Source: Desulfobacterales bacterium
Lineage (GTDB): Bacteria; Desulfobacterota; Desulfobacteria; Desulfobacterales; ETH-SRB1
Direction: 5' to 3'
Assembly (NCBI GenBank): GCA_030610995.1
Contig: JAUWQO010000005.1
Span: 1 to 59,714, forward strand
Length of the DNA stretch: 59,714 bases
The notes under the pieces are model-generated. The model was not told where the DNA came from. It did no database searches and saw nothing but the letters and a program-made list of their open reading frames with translations. Shown here one piece after another: positions 1 through 59,714 of this stretch (the stretch's first letter is position 1; each line of letters begins with the position of its first letter). The position numbers and the translations under genes were made by a program.

Positions 1-302
1 GGCTATTAGAAGTCCCTGTCTCGGTGTACAAAAATCTTCAGGATAATTGGTGGCAATTCAAATATACCTAATTGATTTATCAGTACATTTTGCGATTATA
101 TTCAAAAAATATTTTTTCAAAGAGCGAAATGTAAGATTTAAGGCCTTATTTAACGCAAAATTTTAAGGTTTTATATATTATCTCAATATGTTGCCGTGGC
201 CCGACCCCCATTCCCATTGTGGTGTGGGAGGGCTCCTCAGTGATGGGGAGTCCTATCCCGATATGCGGCACGATTTTTTCCCATAGATTCGAAATGAATT
301 AG

Positions 303-3300
303 TCATGTCGGCTCCGCAAGGACAATCTGCGGCCAGGGAACTCCCATCGCAATATTGGGATGGCGTGGTTCGGAATCGACGTGTCCATAATCGTCTCGAA
401 TTTCATCTATGGCGGTCAGGCACTCAGTCGCCAGCCGAGATTCTGCACCGTTACCGTTCACCACCATGTCAAAAAGACCTTTCCTGAGTTCAGGTGCAGG
501 CAAGCTATATAATTGCTGCATTCCGGATGACTCTATCGGCGTCTGACCAACGAGCACATGGCGCAGCGCGGTATAGAGTGCGGTACCTCGGAATCGCTTG
601 TCTTGTGCTGCGCCAACGCGAACAAGAAGTAGTAAGCCGTCTGCATCTGCCGCATTCGCAATGGCGTACTCAAGTATTGACTTAGCAGGACTATCGGCAA
701 CTCTTGGGAACCGTTCATAGACTTCTTGACGAAACTGTTCATGGGAATTCATGAAAGCCGAGAGTTTACTGCCGAAATCCATCCTATCGTGGCTTCCACG
801 TTTGCCAGAAAACGATGCATTACAGACCAAGTCCAGCAATATTCTGGCGACCGTCAGGGTATTGCGTTTGGTAAGCGCCGCCAGCCAGTCGTATTCATTG
901 AGAAACCGCTCATCTCTCTTCGCCAATTCGCTAAGTACGTTTTCAGCCTCGACGGACAGCGCGTAGCTCAATGCAGAAAGCAACCCGCGAAGCTTCCAAG
1001 GCTCCAAATAACGGTCTTCCAAACGGGTAAGTACATCCAAAATGGAACCGGGCGCTTCCGTGAATGGCAAAAGCCTTAACCATGCATTCAGACGCCATCC
1101 ATCCTGTTCCTGTAGCATCCACGGATTCGTCTTCGCTTTTTCCAACAGGTCATCAATTCCCTGAAGTACAACCTCGGAAGGAATCGTTTCTCCGGAAACA
1201 ACGAAGACAGTTAGAAGATCTTGCTTGTCAATGGCGGGAAGCGGCAATTGCAGCAGTGATGCAATCTTATCCTCCTTATCGACATAAGGCATGCTGAAGG
1301 CAACGGTCGCGAGCTTTAGGGCATGTTTGTAGTCAGCGTCTTCCGCGCCCGGTTTTATGAGATCATCTACCACGGCAAGGATGTCATTGACGAATGCCTG
1401 CGTGTCACCTTCTGTCCCGGATTGACGCTTTGCGTATTCATCAGACACTACTGAAAAGTCGGGCCACGATTTAAGAAATCCAGGTTTTTCTTCGGGGGGC
1501 TGCGACCTTCTCCAGACTGCTTTGAGAACATGAGCTGCATCAACGCCGAAGTCGTGGTCCGGCAGATAGGATTTCATTATTCGTACAGTCTGATCGTCGC
1601 CAATAGCCGCGAAGGCGCGTCTATACTGAAGGGTCCAGCACATATGTGCATCATTTTGGATTTTGCGACCTTTTTTACGCGCATCCAAGAACTCCTCCAT
1701 AGCTCGCTTTCGCCGTGCCAGGTCTTCTGATAGTAGTTCCTGAAGCACAGGCACGAGAGAGGGTGATTCAAGACGTTCCGCAGCCTGCGCTATCTCAGCG
1801 AATTGTGCACGCGTGGCCTCAGGGGAAGCGAGGAGGATTTTTGCCCATCGCTGGATCGCGGCGGACAACCTTCCGTGAGTCGGCGCGTCAAGTCGGAGTG
1901 TTTCACGCTCAACGCTTTTTCCATAGCGGGATATGAGATCAGCTAATAAGGCAATTTCGTCTGGCATTTCAGTTGCTGCACGTTCAAGAACAGCCTGAAT
2001 GAATAAATCGGGTTTGGTATTCGAAATCCAGCGGGACAGCCTGTGATACTCATCGCTCAGTACCTTATCGTATCTGCCGTTGTTTGCTTTTATCCTGGTG
2101 TGTATCCCGAACATCTGATCGATGAGTTGACCGATGGTTTTCGGCCCAACAATACTGACCGCTGATTCCCTTCCCTTATCCTTCCCCGAATTGCGTAACA
2201 CACGTTCTACAAGCGGCCCCTCGTCAATGACTAAATCGGATGTCCGCAGCAATTCGTCAGTTCGGAACGGCACTGGCTTGCCACTCTCAAGCAGCGACAC
2301 GAGCGCACCGACTACATCCTCCGGGTACAGCTCGTGCGACCGGTGAACAAGCCACGCGTTATCCTGCGACTTTTCTGAAAAGTCTATTTTCTCAATAAGT
2401 TCACGAATCTTCGTGCCCGTTTCGGCATCGCGAACGTTTGGACTCAAAAGCGTATTAAGGATTTGACGAGGATCGGTTTCTGCAATAAGTAGTTCACCAG
2501 CTTCTTTTTCCATGCGTGCTGACACTTGCGGATCGGCGAACTCATGGGGGGGCCATTTTCTGGACAAAGAGCGCCAAACCTCATCAGATGCAGACTCAAG
2601 AATATCTTTTACAAAGCGATTCGCGCGTCTGAACAGGAGGGATTCAATAGCTGACTTTTGAACCTCTAAACTTGCATCGTTCTTTGCCAGATGGGTCGCA
2701 AGTTCAATACCATCCATGCCGCTATTGCTCGCGATTTCCGCAATCACGTGCACTCGCACTTTCTCCGGAAGCGCAGCGATCCGTTCCTGAACATCCGGGC
2801 CAAGAACACTCGGCCTAAACCTGCGACCGGACCGGAGTGCGTGAAGATGTACCTGGCTGTCTGGGTCTGAAATCAAAGGCCAAATATATTGAGAAAACTC
2901 GGCCCGGCCTGTGTCAATCATAAACTTTACGGCACGGTCCACGCGCCCTTCGGTGTGCCATTTCCCGGCAAAGGACATGACATCGTCCCTGACCTGTTCC
3001 CACACTTCGTCAGATGACCGATAGATCATTTCCGCTGAAAGCAAAGGATCGATTCCCAGTGTTTCAAGAATGGCGCTTGCCACAGCCTGTATGCTGCCTT
3101 GATCCGCACGGGATAGACGGTCACATGCAAAAAGGACCGCTTCTTCCCAAATAGGTACATCAAGCACTTCTTCTCTCAACGTCTTTTTGGCGTCGTTATC
3201 ACCCGACGCCGCAAAAAGCATCAGTTGCTGTACCCAGAACGATGCGAACCATTCTTGGAATTGCTGGTGCTGGAAGGATACGCCGCCCGATTCTTCGCCG

Positions 3301-4694
3301 GACCGAACGAGCATATGCGCACTCACAAGTGCGTCGAGCACCGTCATAGGTTGAAGAAGCTGCGCGATTTGCTTGGCGTCTCTTAGATGCTCCTGCACAG
3401 TGTTGACCACGGCGCGGGCCTGGCCTTCGGATAGCGCCACGGTCTCCTCACGCGCGGCTTCAACGGCGAGACCTTCCAAAAAATCCCTGTGAAAGCCTTG
3501 GGAAGCTCCTCGTAGTGTTGCCAATTTATCCGGGTCTTGCTCCAGTTCCGTGACAAAGGATCGCAACACCTCTTCCTTGGTTGTTGGAAGCGAACCTCCC
3601 GGTGCTTGTTTCAGCAAGGCTGTCAGGTAAAGCGGGATCGCTACCAATTCCCTGAGACCCGGCGTTCGCCAAGCATGGTCCATCAGGGATTCCCCTTCCG
3701 AACTACGCAGTGCCTTGGCGATTTCCAGTTGCTGTTCTTCGGTCAGAACGTCTACTTCGACAACAGGTCCGTCGACCGGGATATCGAAGTCCTTATGCCT
3801 TGAACTGACAACCAAGCGTATATCGGGGAAATCCCGCCGGAGAGATTTAACCTCGTTGCGTGCACGTCGCTTGGATGGCTCATCAAGCTCATTCCATCCG
3901 TCCAGAATCAGCACCAACCTTCTATGCTCAGCGAGCAGCCCGAATTGACGTTCTCTCGCATCCCGAAACGCCGCTCGTCGAAGAAGCGACTGGAAGAAGG
4001 TATCGGAACGGGTTGACCATTCACTCAGAGGAACAAACACAGCGACGGAAGAAGCGTAACCAAGAATTGCTTCCGTCAGTTGCAGAAGCGTCGTTGTCTT
4101 CCCAGTACCGGGAGGAGCTATGACAGCGATTTCATCAAATACTTCAATCGCCGAGGTAAGGCCGGAAGCCGTGAACACTTCTGTACTCTTCTCATCAACC
4201 ATCTTAAGATTGAGAGCAATGGCATGCGAGGGCCATCCGGGCATGTGTTGGAAGGCTGTCAGATCTGATTTAGAATAATCTAAGAGCAGATCAACGGCCG
4301 TTTGAACACCTTCGTCATCTGCGAGTAGCGTACCGACTGGACTCGGTTTAGAAGAAACAACCTCTAAGAAAGACCTGCGTACGGATAGTCTCTTCCAGGA
4401 GAGTAATTCTTCGACCGTAAAATACGCTTCATCGGAATCAACCAGCTTTCCATGATTCTCGCAGAGCCATATTCCGTTTGAGTAGGCCTTACGCTCATCA
4501 CTGGCCAATGAAGGATCGTAGCGTGGACCTTCCGGGGATGCCGCAGTTATGTGAGCTGCAACGCCGATGTTGATCGTACCCTCGTTATCAGACGCGGCAC
4601 CTCTCGTCGGTATCCCGCAGTCAGGCTTTGAGCACCTGTAGCCGGCGCGATGCGCCAGTTTCTCCTTCGTCTTCTGCGTAAAGTCGTCTCTCAT
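303..4694 (-). CDS. STAND NTPase with N-terminal HNH-like domain, NACHT ATPase and long C-terminal repeat region; candidate anti-phage protein
   Basis: 1463-aa ORF. N-term RCSKPDCG...AHITAASPEGPRYDPSLASDERKAYSNGIWLCENHGKLVDSD resembles the HNH module found on bacterial STAND proteins; Walker A APPGTGKTT; Walker B LVLILDGWNEL typical of NACHT. Confidence 0.85.
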   Translation of the reverse strand: MRDDFTQKTKEKLAHRAGYRCSKPDCGIPTRGAASDNEGTINIGVAAHITAASPEGPRYDPSLASDERKAYSNGIWLCENHGKLVDSDEAYFTVEELLSWKRLSVRRSFLEVVSSKPSPVGTLLADDEGVQTAVDLLLDYSKSDLTAFQHMPGWPSHAIALNLKMVDEKSTEVFTASGLTSAIEVFDEIAVIAPPGTGKTTTLLQLTEAILGYASSVAVFVPLSEWSTRSDTFFQSLLRRAAFRDARERQFGLLAEHRRLVLILDGWNELDEPSKRRARNEVKSLRRDFPDIRLVVSSRHKDFDIPVDGPVVEVDVLTEEQQLEIAKALRSSEGESLMDHAWRTPGLRELVAIPLYLTALLKQAPGGSLPTTKEEVLRSFVTELEQDPDKLATLRGASQGFHRDFLEGLAVEAAREETVALSEGQARAVVNTVQEHLRDAKQIAQLLQPMTVLDALVSAHMLVRSGEESGGVSFQHQQFQEWFASFWVQQLMLFAASGDNDAKKTLREEVLDVPIWEEAVLFACDRLSRADQGSIQAVASAILETLGIDPLLSAEMIYRSSDEVWEQVRDDVMSFAGKWHTEGRVDRAVKFMIDTGRAEFSQYIWPLISDPDSQVHLHALRSGRRFRPSVLGPDVQERIAALPEKVRVHVIAEIASNSGMDGIELATHLAKNDASLEVQKSAIESLLFRRANRFVKDILESASDEVWRSLSRKWPPHEFADPQVSARMEKEAGELLIAETDPRQILNTLLSPNVRDAETGTKIRELIEKIDFSEKSQDNAWLVHRSHELYPEDVVGALVSLLESGKPVPFRTDELLRTSDLVIDEGPLVERVLRNSGKDKGRESAVSIVGPKTIGQLIDQMFGIHTRIKANNGRYDKVLSDEYHRLSRWISNTKPDLFIQAVLERAATEMPDEIALLADLISRYGKSVERETLRLDAPTHGRLSAAIQRWAKILLASPEATRAQFAEIAQAAERLESPSLVPVLQELLSEDLARRKRAMEEFLDARKKGRKIQNDAHMCWTLQYRRAFAAIGDDQTVRIMKSYLPDHDFGVDAAHVLKAVWRRSQPPEEKPGFLKSWPDFSVVSDEYAKRQSGTEGDTQAFVNDILAVVDDLIKPGAEDADYKHALKLATVAFSMPYVDKEDKIASLLQLPLPAIDKQDLLTVFVVSGETIPSEVVLQGIDDLLEKAKTNPWMLQEQDGWRLNAWLRLLPFTEAPGSILDVLTRLEDRYLEPWKLRGLLSALSYALSVEAENVLSELAKRDERFLNEYDWLAALTKRNTLTVARILLDLVCNASFSGKRGSHDRMDFGSKLSAFMNSHEQFRQEVYERFPRVADSPAKSILEYAIANAADADGLLLLVRVGAAQDKRFRGTALYTALRHVLVGQTPIESSGMQQLYSLPAPELRKGLFDMVVNGNGAESRLATECLTAIDEIRDDYGHVDSEPRHPNIAMGVPWPQIVLAEPT

Positions 4695-5039
4695 GTACTA
4701 AAGCTACCTAGCGTTTCCAGTTTTAGTCTTCCAACCGCTTACGTCGACGATCTCAATTCGTCAGTCCGTCTCGTCCTATAGTGTTCTTGTTCTACGCTCG
4801 GTCTCGGCTATTTCGCACCACGCTTCAAATAGGCTCCTCCATTGAAGCGATAGACCCGAGGGGAAAATTCCCTTCTACAGTTCGCTACTCCACTTCTATT
4901 TGTGCTATCCGCGTAGTTAATTTACCCAGTAATTTAAGCAACAAACAGCACTCCTAAATAGGCTGTTAAATGAGCTATATGAATGATCTATATAGGTCGT
5001 ATATTGTCATTAAAATTGTTCTACGACATGGATAGAGCC

Positions 5040-5163
5040 GCATAACCCGCCATCACAAGTGGGCAGGGGAAACATGCCTTTGTAAATGGCAAGTAAACAT
5101 AAAAATTGGTAAAAACCACAAACCGCACGACCCTGCCCATCTGAGTGCATGGCGTTGTTCTAC
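5040..5163 (-). other. Integron attC site (cassette 3, 218-aa ORF)
   Basis: Minus strand: R'' GTAGAAC (5157-5163), R' GTTATGC (5040-5046), stem CGCCAT...TGGGCAGGG / CCCTGCCCA...ATGGCG. R'' is the exact reverse complement of this cassette's 5' boundary GTTCTAC at 5866-5872. Confidence 0.75.
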
Positions 5164-5179
5164 TGCGGTTTGTTTTTCT

Positions 5180-5836
5180 CTACTCATTCATTGAGCGGTG
5201 TGCAGTATCGTCTTCATCAACCCAATCTTCCTCTTCCCATACCATCCCTTTACGCCCCGGAACTTTACGAGTTGGACCAGCTTTATATAAAGCGCATGAT
5301 TTCGGGCCATAACAGAACGTCTCGTATCGAAACCGTTTTTGTTTGGGGTTCCAATGGTCAATGACCATTTCAACTGCCATCTTGCAGCCCCACAAGCAGT
5401 TCTGACACTTTACATTGTAAGTTTGAGCGGCAAGCCTTCGGTGACCTCTTTCTCGATAGGTTTCAATGTCCGGCGGGATACCCTGCCATGGTGGAACATT
5501 ATGTTCTGGAATATTTGAACACTCGATAACTTTAAGCCCACTTGTTTTGTAATATTCCACAACCTCCAATCGGTTATCCAAAACCGGGTAGGATTGACCG
5601 CTGATACTATCGCCAACTTTAAAATGGTGCTTTGCTTGAGCTGCTTTGCCTATTCCGACAAGGAATTCACCTTCCTGTCCATCGATTGTTCCTTCCACCC
5701 TCAACGCATACCCCAAATAGTTGTGGCTGCGCTGATCGAATGATCGTGATAATCGTATCCTGGGCTGTACAGACATTAACCTTCCTTGCCAAGTGAGCTT
5801 TTCCGTTTTCATAATTCGATATGAATTCCTATTCAT
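5180..5836 (-). CDS. Cassette-encoded hypothetical protein with Cys-rich segment
   Basis: 218-aa ORF; CQNCLWGCKMAVEMV...ETFCYGPKSCALY; lies between two attC sites. No family recognised. Confidence 0.7.
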   Translation of the reverse strand: MNRNSYRIMKTEKLTWQGRLMSVQPRIRLSRSFDQRSHNYLGYALRVEGTIDGQEGEFLVGIGKAAQAKHHFKVGDSISGQSYPVLDNRLEVVEYYKTSGLKVIECSNIPEHNVPPWQGIPPDIETYRERGHRRLAAQTYNVKCQNCLWGCKMAVEMVIDHWNPKQKRFRYETFCYGPKSCALYKAGPTRKVPGRKGMVWEEEDWVDEDDTAHRSMNE

Positions 5837-5865
5837 TTGAGCTGCCTACAATAGTGCGTCAAGCG

Positions 5866-5935
5866 GTAGAACGTGGAATTCACCGGAAAACACCGGCGCC
5901 AGCTGGTGATTTTCCGGTGAAATGATTTGTTAGCT
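5866..5935 (-). other. Integron attC site (cassette 2, HEPN-like ORF)
   Basis: Minus strand: R'' AGCTAAC (5929-5935, contains the ORF stop TAA), R' GTTCTAC (5866-5872), stem ATTTCACCGGAAAATCACC / GGTGTTTTCCGGTGAAT with one unpaired T. R'' is complementary to the cassette 5' boundary GTTAGCT at 6486-6492. Confidence 0.8.
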
Positions 5936-6469
5936 TTTTTGCGCTATTTGTAATTTGGATATGTATTCCAAATGAATTGTTTGCAATTTCATCAAAAACT
6001 CACCGAGTTTTATAAGTGGTAACTCGGTTGAGAAGTATTCTTTTTGATTTGTTCGATAATTTTGACGTTCGTCATTAAAAATTACTGATACCTTTGGGTT
6101 AAAAGAAACACGCGAATGTGCAACAGCATTTCGTATATGTTGCAGGTAATTGACTATTGGAGTATCGCTGTGGTAGTCAGATTGAGTGTTCTTTGCAACT
6201 GTAGCGAGATATTTATTGATTTCATCGTATTCATATAGGAACTCGTCTTGAATTAATTCCCTTGGTATTACTAGCATTGAATATAGTGCCATAAGAAGAG
6301 CACCTTGATTGTCGATGCCGATTTTTACTATTTCATCTTTAATCCATGGTGAGCCAAATTCCATTTCCTCGAAAAAATTCGAATCAAGAAACTCATTATT
6401 TTTCAATTCAAGCAAAAATGCAGTAGTAAAATATGATTGAAATATCAAATTTTGTTCTTGGGAAAGCAT
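5930..6469 (-). CDS. HEPN-like family protein (gene cassette)
   Basis: 179 aa; IRNAVAHSRVSFNPK carries a HEPN-type R-x4-H motif in a mostly helical protein; start codon about 20 nt after the cassette boundary, with AAGGAGAAC RBS. Confidence 0.7.
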   Translation of the reverse strand: MLSQEQNLIFQSYFTTAFLLELKNNEFLDSNFFEEMEFGSPWIKDEIVKIGIDNQGALLMALYSMLVIPRELIQDEFLYEYDEINKYLATVAKNTQSDYHSDTPIVNYLQHIRNAVAHSRVSFNPKVSVIFNDERQNYRTNQKEYFSTELPLIKLGEFLMKLQTIHLEYISKLQIAQKS

Positions 6470-6485
6470 ATGTTCTCCTTTTGAA

Positions 6486-6548
6486 AGCTAACCCGCCGCT
6501 AATCAGCCGCGCGGCTTTTTGGCGTCGGCTGAATTAGCTTTGTTATAC
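6486..6548 (-). other. Integron attC site (cassette 1)
   Basis: Minus strand: GTATAACAAAGCTAATTCAGCCGACGCCAAAAAGCCGCGCGGCTGATTAGCGGCGGGTTAGCT. L''/L' GCTAATTCAGCCG / CGGCTGATTAGC pair with one extrahelical base, a known attC hallmark. R'' GTATAAC is complementary to the cassette 5' boundary GTTATAC (6892-6898); ORF stop lies in R''. Confidence 0.85.
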
Positions 6549-6866
6549 ATTTAATTCTTTATCTAGTAAAACTTGTATTTCATCTTGTATTTTTATTATT
6601 TTCTTTATCACTTTAGAAGCAGTTGAATTATGGATGTGAGGAAGATTATAATCCGGCATTTCACGCAATACTTTACTTCTTCCTCTCTCAATTGTTTCCA
6701 TTATCCATTTATAATCTTTTACCAAATTTGATGGGAAAGTGTTTGGATTTAATATTTTTAGCTTTGGCAAAACAGCTGCAATTCGTTTCCTGGCATCACC
6801 TTCATGTGTTGTGAGAGTATAAATTGCATCTGATAACTTTGAATTAATATATTGTAGAGATGGCAT
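6543..6866 (-). CDS. Cassette-encoded hypothetical protein
   Basis: 107-aa ORF filling the cassette from 6897 to 6492; its stop codon is embedded in R''. Confidence 0.65.
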   Translation of the reverse strand: MPSLQYINSKLSDAIYTLTTHEGDARKRIAAVLPKLKILNPNTFPSNLVKDYKWIMETIERGRSKVLREMPDYNLPHIHNSTASKVIKKIIKIQDEIQVLLDKELNV

Positions 6867-7018
6867 ATGCTTTTATATTGAAAATATATTTGTATAACGT
6901 ATAGAGTTTTATCCATTGTCCCGCAGTACAAGAATACTGGAAAGTTCGGGAGAAAAAAAGGGGGACGGGGTTGAAATTACGCGTTTCTATCCTTGAAACG
7001 AAAAGGGGACGGGTTATT

Positions 7019-7246
7019 TTATGCCGCTTCTTTGTACTTCACAAACCCCAGAGTCACACCATCCATTTCTGCTTTTTTTACAATCTTTTCCACAGTCCTC
7101 AGTATGTTTATCTCAACAAAAGTTTCACCACATTGATTACAAACCAAAGCAGGTACATCCTTCACCACTACTATATATTCTTCACCCGTTTGGAATGGCA
7201 AATTAGTCATACCTTTGATCATTCCTTTGCATAATAAACATTTCAT
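7019..7246 (-). CDS. YgiT-type zinc-finger protein (MqsA N-terminal-like)
   Basis: 75 aa; MKCLLCKGMIKGMTNLPFQTGEEYIVVVKDVPALVCNQCGETFVE, two CxxC motifs and characteristic spacing. Confidence 0.8.
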   Translation of the reverse strand: MKCLLCKGMIKGMTNLPFQTGEEYIVVVKDVPALVCNQCGETFVEINILRTVEKIVKKAEMDGVTLGFVKYKEAA

Positions 7247-7365
7247 TGTGCCTTCCTCCTGTTAAAACCTTCATCCCATTCATCTACGCTTGGGATATAG
7301 ACTCGGTGTTAGGCAAGATTTTATCGATGCAAAGTTTTTCTCTGAAAAGAAGAACTGGTGAAGTA

Positions 7366-7818
7366 TTATTTAATCTCAGTCAGTTGTCCCGATGCCTTTC
7401 TTAAATAAAGAGATAGCAAACGGGTCATCCCTTTAAGAACTTTTATTCCTATTCGAGGATATTCATCTAATATTATATCAAAATCTTTACGCGACAATGT
7501 AACCAATTTACTATCTGTTTGCGCCTTAATTGTAGCAGATCGAGGAAAATTATCTATAATAGACATATCGCCGATAGATCTTCCTTTAGATAAAGTAGTT
7601 ATAACTACAGCATCATGAGCATCTGATTCCTTTATTACATCTAATTTGCCATCTACAACAAAACAAACATAGTCGCCTTTATCCCCTTCATTAAATAAAA
7701 TTGCTCCCTTTGTTATTTGAACAGTATTCATATATTCTGAAATGGTTTTTAATTCATTTGCTTCAAGCTTATCAAACAGGGCTATATTATTTAAACAATC
7801 AATAATATCTTCTTGCAT
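7366..7818 (-). CDS. Cyclic nucleotide-binding domain protein
   Basis: 150 aa; GDKGDYVCFVVDGKLDVIKES...GRSIGDMSIIDNFPRSATIKA cNMP-binding fold; no C-terminal HTH visible. Confidence 0.85.
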   Translation of the reverse strand: MQEDIIDCLNNIALFDKLEANELKTISEYMNTVQITKGAILFNEGDKGDYVCFVVDGKLDVIKESDAHDAVVITTLSKGRSIGDMSIIDNFPRSATIKAQTDSKLVTLSRKDFDIILDEYPRIGIKVLKGMTRLLSLYLRKASGQLTEIK

Positions 7819-7836
7819 TTTTTAATCCTTCCTTTA

Positions 7837-10800
7837 TCACGCATCAAGCATTCTTTTGTGCAAACGCTCTGCCCGCAGGCAGAAGGTCTCCAGCTTTGCA
7901 TTTATCAATTGCGGAAAAGGGGAGCCGTCGCTCTCAATTGCAAGAAAAGGCAGGTCTTCAATATTTGTCAGGATTTTTCGGAGCCGCTTATTTGTCGGGT
8001 CTGTCGCCAGTTTCCCTTCACGATTCATCATCGTGTTTAAGATAGCCTCTGACAGGCGGTTTGGCATGCAGCCAAACGGACCTATGGCGATTGCGCCGCA
8101 TGCATGAGAGGCTATCTCGGTTATAGAGCCGCCCACTGTGAGAACTGCCTCGCCTGTCAGATCTGGCGATATATAAGACGTGGCACTGTTTATTATTGCC
8201 TCAACATCAATAGGTTCTGCATGCACAAGTCCTGATCCGGATAAAATTGATTTGATACGTTTTTCGTAATTGGCCATATATTTCTGTTTGATTAGTAATT
8301 CAAGCTTCTCCATTTTTGGCACCTTGTAGTCAACAAGCCCTTTTCTCACTAAATAGTCGGAATATAATATCCATTCCGCAACAGGTGAACAGACAGTGGC
8401 AAAACCGCTTTTTGCCAGACGTCCTGTCAAATACTGGCGTGATATTGAATCCCTGCGGACAAATATCTCACCTATAAGGCAGATTACAGGCACCTCTTTT
8501 GGCGGAAGTTTCATGGGAATTCGGCTAAAACGTTCGGAAGTACGCACAAGTTGTTTTTCCAGTTTAGAAAAGTCCCCTCTTTCTATCTCTTCCAATATCA
8601 GGTTCCATTCCTCATTAAATATCTTCATCCCATATTCAGTATCTGTTGCATTGGCTAATATCATCGACCTGATATCTTCCATAACGTCGGATGTTACAAC
8701 AGAATTCCATGCTCTTAACTGGAAATCTTTTCCCAGGCCGGCGTAAGAATTCTCTGATGTCAGCGAAAACAGGGCTACATCCGGAAGCTCAAGCCTTTTT
8801 ACAAGGTCTTCCATGAATACATAATACTGGCCGAACCGGCATGGGCCCGAGGCGGTAGGCATAAAATAGATTAGAACCTCATTTTCTTTTTTTATATTGT
8901 AAATGTAGTTAAGCAACGTCCCTGTAGTAAGTATCAGCGGCAAACACTCCTTGCAGGAAGTATTTGCGCGTCCAAGTTTCAATATGGCCTCATCAGACGG
9001 CGGGTGGGATATTGCATTGAACCCTAAGCCGCGAAATACCGCTGCCAGGGATTCGGAGGAAATTTTGCCCATAGACGGAAACAGAAGGGTCACGCGCGGG
9101 TCACTGGCCGGCAGTGTTTTACCGGAAGATGTTATCAGGTTAAACTTTCCCTTTCCCATTTCTGTACGAGCAGGAACAAAAGCCCGCTTCTTCTGGACGA
9201 TCATCTTTTTTGCCAGAAGTTGCCTGTATGCTGCCACTATATCAAGAAAGGCCTCAACCCTGGTCTCAAGGCCGGCATCTGCCGTGTGACTGTCCAGCTC
9301 GAGGGTCAGCGATGGTTTTTGGCCCATAAGACTCCTGAAATATCCGACTATGAATGAATCCGGCCCGCAGGAAAAGTTTGTTATATAAGTTCCAAACAGT
9401 TGAGGATGCCTCTTAACGGTTCTGGCCGCCTTTAATATAAGCTGGCCCATTCCCCAGTACATATGGCGCTTTGGTTTCTCATCATCAAACGTAAGAAAAT
9501 CAAGCGGCATTACCAGAATGCCCCTTGATGCAAGCTTGCCTGGAATACCCATATGCGCTTCTTTAACAAATCCATTATAAGGCCTGGCAAATATCACCAC
9601 CGCTGTCCTGTCCGGATCTTTTTCCAGCTCTTCAAGGGTTTTATCGCCGATCTTTTTCATTTCGGCCATGCATTCTGTCTGTTTCTTTAAGGCCTTTTGA
9701 AAAGCCTTTTTGGCCTCTTTTCTACTAACACCCATCTTTATACCGGTTTCGACTAAAGGTTTTTCTGCCGTTTCCAGCCCTTCTGTCAAATCAAGCAGCG
9801 GGGTCAATACTTTTGTTTCTCTGGCCTTCAGTTCATCAAGTTTTTCTCTGAATGTAGTTCTTAAGAAAAAGGTTTCACCCTGCACAAAAGGGCAAACCTG
9901 CGAGCTTGTGCAACCCTTTTGGGCTGGAACAGCTTTGAAGTGCGGCAGGAAGATGAACTCCGGTGGATCTTCCATATAAATAAGGGAATGGAAAAAACCA
10001 TGGGTCAGTTCTGCAGGATAGCAAAAAGCCGCCTCTTTCTGATCCATTCCTTTTTTTGAAGGGAAATCAGGCACAACCGGCTCAAAGCCTAATTCGGTGA
10101 AAAACGTGGAATAAAGGGGGTAAAAAGTATTTACCATAAAACTCCTGTTTATTCCGATTCTCCCCCTGGGCTTTTTCCCGCCGCCCCCCGGCAGTTTGCC
10201 TGCATACTTATCAAAAATTAATTGCTGCCGGACACGAACAAGGTCCAGCTTCTCCACGTTATATTTCACCTTGTTTCGCAAATTATAGTATCTGTTACAG
10301 GCTCCGCCAAATGGATATTTCTTTCCTTCCAGTTTGATTATAGCTATATTGCAGCGCCGGTCACATTTTTCCTTTCCGCCTTTGCATATAAATGATTTTC
10401 CGTATTTCACGTCACGGTTAAGCAGAACATTCAGGTCAAAGATCTTCTTTTCCAGTAATCCTGTTTCAATTCTTTTTTTGACCTCAAGGGCAACACCAAA
10501 AGCGCCCATAAGCCCCGGTTCAGGAGGAACTACTATCGGCTTGCCCACAAGCGCTGCCATGGCAAACGGAACCGCCCTGTTATAGCAGACACCACCCTGC
10601 ATAAACACCTTCTCACCCACCGGCTTATTTCCCTTGACCCTGTTTGAATAGTTCATGCAGATGGAATAAACCAGACCCGCAAGAATATCCTCGTGCTTCA
10701 CACCTTCGTGAATGGCATTCTTTATATCGGAAGCGATAAAAGCGGCGCACTGATCATTAAAATTAGGTGGATTCTTGCCTTTAAAAGCAATGTCGGCAAT

Positions 10801-12237
10801 ATCCTCCATTTTTACTCCCAGGGTCTCGTGTGCGGACTCTTCCAGAAAAGAACCTGTGCCGGCAGAACAGGCTTCGTTCATCGCATAATCGGATGGCACG
10901 GAATTTGTGATATAGGTATATTTTGCATCCTGCCCTCCTATCTCAAAAATGGTATCCACTCCTGAATCAAAGTACACTGCAGCGGTCGCGTGAGCGATTA
11001 TCTCGTTGATAACCCCATTTGTGAGCGCATGGAGACCGGCTATCTGGCGGCCGGAGCCGGTGACGCCCAGCCCTGTTATACTTATCTCATCAGGATTTAC
11101 CTTTTCACTTATCTGGCCAAGAATAGAACCGTAACACTTACGGGAAGCTCCAACAGGATCGCCGTCAGTGCGCAGATAAATGGACGCAAGGATTGCATCA
11201 TCTTCGATACGCAAAAGAATAGCCTTTGTTGTTGTTGAACCAACGTCAAGCCCTAATATGCATTCATCTCCCTGCCGGACATCCTCCATTGCGACAGTCT
11301 TGAATTCAACCATTTCTTTAAAATCGATAAGGGGCATAAGTGTGTCAAATGATGTGGCCTCTGTCCTTAATAAATCCGACATTCCAGGAAATTCAGCGGT
11401 CTCATTTTCCAGCGCCCAGAGAGCAGCTCCAAGAGCTTCGAAATACGGGGCTTCCTCAGGGACAATAAGACCGGCAATATCTTTTCGCAGGTACTCAATC
11501 ATCATCTGGTTGAGCGCGGTGCCCCCGGCAATCATAATGTTTTTCCTTTGCACTTTTTTTAACAGCTCAAGTATTTTCTCCGCCATCATTTTGCAAAGCC
11601 CGGCAGTTACCTTTGATTTGGGGATGCCTTTGTTGGTTGCATGGGTGCAGTCTGATTTGCAAAAAACCGAACAACGCCCCGAAAGCTGATGCGGCTCTTC
11701 CGTAGCAGCCCATTGAGCCGCCTCTTTTAGAGTTACTTTCATCCTGCGAAGTTGCTGAAGAAAAAATTCACCGGTTCCGGATGCGCACTTGTTGCCGGTC
11801 AAAACATTAGATATCTGCCCCTGACCGTCCATGACATATACCATAAAGGTCTCCCCGCCTGCAGAAACAACTGCCGGGCATGCAACATCAGCCGGTTTGA
11901 CAAAACTGTATGCGTATTCCACTGCTTCAGGTTCAGATATGGATGACAGGTTTACAAATTTGCGAAATTTCCTGCCGGTCACGGCAATCCTGTCGTATGA
12001 ATTCATATCCAGAGACTTGAGAGCTGAAAGCAATGTCTGCTTTGGATTCCCCTCGTGTGAATGAAGTGAATATTTAACAAGACGGGGCTTTGTTTTGTTT
12101 TCCCCATCCCTGCCCTGCTCAAGTTCTATCGAGGCAAGTGACACTGTAGATGCCCCTAAGCATATCCCCAACGAATTTATATTGTCGTGCATACTTCTTT
12201 TTTGACCTGACTGCTTATTCAAATTTTTAGTTTTCAT
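7837..12237 (-). CDS. Acyl-CoA dehydratase activase-related protein (BcrA/BadF/HgdC-type ATPase domains with C-terminal DUF2229-like region)
   Basis: 1466 aa; LGLDVGSTTTKAIL, CSAGTGSFLEESA, GGQDAKYTYI; two ASKHA modules. Confidence 0.9.
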   Translation of the reverse strand: MKTKNLNKQSGQKRSMHDNINSLGICLGASTVSLASIELEQGRDGENKTKPRLVKYSLHSHEGNPKQTLLSALKSLDMNSYDRIAVTGRKFRKFVNLSSISEPEAVEYAYSFVKPADVACPAVVSAGGETFMVYVMDGQGQISNVLTGNKCASGTGEFFLQQLRRMKVTLKEAAQWAATEEPHQLSGRCSVFCKSDCTHATNKGIPKSKVTAGLCKMMAEKILELLKKVQRKNIMIAGGTALNQMMIEYLRKDIAGLIVPEEAPYFEALGAALWALENETAEFPGMSDLLRTEATSFDTLMPLIDFKEMVEFKTVAMEDVRQGDECILGLDVGSTTTKAILLRIEDDAILASIYLRTDGDPVGASRKCYGSILGQISEKVNPDEISITGLGVTGSGRQIAGLHALTNGVINEIIAHATAAVYFDSGVDTIFEIGGQDAKYTYITNSVPSDYAMNEACSAGTGSFLEESAHETLGVKMEDIADIAFKGKNPPNFNDQCAAFIASDIKNAIHEGVKHEDILAGLVYSICMNYSNRVKGNKPVGEKVFMQGGVCYNRAVPFAMAALVGKPIVVPPEPGLMGAFGVALEVKKRIETGLLEKKIFDLNVLLNRDVKYGKSFICKGGKEKCDRRCNIAIIKLEGKKYPFGGACNRYYNLRNKVKYNVEKLDLVRVRQQLIFDKYAGKLPGGGGKKPRGRIGINRSFMVNTFYPLYSTFFTELGFEPVVPDFPSKKGMDQKEAAFCYPAELTHGFFHSLIYMEDPPEFIFLPHFKAVPAQKGCTSSQVCPFVQGETFFLRTTFREKLDELKARETKVLTPLLDLTEGLETAEKPLVETGIKMGVSRKEAKKAFQKALKKQTECMAEMKKIGDKTLEELEKDPDRTAVVIFARPYNGFVKEAHMGIPGKLASRGILVMPLDFLTFDDEKPKRHMYWGMGQLILKAARTVKRHPQLFGTYITNFSCGPDSFIVGYFRSLMGQKPSLTLELDSHTADAGLETRVEAFLDIVAAYRQLLAKKMIVQKKRAFVPARTEMGKGKFNLITSSGKTLPASDPRVTLLFPSMGKISSESLAAVFRGLGFNAISHPPSDEAILKLGRANTSCKECLPLILTTGTLLNYIYNIKKENEVLIYFMPTASGPCRFGQYYVFMEDLVKRLELPDVALFSLTSENSYAGLGKDFQLRAWNSVVTSDVMEDIRSMILANATDTEYGMKIFNEEWNLILEEIERGDFSKLEKQLVRTSERFSRIPMKLPPKEVPVICLIGEIFVRRDSISRQYLTGRLAKSGFATVCSPVAEWILYSDYLVRKGLVDYKVPKMEKLELLIKQKYMANYEKRIKSILSGSGLVHAEPIDVEAIINSATSYISPDLTGEAVLTVGGSITEIASHACGAIAIGPFGCMPNRLSEAILNTMMNREGKLATDPTNKRLRKILTNIEDLPFLAIESDGSPFPQLINAKLETFCLRAERLHKRMLDA

Positions 12238-12618
12238 AGTAATAAAGTGTAAAATGTTAAGTGTGAAATGTTAGGTGTTAGGTGTAATGGGTTAATTTTG
12301 AATTTTAAGTTTTGTATTAATTTAGCCCTTTGAAAAAAATCGGTTTCAAACGAGCTTCAGGTATGATTAAATTTTATACTGAAAACTATTTGAATGGATT
12401 AGGGATCGTTATGAAAAAACCATAAACAATTTAATTTAAAGATGAAACGTTTTCTTAAAATAAAAACCTTTATTACTAGCCCCTGCGGGTTCTTTCATTA
12501 CGAGCCGTTATCTGAATAACGAATATCGAACAAGGAATTTCGAATTATGAAGTATTCAAGCACTTCGACATTCTGCAGTTCGTTGTTCTGCGGTTCAAAT
12601 TCCTCTTATCTTCTCACC

Positions 12619-12676
12619 TTCTAATCCTCTCACCTTCTAATCCTCTAATCCTCTAATCCTCTAATCCTCTAATCCC
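12619..12676. repeat. 8-bp tandem repeat (taatcctc) running into the 3' end of the PPTase ORF
   Basis: taatcctc repeated in tandem, then taatccc; the repeat contributes the C-terminal codons of ORF 12653-13321. Confidence 0.85.
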
Positions 12677-13321
12677 TGTCCCCTCGACAACCGACCAGTT
12701 AATATCATACAATCCTTTATTGACAGATGCAATATGCTCGTTGAAAAAGAAATGCTCAACAAACCACCTTTTATTCATATAGTCTATGACGAGATTGTTT
12801 TCATCAATAACCTGTGCAATCTTGCATTTTGAAAGATCTTTCAGGCCTGTCCCGACAGCCTTAAGCACGGCCTCTTTGGCCGTCCAGTAGCGAAAGAACA
12901 GTTTAAATTTATCTGTATCAGCGAGCCCCCATTCTCTGTGATCCGCTATTTTCCTGAAAAGAGACTCCTGGCAGTCTCGTATCTCTTCAATGTCGATTCC
13001 GATCCTTGAACAAGCTACAACTCCGGCAACATATTTTGGTTTATGAGAAACAGACCAGTAGTTTCCATCAACAGGCATGGGAACACCTTTTTCATCTTTT
13101 AAAGGGTTGCCAATATGAATAAGACTCTTTTTTGCGGAAATTTCAAGCGCATCCCTTGCATGCCTGCTGAGATATAATGTCCTGTTTTTAGGGGAAAGGT
13201 TTCTCTTGTTATCGGGAACCGCAAGTACAACCGGATAAATAGCAGCCAATTCAATATACTCCCTCGGTTTTAGTCGAGTAGTCAAGTGGTCGAGTAGTCG
13301 AGTAGTAACAACAACTGGCAT
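12653..13321 (-). CDS. 4'-phosphopantetheinyl transferase superfamily protein
   Basis: IGIDIEEIRDC...FRYWTAKEAVLKAVGTGLKDL matches Sfp-type PPTase motifs. Confidence 0.9.
   Translation of the reverse strand: MPVVVTTRLLDHLTTRLKPREYIELAAIYPVVLAVPDNKRNLSPKNRTLYLSRHARDALEISAKKSLIHIGNPLKDEKGVPMPVDGNYWSVSHKPKYVAGVVACSRIGIDIEEIRDCQESLFRKIADHREWGLADTDKFKLFFRYWTAKEAVLKAVGTGLKDLSKCKIAQVIDENNLVIDYMNKRWFVEHFFFNEHIASVNKGLYDINWSVVEGTGIRGLED
13268..13312. repeat. tcgagtag/tcgagtgg repeat cluster overlapping the PPTase N-terminus
   Basis: agtcgagtagtcaagtggtcgagtagtcgagtagta; encodes the residues TTRLLDHLTTRLK. Confidence 0.8.
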
Positions 13322-13537
13322 CTTTCATAATAATTGGCTAAAAGTAATTTGCACTTTTCATTTTTTTTTTGAACCGCAGAATATCGAACAAGAAATGTCG
13401 AATGTCGAAGTAACGCCCCTTCGTAATTCTGCGGTTCCTTGTTCGATATTCGATATTCAAAATAGGTGATCAAAGTACTAATCTCAACAAGTGTAAACTA
13501 CAAAATGAAAGATGACCAACAATTTGACTATTTTTCC

Positions 13538-13578
13538 ACTCGACCACTCAACTACTCGACCACTCGACCACTCGACTA
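13538..13578. repeat. Inverse-orientation copy of the tcgagtag repeat
   Basis: ccactcgaccactcaactactcgaccactcgaccactcgacta; its last cta is the stop codon of the 13576-15744 CDS. Confidence 0.8.
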
Positions 13579-15744
13579 ATTGCGAAGCGAAGCGGAGCCA
13601 AGCGCTTTAAGAATAATTCTGCAGTCAGCCACGGTAGCCCCCTTTCCTTTCTCATGAACCAGAAGCGGGTTTATATCCATCTCATCGATTTCCGGGTGGT
13701 TAATTGACATGTCTGAAAGGCTTACCATTAATTTTTCAAGAATTTCTATGTCAACCACAGGCCTTCCCCTGAAGCCCTGCAATAGTTTATATCCCCTGAT
13801 GCTGCGGATCATTCTGCGGGATTCGTTTCTGCCGATAGGCGCTATGCGAAATACAACATCATGAAAAAGTTCAACAAATATTCCGCCAAGACCAAACATA
13901 AGAAGTGGCCCGAAAACCTCTTGTCGATTCATGCCAAGTATCACCTCTTCCCCACGCATGGCCATTTTCTGAATCAGCACGCCCTTTATTTCCGCGTTGG
14001 GATCATGCTGTTTAGCTTTTTCAACGATCTTATTAAAAGCCTTTTTTACCTCATCCCGGCTCTCAAGCCCCAACATAACTCCGTCGGCATCGGTTTTGTG
14101 CAGAATTTGCGGCGAGACAATTTTCATCGCCACAGGAAAGGAAATAGTTTCAGCAATCTCTGTTGCTTCATCCTCACTTTCCGCAAACTGTGTCGGCAAT
14201 ACATTAAAACCATAACATTTAAGCAGTTCAATTCCATCCAGTTCGCCAAGACTGGTTTTCCCTGATTCAAGACAATTTTTAATAATATCGGCGGCCCGCT
14301 CTTTGTCGTGCTTTAATTCATATTGCGCAAAATGCTGACGGTTCAACCACTTAAAATATCTATAAAGGGCTCCGAAAGCCTTTGCCGCATTTTCAGGAAA
14401 CTTATAAACCGGATAACCATACTCCTGAAGATATCTTACTCCGGCGGAAACATCAACAACTCCCATAAAGCAGCAGAGAATAGGCTTGTGAGTGCGCCTG
14501 GCAATTCTGATAATGGCTTCTGCTGTTCCAAGAACGTCCGTCATCGACTGAGGCGTCAGAATTACAATGGCTCCATCTACTCCATTGTCATTGATTACAA
14601 CGCTTAAAGCATTTTCATAACGATCCTGTGCGGCATCTCCAATGATATCCACCGGATTATGAATGTTTGCTGTAAAGGGGAGATGGCTTGCAAGGGCATC
14701 GATCGTTTCCTGATGGAATTCGGCAAGCTTGAGCCCTGACGACATAGTAATATCGGTAGCGATAATCCCCGGCCCTCCGGCATTTGTAACAATGGCGACC
14801 CGGTTGCCGTGCGGAATCTTCCTTGTGAGTTTTCCCAAAGAGGTTGCGCTTTTATAGGCAAAAGCGGTTGCAAAATCAAAAAGCTCATTAATTGAATCAA
14901 CACGAATCATCCCTGTCTGCTGGAAGATCGCATCATACAGCGCCTCGGATCCGGACAGAGCCCCTGTATGAGACGCTGCTGCCTGGGCTCCAGCGCTTGT
15001 CCTTCCCGACTTTATGACGAGTATAGGGGTAGGCCTGTTCCCGGAGGTAATCTCTTTCACTATCTCAATAAATTCCGGGCCTCTTCGAAGCTCTTCGAGA
15101 TACATTAAAATAACCCTTGTATCCATGTCTTCATGCAGATAGCGCAGGAGATCAAGCTCATCCACATCCGCCTTGTTGCCTATGGAAATGAACTTTGAAA
15201 AACCAAAATCCCTGTCAGCGGCAAAGTCCAGAACAGCCGTGCACAATGCACCACTCTGGGAAATAAAGGAAATATTGCCGCTTGCAGGCATACGCGCTGC
15301 AAAGCTCGCATTCAGACTTACCGAAGGAACCGGGTTGATCACGCCAAGACAGTTTGGGCCCACAAGGCGCGCCCCTGCCTTTTTGCAAACAGCAGCTATC
15401 CTGTTTTCTATCTCCAGGCCTTCTGCGCCCACCTCCCGAAAGCCGGCAGATACAATCACAATTCCCTTTACCCCCTTTTTCACGCTCTCTTCAACGGTCT
15501 TTAAGGCGAGTTTGGGCTGGAGAATTATTATTGCAAGATCCACATCACCGGGCACTTCCAGGATAGATGGATATGCCATTATATTTAAAACCGACTTGGC
15601 ATTAGGATTAACAGGATAAAGTATCCCCTGATAATTTCCGCTCAAGATATTGGCAAAAATATCGTGCCCAACCTTTCCGGGCTTGGTGGACGCTCCTATG
15701 ACGGCCACCGATTCCGGGGAAAAAATCGCATCAAGACCTTGCAT
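13576..15744 (-). CDS. Acetate/acyl-CoA synthetase (ADP-forming), alpha-beta fusion
   Basis: 722 aa; CoA-binding N-term SVAVIGASTKPGKVG; SQSGALCTAVLDFA; SHTGALSGSEALYDAIF; ATP-grasp-type C-term FPVAMKIVSPQILHKTDADGV. Confidence 0.93.
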   Translation of the reverse strand: MQGLDAIFSPESVAVIGASTKPGKVGHDIFANILSGNYQGILYPVNPNAKSVLNIMAYPSILEVPGDVDLAIIILQPKLALKTVEESVKKGVKGIVIVSAGFREVGAEGLEIENRIAAVCKKAGARLVGPNCLGVINPVPSVSLNASFAARMPASGNISFISQSGALCTAVLDFAADRDFGFSKFISIGNKADVDELDLLRYLHEDMDTRVILMYLEELRRGPEFIEIVKEITSGNRPTPILVIKSGRTSAGAQAAASHTGALSGSEALYDAIFQQTGMIRVDSINELFDFATAFAYKSATSLGKLTRKIPHGNRVAIVTNAGGPGIIATDITMSSGLKLAEFHQETIDALASHLPFTANIHNPVDIIGDAAQDRYENALSVVINDNGVDGAIVILTPQSMTDVLGTAEAIIRIARRTHKPILCCFMGVVDVSAGVRYLQEYGYPVYKFPENAAKAFGALYRYFKWLNRQHFAQYELKHDKERAADIIKNCLESGKTSLGELDGIELLKCYGFNVLPTQFAESEDEATEIAETISFPVAMKIVSPQILHKTDADGVMLGLESRDEVKKAFNKIVEKAKQHDPNAEIKGVLIQKMAMRGEEVILGMNRQEVFGPLLMFGLGGIFVELFHDVVFRIAPIGRNESRRMIRSIRGYKLLQGFRGRPVVDIEILEKLMVSLSDMSINHPEIDEMDINPLLVHEKGKGATVADCRIILKALGSASLRN

Positions 15745-15765
15745 ATTCCTTACTCCAATTGTAAT

Positions 15766-16030
15766 AGTTCAGCCACAAAGACACTAAGCCACCAATTACA
15801 AATAAATCCCAAATTCCAAGCATCAAATTACAAATAAATCCCAAATTCCAATATCCAATGACCAAAAGGGGATTAGTCGAGTAGGAAATTAGTCGAGTAG
15901 TCGAGTGGTTAACAACTCGACCATTTTCCTACTCGACTAGTCGACCAAAAAGGTACGGGTTTGGGATTTTGAATTTTGGTCATTGTAATTTATTTGATAT
16001 TTGTGATTTGTTATTTATAATTTGCAATCA
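15766..16030. repeat. Intergenic low-complexity repeat block with inverted organisation
   Basis: Contains gttcagccacaaagacactaag, two copies of caaataaatcccaaattcca, tcgagtag repeats, and right-arm words complementary to the left arm (ccaaattccaatatccaatgaccaaaa / tttgggattttgaattttggtcattg). Confidence 0.7.
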
Positions 16031-16064
16031 ACTGAGACCTCTGACCTCTCCGAACTTGGTTCGC

Positions 16065-16943
16065 TCAATCCCCCTTAATCTTCAAAGCCTCATCATACAC
16101 TCTGTTTTTGGGAAGATTATATTTTTTTGCTATCTCTTTTGCAATGTCGGACAGGCTGCCTTTTGCTGAGACCAGCCTCTTTTTTATTTCCTTTCTTACC
16201 TTTTCCATGGAAACATCTTCATTTCCCTCATCTCCGGCCACAAGAAGCGTGCATTCTCCCTTTATTGATGGACGTTCTTTCAATGATCTGAGAATGTTGG
16301 ATAAATGACCTCTGACAAACTCTTCATGAAGCTTGGTCATCTCACGGCACAATACACCATTTCTGTCGCCTAAATTCAATATTATTTCCTCTAAAAGTGT
16401 ATGTATGCGCCTTGGAGATTCGTACAATATTGTTGTTCTTTTCTCAAAAGCCAACTTTCTCAACTGTTCAAGCCGCTTTCCCTTTTTTTTAGCCAAGAAG
16501 CCGACAAAAACAAAGGAATCGGTAGGCAGTCCAGACACGCTGAGTGCGGTAACTGCTGCAGATACGCCGGGTATTGGAACAACTCTTATGCCCCTTTCTA
16601 TAGCCGTCTTTATCAATTGATAGCCGGGGTCGGATATGGTCGGTGTTCCAGCATTCGACACAAGCGCAACAGATAACCCGGAGTTAAGTTTATCAAGCAG
16701 ATCTTTCGTGCGCTCCCTTTCATTATGTTCATGATAAGAAATAAGACGGCTTTTAATATTATGATGAGATAGAAATCTTAAAGTATGCCTTGTGTCCTCT
16801 GCGGCGACAAGATCAACTCTTCCCAGGACATTGAGGGCTCTTAAAGTGATATCCTCCCTGTTTCCAATTGGAGTGGCAATAACATAAAGGTCCCCTTTTT
16901 TGCCGGTCTCTTCAGGATTATTTGTAGGCAAGTTCAAAGGCAT
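16065..16943 (-). CDS. rsmI: 16S rRNA (cytidine1402-2'-O)-methyltransferase
   Basis: GDLYVIATPIGNREDITLRAL, VAAEDTRHT, VSNAGTPTISDPGYQLI, FVGFLAKKKGKR. Confidence 0.97.
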   Translation of the reverse strand: MPLNLPTNNPEETGKKGDLYVIATPIGNREDITLRALNVLGRVDLVAAEDTRHTLRFLSHHNIKSRLISYHEHNERERTKDLLDKLNSGLSVALVSNAGTPTISDPGYQLIKTAIERGIRVVPIPGVSAAVTALSVSGLPTDSFVFVGFLAKKKGKRLEQLRKLAFEKRTTILYESPRRIHTLLEEIILNLGDRNGVLCREMTKLHEEFVRGHLSNILRSLKERPSIKGECTLLVAGDEGNEDVSMEKVRKEIKKRLVSAKGSLSDIAKEIAKKYNLPKNRVYDEALKIKGD

Positions 16944-17310
16944 TTTTGATTATCTTAATGCTTGGCCCCTCTTTTGCTTTTGCTTTTGCTGAATTGACTG
17001 AATTGATAGCCACCACGTCAAACCTGGCCTTTGCATTGCTTTGTTTTGTGGATTTGAGATAATATAAGGCTACCATTGAAATTTTTCTCTGTTTTTTTGG
17101 GGTTACCGCCAATTCAGGGCGACCGAACCGGCTGGATTTTCTGGCCTTTACCTCTATAAAGACAAGGGTTTCCCCCTGTTTTGCGATTATATCGATTTCG
17201 CCGAGTTTAGTGCGGTAATTTAGCTCAATTATCCTGTATCCCTGTTTTTTAAGGCAATTAACGGCAACAGATTCACTTTTTTCGCCGAATTGCTGAGATC
17301 TGGTTGTCAT
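16918..17310 (-). CDS. YraN/UPF0102 family endonuclease-like protein
   Basis: GEKSESVAVNCLKKQGYRIIELNYRTKLGEIDIIAKQGETLVFIEVKAR. Confidence 0.95.
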   Translation of the reverse strand: MTTRSQQFGEKSESVAVNCLKKQGYRIIELNYRTKLGEIDIIAKQGETLVFIEVKARKSSRFGRPELAVTPKKQRKISMVALYYLKSTKQSNAKARFDVVAINSVNSAKAKAKEGPSIKIIKNAFELAYK

Positions 17311-17377
17311 AACAAAGCCTCTGAACGCTCACCATCCCTATCCTTAACCCCTAATCCCTGACAACTATCAATTGTAA

Positions 17378-17524
17378 CAGTTCAGCCACTAAGGCACAAA
17401 GACACAAAGGAGGGATATGATTGATAAATTGAGGAATTGCGAAAAATCCCTAAATTCCCAAATTATGAATTTTAAGAGAATTATATTATAATCTTGGTGC
17501 CTTGGTGTCTTTGTGGCTGAACTA
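17378..17524. repeat. Inverted repeat of the ttcagccacaaagacacaaag family
   Basis: gttcagccactaaggcacaaagacacaaagg pairs with ccttggtgtctttgtggctgaac around an AT-rich centre; related copies at 15766 and 43216. Confidence 0.75.
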
Positions 17525-17623
17525 TTGCCTTGAATATAATACTATTAAAACAAAATCAATACAGGATTACTGCTTGGGAAAAAGCTTCCTGTAAAACATT
17601 TTTTTGTGATATAAAAAATAATT

Positions 17624-18349
17624 ATGATTATCATCGAATCAGCAGGCATTACAGACATCGGCAGAAAACGAACAAATAATGAAGATTGCCTGTTTCTGGA
17701 TGACGACCAGAGACTTTATGTGGTAGCCGACGGCATGGGAGGGCACCAGGCCGGCGAAGTGGCGAGTAAGCTGGTGGTTGAAACAATTCAAAACTACATG
17801 AGGCGGTTCAGGGAAGAGGAAGGTGGAAAGGCCGATCGGCTCCTCTCCAGCATCCATCTGGCCAACCAGGCGGTATTCCATGCCTCGTGTAATAAAAACT
17901 CCTGTCGGGGAATGGGCTCCACTGTATCGGCCGTCTATTTCACAGACAACACCCTCATTGCCGCCAACGTGGGCGACAGCCCCATATACCTTGTGCGTGA
18001 CAAAAGCATAAAGCTTTTGTCCGTAACCCACAATCTTCTTGCCGAGCAGACAGCTATCGACCCGGAGGGGGCAAAGTATCTGAGCGGCATGTTCAAGCAC
18101 ATACTCACCCGCGCCATAGGAATTAAAAAAACGGTAAAGCCCGATATCTGTGAAATTCAGTGTTTGAAAGATGATATCCTGGTCATTAGTTCCGACGGCT
18201 TAAACAATAAGGTCTCCCCGGAAGAAATACTTAATGTCGTTAATAAAGAAAGCCCGGACAAGGCATGCAAGACGCTGGTGGATCTGGCTAACAAATATGG
18301 AGGAGACGACAATATCACCGTTATTATATTAAAGGTAAAGAACTCCTGA
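17624..18349 (+). CDS. PP2C-family Ser/Thr protein phosphatase
   Basis: NEDCLFLDDDQRLYVVADGMGGHQAGEVAS; NVGDSPIYLVRD; ISSDGLNNKV; GGDDNITVIIL. Confidence 0.95.
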   Translation: MIIIESAGITDIGRKRTNNEDCLFLDDDQRLYVVADGMGGHQAGEVASKLVVETIQNYMRRFREEEGGKADRLLSSIHLANQAVFHASCNKNSCRGMGSTVSAVYFTDNTLIAANVGDSPIYLVRDKSIKLLSVTHNLLAEQTAIDPEGAKYLSGMFKHILTRAIGIKKTVKPDICEIQCLKDDILVISSDGLNNKVSPEEILNVVNKESPDKACKTLVDLANKYGGDDNITVIILKVKNS

Positions 18350-18766
18350 AGGAGTGAGGAACACGCCTTATCATGATTCTTTAGATAAACAGATACCTTG
18401 ATGCTTTTATCACCAAGGGTTAAACACAGACATACCCCCTTTTTTTATTTCTCCAGTTAACTTATAAATCAATGTTCCGTATATTCTCTCTTATTTTTCA
18501 ATGGCTGTTCCCGTGGGTTTCCTTCCTGACGATATAAACTTATAAACCGAGCTACATCCCATAGATTTCCCCTCCCGCCGTTTTGTCCCCAAGGTTTACG
18601 ATTTTTATTTCTTGACTTTTTTGATAGATAATTATTATTATTAACATATTCTTGAAGTTTATGGGCATGTTTTTGCTTTGATTTATTCGAATAACTGGTT
18701 TGAAATATTTACTTTTGAGGTTAGAATTTATTCATCTAAATTTCAAGGACATTACAAAAATAATGC

Positions 18767-19477
18767 ATGGAGAATCCTATAATGGCCGAAGCCAAGACCG
18801 AAGGGAAAAAGCAGGGGAAGAAGGCTAAGGGAGAGAAATCTCCTTTTGCGTCGATCAAAGATGTCCGAAAAGCTCTCCACGACTGCCGGAAGCTTATGGA
18901 TGATGGCGTTATAAGTCTTGAATTGCGATGTCCTTATAATGTGGTTTTTAGGGTAGATGAGGAAAAATTCAAAAATTCCGATGGCTGGGACGAAAAGAAG
19001 CGAAAAAAATTCCGAAGGCTTTTATCTCAAGAAATTACTTCAGGCTTGGAAAGCGCTCTTTCCGGGGATATAATACCGGCCTTTGCGCCTGATGTGTTTC
19101 ATTCAGATATGGCACGTAAAGTGGCTGAGGTCATAATGGAGGAAACCAGGAAGATCTTGGTCACTCCTGTTATTGAAGAATGGTCGCGTGTCAAGCATTC
19201 CTCAAAAAATAGTGTACTTCAGTCGGTTGAGTGGGAAATTAATACAAAAGAAAGAGACAGGCATTTGGGCGATTTGAAGCACCTGCGCTACGCCACTGTC
19301 CGGTTATGGCACAGCGAGACAGGGGAGATGAGGAGAGATAAACGGCTTTTCTTTTTTCCACCATTTTCTGAGACAAAGAACAAGAGCTTAACTTTCGATT
19401 TACATTCGAATGAAATTAAAATACTTATTAACGACCTTACAAAAATATTAAAGGCACTGGAGAAAGCTGATTCATAG
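18767..19477 (+). CDS. Hypothetical protein, gene 1 of an uncharacterised three-gene operon
   Basis: 236 aa; no recognised domain; 21 nt from the next gene. Confidence 0.75.
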   Translation: MENPIMAEAKTEGKKQGKKAKGEKSPFASIKDVRKALHDCRKLMDDGVISLELRCPYNVVFRVDEEKFKNSDGWDEKKRKKFRRLLSQEITSGLESALSGDIIPAFAPDVFHSDMARKVAEVIMEETRKILVTPVIEEWSRVKHSSKNSVLQSVEWEINTKERDRHLGDLKHLRYATVRLWHSETGEMRRDKRLFFFPPFSETKNKSLTFDLHSNEIKILINDLTKILKALEKADS

Positions 19478-19497
19478 TACCACGGACGAGGATAATC

Positions 19498-20118
19498 ATG
19501 GCTAAAGCCAGGAATATAGAAAAATCACGTAGTGTCCCTCGGAGAATGTTTTTGGGTGAAAGAGGTATTACCCATTCGGAGCAGAGGGTTCGAAACTTAG
19601 AAGACTACTTGAAGATGTTTTTCGGGTATGATCCCGACTCCTCAGATCCAAGAAAAGCCGCTATCAAAGATAGTTTGTTTCTTTTTCAACAGTTGCGGGG
19701 TGATTCCGTTATTTCTGATCCTCCAATTGAGGAAAAAGGCCGGTTCCATGAAGAATTGGAAGCAGTTGTAGCTGCCGCAAAGGCTTTATTTACCGGCTTT
19801 GACGACCTGATGACCCGATGCGCACGGCATACCGATCTGTGCGCAGCCCTTCGCGTCTTAAGAACGGAGGCAAAAGATAAACCGAGGAGTTCTTTTTTTC
19901 GGGTTATTGTAGACATCCACGACTGCGTACGGTTCACGGGACCGGAGGCCACGTCAAAAAAAATGGCTGAGGCCACTAGTAATGTCGTTGCGAATTTGTC
20001 TGACTCGATGACGAAGGAAGAATTGTTCTCTATAACCGACAAATTATTTGATGCTGGCCTCCGTCCGTGGTCACTACCGCGTGGGGATCAGGAAAAGATG
20101 AATAGCAGTGGCAAGTAA
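19498..20118 (+). CDS. Hypothetical protein, gene 2 of the operon
   Basis: 206 aa; overlaps gene 3 by 11 nt. Confidence 0.75.
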   Translation: MAKARNIEKSRSVPRRMFLGERGITHSEQRVRNLEDYLKMFFGYDPDSSDPRKAAIKDSLFLFQQLRGDSVISDPPIEEKGRFHEELEAVVAAAKALFTGFDDLMTRCARHTDLCAALRVLRTEAKDKPRSSFFRVIVDIHDCVRFTGPEATSKKMAEATSNVVANLSDSMTKEELFSITDKLFDAGLRPWSLPRGDQEKMNSSGK

Positions 20119-20971
20119 GGTGGATTCTGCGACTTGGGAGACGGGGGAGGCCGTTTTTCTGGAAACTACGGCTGCGGCTGAGCGTGTTTTCGGCTTACCG
20201 GAAACAATAGAATTCATTGACGGGGTATGCCAGGACAAAACACTTCTTAGTTCTACCTATGTTTGGGATGAATTTCGGCGAACATTTCTTTATGATACCA
20301 TAATTTGCCACACTGTTTTTGTAAATTCTCTTGAAAGACAAGAAGATTTTGCCACGGCGCTCAAACGCTTGCCAAGGTTTTATGAACTTCGGTACAAGCC
20401 GCGAAAATTACGTAGAGCTTTGGATGTAATCGCCCGCCTGCATGAAACACCTTTTGAATCCTTAGAAGAAGCAATTCAACGCCTTGACAATGATATACGG
20501 TATACGCTTAAGCGACTCTTTTTTAATGGTTTGCAACGCCCTCTTTTGGACGGTGCTGGGTGCCGAATGACAGCCGAAAATATTATAGAAACTTCACCAC
20601 AAGTAACAGACAGATACGGGACGTTCAAGCTGCCCTCAAAATGCAGCAAAAAGGAAAGGCCGGAGTGCAAAATAATTTCTTTTTGGAAAGAACGCAGGGC
20701 GGACATTGAAGCGGTTGCCAACATGAAAATACCGAGTGGCATAAAAAAGAACGTTCGTACCGAATTAGAGGAATTTCGAAAAGCAGCCCAAGCCATACTA
20801 AAGGGTAAAACGATTGAAGCCTATGGCACGCGGTGTTACGCGAAAATGGCCGATATAATTATTTGCCTCGAATGTCCTCCTGGTATTCCTATCGTAACCA
20901 GCAATAAAAAACACTATCGTCCGCTTTGCCAAACTCTTCGAAGACCCGACCCAATCTGCTTCCAGCCATGA
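20108..20971 (+). CDS. PIN-like domain protein, gene 3 of the operon
   Basis: 287 aa from a GTG start; VFLETTAAAERVFG near the N-term, LLSSTYVWDEF, and MADIIICLECPPGIPIVTSNKKHYRPLC resembling the terminal acidic/T-x-N element of PIN folds. Confidence 0.6.
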   Translation: MASKVDSATWETGEAVFLETTAAAERVFGLPETIEFIDGVCQDKTLLSSTYVWDEFRRTFLYDTIICHTVFVNSLERQEDFATALKRLPRFYELRYKPRKLRRALDVIARLHETPFESLEEAIQRLDNDIRYTLKRLFFNGLQRPLLDGAGCRMTAENIIETSPQVTDRYGTFKLPSKCSKKERPECKIISFWKERRADIEAVANMKIPSGIKKNVRTELEEFRKAAQAILKGKTIEAYGTRCYAKMADIIICLECPPGIPIVTSNKKHYRPLCQTLRRPDPICFQP

Positions 20972-21077
20972 ATGCCCATAAGACCCGCAAAACGGTATCC
21001 ACAGAGATTTATTTCTTAAAACCATCCTTCTAAATATCCATGGCGGCGTTGGATCAGCCTCAAGCCATAATCCAATT

Positions 21078-21223
21078 TGCCCAGCCGGAAACATTCTCCA
21101 TGTTTACTGGCCGGGCACCCATTTTAATAAGGTTTTTATTGTAATCACTGTCAAATGTATAAATTGGTTTTTGCCAGGACATTTTGCCGAGCAAAAAAAG
21201 GCTGTTGAGTTATGGCGAAGGTA
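21078..21223 (-). pseudogene. Internally deleted, frameshifted remnant of the DprA-like gene at 28526-29161
   Basis: About 100 nt match 28540-28640 (acccattttaataaggtttttattgtaatcact...ggtttttgcca), then run straight into sequence matching 29003-29047 (gccaggacattttg.cgagcaaaaaaaggctgttgagttatggcg); about 362 nt absent, junction at gcca. Confidence 0.85.
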
Positions 21224-21271
21224 TTAAATAACCGGCCATTATATTTGCTTTTTTATAAAAATCAGTACCTG

Positions 21272-21625
21272 CTATTCACTGTTCAAGGCCACATGTGTTC
21301 CTTGTTCTAATACAGGCCTGTCCAAAAGGATGGCCTCAGCCACTTTTTCCGGAACTTCTTTCCTGGACAAAAAACCTAGCTTGACCGCTCTGCAGACGAG
21401 AAAGTCGTCTTCCATGGAAGAATAGGTTTCCCATAGCTCATGGGATGTTTTTTGATGAAAGCTGTGAATTCGATCATTCAGCTCGAAACAGTCGATTTCC
21501 TGCCGGCGCCATTGAGCAAAGTGTCTGTCCAACATCTCCAGGGCTCTGCTCAATTCGCGCTCATGTGCAAACCCGGCCAGCTCCAGCAGCTTTTTACGAA
21601 TTGGTTTTGAATAATTATGTGTCAT
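21272..21625 (-). CDS. Hypothetical protein
   Basis: 117-aa ORF with plausible composition. Confidence 0.55.
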   Translation of the reverse strand: MTHNYSKPIRKKLLELAGFAHERELSRALEMLDRHFAQWRRQEIDCFELNDRIHSFHQKTSHELWETYSSMEDDFLVCRAVKLGFLSRKEVPEKVAEAILLDRPVLEQGTHVALNSE

Positions 21626-21904
21626 ATTTTATAATTATTTCAATATATTTTAGAAATTTATAATTCTATGGATGCTACCTGCTTCAATAGCATCTGTTTC
21701 CAACTAATGCGCTGATCAAGACGCGACACCAAATCACTTTTAAGCTTCGAAACTCTTCTGTTATTAAGGTTTTTGTCTCTTATTGTCTTTCATGGGTCAA
21801 AGGCAGACTTGACACTTTATTTTCTGATAAAGATAACTCGAAAAAATCAATAGTTAATATTTAAGATGTGACCCTGTTTTCTGTTCCTCCTAAATAATAA
21901 GTTC

Positions 21905-21955
21905 GGGATCTTCAGCCGTAGCGATTAGCTGTCGGCTGTAAGAGAAAGGTTATGT
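21905..21955 (-). other. Degenerate attC site (cassette 5, DUF4145 ORF)
   Basis: Minus strand: R''-like ACATAAC (21949-21955) overlapping the ORF stop, then a CAGCCG...CGGCTG stem followed by AAGA pairing TCTT with one unpaired T; no clean GTTRRRY R'. Confidence 0.5.
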
Positions 21956-22612
21956 GCCGCTTTGTTTCCGGACATCTATCCTTTCCTTGAGCCGTTCAAT
22001 CCTTGAAGGGGCAATGTAAACGTACTCTACCACGGCGCGAAAGAAATCATCCAAGAGTTCTGCGTCCCAGAAATCAACTTCCTGTTCAGCGGCGTGCGCA
22101 CCAAGATTCCCAATGAGTCTCATGAGTTCCGTAATTTCGGAGAAATAGCCCGGAAAGACGCCCCGGCTGGAAAGGTCTTTCAATTGCTCAAACAGAGTCC
22201 GCCCATGGGCCTTTTGGTCATGGCAGATGAACTCCAATGCCCTTCTGATCTGACCTGCGAAGGCATTCGGTGCGATGTGTCTTAATGGCCAGATCTCCTC
22301 GTAGATTCTCTGTATTCTTTCTGGGACGCACTTTGTAGAAGCGACTTTGTGCCGCTCAGGTAAGAGCTGGCTTCCGCGAGGATAAATGCGGGTCTGCTCC
22401 ATGGACTCGTGCCTTGAATAGCCTGAGAAGTCCCCGTAAATACTTATGCCTTGGCATGTTGGACATTGATAAAGATAATAGTCGAAGTCCTCGTTATGCC
22501 GCTGCCCATCTATATGCTCGAAAAGCTCTTGCCCGCGCTGATATCCTACACGTTTGTGGGGCACTCGGTTACTGCAGTGATAGCAAATCAGTAGTTCCGT
22601 ATCATTCCACAT
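21950..22612 (-). CDS. DUF4145-like (HEPN-like) protein in a gene cassette
   Basis: 220 aa; N-term CYHCSN...CPTCQG zinc ribbon; IRRALEFICHDQKAHGRTLFEQL...ITELMRLIGNLGAHAAEQEVDFWDAELLDDFF typical of DUF4145. Confidence 0.75.
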   Translation of the reverse strand: MWNDTELLICYHCSNRVPHKRVGYQRGQELFEHIDGQRHNEDFDYYLYQCPTCQGISIYGDFSGYSRHESMEQTRIYPRGSQLLPERHKVASTKCVPERIQRIYEEIWPLRHIAPNAFAGQIRRALEFICHDQKAHGRTLFEQLKDLSSRGVFPGYFSEITELMRLIGNLGAHAAEQEVDFWDAELLDDFFRAVVEYVYIAPSRIERLKERIDVRKQSGT

Positions 22613-22637
22613 AGCACTTACTCAAGAGATTGAAGGC

Positions 22638-22705
22638 TCATAACGACGGCTCTCACCATGGATGGCCGCTCTTTGGCCCGAATCTGGTGCAAAGCCAGGT
22701 TAGCC
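22638..22705 (-). other. Integron attC site (cassette 4, DUF4365 ORF)
   Basis: Minus strand: R'' GGCTAAC (22699-22705, contains stop TAA), R' GTTATGA (22638-22644), stem TGGCTTTGCACCA / TGGTGAGAGCC with bulge. R'' is complementary to the cassette 5' boundary GTTAGCC at 23733-23739. Confidence 0.8.
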
Positions 22706-23716
22706 CAACTTATTAACAAAATTGCCACTCACAAGAGCATAAGCCATTTCTGACATTTCCTTGTTTATTTCTGATGGGATGCCTTTGTCTTCTGTAAATT
22801 TATTCAGGTTATTGTCATTCTGGTCTAACCATTCAAATATTTGTTCAACGTCAGCAATCTCAACATAAGTGTTCCCAGATTTTTTTAACTTTACTTCTAT
22901 ATCGCAGTATGAAAACAAAAGAACAGTCAAGCCCATTCCATTAGCGTGTTTTCCTAAAAAATAAAACCACGGTATGCCAGCTTTTATACTCTCAGAGTAC
23001 CAATGACGTATTTCTGGTATTTCATAAACCTCTCTGGGGTCATTATCGTATCCGGCGATTAACACCTCTAAAGTACCTCGTTTTTTCAATAGAGACTCTC
23101 TGTTTATAGACAACCTATCAATAACATCTTTTAGGCCAGAAAAATCACACGCCAACACGTCGTCTTTGGGAACTAAATACACACCAAAATCCGATTTATC
23201 TATCGCGTCATTAACTTGCAAAGATAAAGCTATTTTTTTGGAGTTATCAGATACGGGACCAGCAATTAATCCCCAATCATCTTTAACCGATAGATCTAAT
23301 ACATTTTTCTCAGAAATCTCTATCCACCAACCACTTTTGCTTGGTGACGTAATATTGGCATTGAACTCAACCCATTTTCCTTCGCTACAATCACTATTTA
23401 ATACTACAAGAACAACTGGAAAAAGGCAGTTCAAGTAGTAATTCAGATGTTTGTTTTCTCCCTCATATCGAATTCCTCCTTCAGTCTTTTTGTTGAAATA
23501 TGAATCCCCACACTTAATTTGTATTCCTATCGTTTGTCCTGTTACATTTTCATCAGTCACGATATCTATGTAACCGTCTATTCCAAAATCAGATTCTTGA
23601 TGAACAGATCTATATATCCACCCCAGTTTCTGGTGAATAAAGCTATCTATAAAAGACTCTCCAGCCCTTCCTAATCGTTGACTCTTACCATATTTTGGAT
23701 ATCCAAACTTGCTCAT
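22700..23716 (-). CDS. DUF4365 domain protein (PD-(D/E)XK nuclease-like) in a gene cassette
   Basis: GRAGESFIDSFIHQKLGWIYRSVHQESDFGIDGYIDIVTDENVTGQTIGIQIKCG: D...QxK-type core. Confidence 0.85.
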   Translation of the reverse strand: MSKFGYPKYGKSQRLGRAGESFIDSFIHQKLGWIYRSVHQESDFGIDGYIDIVTDENVTGQTIGIQIKCGDSYFNKKTEGGIRYEGENKHLNYYLNCLFPVVLVVLNSDCSEGKWVEFNANITSPSKSGWWIEISEKNVLDLSVKDDWGLIAGPVSDNSKKIALSLQVNDAIDKSDFGVYLVPKDDVLACDFSGLKDVIDRLSINRESLLKKRGTLEVLIAGYDNDPREVYEIPEIRHWYSESIKAGIPWFYFLGKHANGMGLTVLLFSYCDIEVKLKKSGNTYVEIADVEQIFEWLDQNDNNLNKFTEDKGIPSEINKEMSEMAYALVSGNFVNKLG

Positions 23717-23776
23717 ACAGTTCTCGCTATTAGGCTAACCTATATCCCTCGTCCCCTATATCCCTCGTTTTTTTGT

Positions 23777-25759
23777 TCATCGGACTTCCTTAATGGCCCA
23801 GCCAAGTTTCTCTAATGCCTGAAGATCACCATCTTTGATGTGTTCATCAAGTACCGCCAGGCAGAGAAGATTTGTCGGACGAGTCATAGCAACGTAGATT
23901 CGTTTGAGATGTTCGGCAAGGCGCTTGCGTGGGTTAGCGTTTGGCAGTTGTCCTTTCAGATACCCTTTATCAATCAACACCATTAAATCGTGCTCGTAGA
24001 AGATGGTTTCGAGCACGAGTACAGCGCAGAGCGTTTCGCCTTTTACGGAATGAATCGTATCAACCTTCACGGAAACCGGCCCAGCCTCACACTGGTAGCA
24101 GAAAACGTTATCGTTGGCCAGACTCTGGTTCTGAAGGGCTTGTTGAACATTCGCCTCACCACTGGTGTTACGAATGAATTGGTCAACATCCGGGTTCCAA
24201 GATTCGGCGTTGAAATGCCCGAGGGCAGCACGCGCTTCCTCAGCAAACTCATCCAGGTTTGGTTTTCCTCCTCTTAGAAGAGTCTGACATGTTATTGCCA
24301 GAAGTGTATTCAAACGCAGGTACCCTACTGGACATTTCTCTCTGAGTTGACGAACCATTGTGCTTGGGCTAAGAGAGCGACTGATATCTGTGACTCCCTG
24401 CAAACGCAGCATCCTCGCGCAGGCCTCGAGCAGCAATGTTCGCCCTTCCCCCGTTGATCTATTCGTGATCATCCCTGTTTGGGCTTGGTCAAGGTGGGCG
24501 GAAAGGCATGTCAGGCGTGCCTTCGCTCGTTGGTGTCTTGGCACGAAAGACGGCCAATAATCGCTGATAGCACTCGGGAACTTGTTTGCTTCCTCCTTTG
24601 CTTTGCTGTTTGCCCCCACGGCCTTGACCTGGGTTTCGCTGAGTCCAGTGCAGATCTCACGCGCGACCAGACGACAGAAATTCGGAAGAACCTCCTGTAT
24701 GCGATCTCTCTTAAAGACAAGCACCGTGTGCCGTCGATCTGCCTTGCGTGTATCGCCAATAAGCTCTTCTGGAGGGCTGTCTGCACAGACACATTGGGAG
24801 AGGCGGGCGATTGAGGGGCTCAGTCGAAACGACTTCTTCATCGGCAACACAATCCCTCGGGGGAAATGTGCGCCGGTCGTGTTGTCCGCGGTCGAATGGT
24901 AAATTGCCTGCCGGTTGTCCCCAAAACGCTGAACGACGGAACGCTCTGGGAAGAGAGTATCGAGAAGGCGACCCTGTTCAACAATTGTGTCCTGCATCTC
25001 ATCGAAAAAGACCATTAGGAAGCGCTCTTGCAGCAGATCGGCAACCATAGGATGTTTCTTCAGATACCATCCTGCTAAAGCAGCCATGTCTTGATATCTG
25101 AACATTCCCTGCTGTGACATGCGCTCCTTGAATTGCTGCAATTGTTTTCCTGTCGCACTGTCCAAACCCACGGGTTGCCTCTTCGTTCCCAATGGCGGGA
25201 GTGAAAGGTCTTCGTCCTTATACTCAATCACTCTACTAATATAGTCTGCGATTGTGACATTTGGGTTCCTCTTTATCCAATTTGATATCGCATTCCACGC
25301 TGTTGCGTAAGGGCCATTTCGCCGTGTGCCCTGGAAAAACTCCTTCTTAGCCTCAATTTCGTAGTACTCATTCTCAACGACACCTGGACGAGTGCCGAAT
25401 CTCTCGATTGCCGCTGGGATTGACAGAAACTGATGGAGGAAGGACTGTATCGTGCCCACAAAGTGCGGGTATGCAGTAAGTGCCCGTAGGAATGGTACTT
25501 GCGAAAACCTTCTCTCGATTTCCCTCCGAGCAGCGTTTGTATGGGAGAGAACGCAGATACCCCGATGCTTGTAATTCCATTTGGATGCAAGAATGCCGAG
25601 TTTAGTGACGAGGAGCGTCGTCTTTCCGCTGCCCGGACATGCCCGAATGTCGACAGTATCCATGCAGCGTAGGACGGCACGACGTTCTTGGTCCAAAGGA
25701 AAGCCCCATTGCGCTTCGGCAGCCTCAATGTCCATGTCGCAAATTTCAGGGAGTCGCAT
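23777..25759 (-). CDS. gajB: Gabija GajB-like UvrD/Rep-family helicase
   Basis: ACPGSGKTTLLVTKL, FFDEMQDT, YVAMTRPTNLL. ORF is open to 25870; Met38 at 25759 (MRLPEICDMD) gives a 14-nt overlap with gajA and is the likelier start. Confidence 0.88.
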   Translation of the reverse strand: MRLPEICDMDIEAAEAQWGFPLDQERRAVLRCMDTVDIRACPGSGKTTLLVTKLGILASKWNYKHRGICVLSHTNAARREIERRFSQVPFLRALTAYPHFVGTIQSFLHQFLSIPAAIERFGTRPGVVENEYYEIEAKKEFFQGTRRNGPYATAWNAISNWIKRNPNVTIADYISRVIEYKDEDLSLPPLGTKRQPVGLDSATGKQLQQFKERMSQQGMFRYQDMAALAGWYLKKHPMVADLLQERFLMVFFDEMQDTIVEQGRLLDTLFPERSVVQRFGDNRQAIYHSTADNTTGAHFPRGIVLPMKKSFRLSPSIARLSQCVCADSPPEELIGDTRKADRRHTVLVFKRDRIQEVLPNFCRLVAREICTGLSETQVKAVGANSKAKEEANKFPSAISDYWPSFVPRHQRAKARLTCLSAHLDQAQTGMITNRSTGEGRTLLLEACARMLRLQGVTDISRSLSPSTMVRQLREKCPVGYLRLNTLLAITCQTLLRGGKPNLDEFAEEARAALGHFNAESWNPDVDQFIRNTSGEANVQQALQNQSLANDNVFCYQCEAGPVSVKVDTIHSVKGETLCAVLVLETIFYEHDLMVLIDKGYLKGQLPNANPRKRLAEHLKRIYVAMTRPTNLLCLAVLDEHIKDGDLQALEKLGWAIKEVR

Positions 25760-27731
25760 CGAGCGTGCCTCCTTCCTCGTCTTCAGCGCCGCTTGTGCTT
25801 GTCGCTCCAGTGGCGTGGTCGATGGCTCTGACGAGGTAACCCGGCAGCGCTCGTCGCCAACGCGCCTCATCCCAGTCCGGAGCGCAGTAACGCCGCTCCA
25901 AGAGGCTTGCTATGCACTGCGCCGTCTCGGCCTTGGATACTTGCCTTTTCAGCAGTGGATCATAGATTAGGCAAGCAATTTCCTTTGCCGATTTGCCTTC
26001 ATCATGCCACTGCTTGTATTCCGCGTTTGCTTTTCGAATGATTTCTTTGGCTTTGTTGCCTATTGGAAAGGATGCATAGGTAGAATTGGCAGATTTAGCC
26101 AGCGATATGGCAACATGAAGGTAAGGAGCCAAGTCGGTCAGAGCAAGGTCGAACTCGAAGGTCCAGCATGGCGACACTTCAGTAATGACCGGGCCACCAT
26201 CGTTGGCTTTCCGAGACTTAATTCGGCTGTTGATTTTATCTTTAGGCCATTCGTTTTCTGTCTTCCTTTCAGCAGACAACAGAGGCTTTGCTTCAACTGG
26301 TGGGATGTCCCGATCAGCAAGGCACGAAACACGAACGGACATTTGCGGGTTGCTCTTCTGTTGAAAGACACGCGAGTATCGGAACAAACCGACGTGTCCA
26401 ACCTTAACAATCGAAACGCCATGCTTCGTGAGCGAACGGCCAATCTTCTCCGCCAATGTCGGGAGCAAGAGCGCTTCAGCATCCCCCTCGACAATTAGCA
26501 CCCCCCTAGCAAAAAACATGTTGGACTTCGTTACATCGAGAAACCGCTCCAGAAACTCGTAATCCGATTGGTTGAGGCGGGTGAATTGCGGGCCCATGGG
26601 AAAGGCCCGTCCCTTGTGCATGACAATGAGCCCCTTCACGCCGATTCTTGAGGCAAGGTTGGGACTGTGCGAAGTAAGCACAATCTGCATCTGATTCTGA
26701 GGCGACGTTGGCTTGCGCTTTGAGTGATCGCGCAGGAATTCGATAAGGCGCAACTGTCGCTGGGGTTCCAAGTGCGCTTCGGGTTCTTCAATAAGAAGGA
26801 GCGGAAACTCAGGGTCCCAGTCGTTGGAAGGAGTTAATGCGAGCAGTTCCGTTGCAATGAATAGAAGGTTGTGAATGCCAAGTCCTCGGGTCGCTCCCTC
26901 GGCGACATCTTCCAAATTCAACTCCATCCGCTCCAGAATTTGCCGCAAACCATGCGCCCTGATATTGATGTCACAGCGAAGAGGTACTTCGCCAAGGCTG
27001 AAATGTTCAAGATACTTTTCGTTTACACCCTTGGTAGCATTTTTGATGACGTCGACTTCTCTCAAATTATTTTCAGCCTTCCGCATTATTCCCACGAGAG
27101 TCTTAGGTTTGGAATCCATATCGTTTGGGTTCCAGTCGTCCTTCTCTTGGTCTTTGATACCTGGGTAGGCTCGAAGTACTTGAGACAATCGCGATCCCTT
27201 TCGCGCCGACATCTCGCTAACAGCATCGCGCAGGGGCTTTAGATAGGTTGCTCTCAAAAAGTCCTTGGCCGCTCCTTCAACGCGTTTGCCCTCCTCGTCC
27301 GATCCGGCTCTTACCTCATACGTAACGCGTCGCCTGCGAGGACTGATCTCTTTCCCATCATTCCGCTCGGCCTTGAGCCACATTCTCAGATAGAACTCGC
27401 TTTCGGCCCCTTCTCCATCAACGCTAAGATATTCCAGCAACGCACCCGCTTCCATTGAGTTCAATCCGCGAAACTCCCCGAGGATCGTCAGTTCGAGAGC
27501 AGGTTTCTCCTGCCCTACCCCGACATGAAAATCGCTTTCCTGCACGGTGAAGTAGTCCTGCGTCACCGTCCCAACCAATAGACGAATCGCATCAATGACG
27601 CATGTTTTACCCGAGTCGTTCTCCCCTACGAGGAGATTCAATCCCGGCTGAAGGTCAATGACGCCATGCCCGTCTTCCTGGCGACTACCGAAGATGCGAA
27701 AGTTCTCAATCTCGAGTCTATGCAGATACAT
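25746..27731 (-). CDS. gajA: Gabija GajA-like OLD-family ATPase/TOPRIM nuclease
   Basis: LLVGENDSGKTCVIDAIRLL, LLLIEEPEAHLEPQRQLRLIEFL, TSHSPNLASRI, TOPRIM GVLIVEGDAEALLLPTLAE; immediately upstream of gajB. Confidence 0.9.
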   Translation of the reverse strand: MYLHRLEIENFRIFGSRQEDGHGVIDLQPGLNLLVGENDSGKTCVIDAIRLLVGTVTQDYFTVQESDFHVGVGQEKPALELTILGEFRGLNSMEAGALLEYLSVDGEGAESEFYLRMWLKAERNDGKEISPRRRRVTYEVRAGSDEEGKRVEGAAKDFLRATYLKPLRDAVSEMSARKGSRLSQVLRAYPGIKDQEKDDWNPNDMDSKPKTLVGIMRKAENNLREVDVIKNATKGVNEKYLEHFSLGEVPLRCDINIRAHGLRQILERMELNLEDVAEGATRGLGIHNLLFIATELLALTPSNDWDPEFPLLLIEEPEAHLEPQRQLRLIEFLRDHSKRKPTSPQNQMQIVLTSHSPNLASRIGVKGLIVMHKGRAFPMGPQFTRLNQSDYEFLERFLDVTKSNMFFARGVLIVEGDAEALLLPTLAEKIGRSLTKHGVSIVKVGHVGLFRYSRVFQQKSNPQMSVRVSCLADRDIPPVEAKPLLSAERKTENEWPKDKINSRIKSRKANDGGPVITEVSPCWTFEFDLALTDLAPYLHVAISLAKSANSTYASFPIGNKAKEIIRKANAEYKQWHDEGKSAKEIACLIYDPLLKRQVSKAETAQCIASLLERRYCAPDWDEARWRRALPGYLVRAIDHATGATSTSGAEDEEGGTLDATP

Positions 27732-28100
27732 GCTAATCTCCTTTTATCGCCAGACGAGCGTTCCTTGTCCGGGGGTCCATGAAATATTAACATTTGCCTC
27801 TATTCACGAGCCCCCTCGCTGAACATCACCTCGCCTCTTCCTCCAATGCGAGTCTTTTAAGAGTTTGTCATTTCTCCGTTGCTGAGGATCAGGGGCACTC
27901 AACGGTTCTTGCGGATCTGAGCCTTGCGCTTAGCATCACCATATTTTCCAAATCTACCGCCCATGGACACTTCCAATCTTCGCATCAGACTTATTCAACA
28001 TAGGATGCTCTGTGAAATCATGTTTGCTTTTATTTAACTGGGGTCAATAACATTCCGGCCTTACCGGAATTTAAGATGTCACCCTTATATCTTTCGTTAT

Positions 28101-28523
28101 CTACATAATGTACATTGTATCCACCCTGTCCTGTTGTTTTAGAAATTCAAGTTGTTCATCAATTGTCGAAAACATAGAAAGGTCCAATTCTTCGAACTCA
28201 TCAGGACCGGTATTCGTTTTTCTAACGACATTTTGAATAATATCCTCTAATTGGTCTTTTGAAATTTCGGGAACTCTGGTGACAGAGCTTTTCTGCGGGA
28301 CACCACTTACGATCTTGAAATTATAGCTCACCATTTCAAACATTCCATTGGTCTTTTCTTTTGTTAATATTCGATATTCAAAATGCTCACGACGTCCAGC
28401 CATGGGACGAAAATAATAGAATTTATACAATCGTTCACCCTTACTTATCCGCAGTAAATAGTTGTCATCTTTAGTCTGTGACTTTTTTCTCTTTACGTTT
28501 TTTATTCGCTTCTTCATACCCAA
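28101..28523 (-). CDS. Hypothetical protein at the 3' end of the methylase/helicase operon
   Basis: 140 aa, 2 nt downstream of the DprA-like ORF, same strand. Confidence 0.65.
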   Translation of the reverse strand: MGMKKRIKNVKRKKSQTKDDNYLLRISKGERLYKFYYFRPMAGRREHFEYRILTKEKTNGMFEMVSYNFKIVSGVPQKSSVTRVPEISKDQLEDIIQNVVRKTNTGPDEFEELDLSMFSTIDEQLEFLKQQDRVDTMYIM

Positions 28524-28525
28524 TA

Positions 28526-29161
28526 CTACTTATCAATGCTTGCCCACAGGGAAACATTGTCCATGTTTACAGGGCGCGCACCCATTTTAATAAGGTTTTT
28601 ATTGTAATCACTTTCAAAGGTATAAATTGGTTTTTGCCAAGAAAGAATCTGCCGGCAGAGTTCTTCGGTTTTACTGGATGATTCGGCATGGATCACGAAA
28701 ATAACGGCAGACATGGCTGCGACAAATAGATTGCGATAATGGGACCTCTTGGCAGAAATGCGTTGTTGATTTTCATCAAATGGGGAGAGAAAAAGCAGCC
28801 GATCGTCTTTCAGGGGTTTTTTATATTCTTTATTTATCCGCATTTTATTTATACTTCTGGCAGGACAGATGATGACGGGCTGGGTGCCGCGTAAAAGTAT
28901 TGTGAGGCATTCACGTTCCATTGGCGAATGGAATCCGCTGATAACTGTCATGCCGGCATTCCTTAAAATTTGCGCGATGTCGTAGGTTTTTACTATCAGA
29001 TCGCCAGGACATTTTGTCGAGCAAAAAAAGGCTGTTGAGTTATGGCGGAGGATGTCGAGGTTTCCGATGGCCGTGATCGCGTCCGGAGCGTCTTTGCCCA
29101 GGTGCTGCTGTAAGGCTGATGGATAATTCGGGTCGTTTTTCTTCAGGCTAATTGTATCCAT
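28526..29161 (-). CDS. DprA/Smf-like Rossmann-fold protein
   Basis: YPSALQQHLGKDAPDAITAIGNLDIL...AQILRNAGMTVISGFHSPMERECLTILLRGTQPVIICPARSI. Confidence 0.8.
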   Translation of the reverse strand: MDTISLKKNDPNYPSALQQHLGKDAPDAITAIGNLDILRHNSTAFFCSTKCPGDLIVKTYDIAQILRNAGMTVISGFHSPMERECLTILLRGTQPVIICPARSINKMRINKEYKKPLKDDRLLFLSPFDENQQRISAKRSHYRNLFVAAMSAVIFVIHAESSSKTEELCRQILSWQKPIYTFESDYNKNLIKMGARPVNMDNVSLWASIDK

Positions 29162-29164
29162 CTC

Positions 29165-32100
29165 TCAGCCTAATCCCGTTCGATACTTGATGTCGTAGTT
29201 GATGATAAAGTCGAGTTCTTCGTCTGTAAAGCCGTAATGTTTTGCTAAAGCTCTGTCGATTTCATCTATTAATGATTTGGTTTTATTCGGTCTGTATTGC
29301 TCATAGGTCATTTTTCCAATTCGCATCTCTTTTGTCGCTTTAAGAGTTCGTTGATGGTCATAACCCAAGTTTTTAAGTTTTCTACCTATATCAGGGTTCA
29401 GGTCAATGAAAATTTTACCATTGTCAACCATTGTCAAATGCCGACAATCAGAATATTTTCTCCACAACCAATAAAAAGTTGTTGAGTTGAAAACAGCACA
29501 TATTGCCAACTGCGTCTCACAATCCTTTACAAAACGATTTTTGTATTCATTAGACGCTTGTATCTCATCAAAAGCTCTGAGCCAGTAGCCACCAGTGCCC
29601 CCGCTTATTGCAACCAATTGGCCTGTATCTGTAAAATAGGTAGTAACGTTTTTCTTGTTATTTTCAATTTTTTTCACAACACTCAACTCTATATCATTTG
29701 AAAATTTTCCCCAGCCCCCGTCCCTTGATTGAAACCCCGACTCTACGTAGCATACTAATTTAAGTATATTTTCACGCTCATTTTTCAGCCAATGCTTAAA
29801 ACCAGCTGACATAAATGATGAAATCTTATCAAATGACTTTTGGAGAATACATATAGACAGAATTTGATGGACCCCACTAAAAAGGCAACTTGGTCTGTCT
29901 GCAAAGCTAGAATAGTAAATATGTAAAGCAGTTCTCTCCATTTCTTGTCTTAGATTTGACATTCGAGGTGTAGCGCCCAATGAAACTGGAACAATCATTC
30001 CAAAAAAGCAATTATTATTCAAAAGAGCTATAGAGCGCTCTATTACAAACGCATACAGGTTCCCACAACTTTCTGTTTTGTACCCCTTTACCAAATAATT
30101 CTTTCGCATTTTCTTGTATTCTACATACGGCGGATTCCCAATAATTACATCAAACCCGCCTTCATTAATAATCCCATAAAACTCGCTAAACCAATGAAAA
30201 GGCTGGTGGCTTTCACGCCATTGGGCGAACTCCTTGTTGTATTTTTTCTCAGAAGTCACACTGTTTTGGCGAATATCATACTCTGATGCCAGGTAACGAT
30301 CCAGTTCGTCTGCAAGGAGCTTTAACCTGCTGCTAAGTTTCTGTTTGGCATCAGAAAAATCATTTGTATCCATTCCGTGCTCTGTCTGCATCTGCCGAAA
30401 TTTCTTGAATGCCATGTCAGCAATTTCGGCCTTTTCCTCTATCCGACCTAAGGCATCAAGATCCTCCGGAAACAATAGTCTTCCTTGTTTTTGCTTGCCT
30501 GCTTCAGACATAGTAATTGCTTCCCTGACTTCATCCTTGTTTGCAAAACCCACGAGTGTGTTTCCCGCCCGGATATTAAAATCAATGTCCGGCAGCGGCT
30601 CGATCTTATCAACACTATCAACCTGGGCAACCAGTTTGAGAAATAGGCGAAGCTTGCAGATTTCTGTTGCTTCCTCCATGATGTCCACACCGTACAGGTT
30701 GCTTAGTATGATCGACTTGAGGATGAAATAGCGGCGGTTTGGGTGCTCCTCTATCCGTTTGAGGATTTTTCGAAAATCACCGAATTTGTCGGAGCGGTGT
30801 TTCTGTCCTGAGCTTTCCAGTTCATCAAGAAAAACCTGCATCCGGTCAAGACACGCCTCGTAAAGGGGTTCAAGGATATTCAGAGCGGCAAAAAGGAAGG
30901 CACCTGACCCGCAAGTCGGGTCCAAAACGTTCATCCCTGGCTGAAATTGCTCATTCGACTTTTCCGGTATCCGGCCTGCTATGGTATAGTAAATGGCGCG
31001 GAGCAGTTCAGGGCCTTCACAGTTTTCAATCACGTCCTGGGCAAACTGGCGGATGTCGAGATTATATGTGATAAGATCGTTGATGGAACTGATTCCACCC
31101 CTTGTAAGTTTGCCATAGACTTCTTCGTAACGCTGCCGCCGTGCCACCACCTCCCGCCAGATTTCGGTAGGCAGGGCATATTCCGGGCTTGCAGGTTTGT
31201 TCCACTCGGTGCGCTTTGAAACATTCTTTATTCCGGCAGCGATTTCTTGGGGCAGGTCTAATTTTACTCCTTTTTTTACAACATCATAAATATAACGGTC
31301 AGGATCTTCCTTGAGCAGCCGCCATACAGACTGCTCACCTTCAAAGGCGATTTTGCACTTCTTTTGGGACTGATCAAAGAGAAATGGGATGATGGTGTTT
31401 TTGCTGATATACTCTGTGATATCCTCTTTGGTGTAATAAGCACCCATCTGTTTCTGGTTGATGTATTTTTCAAAGATATAGCCAAGAACATCCGGGTTGA
31501 TTTCATTGTCAGCCTTTAGCCGACGCTCATCAAGATGCCATTGGTACTGCTCAAAAAAAGCGAAGAGATTTTCAAATGCCGCATCCTCGATCTGAATCTC
31601 TTTTCCGTGCAGATTTTCAATCTGGTGTCTTTGAAAAAGGCCTCCATCAAGATAAGGCACCTTGCCCAAAAGCCTGTTTGTTTCCGGGGTGCGGTCTTCC
31701 TCTTTTTTGGCAAAGCCCTCAAAAAAGAGCGGGCAGAGAAAGTTCTTGTAATATCCATTTTTGCTGTGTTCTTTGCTCTTATGCAGGCAAGATCTCAGGT
31801 AATCTGTATTATTATCGAGAAAGCCTTTTTTCTGGATAAAATAGATAAACATCAGGCGGTTTAACATGACAGATATATACCACCTCTGCAACTTGTCTTC
31901 AGGAATGCCTTTCAGAAATTCCGAGAACTTTTCGTGTTCCGTCTTGAACCGGTCGTAGAACTTCTTTGTGACTTTTTCTACATCAAATGCCTTTTTAGCG
32001 CGTCGGCCCACTTCGATAATGGTCAGTTGTTCCTCTTCTTCAAGACTGAATGCCAGATTATCGATTTTCTGGATAAGCGAATCGCCGGACTGCTTTGCAT

Positions 32101-32458
32101 AATAGGTGTGCTCCCGGCATTGAGCAGGCTTAACGGACTGCCGTTTCACCCATTGCCAAACCTGCCTGGTCTTATCCGCATTGAGATAAATGATCAGATG
32201 CTCGTGATGGGATTTTGCAACCTGTCGTTCAATCTTTCGCCGAATTGAGTAATCAGGCATTGATCCATTAGTTGCCGGCCCACACACAAAAACAACTATG
32301 CCGCGTTTTTCTGCAATAGCGCCAAGTATGAAGTTCTGGCCGTCAACCGGAATGTCAAGGATAGAGGTATAATGATCCCATCCTAACTCTTCGATGAACA
32401 GGGTTTTGAAGTCAAACTCCCGGAGGAGCCTTCGGGTTCTTTCAAGGTTAAGAGGCAT
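29165..32458 (-). CDS. Eco57I-type N6-adenine DNA methyltransferase, restriction-modification-like
   Basis: 1097 aa; VLDPTCGSGAFLFAALNIL and DVIIGNPPYVEYKKM motifs; GAYYTKEDITEYI. Confidence 0.93.
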   Translation of the reverse strand: MPLNLERTRRLLREFDFKTLFIEELGWDHYTSILDIPVDGQNFILGAIAEKRGIVVFVCGPATNGSMPDYSIRRKIERQVAKSHHEHLIIYLNADKTRQVWQWVKRQSVKPAQCREHTYYAKQSGDSLIQKIDNLAFSLEEEEQLTIIEVGRRAKKAFDVEKVTKKFYDRFKTEHEKFSEFLKGIPEDKLQRWYISVMLNRLMFIYFIQKKGFLDNNTDYLRSCLHKSKEHSKNGYYKNFLCPLFFEGFAKKEEDRTPETNRLLGKVPYLDGGLFQRHQIENLHGKEIQIEDAAFENLFAFFEQYQWHLDERRLKADNEINPDVLGYIFEKYINQKQMGAYYTKEDITEYISKNTIIPFLFDQSQKKCKIAFEGEQSVWRLLKEDPDRYIYDVVKKGVKLDLPQEIAAGIKNVSKRTEWNKPASPEYALPTEIWREVVARRQRYEEVYGKLTRGGISSINDLITYNLDIRQFAQDVIENCEGPELLRAIYYTIAGRIPEKSNEQFQPGMNVLDPTCGSGAFLFAALNILEPLYEACLDRMQVFLDELESSGQKHRSDKFGDFRKILKRIEEHPNRRYFILKSIILSNLYGVDIMEEATEICKLRLFLKLVAQVDSVDKIEPLPDIDFNIRAGNTLVGFANKDEVREAITMSEAGKQKQGRLLFPEDLDALGRIEEKAEIADMAFKKFRQMQTEHGMDTNDFSDAKQKLSSRLKLLADELDRYLASEYDIRQNSVTSEKKYNKEFAQWRESHQPFHWFSEFYGIINEGGFDVIIGNPPYVEYKKMRKNYLVKGYKTESCGNLYAFVIERSIALLNNNCFFGMIVPVSLGATPRMSNLRQEMERTALHIYYSSFADRPSCLFSGVHQILSICILQKSFDKISSFMSAGFKHWLKNERENILKLVCYVESGFQSRDGGWGKFSNDIELSVVKKIENNKKNVTTYFTDTGQLVAISGGTGGYWLRAFDEIQASNEYKNRFVKDCETQLAICAVFNSTTFYWLWRKYSDCRHLTMVDNGKIFIDLNPDIGRKLKNLGYDHQRTLKATKEMRIGKMTYEQYRPNKTKSLIDEIDRALAKHYGFTDEELDFIINYDIKYRTGLG

Positions 32459-32481
32459 AGTCCTGAAATGGTCTCCTTATG

Positions 32482-35400
32482 CTATAGGTTTTTTTCCACC
32501 AGACCCAAAGAACAGATGATTTTCGGTTCACGTACTTCCCCATCCTCTTTATGAATAAGACAGAGGCGGTCTTCTTCTCTGAGCGCAGTAACCAGTTGGG
32601 CTAAAGCCATATTCGATATGCCGCTTCGAAGCTGACGGTTTAAGGTATCGATAGCGGATTGGCGTAAAGGATAACGGTAGATATCCTCTATTGCGCTAAG
32701 CAATTCCCTTGACTCAAACAGCGTGCCTTCGACTTCCCCTGCATAGTCTTTAAGCCGTTCATAAGTGCGAAAACGCGCGCCCGAAGGTCTTCCCAACTGG
32801 CCGCCGATGTGTCGTTCTTCTTCAATCAGGAGATCAACACCTTTTTTTACCAGTTCGTGATGATTTTCATGCCGGGGGATGGCTGCTGTATCAGGACGGC
32901 ATTTTGCCGCTTTAAGGATTTCAAACTGTGATTCCGTTACACTGCCGCCTTTTTGGTCAATCCAGGCAAGAGCATCGTTTCCTTCACCTGTCCGCATATA
33001 AACCAAAACCCCTTCCGGTTTTGTGCTTTCTGATTTAAGCTCTTTTGTGGAATAGACTACTGAAGGCATGGCAGGAATGATTTTCTTCAATTTTGGATCA
33101 GCATCTGTAGCGTTTTTCCAGATCTGATAAGCATAGGATGCAAGATCTACCTCTGTATCATCATCTCCATCCAGAATTCCTGCTTTTTCATTGTAAAGGT
33201 CTACTACCGCCTGATCATTGCAGTCATCTTCAAAGAATGCTTCGTCAGTACCGACAACCTCCGCATTTTCCTGCAATCTTAACCGCACTCGATCCCTAAG
33301 ACGAATGATACGCTCCACTCCCTCTGCTGGAAGAAAGGAGTAGCAAAGAATATTTTCCGCTTTCTGACCGATTCGATCAACACGCCCGGCACGCTGGATC
33401 AATCGAATAATGGCCCAAGGCAAATCGTAGTTAACCACAATAAAGCAATCCTGCAAATTTTGACCTTCGCTGAGGACGTCTGTTGCAACAAGAACCCGCA
33501 GTTCATCATCAGATTTAATTCGTCCGCGCTTTTCATTACTTTCCGGGCTGAAACGCCAGGCAAGAGCTGTTGGGTCCGGCGAACCTCCTGTCACGCCTGA
33601 CAAGCTTAATACACCACTGAGTTTCAAGTGTTTTTCCAGATAGCGCACAGTATCGGCAAACTGGGTAAAAACAATAACTTTCTCACCGGGATGTTTTTCA
33701 ACCATTAATTTGTGCAAAGCTTCCAGCTTGGTGTCTTTAGTCGAATTCCAATCACCGCATTTTTTTAGCATTCTTAAAAGAGCATTTCCGTCGCTTTGCA
33801 AATCGTTTGCCAGAGCCTTGATAAAAAGTTCCGGACGCAGCCATTTGAAACGGTTTTTATATTCTGAGGCGTATTTTGCATAAATTTCAGCAGCCCGATT
33901 TTTGTAGTCTTTCTCGAACTTTAGCGATCCTTTCTCATCAATCTCATTTTCACCTGTATTATCTTCATTATCGAACAGGTCTGATGTAATGCTCGTTGCA
34001 TCGGCATCTTCATCGAAAATACGGGCATCTAACAATCCGGCATCCTGGGTGCCGACAGGAAGAGGCTGACCTCGCTCGATAGCGTGAAGAAAAATATAAT
34101 TGCGCAGAATGTGTCGTTCTATAGATAGAATGAATGCCTGCCCGCTGCTCTCCAGCCGCTTGAAAATATTGGTACGGCAAAAACCCATGAGCCTTTTCCC
34201 TGCGCGGGAAAGATCGTTCAATGCTCTAATTTCAGATTGAGTGGGCGGTTTTCGGTGGGATTCCTTCACATAATTACCTAATCCGTAGCGAGGAAGTCTT
34301 AAGCTGTTGATTGTATCGACTACATCCGAAGCATAAAGTTTTGCATACTGATCATCAGGATCATTATCGTCGATCTTGAACTTTATCGTCTTTGGAACTC
34401 GCGCAGGAAAATAAGATCGGGTTCCATCTTCAAATGTAAGGTATTTGCGTCCGTTTTCAGGATCGGTTTCCGCATAGTTATCCTGAATAAAACTCCTTGT
34501 GCGCCTTACAAGGAAAAGGCGCATGAGTTCGCGCCAGTCATCTGCATATTCGCTCTTTTCAAAAGCAGCCAGAGAACGTATGTGGCACTGATGCTGACGT
34601 CTGAACTCAATCTCACCCATATCCTTTAACAATCGTTCAGGCCGGATGGTTAATTCTTTATCTTCAGAAACAAAAAGGCGCAACTGGTTTGATAGATCAA
34701 GGTAGGTTTTGTTGTAAGGTGTGGCTGAGAGAAGAATAACTTTACTCTCATTTTCGTTAATGTATTCCTGGATCGCATGATAGCGTTTACCTTCACGGTT
34801 GCGCAGGTTATGACTTTCATCTATTAAAACAAGCCTGAATCGCCTCAAGTCCGGTAACTGGCTGATAACCTGGCCGATGGAAAGTACTCTTGCGCGAAGG
34901 CGATACCTGTCACGATAGTCTTTCCACATATCTACCAGATTCCTGGGGCAGATGATCAATGTTTCCAAACCCAGGTCATCCTCAAGGATACGTGCAACAG
35001 CAGTTGCCATGAGGGTTTTGCCCAGGCCCACTACATCACCGATCAGAACTCCTCCTCTCTTATTGATATGGTGTGCGGCGATTTTTACGGCAGCTTTTTG
35101 AAATTCAAAAAGTTTTTGACCGAACTCCCGTGGAATCCGGAATTCAGAAAGACCCGCGCGAGCCTCTCGCGAGAGATGGTATGCCATTTTAATGTATATA
35201 TGATAAGGAGGGATCGGCTCTTCACGCGCCCAGCTTTCACCAATAATCTGGACCAGCTCATCTGAGATATCGATACACCAGCGGTCATTCCAGCGGTCAT
35301 CAAACCATTGGGCGAGTTTTTTACACGCGTCATGGTCAAGCACGTCTATATTTAATTCACCCTGCCTTGACAAGCCTGAAAAAGTCAGATTGCTGCTCCC

Positions 35401-35874
35401 AAGATATCCTGTGGCGGGATTGACCGGATCAGGCCGGAAAAGCAGATATAGCTTTGCATGTAAAGGGTGTCTAAGGAACAATTTAACGACAACTTTTTTT
35501 GCTTTAATCTGAGCGGCTAACCGGCGCAGGCCGGTTTCGTCTTTGTTTGTAGGCGCGCCGACCATCAGTTGATCCCGGAACTCCTCGGCTAATTTTTTCT
35601 TAAGACGAATTGCTGTCTGGTTATCCATGCCGCTATCGGCTTTTGAAAGCCTCATTACCTGCCGCAATTCATCCTGAGGCAATTTCTGCATTCCTACAAG
35701 AAGGCGGCAACAATGGCCTTCATTTCCAGACCATGTCTCGATATATGAATCTAATTCTTTCCAGCCACGAAGGTTGAAATATCCTACACAAAAATCTGCG
35801 CGATCGGATAATTCAAGGGTTTCCTGAAGAGCAGGAAGAAGGCTTGCTTCTATGTTGTCAAAAATGCGCGGCAT
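32482..35874 (-). CDS. PLD-like nuclease fused to SF2/SNF2-type helicase, anti-phage-type
   Basis: 1130 aa; PLD HAKLYLLFRPDPVNPATGYLGSSNLTFSGL; helicase GDVVGLGKTLMATAVA, LIDESHNLRN, DVLSEGQNLQDC...IQRAGRVDRIGQ. Confidence 0.93.
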   Translation of the reverse strand: MPRIFDNIEASLLPALQETLELSDRADFCVGYFNLRGWKELDSYIETWSGNEGHCCRLLVGMQKLPQDELRQVMRLSKADSGMDNQTAIRLKKKLAEEFRDQLMVGAPTNKDETGLRRLAAQIKAKKVVVKLFLRHPLHAKLYLLFRPDPVNPATGYLGSSNLTFSGLSRQGELNIDVLDHDACKKLAQWFDDRWNDRWCIDISDELVQIIGESWAREEPIPPYHIYIKMAYHLSREARAGLSEFRIPREFGQKLFEFQKAAVKIAAHHINKRGGVLIGDVVGLGKTLMATAVARILEDDLGLETLIICPRNLVDMWKDYRDRYRLRARVLSIGQVISQLPDLRRFRLVLIDESHNLRNREGKRYHAIQEYINENESKVILLSATPYNKTYLDLSNQLRLFVSEDKELTIRPERLLKDMGEIEFRRQHQCHIRSLAAFEKSEYADDWRELMRLFLVRRTRSFIQDNYAETDPENGRKYLTFEDGTRSYFPARVPKTIKFKIDDNDPDDQYAKLYASDVVDTINSLRLPRYGLGNYVKESHRKPPTQSEIRALNDLSRAGKRLMGFCRTNIFKRLESSGQAFILSIERHILRNYIFLHAIERGQPLPVGTQDAGLLDARIFDEDADATSITSDLFDNEDNTGENEIDEKGSLKFEKDYKNRAAEIYAKYASEYKNRFKWLRPELFIKALANDLQSDGNALLRMLKKCGDWNSTKDTKLEALHKLMVEKHPGEKVIVFTQFADTVRYLEKHLKLSGVLSLSGVTGGSPDPTALAWRFSPESNEKRGRIKSDDELRVLVATDVLSEGQNLQDCFIVVNYDLPWAIIRLIQRAGRVDRIGQKAENILCYSFLPAEGVERIIRLRDRVRLRLQENAEVVGTDEAFFEDDCNDQAVVDLYNEKAGILDGDDDTEVDLASYAYQIWKNATDADPKLKKIIPAMPSVVYSTKELKSESTKPEGVLVYMRTGEGNDALAWIDQKGGSVTESQFEILKAAKCRPDTAAIPRHENHHELVKKGVDLLIEEERHIGGQLGRPSGARFRTYERLKDYAGEVEGTLFESRELLSAIEDIYRYPLRQSAIDTLNRQLRSGISNMALAQLVTALREEDRLCLIHKEDGEVREPKIICSLGLVEKNL

Positions 35875-36116
35875 TAGAGTATCCTTTTTGAAGGGTTGAT
35901 TATTTTTGCCTTTCCGATGTCATCTATAATCTCGTAAGGTAAAAAAATCAATAAATCTATTGTGTTCCGCTAACGAAAGTCCGGGATGTTCCTCAGGTTA
36001 TAACTGATATCGTTAAGAAGGGAACGTGTGTGAGGATATTAATTGGAAAATAGGAAAATTGATAACGCGACAGTTCAATATAAAAAGAAAGGCACTATGT
36101 TAACATACTTGTTTGC

Positions 36117-37247
36117 TTACCGCTGCGCCTGATACCCGTTGGGAACCCCTTCCGGCGACAAAACTATCTGCCACACCTGGTTCATCCTTGCCCGGAAAGC
36201 ACCAGCACAGGACAGGAGATAAAATTTCCACATTCTGTAAAAACGCTCATTATAACTTTTTTTCAGAACATCCCAATTATCATAGAAATTTTTAAACCAG
36301 TGCATAAGTGTCTTATCATAGTAAGCGCCAAAACTATGCCAGTCTTCGAGAACAAATAACCCCTCAAAGGCTGTGCATAACTGTTTTGCAGACGGCAACA
36401 TGTAATCAGGGAATATGCAACGATCAATCCATGGATCAGTGCTTGTAACTGAAGAGTTTCCACCTATTGTATGCAGCAGAAAAAGCCCGTCCTTTTTAAG
36501 GTGCTTTTTAACTACACGCATAAATGTTGCATAATTTTTGCAACCAACATGCTCCATCATGCCGACTGAAAGAATGCGGTCAAAAACTCCATCAAGGCTG
36601 CGATAGTCCTGCATGCGGATTTCAACAGGAAGGCCTCGACAAAGCTCCTTCCCAACCTGATACTGTTTATCGGAAACCGTAATGCCGATAACTTCGACTT
36701 TGTAGCGCTGTGCAGCAAACTTTGCGGTTCCGCTCCATCCGCAGCCGATATCCAGAACCCGCATACCGGATCTTAAGCCCAGCTTACGGCAAATCAGATC
36801 CAGCTTTGCCTCCTGAGCCTGGTCCAGTGTTTTTGCATCCTTCCAGTAGGCGCAACTATAAATCATGCGCTTGTCAAGCATGCAGCGGTACAGATCGTTG
36901 CCCATATCATAATGGTGACGTCCTATCATGAAAGCGCGGGATGGTCTCTGCATGTTGACTATTTTAGCCTTCACAGTTTCAAATAAACAGGAAAACGGTT
37001 TGATCTTTTCATCCAGCCTGGCCCTGAAAACCTTATCAAATAATTGATCAAGCCTGTCACAATCCCACCAGCCGTCCATATATGATTCGCCGACACCCAG
37101 CGAACCCTTGGCTAAAAATCTTGCATACAGCTTATCATTATGAACCTGAATATCCCAGGGACGGTCGCCATTAATCTTAACATCGGCAAGGGATAATAAC
37201 TGTTCAACTTTATGACGGAATTTATCCTGATACATTTCCATCTCCAC
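36117..37247 (-). CDS. cfa: Cyclopropane-fatty-acyl-phospholipid synthase-type methyltransferase
   Basis: SLGVGESYMDGWWDCDRLDQLF, HHYDMGNDLYRCMLD, VLDIGCGWSGTAKFAA. Confidence 0.93.
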   Translation of the reverse strand: MEMEMYQDKFRHKVEQLLSLADVKINGDRPWDIQVHNDKLYARFLAKGSLGVGESYMDGWWDCDRLDQLFDKVFRARLDEKIKPFSCLFETVKAKIVNMQRPSRAFMIGRHHYDMGNDLYRCMLDKRMIYSCAYWKDAKTLDQAQEAKLDLICRKLGLRSGMRVLDIGCGWSGTAKFAAQRYKVEVIGITVSDKQYQVGKELCRGLPVEIRMQDYRSLDGVFDRILSVGMMEHVGCKNYATFMRVVKKHLKKDGLFLLHTIGGNSSVTSTDPWIDRCIFPDYMLPSAKQLCTAFEGLFVLEDWHSFGAYYDKTLMHWFKNFYDNWDVLKKSYNERFYRMWKFYLLSCAGAFRARMNQVWQIVLSPEGVPNGYQAQR

Positions 37248-37486
37248 GGCTATAAACTGTGTTTTTTGAAACGGTCAGGCTTATAAAGAATAAAACTTGA
37301 GTAACTTAGGACTCAAGCATAAATAACTTGAACATTTCGCATCCCAGCTTCAGCTCATCTTTGACCGATCCACAATCGCAAAATCCTCAAAATAGCCTGC
37401 TATTCCTCTAATTTTGCTCAATTGGATCAATCAAATCTAAACTAAATCTGAGCGCCAAAGTGTCCAAGTTGTTTATGATCGAGTCC

Positions 37487-37708
37487 TTATTCTACGATCT
37501 TAAAATCCCAAATTTCTTCCTTATAAATATCTCGAAGCTTACTGGAAGCCTTTTCCGGCGTTTTAGCCCTCCATGTTAAAAGCAAATCATCGCCGGTCAT
37601 ACCTCCGACTTTATATGTCCAGCCATCCTCTTTTTTTACAATGTTCAGCGAAACAATCCCGCTATGTTTTTCACCTTTTGCGCTAACTTCAACTTTATTA
37701 ATAATCAT
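37487..37708 (-). CDS. Hypothetical protein
   Basis: 73-aa ORF with coding-like composition. Confidence 0.5.
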   Translation of the reverse strand: MIINKVEVSAKGEKHSGIVSLNIVKKEDGWTYKVGGMTGDDLLLTWRAKTPEKASSKLRDIYKEEIWDFKIVE

Positions 37709-37741
37709 ATATTTTCCTTACACGGCTACCCGGCCTTGCGC

Positions 37742-38377
37742 TCATATTCTAATAACCCTGCCGGCGCCGCCCTCAATATATTTATCAGGATAAAGATACC
37801 TGATTTTTTCTTTGAATTGAGTGCAATGGGTTGGACAAATGCTTTCCAGATCTTGTATCAGATCAAACTCTTTGAATCCATGCAATCCGCCGATAAGAGT
37901 GACAACTCTGCCATAGTTTGAAGACGCCTGAAGAATTTCCCGAACACCAGGGTGAGAGCATCCGGCAACCACGACAACCCCCCCGTTGTATCTTATTACA
38001 AGGGATTGCTCCTGTGCTTTCAGCTCACCTGTTGAAAAAATATTTTCATGAATTGCAACAGGGCTCTTAACTCTTATTAATTCCTTTGATCCCTGGACCT
38101 CCTGGCAGGAACAAGGAATATAAAGCTTTGCGGGATTGATTTTAAGAAAAGATAAAAGCCCGCCAGTGTGGTCCCAATGGGCGTGCGAGATAAAAATTAT
38201 ATCAATTAGCGCAGGATCGATATTCAACTTTTTCATATTGCCAAGCAGGATATCGCCGTTTGCGCCTGTATCAAAAAGTATTTTCCTGTCAAAAGCCTCA
38301 ATCAGGCATGAAAAGCCCCAGTCAGGCTTAAGACTTTTATCAAACGCCTCATTGTCATATATGATGGTGATTTTCAT
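37742..38377 (-). CDS. MBL-fold metallo-hydrolase
   Basis: ILFDTGANGDILLGN, IFISHAHWDHTGGL, VVVAGCSHPGVREIL. Confidence 0.9.
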   Translation of the reverse strand: MKITIIYDNEAFDKSLKPDWGFSCLIEAFDRKILFDTGANGDILLGNMKKLNIDPALIDIIFISHAHWDHTGGLLSFLKINPAKLYIPCSCQEVQGSKELIRVKSPVAIHENIFSTGELKAQEQSLVIRYNGGVVVVAGCSHPGVREILQASSNYGRVVTLIGGLHGFKEFDLIQDLESICPTHCTQFKEKIRYLYPDKYIEGGAGRVIRI

Positions 38378-38570
38378 TTTTCTTTTTTCTTAAACCATCA
38401 GCGATTGGAAGCAAAAATATCTTTAATTTTTAAATATACCAAAAAAATTCACTTTGGTAAAGATTTTAAAAATTTATTCATGTAAATTTTCAGATTCTCA
38501 CGCACGTGTAGCGCAGGCGCTTGCGCCGCGTGAAGGCGCCAAGCTCGCAAAGAAAAAATAAAACTTAGCC

Positions 38571-38775
38571 TCTTAGTCCGCCCTTTACCCATAAGTGTTG
38601 AGACATGCTTTTATCCTTAATTAACAATTAGTTATTAACAATTGATTATTGATTATTTATTTTATGTTTTTATATTTATGCCCAAAAAGCCAATAATAAT
38701 AGTTAATAATCAATTGATAACTGTTAATTGCTAATGGAGAGATAACTTATGGGTAAAGGCCAGTCTTAGTCCGCC
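38571..38775. mobile_element. Palindromic MITE-like element with flanking 12-bp direct repeats
   Basis: tcttagtccgcc at 38571-38582 and 38764-38775; terminal inverted repeat ctttacccataagt / acttatgggtaaag; inner arms rich in ttaacaattgattatt / aataatcaattgataactgttaa. Confidence 0.6.
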
Positions 38776-39322
38776 AAAGTACTCTGGCGGATTGGCGGAT
38801 GAGGCAATATTGTTAAAATAGTGTTATTCTCCAAATTTATGCTCGACTTTGACGTTGACGTAGGACATTGCTGATTCCGTCTTGACAAATTGAAAGCTAA
38901 CATACTATTCACTAATGTGATCGGTTTCAGGTTCAGAATTCAAGCCTGCCCTGGCGCGACTTGATATGCATTCTTGGCGCGATCTCGTTGAATGCTGCGT
39001 CAGAAGTTTCTACGCAATGGGACAGGAAAGCCAGGTCTGGGCCAGGGGTTCAAAGGTTATAGCCTACTGATATCCTTAACTTTATAACACAATGCTCAGA
39101 TTAGTCTCTTTCACCCATTGGGTGAAACATAACATGCGCCCCTATTAGGGCCTTCGGCCACCTTTAGCCAATGGCTAATAGCCAATAGTTAAAGGTAAAG
39201 CAAAGCTTTCCAGGGCTCTTCAACCGCGAACCGTGAACGTTGAACCGCTATTTTACAAACCCTTTCAGCCCCCTGGAATTGATAAAGAAAGTAGAAGAGA
39301 TACTTGGATATAGGAAGATTTT

Positions 39323-40153
39323 ATGGGAATCAATAAATATGATGCCAAATACTCTGATGCTGATCAACTGAAAAAATTTGCGGATGATCTTGTCAAGATT
39401 TATAAATCTGAAAAACAAAAACGAAAAGAGCTCGAAGCTACCAATTTGCAACTTATCAAATACGGCCATGACCTGAACAGGTCGGTTTCAGAACTTAAAG
39501 CCGCCAACCTTGAACTCCAAAAAGCCTACCTTGACACCATTTACCGGCTTGTAATAGCGGCTGAATACAAGGACGAAGACACAGGCGATCACATTATCCG
39601 CATAGGTCATTACAGCTCGTTGATAGCCGAAAAACTTGGAATGTCGGACGCAAAGACTAAAGATATGCTCTATGCGGCGCCCATGCATGATATTGGAAAA
39701 ATCGGCATTCCAGACCATATACTATTAAAACCGGGCAGATTGACTGATGAAGAATTTGATATCATTAAAACTCATACCATTATAGGGGCAAAGATTCTAT
39801 CAAATTCCAATTCAAAAATAATAATACTTGCAGAGCAGATAGCCCTTTCCCATCATGAAAAATGGAATGGCCAGGGATATCCCAATGGTATTTCCGGCAA
39901 CAATATTCCTCTGGAAGCCAGGATTGTAGCCATAGCAGATGGCTTTGACGCTCTGACATCAAAACGCCCTTACAAGAAGACTTTCTCCGTGGAAACTGCA
40001 ATAAACATTATGAAAAAAGAACGAGGGCAACATTTTGACCCTGATATACTGGATATATTTCTGGCAAATATGGATGAAATTATAAAAATCAGAGCCAGCG
40101 TTAAAAAAGATAATTTTTCACTTTTAGATTACATCTGGGATGAAAGTGATTAG
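39323..40153 (+). CDS. HD-GYP domain phosphodiesterase-like protein
   Basis: HIIRIGHYSSLIAEKLG, MHDIGKIGIPDHILLKPGRLTDEEF, HHEKWNGQGYPNGISGNNIPLEARIVAIADGFDALTS. Confidence 0.95.
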   Translation: MGINKYDAKYSDADQLKKFADDLVKIYKSEKQKRKELEATNLQLIKYGHDLNRSVSELKAANLELQKAYLDTIYRLVIAAEYKDEDTGDHIIRIGHYSSLIAEKLGMSDAKTKDMLYAAPMHDIGKIGIPDHILLKPGRLTDEEFDIIKTHTIIGAKILSNSNSKIIILAEQIALSHHEKWNGQGYPNGISGNNIPLEARIVAIADGFDALTSKRPYKKTFSVETAINIMKKERGQHFDPDILDIFLANMDEIIKIRASVKKDNFSLLDYIWDESD

Positions 40154-40379
40154 ATTTCACCTGTTGTAGTGTTTTAGACAAGGTTGATGAAAATAAGTAG
40201 CCGTTCACGGCTTGAAACTTGAAATTGGAAAGTAGAAATTTGGGAGAGATTAAAATAGAAATTGGAAAGTAGAAATTGGGAAGAACAGTACAAATACAAA
40301 AGCATGAAGGCCAAATTTCCAATTTCTATTTTCCAATTTCAACGTTCCGTAAACGCTTACAAAAGTAAGGATAGCTGTT

Positions 40380-42014
40380 TTGCATACATTTAACAACAAA
40401 AAAAATATAGGACGGTGGACGCAGGGAAAGACTGAACCTGAACTCGGAGATGATGCGGTTAAAAAAGCGATCCGCCGGGTTTCAGAACCTGTATTTCTGC
40501 TGAACATGGACGGCCGGCTTGCTGTAGGCAGGGGCGGAACAATTACTATCGGCGATTTAACGGAGGCATACCCGGGGGCTCATCCTCTTTGCGGATTTGC
40601 GCCGCCGTTCCATCCTGAAAATCTGGGCGATCCTTATTTCAAAAAAAGACACAATCTTCGCTACGCCTATATCGCCGGCGCCATGGCTAATGGAATCAGC
40701 TCTGTCAGAATGGTTCAAGAAACCGGCCGCGCACAAATGCTGGGATTTTTCGGCGCCGCGGGCCTTTCTTTGGATAAAATAGAGGCCGCAATCTACAGCC
40801 TTAAAGAACACAACTTGCCGTTTGGTTTTAATCTTATACACAGCCCCAACGAACCTGAACTCGAGGCCGAAGTTGTAAATCTCTACTTAAAGCATGGAAT
40901 AAGGCTCATCAGCGCCTCTGCATATCTTAACCTTACTCTGCCCCTTGTTTACTTCCGTGTGCATGGAATCCATAATGACCAAAGCGGCAATATAGTATGT
41001 CCAAACAGGATAATTGCTAAAGTATCACGGGTTGAGGTCGCTGGAAAATTCCTTTCACCTCCGCCGGAAAAACTTCTGGCCCAGCTTGTAGAAAGAAAAA
41101 TGATTACAACACAGGAAGCAGCCCTTGCAGCTTCGATCCCTATGGCCGAGGATCTGACGGCAGAAGCCGATTCCGGCGGCCATACAGACAACAAGCCGGC
41201 TATTACACTATTGCCTACCATGCTTGCACTCCGTAATGAAATCGCCAAAAAATACAAGTATTTAACTCCGCTTTGCGTGGGGCTTGGCGGAGGAATCGCA
41301 ACCCCTTATTCAACGGCCGCGGCATTTGCAATGGGCGCTGCCTATATTCTAACCGGCTCCATCAACCAATGCTGTATTGAAGCCGGCACATCGGAAACAG
41401 TTCGCAAAATGCTTTCAGAAGCCGGCCAGGCGGATGTAACCATGGCGCCGGCTGCGGATATGTTTGAAATGGGAGTAAAAGTTCAGGTATTAAAACGAGG
41501 AACCATGTTTCCTTTCCGCGCCTTGAAGCTTTACGATCTTTACAGCATACACGAAAGTTATGAAAGCATACCTGAAAAGCAAAGGCGGGTTCTGGAACAA
41601 GACTTTTTCCGTTGCAGTTTTGAAGAAAGCTGGAACCAGACAAAAGGCTTTTTCCTCAAACGTGATCCAAAACAGATCGAGCTGGCTGAAAAGAATCCTA
41701 AGCACAAGATGGCCCTTGTTTTTCGATCCTATCTGGGACAAAGTTCGACCTGGGCAACAACAGGAGATCCTTCACGAAAAATGGATTACCAGATTTGGTG
41801 CGGCCCTGCTATAGGCGCCTTTAATGAATGGGTAAAAGGATCATTACTCGAAAAAGCGGAAAACCGCAAAACAGTCGCGATTGCGATGAATCTTCTTTAT
41901 GGCGCCTCAGTTGCGACACGAGCCAACCTGCTTCGCAGCTATGGGGTAACACTACCGGCAGATGCCGGCAGCTTCTCTCCCATGGACCTTTCCAAAATAT
42001 ACAGGCTTCTATAA
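40380..42014 (+). CDS. pfaD: PfaD-family enoyl reductase (PUFA/polyketide biosynthesis)
   Basis: 544 aa; MVQETGRAQMLGFFGAAGLSLDKIEAAI, AEADSGGHTDNKPAITLLPTMLALRNEI, GGGIATPYSTAAAFAMGAAYILTGSINQCCIEAGTSE. Confidence 0.92.
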   Translation: MHTFNNKKNIGRWTQGKTEPELGDDAVKKAIRRVSEPVFLLNMDGRLAVGRGGTITIGDLTEAYPGAHPLCGFAPPFHPENLGDPYFKKRHNLRYAYIAGAMANGISSVRMVQETGRAQMLGFFGAAGLSLDKIEAAIYSLKEHNLPFGFNLIHSPNEPELEAEVVNLYLKHGIRLISASAYLNLTLPLVYFRVHGIHNDQSGNIVCPNRIIAKVSRVEVAGKFLSPPPEKLLAQLVERKMITTQEAALAASIPMAEDLTAEADSGGHTDNKPAITLLPTMLALRNEIAKKYKYLTPLCVGLGGGIATPYSTAAAFAMGAAYILTGSINQCCIEAGTSETVRKMLSEAGQADVTMAPAADMFEMGVKVQVLKRGTMFPFRALKLYDLYSIHESYESIPEKQRRVLEQDFFRCSFEESWNQTKGFFLKRDPKQIELAEKNPKHKMALVFRSYLGQSSTWATTGDPSRKMDYQIWCGPAIGAFNEWVKGSLLEKAENRKTVAIAMNLLYGASVATRANLLRSYGVTLPADAGSFSPMDLSKIYRLL

Positions 42015-42288
42015 CCGCTTTGGATTGATGTTTGATGATTGATGATTGATGGAATCGCTTCGCCCTGCCCGCCACCTGCCCGCAATGCCTCTATTTCGCA
42101 CGACTTAGTATTTCCGCTTTGTTCCTCTGTGGGCATAACGAATAAAATGAATAGGACATATTTTCAATGCATGGCAGGCGGGTCGCGAGCCATATTCAAT
42201 GCTCTTCGTCTTTTTGTTGCCTTGCTCAGGCGAGGCAGGCGGGTCTATCTTTTCAATCGACAATCATCAATCGACAATCATCAATCCT

Positions 42289-42855
42289 TCACCTATTTAG
42301 CCCCAGCCTTTCTAATAATTTATTGCGAACCCCTGTAATATTTAACATTTTAACCTTAATTGTATCCGGACCCGTCGCCTTCTTATCGGGTTGTTTAATC
42401 ATTGTTTCCACATAGAGCTCTTCACGCACCTGACACCCTTTGTAATCCACAGGCCTGTCAGAAATTATCCCCCTGGTTTTATAATAAAAATCGAGGTGTT
42501 CTACGGATAGGTTGTTTTCATAAATATAAATAATATATCTACAAATCACATTATTTATAATATCTGAAGTTTTTGAGTCCCCCTTATCAAGAAAATAAAA
42601 TCCATTATCCACAAGCCAGCCATGCAAATCTTTCAATATTTGCTTTGTCTCCGGAATTGTGAATTTCATATAAGCCACCAGATAGCCGCCAAGAAAGACT
42701 GTAAAAACGCTATCAGGAGTGTATTGCCTTGCATATCCGGATTGCATCCCGCCTAAAGGATCAGGAGGGAGAAATTCCCTTGACCACCTCTTCCACCTGG
42801 CAAGGTTTATTTCCAATTTCCTTGACAATTCTCTGTTTGTATAATATTTTATCAT
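42289..42855 (-). CDS. MerR-like HTH transcriptional regulator
   Basis: YTNRELSRKLEINLARWKRWSREFLPPDPLGGMQSGYARQYTPDSVFTVFLGGYLV. Confidence 0.65.
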   Translation of the reverse strand: MIKYYTNRELSRKLEINLARWKRWSREFLPPDPLGGMQSGYARQYTPDSVFTVFLGGYLVAYMKFTIPETKQILKDLHGWLVDNGFYFLDKGDSKTSDIINNVICRYIIYIYENNLSVEHLDFYYKTRGIISDRPVDYKGCQVREELYVETMIKQPDKKATGPDTIKVKMLNITGVRNKLLERLGLNR

Positions 42856-43282
42856 AATTCCTTCTTGATTAATTGTTATATCAATATAACAACTTTGTCA
42901 AGCTCTTGCAAATGTTTTTTTATGAATTATTATAATAATAATTTAGCCACAGATTCACCCCAGTACGATCATCCTGACCTACGGGGCAGGCACAGATGAA
43001 CTCAGATAGGTTTAAATACAAAGAAACCACTGAGGAAGGGGAATTATTGACGATTGAAAATTGACGATTGAAAATTTGTGGAATTGCTCCCGCCGTGCTC
43101 GCGCACCGTCGCGGCAGGTCGCTCTGTTTCTTTTTAAAAATTGATAGAATTCCTTCAATATTCAATCGACAATATTAAATTTTCAATATTATAATCCCTG
43201 TCTGCCGCAGGCAAGTTGGTGTCTTTGTGGCTAACCTATTGCAAATATAGTTATTTAAGTTTTGTAAAAAAAGGAATAATAA

Positions 43283-46200
43283 TTGAAACCAACTGAAAAT
43301 ATAAACAACCAAAATATTCCGATCGCCATTATCGGCATTGGATGCTTTTTCCCAAAATCTCCGGGATTAAAAGAATATTGGCGCTTAATATTTCAAGGCG
43401 AAGACGGCATAACCGAAGTTCCAAAATCACACTGGAATCCTGAAGATTACTTTAACAAAAATCCAAAAGAACCAGACCATGTTTACTGCAGACGGGGCGG
43501 TTTTCTTTCCCCTGTTTCATTTGACCCAACCGAATTCGGCATTCCTCCGTCTTCCATTGAAGCAACAGACACTTCACAGATTCTCAGCCTCATGGCCGCA
43601 AAAACAGCTCTTGATGACGCAGGTTACTGGAAAAACAAAAACTTCAACAGGGATAAAACAAGCGTAATATTAGGAATAACCGGAACCCAGGAGCTTGTTA
43701 TCCCACTGGGAGCAAGACTTGGATATCCAAAATGGCGCAAGGCTCTTCTTGATTCAGGAATCTCTGCTGAAAAGGCCCAAGAAATAATTGAGCGAATATC
43801 CGATTCATATGTATCGTGGCAGGAAAACTCCTTCCCAGGTCTTCTTGGGAATGTCGTGGCAGGAAGAATATGCAACCGACTCGACCTGGGGGGCACTAAC
43901 TGCGTGGTTGACGCTGCCTGCGCCAGCTCGATGAGCGCGATACACCTTGCGGTGATGGAACTCATGTCGGGCCGTTCAGACATGGCTCTCACCGGTGGAG
44001 TGGATACTTTAAACGATATCTTTATGCACATGTGCTTTTCCAAAACACATATCTTGTCTCCCACGGAAGACATCAGGCCTTTTTCAAGGGATGCGGACGG
44101 AACCGTGCTTGGAGAAGGGGTCGGGATAGTTATTCTTAAAAGACTCAAAGATGCCAAACAGGACGGCGACAAAATTTACGCTGTAATAAAGGGCGTTGGC
44201 TCGTCAAGCGACGGCAAATCGCAGAGCATATATGCGCCCAAGGCCGAAGGACAGGCAAAAGCGATTCGCGCGGCTTATATGAACGCTGGAATAGATCCTG
44301 CCACTGTCGGCCTGATCGAAGCTCACGGCACAGGCACCAAGGTCGGGGACATTGTAGAGTTTCAATCGCTATGCAAGGTCTTTGGCGAATCAAACAAAAA
44401 TAAAAACATATCATCCAATATTCTTAATTCCGGCAAGTGCGCTCTCGGATCAGTCAAGTCGATGATCGGCCACACCAAGGCTGCGGCCGGAGCAGCCGGT
44501 CTGATTAAGGCTGCGTTGTCTCTTTATCACAAGGCCCTGCCGCCGACATTAAAAGCCGATAACCCTGATCCGGAATTAAGGATAGATGAATCCCCTTTTT
44601 ATTTAAACACAAAAACCAGGCCATGGCTTTCAAAAAAGGGGCATCCGCGCCGCGCGGGTGTCAGCGCTTTTGGATTTGGCGGAAGTAATTTTCATATTCT
44701 TGTCGAAGAGCACAAGCCTAAAAAAAGAAATATCTCCTGGGATGGATCAATCGAAATCGTTGCCCTGTCCGCTTCAAGCAAAAACGGGCTTTTTAAACTC
44801 GTCGGCGCCATGAAAAACTCCATTGACAAAGGAATCTCAAATAAAGAGTTTACAAAAACAGCCGCTGATACCAGGACCGATTTTTCATTTAATGACAGGC
44901 ACAGGCTTTTGTTTGTCATCAAACAGACTCTTGATTCTTCCGCATACACATCCAGGCCTTTTGACGAGGCATTAAACGCGCTTAGCGCAAACAATCGGAA
45001 AGGGGCATGGAACCTGCAAAATATCTATTATGGAGGCCCTGATTATATCAACCCTGAAAACCGCGGTAAAATCGCATTTATGTTTCCAGGCCAGGGCAGT
45101 CAATATACGCAAATGGGACGCGACCTTGTTTGCTGCTTTCCGGAAGCCCTTGAGGTCATAGAAATTGCAAACAGCAAATATAACAATACCGGCTATCTGT
45201 CCGATTATATCTATCCTTTTCCGGCTCAAACAGATAAAGATGCTTTAAAAAACACGGATATCGCCCAGCCGGCCATCGGTGCGGTAAGCCTGGCAATGCT
45301 TAACATCCTTCAAGGATTCGGAATAAAGCCTGATGCCGCATGCGGACACAGCTATGGGGAACTGCCTGCCCTTTATGCCGCAGGATGGATGGACATCAAC
45401 ACTCTTTTTGACCTTTCAATCGCCCGCGGTAATTTAATGGCCTCGGCTGGACGCAATAAAGATGACAGCGGTACAATGCTGGCAGTAAAGGCGCCGATCA
45501 ACGAACTTGAGGACCTGATTAACGGCTCGGAAACAGGCGTAATCCTTGCCAATAGAAACAGTCCAAACCAGGGAGTTCTATCCGGTCCTGTTGAGTCAAT
45601 TGCCCTGGCGGACAAGATATGCAGACAAAAAGGGTTTAAAACAATAAAACTTTCCGTGTCCGCCGCTTTTCACAGCACCCTGGTAAAGGATGCCCAGAAG
45701 CCGTTTGCCCGGCAAGTGCAAAATGCAGATATTGTTCCATCAAAGGTGCCTGTCTTTTCCAATACAACCGGAATGCCGTACCCTGCCGATTCCGACAAGG
45801 CAAAGGAACTGCTTGGCAGACAAATCTTACGTCCGGTTAATTTTTTAAGCGAAATCGAAAATCTATTTAAAGCCGGTGTGCATACATTTGTGGAGATCGG
45901 CCCTAAATCGGTACTGACAGGTCTTGTTAAATCAATATTAATGGGACAAAATTTTCAGGCGGTTTCTATGGACAGCTCTTGCGGAAAAGGATCGGGAGTG
46001 ATGGATCTCGCTAAAACACTCAGCCTTTTAGCCTCTCTTGGTCATAATGTTAATTTAAACAGATGGGAAGATCCTGTCAGGGAAACGCAAAAACAGCTTA
46101 TGAGCATATCTGTTGCAGGAGCAAACTACAAGTCAAAGCCAAAACAAAGGGAAAAAACAACAAAAGATATTAAAAAGCTTACAACCGGAATACAGCCGCA

Positions 46201-47008
46201 AACTCAGACAAGTCAAAATACAGTTTCAACGCAAAACCACAATAAATCGGATAAAGCACAACAACCCGACCTGATTGCAGATGCTTTAAAAACGGTTCAG
46301 GAGGGGATGAAATCGATGCAGGCTCTTCAACTGCAAACTGCTGAAACTCATAAAAAATTTCTGGAAACCCAGTCAGAGGCAAGCCGCATGCTGCAAAATA
46401 TGATGGAAAATACCAGGCGCATGTCTGAAGCCTCCTTGGGACTTAAGCTGGAAACTGGAAACTGGAAATTGGAAACTGGAAGCCGGGAAGAAGCTGAAAG
46501 CTCAAAGCTGAAAGCTCAAAGCAAGTCGGAAGCTCAAATCTCAAAGCAGAAAGCTGGGAACCGAGAGTCAGAATCCGAAATCAACAATCAACAAGATGAG
46601 TCTGAGGTCGGAGGTCAGCAATCATCAACCATCAATCTTCAATCTTCAATCCGAAATAATATGCTCGAAGTAGTCAGCAGCCTCACAGGATATCCTGTTG
46701 AAATGCTCAACCTTGACATGGATATTGAAGCAGACCTTGGCATTGATTCCATAAAAAGGGTGGAAATACTTTCTACAATCGAAGAAAAAATGCCTGATCT
46801 GCCTTCTGTTTCACCTGAAATCATGGGCAAACTGAAAACGCTTGGCCAGATCGCAGAGTACTTGTGCAAAACCGCAAAACCTGATGCAAAACCCCAGGAT
46901 GCTGTGATAAAAGCTGAAAGCTCAAAGCAGAAAGCTGGGAACCGGGAGTCAGAATCCGAAATCAACAATCATCAATCATCAATCATCAATCATCAATCCA
47001 AAATAATA
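43283..47008 (+). CDS. PfaA-like PUFA/polyketide synthase, 5' part: KS-AT-ACP
   Basis: KS VDAACASSMSAIHLAV, EAHGTGTKVGD, IGHTKAAAGAAG; AT GHSYGELPALYAAG; ACP DLGIDSIKRVEIL. The ORF reads out of frame from about 46990 and stops at 47101. Confidence 0.93.
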
Positions 47009-47222
47009 TGCTCGAAGTGGTCAGCAGCCTCACAGGATATCCTGTTGAGATGCTTAATCTTGACATGGATATTGAAGCAGACCTCGGCATTGATTCCATA
47101 AAAAGGGTAGAAATACTTTCCACAATCGAAGAAAAAATGCCTGATCTGCCTTCTGTTTCACCTGAAATCATGGGCAGACTGAAAACGCTTGGCCAGATCA
47201 CAGAGTACTTGTGCAAAACTAC
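46650..47222 (+). repeat. Near-identical tandem duplication of linker + ACP domain
   Basis: 46662-46877 and 47008-47222 are nearly identical at DNA level (atgctcgaagt.gtcagcagcctcacaggatatcctgttga..., ending cagagtacttgtgcaaaac). Confidence 0.9.
46967..46999 (+). repeat. Heptanucleotide tandem repeat (caatcat)n at the frameshift between ACP1 and ACP2
   Basis: caatcat caatcat caatcat caatcat caatcc: four full units plus a partial, where frame 43283 gives way to frame 47008. Confidence 0.9.
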
Positions 47223-49791
47223 AACAATAGATGCGCATAAGCCACAGAAAATCGAGAAAAGTTCAAATAAAGTTGATAACGCAGCAGCTCCTGTGGATAA
47301 ACTTGTAAATACACCTGTAGATACAATAGATAGAAAAACAGTGTCAATGGTTGAGACGCCTCTTTCATATACCAAAAGGCTATCTATTCCGGATGGAAAA
47401 AAAGTCTATATCACAGAAGATAAAACCGGCCTTTCACAGGCAATTGCTGATGAACTGACATCATTTAATATAGATGCCGGCGTTGTTTCACTTAATACAC
47501 TAAAAAATAAAAAAAATCTGCCTTCTGCAGGAGGTCTTGTAATACTGCCAGAAAATAATCTAACAATTGCTTATCCGGCGAAAAAGATAAATGAAAGCTC
47601 ACAGGACGAGGCTTTCTTAAAAGATGCCTTTGCGGTTACAAGTCTGATTTCCCGGCAACTGATAGATTCGGCTGCACAAGGCGGAGCTGTGTTTGCGACA
47701 ATAACCAGTCTTGACGGAGCATTCGGCTTTAAGGGCAATGGAATGGCCAATCCTGTTATGGGAGGCCTCGCAGGTCTTGCAAAAACCGCTTCAATTGAAT
47801 GGGACCGCGTTAGATGCCATGCCATAGACATAGAGCCGGATTGGAAAGACAAAAAGGCAATTGCAAAAAACATTGCTGCTGAACTTTTAAATCCTGATCC
47901 ATCGGGTCCTGTTGAAACAGGCCTGAACCCTGACATGCGGCTTACATTGGAGCTTGTGTCTTCTCCTTATCCTCAAGACGCTATAGATATAGATCTTAAT
48001 CAGGATGACGTAGTTGTCATAACAGGAGGCGCCAGAGGCGTGACAGCAGCAGCGGCATACGCCCTTGCGAAACATGCAAAGCCTACGCTTGTTCTTCTTG
48101 GTCGCTCTCCACATCCCTCGCCGGAACCTGAATGGCTTGCTTCTGCCCATGATGAAGCGGCAATAAAAAAAGCCGTCCTCGAAAATGAATTAAGCAAAAA
48201 AGATGCCTCACCGGCCTTGTTGGAACAAATATTTAAAAAGCACATGGCAAATCGCGAAATTTCAGAAAGTATGCAAAAACTTAGAGAAACCGGCGCCACA
48301 GCGCTCTATTATTCGGTGGATGTCCGCGATTTTCACGCTGTCAATTCCGTTCTTGATGATGTTCGCTCGGCCCATGGACCGATAAAAGGGATTATACATG
48401 GAGCCGGAATTTTGGAAGACCGCCTTATAACAGACAAAACTATTGAGCAGTTTGAAAGGGTTTTCGACACAAAGGTTAATGGGCTCAAAGCGGTTCTTGA
48501 AGCTACTAAACAGGATCATCTTAAATATATTGTGCTTTTTTCATCAATAACCGCCCGCATTGGGAATAAAGGCCAGGCCGATTATGCCATGGCCAACGAA
48601 GTTTTAAACAAGACAGCGCAACAGGAGTCTATAAACCGGCCTGAATGCAAAGTCATATCCATCAACTGGGGACCATGGGATGGCGGCATGGTGTCGCCTG
48701 CCCTGAAACGGGAATTTGCGCGAAACAACATAAAGCTGATTCCAATCGATTCAGGACCTGTGTGTATGCTCCGCGAAATGATGGGGGATCAAGACTCTCC
48801 TGTGGAGGTTGTTGTAGGCGCAGAAATTCCTACTCAAAAAGACAAAGATGTTGCGAAAACGGCAAGTTTTGCCCTGAAACAGGTCTCATCGTTAAAGAAA
48901 AAAGATAAGCTTTCTTTAACAATCAAACGTGAAGTAGATGTTGATAGATATCCTGTCCTTGAATCACATATCCTTGGGGGAAAACCTGTAGTTCCTTTTG
49001 CGCTTGTAGCTGAATGGTTAGGGCATGGAGCGCTTCACGGGAATCCGGGTCTTTTCTTCCACGGTCTTGATGATATGCAGGCTTTAAAAGGCATCAGACT
49101 TGACCAGCAAAAAAAGATTATCAGGCTCATGGCAGGCAGACCTGTAAAGAAAGGCCATTTTTTTGAAGTCGATGTTGAAGTCAGGGATGGCGTAAAGGAT
49201 GGAATGGATATTGTTCACTACAGGGCAAAAGCTCTTTTGACAGATAGTTTTTCGCATCCGCCGCGTTTTGACAGGCTGAAAAAGATCGATTCAAGACCTT
49301 ACCCGATGAGTATAGAGGAGATATATGATAAAATCCTTTTTCAGGGCATTGAACTTCAGGGAATAAAGGAAATTACAGGGTATTCGTCAAACAGGATGGT
49401 AGCGCGGATTTCTGCCGCCCCTCTGCCGGCAAAGTGGATGGTCGAACCGTTAAGAAGCAGATGGATAGGGGATCCTCTTGTCCTCGACTCAGCGTTTCAA
49501 ATGGCAATATTATACTGCTTTAATGAGACAGGTCTTGTTTCGCTTCCGAACTATACATCTTCTTACCGTCAGTATCAAAAGGCTTTCCCGCTTGATGAAG
49601 TAACGGCAGTGCTTGAGGTAAAGAAGATGACAGACCATAAAATAACATGTGATTTTACATTCCTTGATAAGGATAATACAGTTGTGGCCCAATTAAGCGG
49701 CTATGAAGCTGTAATGGATACTTCGCTTCTCAAGGCATTTAAGCCTGATTCGGATCGTTCAATCGCCGCCTTTGCAAGACGTAGCGCATGA
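47008..49791 (+). CDS. PfaA-like synthase, 3' part: ACP-KR-DH-like; out of frame with the upstream ORF
   Basis: ACP DLGIDSIKRVEIL; KR VVITGGARGVTAAAAYALAKHAKPTLVLLGRSP, LFSSITARIGNKGQADYAMANEVL; C-term LGGKPVVPFALVAEWLGHGAL...YDKILFQGIELQGIKEI dehydratase-like. Confidence 0.9.
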   Translation: MLEVVSSLTGYPVEMLNLDMDIEADLGIDSIKRVEILSTIEEKMPDLPSVSPEIMGRLKTLGQITEYLCKTTTIDAHKPQKIEKSSNKVDNAAAPVDKLVNTPVDTIDRKTVSMVETPLSYTKRLSIPDGKKVYITEDKTGLSQAIADELTSFNIDAGVVSLNTLKNKKNLPSAGGLVILPENNLTIAYPAKKINESSQDEAFLKDAFAVTSLISRQLIDSAAQGGAVFATITSLDGAFGFKGNGMANPVMGGLAGLAKTASIEWDRVRCHAIDIEPDWKDKKAIAKNIAAELLNPDPSGPVETGLNPDMRLTLELVSSPYPQDAIDIDLNQDDVVVITGGARGVTAAAAYALAKHAKPTLVLLGRSPHPSPEPEWLASAHDEAAIKKAVLENELSKKDASPALLEQIFKKHMANREISESMQKLRETGATALYYSVDVRDFHAVNSVLDDVRSAHGPIKGIIHGAGILEDRLITDKTIEQFERVFDTKVNGLKAVLEATKQDHLKYIVLFSSITARIGNKGQADYAMANEVLNKTAQQESINRPECKVISINWGPWDGGMVSPALKREFARNNIKLIPIDSGPVCMLREMMGDQDSPVEVVVGAEIPTQKDKDVAKTASFALKQVSSLKKKDKLSLTIKREVDVDRYPVLESHILGGKPVVPFALVAEWLGHGALHGNPGLFFHGLDDMQALKGIRLDQQKKIIRLMAGRPVKKGHFFEVDVEVRDGVKDGMDIVHYRAKALLTDSFSHPPRFDRLKKIDSRPYPMSIEEIYDKILFQGIELQGIKEITGYSSNRMVARISAAPLPAKWMVEPLRSRWIGDPLVLDSAFQMAILYCFNETGLVSLPNYTSSYRQYQKAFPLDEVTAVLEVKKMTDHKITCDFTFLDKDNTVVAQLSGYEAVMDTSLLKAFKPDSDRSIAAFARRSA

Positions 49792-50394
49792 AAGCACTCT
49801 GCGCTTTACACGTAATAGCCCGGGGCTGTTGTGCATGTACATAAGGGATGAAGAATATCCTGCATCCATAAAATATTTTTCAAGAACATCAAAAAGAACC
49901 GGGCGATCCGGCCAGGTGAACATTTTTTTACGCTTATTAAGTTCATCCCATTTATCCCGGGCCAAAGGATTCTCTATAAAAACCTTTTTCTTCGCAGGGT
50001 CACACAGAAACATCTCGCAAACAATCGGTTTAAGCCGCCACAGACACCCTTTTTCGCCTAAATATATACACTTGAATCCGTTGTTCGGTTTTTTAAGAAC
50101 CGAAAGCAAAAGATCTATCTCCCTGTCTTGCGAGATCAAAGCATTGATAACCACGTCTGCAAAAAATGTAATGATTCCCTCACGTGAACAACAGGCGCTA
50201 AGCCGGCTGTTGTAACACTTTTGCGTACATACCCCGCTAAAATGGGTTGAGAGAAAGGAGCCTATCTCCTTGCGAAAGCTCAGATAGCCAGCAACATCGG
50301 ATTCGAGCTTTTGTCTTTCCGTTGAAGAAATGGTTGCAAGGCAGCGCCGAACCATATAAAGCGCATCTGACTGCTCTTTCTGATAAGAGTTCAT
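49759..50394 (-). CDS. YkgJ-family cysteine-cluster protein
   Basis: CTQKCYNSRLSACCSREGI...CIYLGEKGCLWRLKPIVCEMFLCDP; 3' end overlaps the convergent PKS ORF by 33 nt. Confidence 0.8.
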   Translation of the reverse strand: MNSYQKEQSDALYMVRRCLATISSTERQKLESDVAGYLSFRKEIGSFLSTHFSGVCTQKCYNSRLSACCSREGIITFFADVVINALISQDREIDLLLSVLKKPNNGFKCIYLGEKGCLWRLKPIVCEMFLCDPAKKKVFIENPLARDKWDELNKRKKMFTWPDRPVLFDVLEKYFMDAGYSSSLMYMHNSPGLLRVKRRVLSCATSCKGGD

Positions 50395-50435
50395 AATACT
50401 GACAAGCTCGTAAAAAGTCGATTTTTCGTTTGTTT

Positions 50436-50520
50436 GTCATTCCCGCGAAGGCGGGAATCCAGTAATTACAGGCTGTTGCCCCGCCGTGGCGGGGCTTCGC
50501 TTTGCTCGCAATGACGTGTT
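50436..50520. repeat. Dispersed-type palindromic repeats
   Basis: tcattcccgcgaaggcgggaatccag hairpin followed by ccccgccgtggcggggcttcgctttgctcgcaatgacg. Confidence 0.65.
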
Positions 50521-50556
50521 TTTTGACTTTTTACGCCGCCATCAATACTGACAATA

Positions 50557-50808
50557 TCATAATTTATGCCCGCAACAACTACCGGGCCCAGCGCAACCGG
50601 CATGCTCAGGGCTTGAGCCGCAGCAGGTGGTATCGCCATGTCCCGGCATCCTGGTTTGGGAAACCCCGGACATGGCTGAGTGCGCGGAAAGCAATTTGGT
50701 AAGGTTGCGGCTGCCGCACGACTGACACTGCGGCTGATCATCCGAACCCGCAATAAGAATTTCGCTTTGTTTTCCACAATCCAAACATAAATAATCAAAA
50801 AGTGGCAT
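50557..50808 (-). CDS. FmdB-type zinc-ribbon protein
   Basis: MPLFDYLCLDCGKQSEILIAGSDDQPQCQSCGSRNLTKLLS. Confidence 0.9.
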   Translation of the reverse strand: MPLFDYLCLDCGKQSEILIAGSDDQPQCQSCGSRNLTKLLSAHSAMSGVSQTRMPGHGDTTCCGSSPEHAGCAGPGSCCGHKL

Positions 50809-50872
50809 AGATATCCTCCTTTACTATTGACCTCGTCAAGTGGTCGAGTAGTTGTGAACAATTAACCCTTTA

Positions 50873-51127
50873 TTATTTCAAACTTTCTCCTTTCAACAAC
50901 GTGTCAAATTCAATCCCCGGCCCGATGCATCGCCATCCTTCTTTCTTCAACTGGGTTCCGGTTGCCTTAAAGTCAACACCTTCCAGCTCTTCCAAAACAC
51001 GAATCCGATCTGGTTCATCAACACGGAAGGAAACCGCCTTGCCTGCCTTTGTGAGCAGGATGTAGCGCCCGCTTGTATGCTGAAACACGCGCTGATTTTT
51101 TAACTTGTCCTTATTCTCTTTGGTCAT
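50873..51127 (-). CDS. Hypothetical protein
   Basis: 84-aa ORF with coding-like composition. Confidence 0.5.
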   Translation of the reverse strand: MTKENKDKLKNQRVFQHTSGRYILLTKAGKAVSFRVDEPDRIRVLEELEGVDFKATGTQLKKEGWRCIGPGIEFDTLLKGESLK

Positions 51128-51166
51128 CTATCTCTTCCCACCAGGGTTCCATCCGAGGGATTCCTT

Positions 51167-51544
51167 TCAAATAGTTTGACCTTTATCCGCCATTTTTTCA
51201 TAAAAAGGCACTCCGACCCTATCAATATGATTTTTCAGTTCGGGATGTTTTATGGTGTGGTAGTTTACCAAATCAATCGTATAGGGCAGGCTGCTGTCTT
51301 CAAAATCGCTTTCCATTTCGCGGATAAACGTATCTTTCACACCTTCGTTCATTATTGCCAGGTCAACATCACTGCCTGGTTTGTAAGTTCCTTTAGCCCG
51401 ACTCCCAAATATAAAAACTTTTTGCACATCAGGATGTTTTTTAAAAATGTCCTGTAATGTTTTAATATCCCTATCGGTAAGTCCAAAAGCATTTTTTTCT
51501 TTTTTATTCATGGAATAATTGGGCCTAACCATTTGCTTTTTCAT
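51167..51544 (-). CDS. MNT-type minimal nucleotidyltransferase (antitoxin-like)
   Basis: FIFGSRAKGTYKPGSDVDLAIMNE: GS-x10-DxD motif; probable start at the internal MNKKEKNAFG. Confidence 0.88.
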   Translation of the reverse strand: MKKQMVRPNYSMNKKEKNAFGLTDRDIKTLQDIFKKHPDVQKVFIFGSRAKGTYKPGSDVDLAIMNEGVKDTFIREMESDFEDSSLPYTIDLVNYHTIKHPELKNHIDRVGVPFYEKMADKGQTI

Positions 51545-51836
51545 TTACATTTCTTATATCTAACCCATCAATCAGCTCTTGCGCATAAGTAATATAATTG
51601 CTCTGTTGGGCCATCCGAAATGTGTCTTTGGGTGAAGGTTTAAAAGCAAATCCTTGTTCTTCCAAAAAATCTTTCATTACCTTCCACGAAAGATCAAGAG
51701 TAAACTCAAAACGCTGAAATAATCCATTTCTTTCAAGTTCGGTTAATTCTTCCATTTCTATTGCTTCTTTCAAACGCATATATGCTTTCTCAAAATTCTG
51801 AAATCGCTGTTTCCAGCGTATATCCTTCTCACTCAT
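51525..51836 (-). CDS. HI0074-type HEPN/nucleotidyltransferase substrate-binding protein, C-terminally truncated
   Basis: RWKQRFQNFEKAYMRLKEAIE...ERNGLFQRFEFTLDLSWKVMKDFLEEQG; ends in ...LIDGLDIRNVNEKANG without the usual RNxxxHxY. Confidence 0.82.
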   Translation of the reverse strand: MSEKDIRWKQRFQNFEKAYMRLKEAIEMEELTELERNGLFQRFEFTLDLSWKVMKDFLEEQGFAFKPSPKDTFRMAQQSNYITYAQELIDGLDIRNVNEKANG

Positions 51837-51861
51837 TTTCTCACCTCTATAAACTTGCTCT

Positions 51862-52068
51862 TCAAGCTCTGTTTTCAGCTTCGAAGGTCAAGGGAATTTC
51901 TTTTCCTTGATGTTGATAGGCCAAAATCATTTCGTTGAGAGCATCTCTGAGCATATCTCGGCAATCCTCAATATCCCTGCCCTCAGTAACTATCTCGGGC
52001 CATTCAACTAATTGGCCCATATAACCGGTAGTAATCTTTGTATACTTTGCGGTATATGTTGCAAACAT
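51862..52068 (-). CDS. HicB-family antitoxin-like protein
   Basis: GYMGQLVEWPEIVTEGRDIEDCRDMLRDALNEMILAYQHQGKEIP. Confidence 0.85.
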   Translation of the reverse strand: MFATYTAKYTKITTGYMGQLVEWPEIVTEGRDIEDCRDMLRDALNEMILAYQHQGKEIPLTFEAENRA

Positions 52069-52318
52069 GGCTCTCTCCTCAATGGAAATAAATATTGATT
52101 TTAGCCTAATTGTAAAGCTTAGCTTGCTCTAATTCCTGATTCAGACGTTTAAGCAACCTTTCTCGTTGACTATATATTGTTCATCAGCCGAAATACCCAT
52201 CGGACAATTCTCCTTTCAAGATAGACTCAATCGTAAGCATAAAACATAAGGGGACTCCAGTGGGAGGCCCATGATTTTATGACCGCTTTTCGCGCTTTTT
52301 CGGGACCTGAAGCCCGCT

Positions 52319-52450
52319 CAACTTATAAACTAATGTACGTCCCTGAAGCTTTCCCGCCTGCCATTGCAAGGCACGAGTGGGCAGCGGAGTGAGGCGGGCG
52401 GGCATCTATTCGTGATTTTCTCGGCATGTAACCCAAATAACATATTGCAC
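52319..52450 (-). mobile_element. Decayed REP-associated tyrosine transposase (RAYT) remnant
   Basis: Minus strand: caatatgttatttgggttac ATG CCG AGA AAA TCA CGA ATA GAT GCC = MPRKSRIDA, then non-homologous sequence; left flank acttataaactaatgtacgtccctgaag recurs at 53567. Confidence 0.6.
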
Positions 52451-52616
52451 ATCATGAATTAAGTTGAATATAGAATGTCCCGAATACCCGGGATGTTTAA
52501 GTTGCGAAAAAATGTCCGCAGACGTGTGGAAGTCTTCTGATTTGAAATATTCCAACTTCATCTGTTACTTCCAAGATGTTTTAATGACTTGTTTTCATTT
52601 ACTCCCAATCCTCCGG

Positions 52617-52841
52617 TCAACTCACCAAAAACCAGGCAATCAAATCAAAATTGTTCAGTTGATACTTTTCATTGGTTTTAATATTTTGCTTTAGTCTGGT
52701 TAAACTGTCTTTGTCGCCTCTTTTGAGTTTTGCCAGTATATCCCTGGCTTCTTTGCCCATTACTTTTTTTTCGGTTCCATCGCACTGCTTTTCTGTTTCC
52801 ACAGCCGGATCGTTGAGCCATCCCTGCACGGCATTTACCAA
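52617..52841 (-). pseudogene. Possible 3' fragment of a truncated gene
   Basis: 74-aa ORF; the frame stays open upstream as RDKNRFVPDTIDRGDEDAIKEL before a stop, with no clear start. Confidence 0.35.
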
Positions 52842-53000
52842 CTCTTTAATTGCGTCTTCATCCCCTCTGTCAATGGTATCAGGAACGAACCTGTTTTTAT
52901 CCCTTTACATTTCCACATTTAGAATGCATTACCTCATCGCCCTGGTCAAAAATCGAGTTTATCCTTTTTATGCGTTTTTTTCGATCAGGAAATTGAGCAA

Positions 53001-53381
53001 CTACTTTTTGTCCTTTAGCAGGGTTTCGAGACCAGCGAACGGCCTGTAGGTAGAAGGCGGCTCTTGCTCGCCACCAGGCGTCACTGCATTATGCTGTTCC
53101 GCATCCAGATGCCGCGAGTGCTCATTGTCATGACAGTAGAGGCATAGTAGTTCCCAGTTACTGCCGTCAGGCGGATTGTTTTCGTTGTTGTGATCCCTGT
53201 GATGGATCGTGAGTTCACGAAGTCTTTTGCTTGTGAATTCACGCCCGCACCGCGCACAGACCCACGGGTAAAGCTTGAGCGCTTGCTCCCGATAGGTCTT
53301 CTCCCGAAGCTTCCGGTCGCGCAAGGCCTCAGCAATGAACTGACCCTGCTTGTCATCTTCTGTCTGCGTCTTCATATCCAA
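53001..53381 (-). CDS. YajD-type HNH nuclease family protein
   Basis: YPWVCARCGREFTSKRLRELTIHHRDHNNENNPPDGSNWELLCLYCHDNEHSR. Confidence 0.9.
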   Translation of the reverse strand: MDMKTQTEDDKQGQFIAEALRDRKLREKTYREQALKLYPWVCARCGREFTSKRLRELTIHHRDHNNENNPPDGSNWELLCLYCHDNEHSRHLDAEQHNAVTPGGEQEPPSTYRPFAGLETLLKDKK

Positions 53382-53474
53382 AGCCGAATTTTTCAGGTAA
53401 AATACTTTCTAATAACTCCTTAACAGTATAAATAAAAAATTTTTTAACATCCTCGGTAGATTCAGCCTCATTGA

Positions 53475-53595
53475 TTTTTTGTCGGAAGCAATGAAGCGCA
53501 CCCGGCGCATCTATTCTTGATTGGCGTGGCATGCAAACCAGATATTATAGTTCAAGCGCCCTGTCAACTTATAAACTAATGTCCCTGAAGCCCAC
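53475..53595 (-). mobile_element. Decayed RAYT remnant
   Basis: Minus strand: ATGCCACGCCAATCAAGAATAGATGCGCCGGGTGCGCTTCATTGC = MPRQSRIDAPGALHC, the N-terminal signature of RAYTs, then lost homology; flank acttataaactaatgtccctgaag. Confidence 0.7.
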
Positions 53596-53718
53596 CGTCC
53601 CTGAAGCCCAGAATAGTAGATATGCTGGCAGGAGAGCAGCTTCCAAGGATTTGTTGATAAAAGGGAGAGGAAAGAGCAGGAAATTTTTTATGAATAATCC
53701 AGGCTATGGAAAATTAGC

Positions 53719-54930
53719 TCATTCGTGCCGCAGCGCTTCGATGGGGTCCAGGCGTGCGGCCTTTCGGGCGGGGAAGTAACCGAAAATAATACCGATCGCA
53801 CCGGAAAATGCAACGGCTATAACCATGATGACCGGATCAAATACCAAAGGAACCCCGATCATGGGAGCCGCGATCGCGCAGCTTGCGAGTCCAAGAACAA
53901 TTCCCACGACGCCTCCGAGCGAGGAAAGCACGATCGCCTCTACCAGAAATTGCCTGAGCACATCACGTCCCAGTGCGCCAATAGCGATCCTGATCCCGAT
54001 TTCCCGCGTCCGCTCGGTTACCGAGACCAGCATGATATTCATAATTCCGATCCCGCCGACCACCAGACTCACCGCTGCCACGGCGCCAAGAAGCGCGGTG
54101 AGCACACGGGTTGCGCTTGTAACCGTGGCGACGAGTTCCTTCATATCCCGCACATGAAAATCGTCCTCTTCAGTCGCTGATATATGGCGGCGCTGGCGCA
54201 TCAGCAACTCGATATCCTGCTTGACTTTTCCCGTTATGTCACCGCTTTGCGCCGAGACATAAATGGCGCTGATATCCCGATTTCCGGAAATGCGCCGCTG
54301 AAAGGCGCGCACAGGGACAACAATGAGATCGTCCTGATCCCTGCCGAAGGTCGACTGCCCCTTGGCTTCCAGAATACCGATTACCTGACAGGAAAGTTTT
54401 CCCAGCCGGATCGCAGCCCCCAGGGAATCTTGCGTACCGAAAAGTTCTTTACGCACTGTATTGCCCAGGATGCAGACCGGCTTGCCCGCCCGCAGCTCAC
54501 TATCAATAAATTGTCGCCCGGCTTCTATCGACCACTGCTGCGCCTTGAAGAGGGCATTGTCGCTCCCGGTGACCGACGTGGTCCAGTTTTCGTTCCCGTA
54601 AATGGCGAGAACGGTTTGGGATGTGACCGGTGCCACTGCCGCCACTGCCGAGATTTCCCTGGCGATGGCCTCGACATCCCCAAGATCAAATGGGTCAGCG
54701 GCAGACCGCACCCCGCCATGGCCTCTAAATCTCTGGCCCTGTCTTACGTGAAGTATATTGCTGCCGAGGCTTGCGATGTCCGCCGTGACTTGCGCGGTGG
54801 CCCCACGCCCGAGTGTAACCATGGTGATAACGGCTGCGACCCCGATGACGATACCCAGCATGGTAAGCGCAGAACGCATGGCATTGCGGCGGATCTCACG
54901 AAACGCCAGTAGGATCGCATTCCAGAGCAT
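53719..54930 (-). CDS. MacB-like ABC transporter permease
   Basis: AFREIRRNAMRSALTMLGIVIGVAAVITMV; GGIGIMNIMLVSVTERTREIGIRIAIGA. Confidence 0.95.
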   Translation of the reverse strand: MLWNAILLAFREIRRNAMRSALTMLGIVIGVAAVITMVTLGRGATAQVTADIASLGSNILHVRQGQRFRGHGGVRSAADPFDLGDVEAIAREISAVAAVAPVTSQTVLAIYGNENWTTSVTGSDNALFKAQQWSIEAGRQFIDSELRAGKPVCILGNTVRKELFGTQDSLGAAIRLGKLSCQVIGILEAKGQSTFGRDQDDLIVVPVRAFQRRISGNRDISAIYVSAQSGDITGKVKQDIELLMRQRRHISATEEDDFHVRDMKELVATVTSATRVLTALLGAVAAVSLVVGGIGIMNIMLVSVTERTREIGIRIAIGALGRDVLRQFLVEAIVLSSLGGVVGIVLGLASCAIAAPMIGVPLVFDPVIMVIAVAFSGAIGIIFGYFPARKAARLDPIEALRHE

Positions 54931-55667
54931 TACACCTTCCCCCCGTTCCGCGTATCGGACTCGACAACGCCATCAACAAAGCGGACGATGCGATGTGCAT
55001 GGGCCGCCACATCCGCCTCGTGGGTCACCATTACAATGGTGATTCCCTGCTCACGGTTAAACTCAGTAAAGACCTGCATGATTTCGTGGCTGGTTGTAGA
55101 ATCCAGGTTGCCCGTAGGTTCATCAGCCAGCAACACCGAGGGCTCCGTAACGATGGCACGGGCAATGGCGACCCGTTGCTGTTGACCACCGGAAAGCTCA
55201 CCGGGCGTGTGTGTTTCCCATCCCTTAAGGCCCACCTCCTCAAGGGTCTGCAGGGCACGCGCATGCCTTTGGGGAGGTGGCATGCCGCGGTAGATCAAAG
55301 GCAGTTCTACGTTCTCCAGGGCCGATGTACGGTTAAGGAGGTTATAGCCCTGAAAAACAAAACCCAGATAGTGGCGGCGCAATAGCGCGCGTTGATCGCG
55401 GGAAAGTCTGCCAACCTCGACCCCCTTGAAGAAATAAGTCCCGGACGTAGGAGTATCCAGACATCCCAGGATATTCATGCAGGTGGATTTTCCCGATCCG
55501 CTCGATCCCATCACGACAATAAATTCGCCGTCGTCAACCCGAAGATCAATACCACGCAGTGCTCTCACCGCTGCCCGACCTTTGCCATAGACCCTGGTCA
55601 CACTGCTGAGCTCAATTATGGGCTGATCCCGGCTATCTTTTACTTTTCTTGACATGTTCAAGTTCAT
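54930..55667 (-). CDS. MacB/LolD-like ABC transporter ATPase
   Basis: MGSSGSGKSTCMNILGCLD; LSGGQQQRVAIARAI; LLADEPTGNLDS. Confidence 0.96.
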   Translation of the reverse strand: MNLNMSRKVKDSRDQPIIELSSVTRVYGKGRAAVRALRGIDLRVDDGEFIVVMGSSGSGKSTCMNILGCLDTPTSGTYFFKGVEVGRLSRDQRALLRRHYLGFVFQGYNLLNRTSALENVELPLIYRGMPPPQRHARALQTLEEVGLKGWETHTPGELSGGQQQRVAIARAIVTEPSVLLADEPTGNLDSTTSHEIMQVFTEFNREQGITIVMVTHEADVAAHAHRIVRFVDGVVESDTRNGGKV

Positions 55668-56941
55668 CCACCGGGCCTGATAATGTCGACCAACAGCGGG
55701 AGTCCGGGTTTCACATCGCCGGCTACAACCTCGGTCATGCGTCCATCTGATGACCCAATGGTGACAGGGATGGCAACGGGTTGTTCATCTCGTAACGTCC
55801 ACACGCGACGCTCACTTTTGTCAGTGTCCAAGACTTTGCGCTGTTTTGCCGGCGGACGTCGTCGCCCTGGCAAGATAGCACGGAGCACACGTTTTGAAGC
55901 CTCGGCCTCGGGCGCTGGCGGGGTAAACCGTAGCGCACCGTTCGGGACCAAAATAGCATCTTCTACTGTTTTGGTGATGATTTCCGCCGTGGCGGTCATT
56001 CCCGGCCGCAACAGCAGCTCAGAGTTATCGACAGTCAGTAGCGCCTCGTAGGTCACGACGTCCTGCACCACTTTCGGGGCGTAGTATACTTTAACAATGC
56101 GCGAGGGGAAGCGACGATCCGGATAGGCGTCGACGGTGAAGGTCGCATCCTGTCCAGGTTGGACGTGCCCCACATCGGCCTCGTCGACATCGATATGTAA
56201 TTCCATCTTGCTAAGATCCTCGGCCAGCGTGAAAAGCACCGGGGTCTGGAACGAAGCGGCAAAGGTCTGGCCGGGCTCCACGTGGCGTTGCAGGACAATC
56301 CCGTTGATTGGTGAGCGGATGACGGCTTTCGCCAGATCCGTCCGATCCTGGCGTACGGTAGCATGGGCATGGGACACCTGGGCCTTCGCGCCAGCTTCCC
56401 CGGCTTGCGCTCGCTTAAACGCTGCTTCGGCTGCGTCTATGTCGTGCTGCGAAGGCAGTTTCTTTTTACTCAGCTCCGCGAGCCGCTTCAATCGCTTCAA
56501 CTGATTGCGAGTTTCCAAAACGTTTGCCTCCGCCTCCAGCAACTTGGCCTGTGCGGATTCCAATGCGGCTTGAGACTGTAGAACCCTGGGCTCAAGTCGC
56601 TCGGTGTCCAGTTTCGCCAGCACCTGACCCACCTTCACGCGGTCGTTGTAATCCACCTCGACCGTTTTGATGATGCCGGACAGCTCGCTGCCTACCTCGA
56701 CCTGGTTCGTCGGTTCCAGAGTGCCGGTAGCTGTCACGGTGATAGTGAGATTTCCTCTCTGCACTTCGGCCGTTCTGTACTGTATTGAGTCGCTTTTGTC
56801 AGTGAGGAAGAACATTGCAGCACCGGCTGTCAAAACCGTCACAATTGCTGCAACAGTCCAAAACCTCACTCTCTTATGCCCGGATGTTTGTTGATCAATC
56901 CCTAAGGTCTGGGCAATATCGGCATTTTTTTTCGAACTCAA
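55664..56941 (-). CDS. MacA/HlyD-like periplasmic adaptor subunit
   Basis: TGTLEPTNQVEVGSELSGIIKTVEVDYNDRVKVGQVLAKLDT; AVIRSPINGIVLQRHVEPGQTVA-type motif. Confidence 0.94.
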   Translation of the reverse strand: MSSKKNADIAQTLGIDQQTSGHKRVRFWTVAAIVTVLTAGAAMFFLTDKSDSIQYRTAEVQRGNLTITVTATGTLEPTNQVEVGSELSGIIKTVEVDYNDRVKVGQVLAKLDTERLEPRVLQSQAALESAQAKLLEAEANVLETRNQLKRLKRLAELSKKKLPSQHDIDAAEAAFKRAQAGEAGAKAQVSHAHATVRQDRTDLAKAVIRSPINGIVLQRHVEPGQTFAASFQTPVLFTLAEDLSKMELHIDVDEADVGHVQPGQDATFTVDAYPDRRFPSRIVKVYYAPKVVQDVVTYEALLTVDNSELLLRPGMTATAEIITKTVEDAILVPNGALRFTPPAPEAEASKRVLRAILPGRRRPPAKQRKVLDTDKSERRVWTLRDEQPVAIPVTIGSSDGRMTEVVAGDVKPGLPLLVDIIRPGG

Positions 56942-56944
56942 AAC

Positions 56945-58543
56945 CTACCTCTCCGTATCAGGCGTCATGGATGTCCATCCACCTCCGAGTGCCTTGTACA
57001 ACATTATCAGATTGGATGTGACTTGGCCCTCACTCTCCGCTAACCGGTCCTTGAGTGATAACAATGACCGCTGCGCATCGAGCACGCTTTGAAAATCGGT
57101 CAGCCCAGATAAATATTGATTACGCGCAAGATCCACAGCACGTTGCGAGGCTTGTGATGCTTCTATGAGGGACTGCCGTCGAACCTGCTCTTTCGCGTAG
57201 GCGACAAGCGCATTTTCAACGTCTTCAAGCGCGGTGAGAATCGCGCCCTCATACTCGATTAACGCCTTTTCCTGAAGCGCATTTTGCACCTCGATACTTC
57301 TTCGTATCCGCCCTGCATCAAAAATAGCCCATGTGACACGCGGGCCGGCTCCGTGGAACCTGGCACCGGTCGAGAACAAATTCCCGAATGACAAGGCTTC
57401 GAGACCGACTGACCCAAGTAGGGTGAATTTCGGATAAAGCTCGGCGGTAGCCACGCCAATTCGAGCCGTCTGAGCCGCGAGTTCCCGCTCGGCGCGCCGG
57501 ACATCGGGTCTGCGCCGCAAGACGTCCGCAGGCACTCCAACGACGATCTCGAATGGCGTTACCGGGATAGGTTGTCGGCTCGACAGTTCATCATGCACCG
57601 AGCCTGGATTCTCCCCCAGTAACACGGCAAGCCGGTTCTTGGCCTGCTCAAGCCCAATTTGTAACGTGGGGATCTGCGACCGGGTGCTTTCCAGATTGGT
57701 CTTAGCTTGTTCTACATCAAGCTGGCTGGTCAGGCCGGCTTCAAAACGTGACCGGACAAGTTTGTAGGTCTCGTCCTGTACATCGCGATTCGCCTCCGCT
57801 GTCGAAAGCCTGGCCTGAAACGAACGAACCTCGATGTAATTCAGGGCAACTTCGGCCACCAAGGTCACAAGCACGTCATGCAAATGCTCTTCGCTCGCCT
57901 CCAGATCTGCTTCGGCTGCCTCGATAGAACGCTGAATCCCGCCAAACAAATCCAGCTCCCAAGTTGCGTCAAAACCCGCGGCATAGAACTCTCTCTCGGA
58001 ACCGCTACCTGTTTCTTCGCTGCTACGGCTCAACCTGGCGGATCCTGTGGTGTCGACAGTTGGAAAGCGATCGGCTTCACTGATGCCGCGGCGGGCGCGG
58101 GCCTCACGAACGCGATTCCTGGCCTGGCGCAGATCCAGATTGCCCTCGATCGAACGTTCAACCAGCTTCGTTAACGTGGGGTCATTAAGCGTCGACCACC
58201 AATTGGCCAGCGCCTGCGCATCTACACGCCCGGCAGTCAGACCACCCTCCAACTGAGCGCTCCACAGTCCAGGCGCCAACACCTCGGAAGGAACGTAATC
58301 CGGTCCGACGGTGGCGCATCCTGCGAGCAGTAACATCATGAGCCCTAATGCCGGTGTTGTTCGGTTGATAGTATTAGAAATAATTCGTCCCCTGACTATG
58401 CTTGCAACTATAGATTTCCAGATAAATAATTTCACTGCGTTACCAGTCGAAATCCTCGACGACGTACAACTCAGTACGATCCGAATATCTCCCCCACTGA
58501 ATATTTTGAAGAGTTTTCTGCAATTTGATTTAAAATAAAGCAA
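56945..58543 (-). CDS. Outer-membrane efflux lipoprotein (NodT/TolC-like); true start probably internal
   Basis: LLLAGCATVGPDYVPSEV lipobox; NYIEVRSFQARLSTAEANRDVQDET; DVRRAERELAAQTARIGVATAELYPKFTLLGSVG. Confidence 0.93.
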   Translation of the reverse strand: MLYFKSNCRKLFKIFSGGDIRIVLSCTSSRISTGNAVKLFIWKSIVASIVRGRIISNTINRTTPALGLMMLLLAGCATVGPDYVPSEVLAPGLWSAQLEGGLTAGRVDAQALANWWSTLNDPTLTKLVERSIEGNLDLRQARNRVREARARRGISEADRFPTVDTTGSARLSRSSEETGSGSEREFYAAGFDATWELDLFGGIQRSIEAAEADLEASEEHLHDVLVTLVAEVALNYIEVRSFQARLSTAEANRDVQDETYKLVRSRFEAGLTSQLDVEQAKTNLESTRSQIPTLQIGLEQAKNRLAVLLGENPGSVHDELSSRQPIPVTPFEIVVGVPADVLRRRPDVRRAERELAAQTARIGVATAELYPKFTLLGSVGLEALSFGNLFSTGARFHGAGPRVTWAIFDAGRIRRSIEVQNALQEKALIEYEGAILTALEDVENALVAYAKEQVRRQSLIEASQASQRAVDLARNQYLSGLTDFQSVLDAQRSLLSLKDRLAESEGQVTSNLIMLYKALGGGWTSMTPDTER

Positions 58544-58621
58544 TCATTTTTATCCAATACATTTTAAATAGTTACCCTCGCTATGTACTTTATTTGGCAA
58601 AAAACTATCGGGTTGCGAGAT

Positions 58622-58820
58622 GAGCTGCCGTCGGTTGGGGGCGGAAATTGCGTAGGCAATTTCCCGTGCCAACCGACCGAGCAGAGCGAAGCCCGAAGGG
58701 GGTCGGCTCGATTGAGCTTGATAGGCGGAGCGCGAGCGACGCCTGAAAGGGTGTGAGAGCCCACAGGGCTCAACAGCCGGCGATAAGCTGATCGCGAGCA
58801 TCGCGAGCGGTCAGCTTATC
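58622..58820. other. GC-rich multi-hairpin element (structured RNA or mobile element candidate)
   Basis: TCGGTTGG (58631-58638)/CCAACCGA (58669-58676) enclosing GGAAATTGC/GCAATTTCC; AGGCG/CGCCT (58723/58740); GAGCCC-aca-GGGCTC (58757-58771); GATAAGCTGA/TCAGCTTATC (58782/58811), in an AT-rich context. Confidence 0.6.
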
Positions 58821-59189
58821 ATTTAGTTTAGATGGAAAATTATCTATATAATATTTTTATATCATAGATTATTTTCCATGTAAATTAATATCTAATATCA
58901 CTACTGTCCAAGATAATTTTTGTAAAACATTATAACCAAATGATATAATTAAAGTTAATTGCCATTTAGACTGTTATCGACTTGAAATCTCATTTTCAGG
59001 AGGCATAATCCTTTCGATAGGGCATATAAGGGGACGCATTAAACTTATAAACTTATTTGCCAGTTAGCTAATATCTTTTAGTTTTTGCTGTCTTCTTGCC
59101 TCTAATTACTGATTTGCCGACCTGCCTGTGCAATGCACCTGTCTATGTTCGGATACGCGCAGGCAAGCGCAGACAGGTGGTCTGTACCG

Positions 59190-59330
59190 ATCCCCTGGCA
59201 ATGATATAGTGCAAGGTTCCCAGAGCCTGCCCCCCACCCGCCCGCCATTGCCACGCATGCCGGCGTTTGGGGTGTATGCAGTGATAGGCGAATAACATAT
59301 TGAACTCATACGTAGTTTCAAGCATTGTCT
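59190..59330 (-). mobile_element. Probable decayed RAYT remnant
   Basis: Minus strand encodes ...ALGTLHYIIARGS (RAYT-like PGxLHHIIxRG); preceded by caatatgttatt as at 52440; downstream flank ggggacgcattaaacttataaactt. Confidence 0.45.
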
Positions 59331-59714
59331 TAATGTTTGTTTTTGGTGCCGTTGTCGAAGCTTAAGGTATAATATTTCGCTTTAAAAATTTATTTTGGCC
59401 CTCACCGTTTAAAGGATTTGATAAATAAAAAGGGTGCGAAACTTGAGTTTAGTACCCCCCTAAGCTTCCTACCGATGAAGGATATGGAACTATCTTCAAA
59501 TGGGCTGGATGTCGCGTGGATTCCATCCTGCTGCAGAGCTGTGGCTCGCCGAAGAAATTTATCATAATGGAGTCGAGCCGCTTCTGAAGTACGGAATAGG
59601 AATAGTGACGGGCGGCTATCTCGTAATTATGATTCACCATTTTCTCTTTTCGTTCAGAAGACTTGAGAATATCCCTTACGCGTTGAACGGTCTTCTTGGT
59701 GAGAAATCCGTCCA

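Follow-up and report, generated by a model that had tools for sequence, protein, structure and literature searches.

A decayed integron cassette array with a HEPN cassette and a probable HNH-NACHT cassette in a Desulfobacterales genome

The minus strand of the window (the whole stretch of 59,714 nucleotides analysed here, which is the complete contig C156 of a 3.0-Mb MAG in 200 contigs with an estimated contamination of 4.6%) carries, from about position 6944 to 263, three complete integron cassettes and a probable fourth (Table 1). There is little doubt that this region is a genuine piece of an integron cassette array of the chromosome, now in decay. This kind of element is ordinary and well known, the notable part being the HNH-NACHT cassette. 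The balance of the evidence favors the reading that, in this member of the Desulfobacterota, a complete NLR-like gene, coding for an HNH-NACHT protein of 1463 residues, travels as a single integron cassette of 4.8 kb and shares its array with a HEPN RNase cassette.

Table 1. Positions of the array features in the window, listed in the direction of the array.
Feature	Positions	Strand	Description
Junction cutting off the upstream site	6945-6988	.	short repeat at 6954-6988, also in relatives
3' half of attC-like recombination site (131 bp), from a lost upstream cassette	6895-6944	-	100% to C103 copy, 96% to C17 copy
Cassette 1	6492-6897	-	406 bp; boundary G/TTATAC at 6898/6897; R'' GTATAAC at 6548-6542
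ORF of cassette 1	6543-6866	-	107 aa
attC1	6486-6548	-	63 nt; 54.8 bits, E 1e-10; 89-92% to attC of relatives' integrons
Cassette 2	5872-6491	-	620 bp; boundary G/TTAGCT at 6492/6491; R'' AGCTAAC at 5935-5929
ORF of cassette 2	5930-6469	-	179-aa HEPN protein, RNAVAH (Rx4H) motif
attC2	5866-5935	-	70 nt; 20.6 bits, E 0.013 in window; exact chain on both sides
Cassette 3	5046-5871	-	826 bp; boundary G/TTCTAC at 5872/5871; R'' GTAGAAC at 5163-5157
ORF of cassette 3	5180-5836	-	218 aa; conserved cysteine-rich family
attC3	5040-5163	-	124 nt, long-loop type; fold z -3.1; relative on C63
Probable cassette 4	263-5045	-	about 4.78 kb; boundary TTATGC; R'' remnant GCAT at 266-263
HNH-NACHT ORF	303-4694	-	1463 aa
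Group IIC-attC-type intron 3'-end remnant (domain VI)	219-262	+	inside R'' of probable cassette 4

Read directly on the minus strand, each of the three complete cassettes terminates in a hairpin site with an R'' that, when reverse-complemented, gives the 5' boundary of that same cassette without a mismatch over 7 bases (three of three), and past cassette 3 the array enters a further boundary, G/TTATGC, at 5046/5045. The ORFs start 31, 22, and 35 nt inside the boundaries of cassettes 1, 2, and 3, respectively; the first two have their TAA stop inside their own R'', and the third stops before it. Moreover, when hairpin sites are linked by exact R'/R'' complementarity, a single chain of three sites is found in the 59.7 kb, namely attC1 to attC3, and none appears in 60 Markov-1 random sequences of matching composition. 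An earlier note on this DNA, made from the letters alone, had claimed three tandem minus-strand cassettes with these complementary ends, with starts close to the boundary and two ORFs stopping within R'', and the direct reading, the coordinates, and the unique chain confirm all of it; the three cassettes are present as described, but the array is larger than the note had it, with a half-site upstream and the probable cassette 4 at the other end. The G+C content changes from 32 to 35 and 46% along cassettes 1 to 3, being 51% in the probable cassette 4, as expected for cassettes of separate origins.

The attC sites were scored with a covariance model built from 13 sites of class 1 integrons and of intI-adjacent arrays of relatives, the window sequence being excluded. 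attC1 stands far above background, and attC2 is significant in the window but has an E value of 0.67 genome-wide. attC3 is unscored by this short-loop model, which likewise misses the attC beside the intI of the same genome on contig C185, so that the miss is no evidence against attC3. The alignment for a long-loop model could not be made structural, and attC3 rests on homology, fold, and chain: contig C63 has an attC with 88.5% identity to it over 113 bp and with a different R'' and R', its fold is much like that of a chained attC on contig C118, and it carries a stem motif that recurs at one other place only in the genome, the attC that comes first in the C185 integron. The minus strands of all three sites fold better than their shuffles (z of -3.1, -4.6, and -2.1, the first value being that of attC3). 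Thus, the locus has the at least two tandem attC sites that define a CALIN, attC1 and attC2 being recognized by score and attC3 by homology and fold. Separately, the minus-strand ORF at 3044-5185 of C63 (L105), directly before the attC of another array, encodes a 713-aa PHP-ATPase-like protein resembling the candidate defence protein PDC-M49A, and is perhaps another multi-kilobase defence cassette.

Beyond cassette 3, the boundary TTATGC predicts an R'' of sequence GCATAAC, and its first four bases, GCAT, are found at 266-263 (minus strand), where they abut the end of an intron, as also occurs on contig C150 and in locus L051 of another genome. The sequence that directly follows GCAT on the opposite strand, GTGGTGTGGGAGGG...CCCGAT, matches group II introns of L051 (80% over 46 bp), C103, and C150 at their 3' end. 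In C150, an intron of the same type breaks a cassette at GCCCA, in exact agreement with the TTGGGC at which that cassette starts; the same geometry is observed for a HigBA cassette in L051 (TTATAAT and ATTAT), and C103 fits but for one mismatch. Insertion of group IIC-attC introns at the R'' of the attC bottom strand has been reported (PMC7923331), and the GCAT/ATGC junction places the present piece in the same way, with its 3' end inside the R'' and in opposite orientation to the cassette gene. The difference is that only a domain VI-like end of about 44 nt is left here, domain V and the reverse transcriptase being missing, and this is then a remnant and not an intact intron. A search of Rfam gave no group II intron match for this fragment or its region of the window, its identification coming from the comparison. 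In other arrays of this genome, group II introns lie within the R'' of attC sites at about 4049-5780 of C150 and about 4188 of C103. Also, CAATATGTTRCYGTGGCCCGAC is present at 183-206 of the window and at 847-872 of L051, at the outer edge of both arrays, and is perhaps a repeat linked to truncations.

The HNH-NACHT gene is probably cassette 4 of the array, of about 4.78 kb and with a broken attC. Its protein matches the NCAB2 family (PF22726) with 77.3 bits against a cut-off of 27, and gives a weak match to NACHT (PF05729), with 22.4 bits, below the cut-off of 26.7. The N-terminus is of HNH type and resembles that of CBASS SAVED-HNH effectors, and full-length relatives at 30-37% identity, some of them annotated as HNH endonuclease, are found on plasmids. 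With bacterial NACHT (STAND) proteins having an HNH-type N-terminus it shares the C-terminal NCAB2 domain, the HNH-like N-terminus, and, by a match below the cut-off, a possible NACHT-type ATPase core, and it differs from them in being probably an integron cassette; a text search of the literature for a NACHT integron cassette found no paper. Caution is called for by the long leader (351 nt), the unusually large size, and the nearby contig end, which hides the rest of the attC. These features could also mean that there are only three cassettes and that the sequence to the left of 5046 belongs entirely to ordinary chromosome or to a defence island, the intron piece having landed at some unrelated hairpin, for instance a terminator; moreover, the plasmid relatives of the HNH-NACHT protein are not known cassettes. 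However, the intron junction carries GCAT, as expected from the boundary TTATGC, C150 and L051 likewise have this type of intron inside an R'', and no other attC was found in the leader of the gene. An array ending at cassette 3 is an unlikely reading, although one with some claim to attention, and the HNH-NACHT gene is treated below as the probable cassette 4.

No IntI was detected on the window contig, the distal end of which is cut, in support of a CALIN-like array without a local integrase. The term integrase-less used in the earlier note is then right for the locus but not for the genome, where the search for intI elsewhere found two intact IntI above the curated cut-off, on contigs C40 and C185, together with a fragment on C90. 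The attC model gives 27 matches on many contigs of this genome, and C118 and C58 hold chains of six and seven sites under the same boundary rule; IntI is above the cut-off in 38 of 60 genomes of the order. The IntI contigs likely belong to the same genome as the array, although with the estimated level of contamination they could derive from another organism. The intact intI of C185 (positions 1-4200, L010) is accompanied by an array in which the boundary rule is obeyed, with G/TTGAAC at about 1320 and attC sites at 2377-2449 (GTTCAAC...GTTCGGC) and 3996-4066 (GCCGAAC...GTTGGGC). The window array thus shares with CALINs the tandem attC sites with cassette ORFs and the absence of a local intI, whereas it is truncated at its 5' end, probably broken by an intron at its 3' end, and accompanied by intact intI elsewhere in the genome. 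On the other hand, it has in common with the sedentary chromosomal integrons of Vibrio that carry anti-phage genes the chromosomal setting and the defence-like domains in cassettes, but the host is a Desulfobacterota MAG and the cassettes are spread over many short arrays.

The authors of IntegronFinder warn that draft genomes inflate CALIN counts (PMC9024848), and the assembly might have split the window array from the integron of C185 or C40, which would then simply be a normal one whose integrase fell on a different contig, given that the genome is in 200 pieces and that both contigs end inside or near cassette arrays. Nonetheless, the window contig has another 53 kb of non-integron sequence on the side expected to hold intI and attI, and it is cut at its distal end only, which makes such a split improbable.

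This upstream side preserves the 3' half of a palindromic 131-bp site that is present in three copies in the genome, the window half included. The other two, on C103 and C17, are each followed at G/TT by a different cassette. The 131-bp site is likely an attC, although a boundary matching its R'' was not found upstream in C17. The left half of the site is absent from the window, cut at 6945, and the short repeat at 6954-6988 gives matches of 32-35 bp at 89-94% identity in two loci of same-family relatives (L061 and L072). The surviving half of this shared site indicates that the array was once longer upstream, which argues against the alternative that this place never had an ancestral array and received its cassettes by direct insertion at a secondary site (attG). 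Such insertion is a known route, according to the literature cited in PMC12901181, and intI and attI are indeed absent nearby, but the 5' flank is not plain chromosome, being half of a recombination site common to two other array heads; attG insertion was rejected on this ground and has very little probability left. Farther upstream, synteny with nine relatives ends at 7832-7841, just after a 1466-aa gene, and everything to its left is specific to this genome; since the break occurs in nine of nine relatives, a comparison with an empty site is uninformative. Elsewhere in the window, a 154-bp near-perfect inverted repeat (37321-37474) forms a long, MITE-like hairpin.

The earlier note had proposed searching related genomes for the cassettes in other orders, and this search succeeded for one of the three. 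Cassette 3 recurs in L051, a locus of the Desulfobacteraceae MAG CSMAG_1163, with 96.5% DNA identity over 5046-5865 of the window. The homology ends at G/TT on the 3' side, and on the 5' side it ends six bases inside the recombination point, the six bases TTCTAC being absent from L051. The cassette that follows is a HigB/HigA pair in L051 and the HNH-NACHT gene here. This presence of one cassette beside different neighbors, with breakpoints at the recombination points or within six bases of them, is direct evidence of cassette exchange, and the ORFs are accordingly not always syntenic. Although attC2 taken alone is weak genome-wide, the unique exact chain, the score of attC1 (54.8 bits), and this second context of cassette 3 leave a negligible chance that the sites are accidental hairpins between unrelated genes.

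The 218-aa protein of cassette 3 has relatives at 54-96% identity in Desulfobacterota, Chloroflexota, and Gammaproteobacteria, and despite this strong conservation across phyla the family gives no match in Pfam, NCBIfam, or PHROG. An alignment including these relatives shows the invariant segments VQPRIRL, GHRRL, CxxCxWGC, FCYGPK, and WEEEDWVDE. In 14 genomes of the same phylum the relatives are solitary genes, and no clear attC was found beside those examined, by reading of the flanks and with the short-loop model; this suggests that the family is not normally cassette-borne and that the cassette holds a captured copy of a wider family. The predicted structure has low overall confidence, and its better N-terminal half retrieves sub-threshold OB-fold matches (PriB and SSB, best E about 0.01-0.02), so that an OB-fold is offered as a lead only.

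In cassette 2, the HEPN-like protein of the earlier note is borne out by a PF18736 score of 30.8 bits against a gathering cut-off of 26.6 (the pEK499_p136 HEPN family) and by the segment RNAVAH, which corresponds to the Rx4-6H motif, catalytic in HEPN RNases (PMC3710099). Its predicted structure is all-helical, with a low-confidence mean pLDDT of 48. The same source already lists the pEK499_p136 HEPN and an integron cassette HEPN family (PDB code: 3jrt), which gives HEPN cassettes a precedent. The cassette 2 protein shares with these a HEPN protein with the Rx4-6H motif encoded in an integron cassette, whereas it matches the Pfam family of pEK499_p136, and a phmmer search of the PDB did not retrieve 3jrt. 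For the 107-aa protein of cassette 1, weak relatives (24-36% identity) are found in 3 of 397 genomes of the same phylum. No relatives of the HEPN, 107-aa, or 218-aa proteins were found on plasmids, nor of the first two on viral contigs, and promoter scans stayed at chance level. The storage of anti-phage genes in integrons is established in Vibrio, by the works cited in PMC12444791 (Darracq 2025 and Getz 2025). By their domains, the HEPN RNase and the HNH-NACHT protein might likewise act as anti-phage genes, of the abortive-infection type.

Strand exchange by IntI at folded attC sites, with excision and reinsertion of cassettes, is established for integrons. In the present case, an integron integrase would have inserted circular cassettes at folded single-stranded attC sites, so that the R'' of every cassette comes from its own circle and has its match in the TTRRRY at the cassette start. 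Acting in trans, the IntI of C40 or C185 would recognize attC1 to attC3 as folded sites, binding their bottom strand and exchanging strands at G/TT, and the excised circles would reinsert elsewhere; the window cassettes may thus be mobilized in trans by either enzyme. At its upstream end, the array once extended further, and a cut at 6945 has left half of the 131-bp site. At the other end, a group IIC-attC intron would have interrupted the attC of cassette 4 and subsequently lost its own 5' part, and this interruption would lock cassette 4 in place.

With these observations, a cassette common to two Desulfobacterota genomes is documented with base-level breakpoints, and intI genes, many attC arrays, and group IIC introns are placed in one environmental genome. 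If the assignment of cassette 4 is right, the size and type of defence gene carried by integrons would be extended, and phage tests of the HEPN and HNH-NACHT cassettes would be worthwhile. Moreover, a true NLR-like cassette would mean that the shuffling done by integrons is not confined to short ORFs and extends to large STAND defence genes.

Follow-up and report, generated by a model that had tools for sequence, protein, structure and literature searches.

A two-cassette array without an integrase directly downstream of a Gabija operon in a Desulfobacterales genome, possibly placed there by an integron integrase

Background

In work that Loot et al. are said to have published in Nat Microbiol in 2024, integron cassettes were reportedly inserted experimentally at attG sites. 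Secondary sites of the integron integrase IntI follow the motif G, then T or A, then T. Integrons have been presented as antiphage gene stores by Darracq 2025, Getz 2025 and Kieffer 2025, at least as these studies are cited in PMC12444791. The DREN domain of SPARDA stays inactive until Argonaute and APAZ assemble it, and residues D41, Q60 and K62 of NbaSPARDA are needed or important for activity (PMC12205087). For HEPN proteins, the canonical motif is Rx4-6H, and the structure of an integron cassette HEPN protein is listed as PDB 3jrt (PMC3710099). There is as yet little explanation of how genes enter defence islands.

Here, we analyze a locus in which two cassettes lie directly behind a Gabija operon. 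The window, i.e., the whole stretch of DNA that was analyzed, comprises 59,714 nt (GCA_030610995.1, JAUWQO010000005.1, positions 1-59,714 forward; contig C156 in this analysis) and belongs to a draft genome of a Desulfobacterales bacterium (ETH-SRB1; 3.02 Mb, 93% complete). Our best explanation, towards which we lean without great confidence, is that a two-cassette CALIN, a cluster of attC sites without an integrase, was placed by an integron integrase right behind the Gabija operon, with its genes in the orientation of the operon. The placing integrase was most likely one from this lineage.

Anatomy of the cassettes

All features of the operon and its cassettes are on the minus strand. The gene gajA (25746-27731; PADLOC GajA, 634.7 bits) encodes an OLD-like ATPase/TOPRIM protein, and gajB (23777-25870; PADLOC GajB, 437 bits), directly upstream of the cassettes, encodes a UvrD-like helicase. 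The 5' boundary of cassette 4, G/TTAGCC (23733-23739; the slash marks the junction), lies 37 bp past the gajB stop. The cassette extends from the first base of TTAGCC to the G of R' (22644-23738, based on the R2 model described below and the end match), and carries a 338-aa ORF (22700-23716) and attC-4 (22638-22705; R'' GGCTAAC, R' GTTATGA), whose L arms are atypical, the left one lacking the usual extrahelical base. Cassette 5 runs from TTATGAGCC to G21904 (21904-22643, based on motifs, R2, end match and attC alignment), with a 220-aa ORF (21950-22612) and attC-5 (21898-21955, from R2 and an alignment to a host attC site on contig C173; R'' ACATAAC, L arms CAGCCG/CGGCTG). At the R' position of attC-5 we find GAACTTA, not GTTRRRY.

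The motifs quoted in an earlier note on this DNA are all present (GTTAGCC at 23739-23733, GGCTAAC at 22705-22699, GTTATGA at 22644-22638, TTATGAGCC from 22643 and ACATAAC at 21955-21949), and both ORFs stop inside R'' as it stated (TAA at 22702-22700 and 21952-21950). Its description of a degenerate second attC is right as to ACATAAC, but the extent had to be corrected: the site is best read as 21955-21904, ending at G21904. The GC contents of the cassette ORFs are 0.36 and 0.50, versus 0.52 for gajB; the difference between the two cassettes is in line with separate origins. A 14-bp direct repeat, CCTATATCCCTCGT, occurs in two copies 16 bp apart (23739-23768) and occupies precisely the interval from gajB to the boundary of cassette 4.

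Evidence that the sites are attC

A check of the cassette region with attC models, suggested by the earlier note, depended on the model. R1, a covariance model built from 13 class-1 attC sites of plasmids, does detect another array in the window (the first array, see below; 30.4 and 19.1 bits), but gave 6.5 and 6.3 bits for the Gabija-array sites and recognized neither, from which we conclude that both are divergent or decayed. Because R1 misses these sites, we built a native model, R2, for which 23 attC sites were taken from elsewhere in the host genome, outside the window contig. Searching the whole window with filters off, R2 assigns attC-4 20.4 bits (E 0.011) and attC-5 19.2 bits (E 0.023), so that they rank third and fourth after the first-array sites (47.7 and 34.9 bits). 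Next come a true site read on its opposite strand (16.1 bits) and then the best unrelated match (11.5 bits). On a 1951-base stretch alone, the R2 E-values are 3.6e-4 (attC-4) and 7.6e-4 (attC-5). The E-values are approximate.

The ends of the cassettes were also compared. When the first 10 bases of a cassette are set against the reverse-complemented last 10 bases of its R'', 9/10 positions agree, and this is so for cassette 4 as well as cassette 5. Of random GTT/AAC pairs in the window with a spacing of 300-1200 bases, 0.25% reach this level. Given the R2 scores and these end matches, both sites are attC, though divergent. With the stops inside R'', these observations bear out the proposal that the DUF4365 and DUF4145 ORFs are integron cassettes. 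A search with TIGR02249 (integron integrase) gave no match on the contig, and the integrase is thus absent from the whole 59.7 kb. The array therefore has the attributes by which a CALIN is recognized: at least two attC sites, no adjacent integrase and cassette starts that match their own R''.

Integrons do occur elsewhere in this genome. A profile search of the contigs found two full-length integron integrases (490 and 481 bits). The latter is on contig C185 (IntI at 243-1187, minus strand), with the first boundary at 1320 and attC sites at 2377-2449 and 3996-4066. Because these sites chain by matching boundaries (GTTGAAC with GTTCAAC, GTTCGGC with GCCGAAC), a complete integron is present in the host genome. 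An R2 search of the genome yielded 37 candidate attC sites on approximately 20 contigs, some of them deep within long contigs that have no integrase. An integron integrase is found in 27 of 38 relatives.

Proteins encoded by the cassettes

The cassette 4 protein combines DUF4365 (Pfam, 113.8 bits) with a Crr6/DUF1817-like C-terminus, which Pfam matches weakly. Residues E41, D43, D47, Q66 and K68 are invariant in an alignment of six homologues. The only confident PDB matches are SPARDA DREN effectors (E 3e-7 by profile, 4e-9 by fold; structure model with pLDDT 75 and pTM 0.47), and the catalytic residues D47/Q66/K68 have a D-x18-Q-x-K spacing identical to that of NbaSPARDA D41/Q60/K62. The protein thus has the PD-(D/E)XK fold with D, Q and K residues that is expected of DREN/DUF4365, and, judging from sequence and model, is likely a DNA/RNA-degrading defence enzyme. 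Pfam finds no APAZ in the 338-aa protein, and no Argonaute was matched among the neighbours scanned. Since the Crr6-like domain sits in the place of Argonaute/APAZ, the trigger of this nuclease would have to be a different one.

The closest homologue (51%) is in a Geobacteraceae MAG, between trpF and trpB (1390-4805 of that locus). There, the DUF4365-Crr6 gene follows another cassette-like gene, with ends TTAGCT/AGCTAAC, and precedes an attC-like site (R1 10.9 bits, E 0.2 over 5 kb). The attC of the cassette-like gene seems to be interrupted by a group II intron. By analogy, this arrangement suggests that genes of the DUF4365-Crr6 family may move in cassette form and settle beyond integrons.

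In the cassette 5 protein, an N-terminal CxxC...CxxC zinc ribbon precedes DUF4145 (HEPN superfamily; Pfam, 54.4 bits). The sequence reads R-x7-H (MRLIGNLGAH) instead of the canonical HEPN spacing, which makes RNase activity doubtful. An AlphaFold model of this protein was poor (pLDDT 44.7) and was discarded.

Two arrays in separate variable segments

The first array (5040-6898, minus strand) contains three cassettes with chained boundaries (GTTATAC with GTATAAC, GTTAGCT with AGCTAAC, GTTCTAC with GTAGAAC). Its middle cassette encodes a pEK499_p136-type HEPN protein with a canonical RNAVAH motif. Positions 303-4694 encode a large protein with an HNH-effector-like N-terminus. A palindrome at 58768-58832 was also considered as an attC; it received 16 bits from R1, was not confirmed by R2 and is probably no attC.

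The block 7836-18341 is syntenic, wholly or partly, in sister genomes G002, G005 and G006. This conserved block of 10.5 kb separates two variable segments, each with one array, and the arrays therefore do not derive from one decayed integron. The earlier claim that they are independent is in this respect well supported. In the same three genomes, 18341 is joined directly to 36112-36115, such that an island of 17.8 kb (18342-36113), with Gabija, the cassettes, a type IIG RM enzyme and an SNF2 helicase, is absent from them. The island is bordered by a PP2C gene on one side and by a CMAS-type methyltransferase gene on the other. Another relative, G003, has other content at this place, which marks it as a variable spot (hotspot). 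Misassembly of the island is unlikely because there is conserved DNA on both sides. The type IIG restriction-methylation enzyme is encoded at 29165-32458 and the SNF2 helicase, of the defence type, at 32482-35874.

The term 'defence islands' in the earlier note is fair for the island at 18.3-36.1 kb, and would be tentative for the surroundings of the first array. The contrary possibility, that DUF4365 and DUF4145 are ordinary partners of Gabija, did not hold, as neither adjoins gajAB in any of five Gabija loci from plasmids.

The junctions and the proposed target of insertion

Upstream of cassette 4, R2 finds no attC, and the 37 bp after gajB are too short for one, in agreement with the earlier note. 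Comparing these 37 bp with the attI regions of two host integrons revealed no attI-like sequence. We also considered whether Gabija lies inside a large preceding cassette, and rejected this because the interval from gajB to cassette 4 is without attC.

At the other end, attC-5 aligns ungapped to the host attC at C173:13169-13226 up to a G, with 44/52 identical positions (85%), compared with a median of 61% and a maximum of 72% among pairs of native attC sites. Both share the final G, after which C173 continues with TTGGCC and the window with AACTTATTA; attC-5 therefore ends in G/AAC where the homologous site reads G/TT. This could mean that R' is decayed, or else that host DNA, joined at insertion, makes up the right half. 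The G/AAC end and the lack of an upstream attC or attI fit insertion at a non-attC (attG-like) site.

Relatives were searched for an uninterrupted locus in several ways. A gajB search of 390 genomes of the order gave one distant match (32%), and thus no uninterrupted Gabija locus, while protein searches with DUF4365 and DUF4145 in 395 genomes of the phylum gave zero matches. No empty site was found in relatives by flank DNA, where the 3' flank consists of dispersed repeats, nor via another host attC locus (on contig C40). The pattern of joined flanks, GGGATATAGG followed by AACTTATTATTT, was searched with 3 mismatches and led to nothing but a conserved, unrelated locus that is also intact in the host. 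A match near the 3' junction in G002 (contig C240) was rejected as an orthologous site because it is a dispersed repeat. Dispersed repeats at 21738-21824 (~85 bp) and 21844-21889 (35-45 bp) adjoin the 3' junction of the array and recur on numerous contigs from the same genus and family.

The proposal of a non-attC target thus fits the missing attC and attI upstream, while the proposed comparison with Gabija loci without the insert, attempted by gajB, flanks and joined flanks, produced no clean junction. Because the empty site was not found in relatives, we infer this step rather than observe it.

Discussion

In the explanation that we favour, the cassettes would have been excised as circles, with attC folded as bottom strand, and would have recombined with a double-stranded site that was neither attI nor attC, giving the 5' junction G/TTAGCC and the 3' junction G/AACTTATT. 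Being promoterless, both cassette genes would be transcribed by read-through from gajAB; on the minus strand from gajB to the cassette 4 ORF, we found no promoter-like or terminator-like site. The Crr6-like C-terminus probably senses infection or keeps the DREN-type nuclease inactive. On infection, the nuclease would attack nucleic acid and bring the cell to a halt, and the zinc-ribbon DUF4145 (HEPN) protein of cassette 5 is a likely second effector or regulator. A natural insertion of the attG type, in which the operon promoter takes over from that of the integron and new effectors are added to the island, is plausible, although we would not quite expect it.

The attC hits, the end matches, the host integrons, the lack of attC and attI upstream, the 3' G/AAC, the separated arrays, the DREN fold and the parallel in the Geobacteraceae MAG tilt the balance modestly towards this explanation; counted against it are the missing empty site, possible decay of R', the missing extrahelical base of attC-4, the lack of recognition by R1, the HEPN spacing of the DUF4145 protein and the chance that the island was taken up in one piece. 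This last idea, in which a donor already had the cassettes inserted beside Gabija and the island arrived as a single block, would explain why the 17.8 kb are missing from three sisters and why gajB, DUF4365 and DUF4145 lack a close relative in the ~390-395 genomes of the order and phylum. However, attC-5 is nearest to an attC of its own genome, at 85%, whereas other host attC sites reach no more than 72% among themselves, and this likeness suggests a local cassette pool. We regard block transfer as unlikely, and it concerns where the insertion occurred, not its nature.

We would give a similarly low chance to the array being the relic of a full integron that lost intI, attI and most cassettes, with Gabija brought alongside later. 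CALINs are often regarded as degraded integrons (PMC9024848), and attC-4 and attC-5 are indeed degenerate. Yet the gajB stop is intact and 37 bp from an exact G/TT boundary, with no attI-like sequence, and intact integrons are found elsewhere in the genome. It is far less probable still that there are no cassettes, and that ordinary genes happen to be flanked by chance GTT/AAC motifs and palindromes. The low class-1 scores (6.5 and 6.3 bits) would permit this, but the held-out R2 model puts only the two first-array sites ahead of them, a 9/10 terminal match occurs twice and both ORF stops fall within R''.

Under insertion by an integrase, the locus suggests that integrons are able to add defence genes without promoters to defence islands already in place. 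Were cassettes to arrive behind defence operons as a matter of routine, integrons would feed defence islands directly, beyond their own arrays. In addition, the locus yields a candidate stand-alone DREN nuclease that has a new partner domain and resides in a cassette.

Comparison with known systems

Like other CALINs, the array has two attC sites, ORFs in one direction and no integrase within 59.7 kb; unlike them, it consists of two degenerate sites only and lies directly behind a defence operon. It resembles attG insertion in having a boundary at G without upstream attC or attI, and in that a host operon could drive expression. It differs in being natural, in that the target site is deduced and the empty site is absent from the relatives searched, and in that G/AA departs from the IntI secondary-site motif. 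As in antiphage integrons, candidate defence genes are within cassettes, but here they are outside the integron platform and adjoin Gabija, and their function is predicted. The cassette 4 protein shares with the SPARDA DREN nuclease domain (PMC12205087) the fold and the catalytic D/Q/K at the same spacing, but carries a Crr6-like C-terminus, and neither APAZ nor a short Argonaute was seen. As with PDB 3jrt, a HEPN-superfamily gene is carried in a cassette, although cassette 5 encodes a member of the DUF4145 family with a zinc ribbon and R-x7-H.
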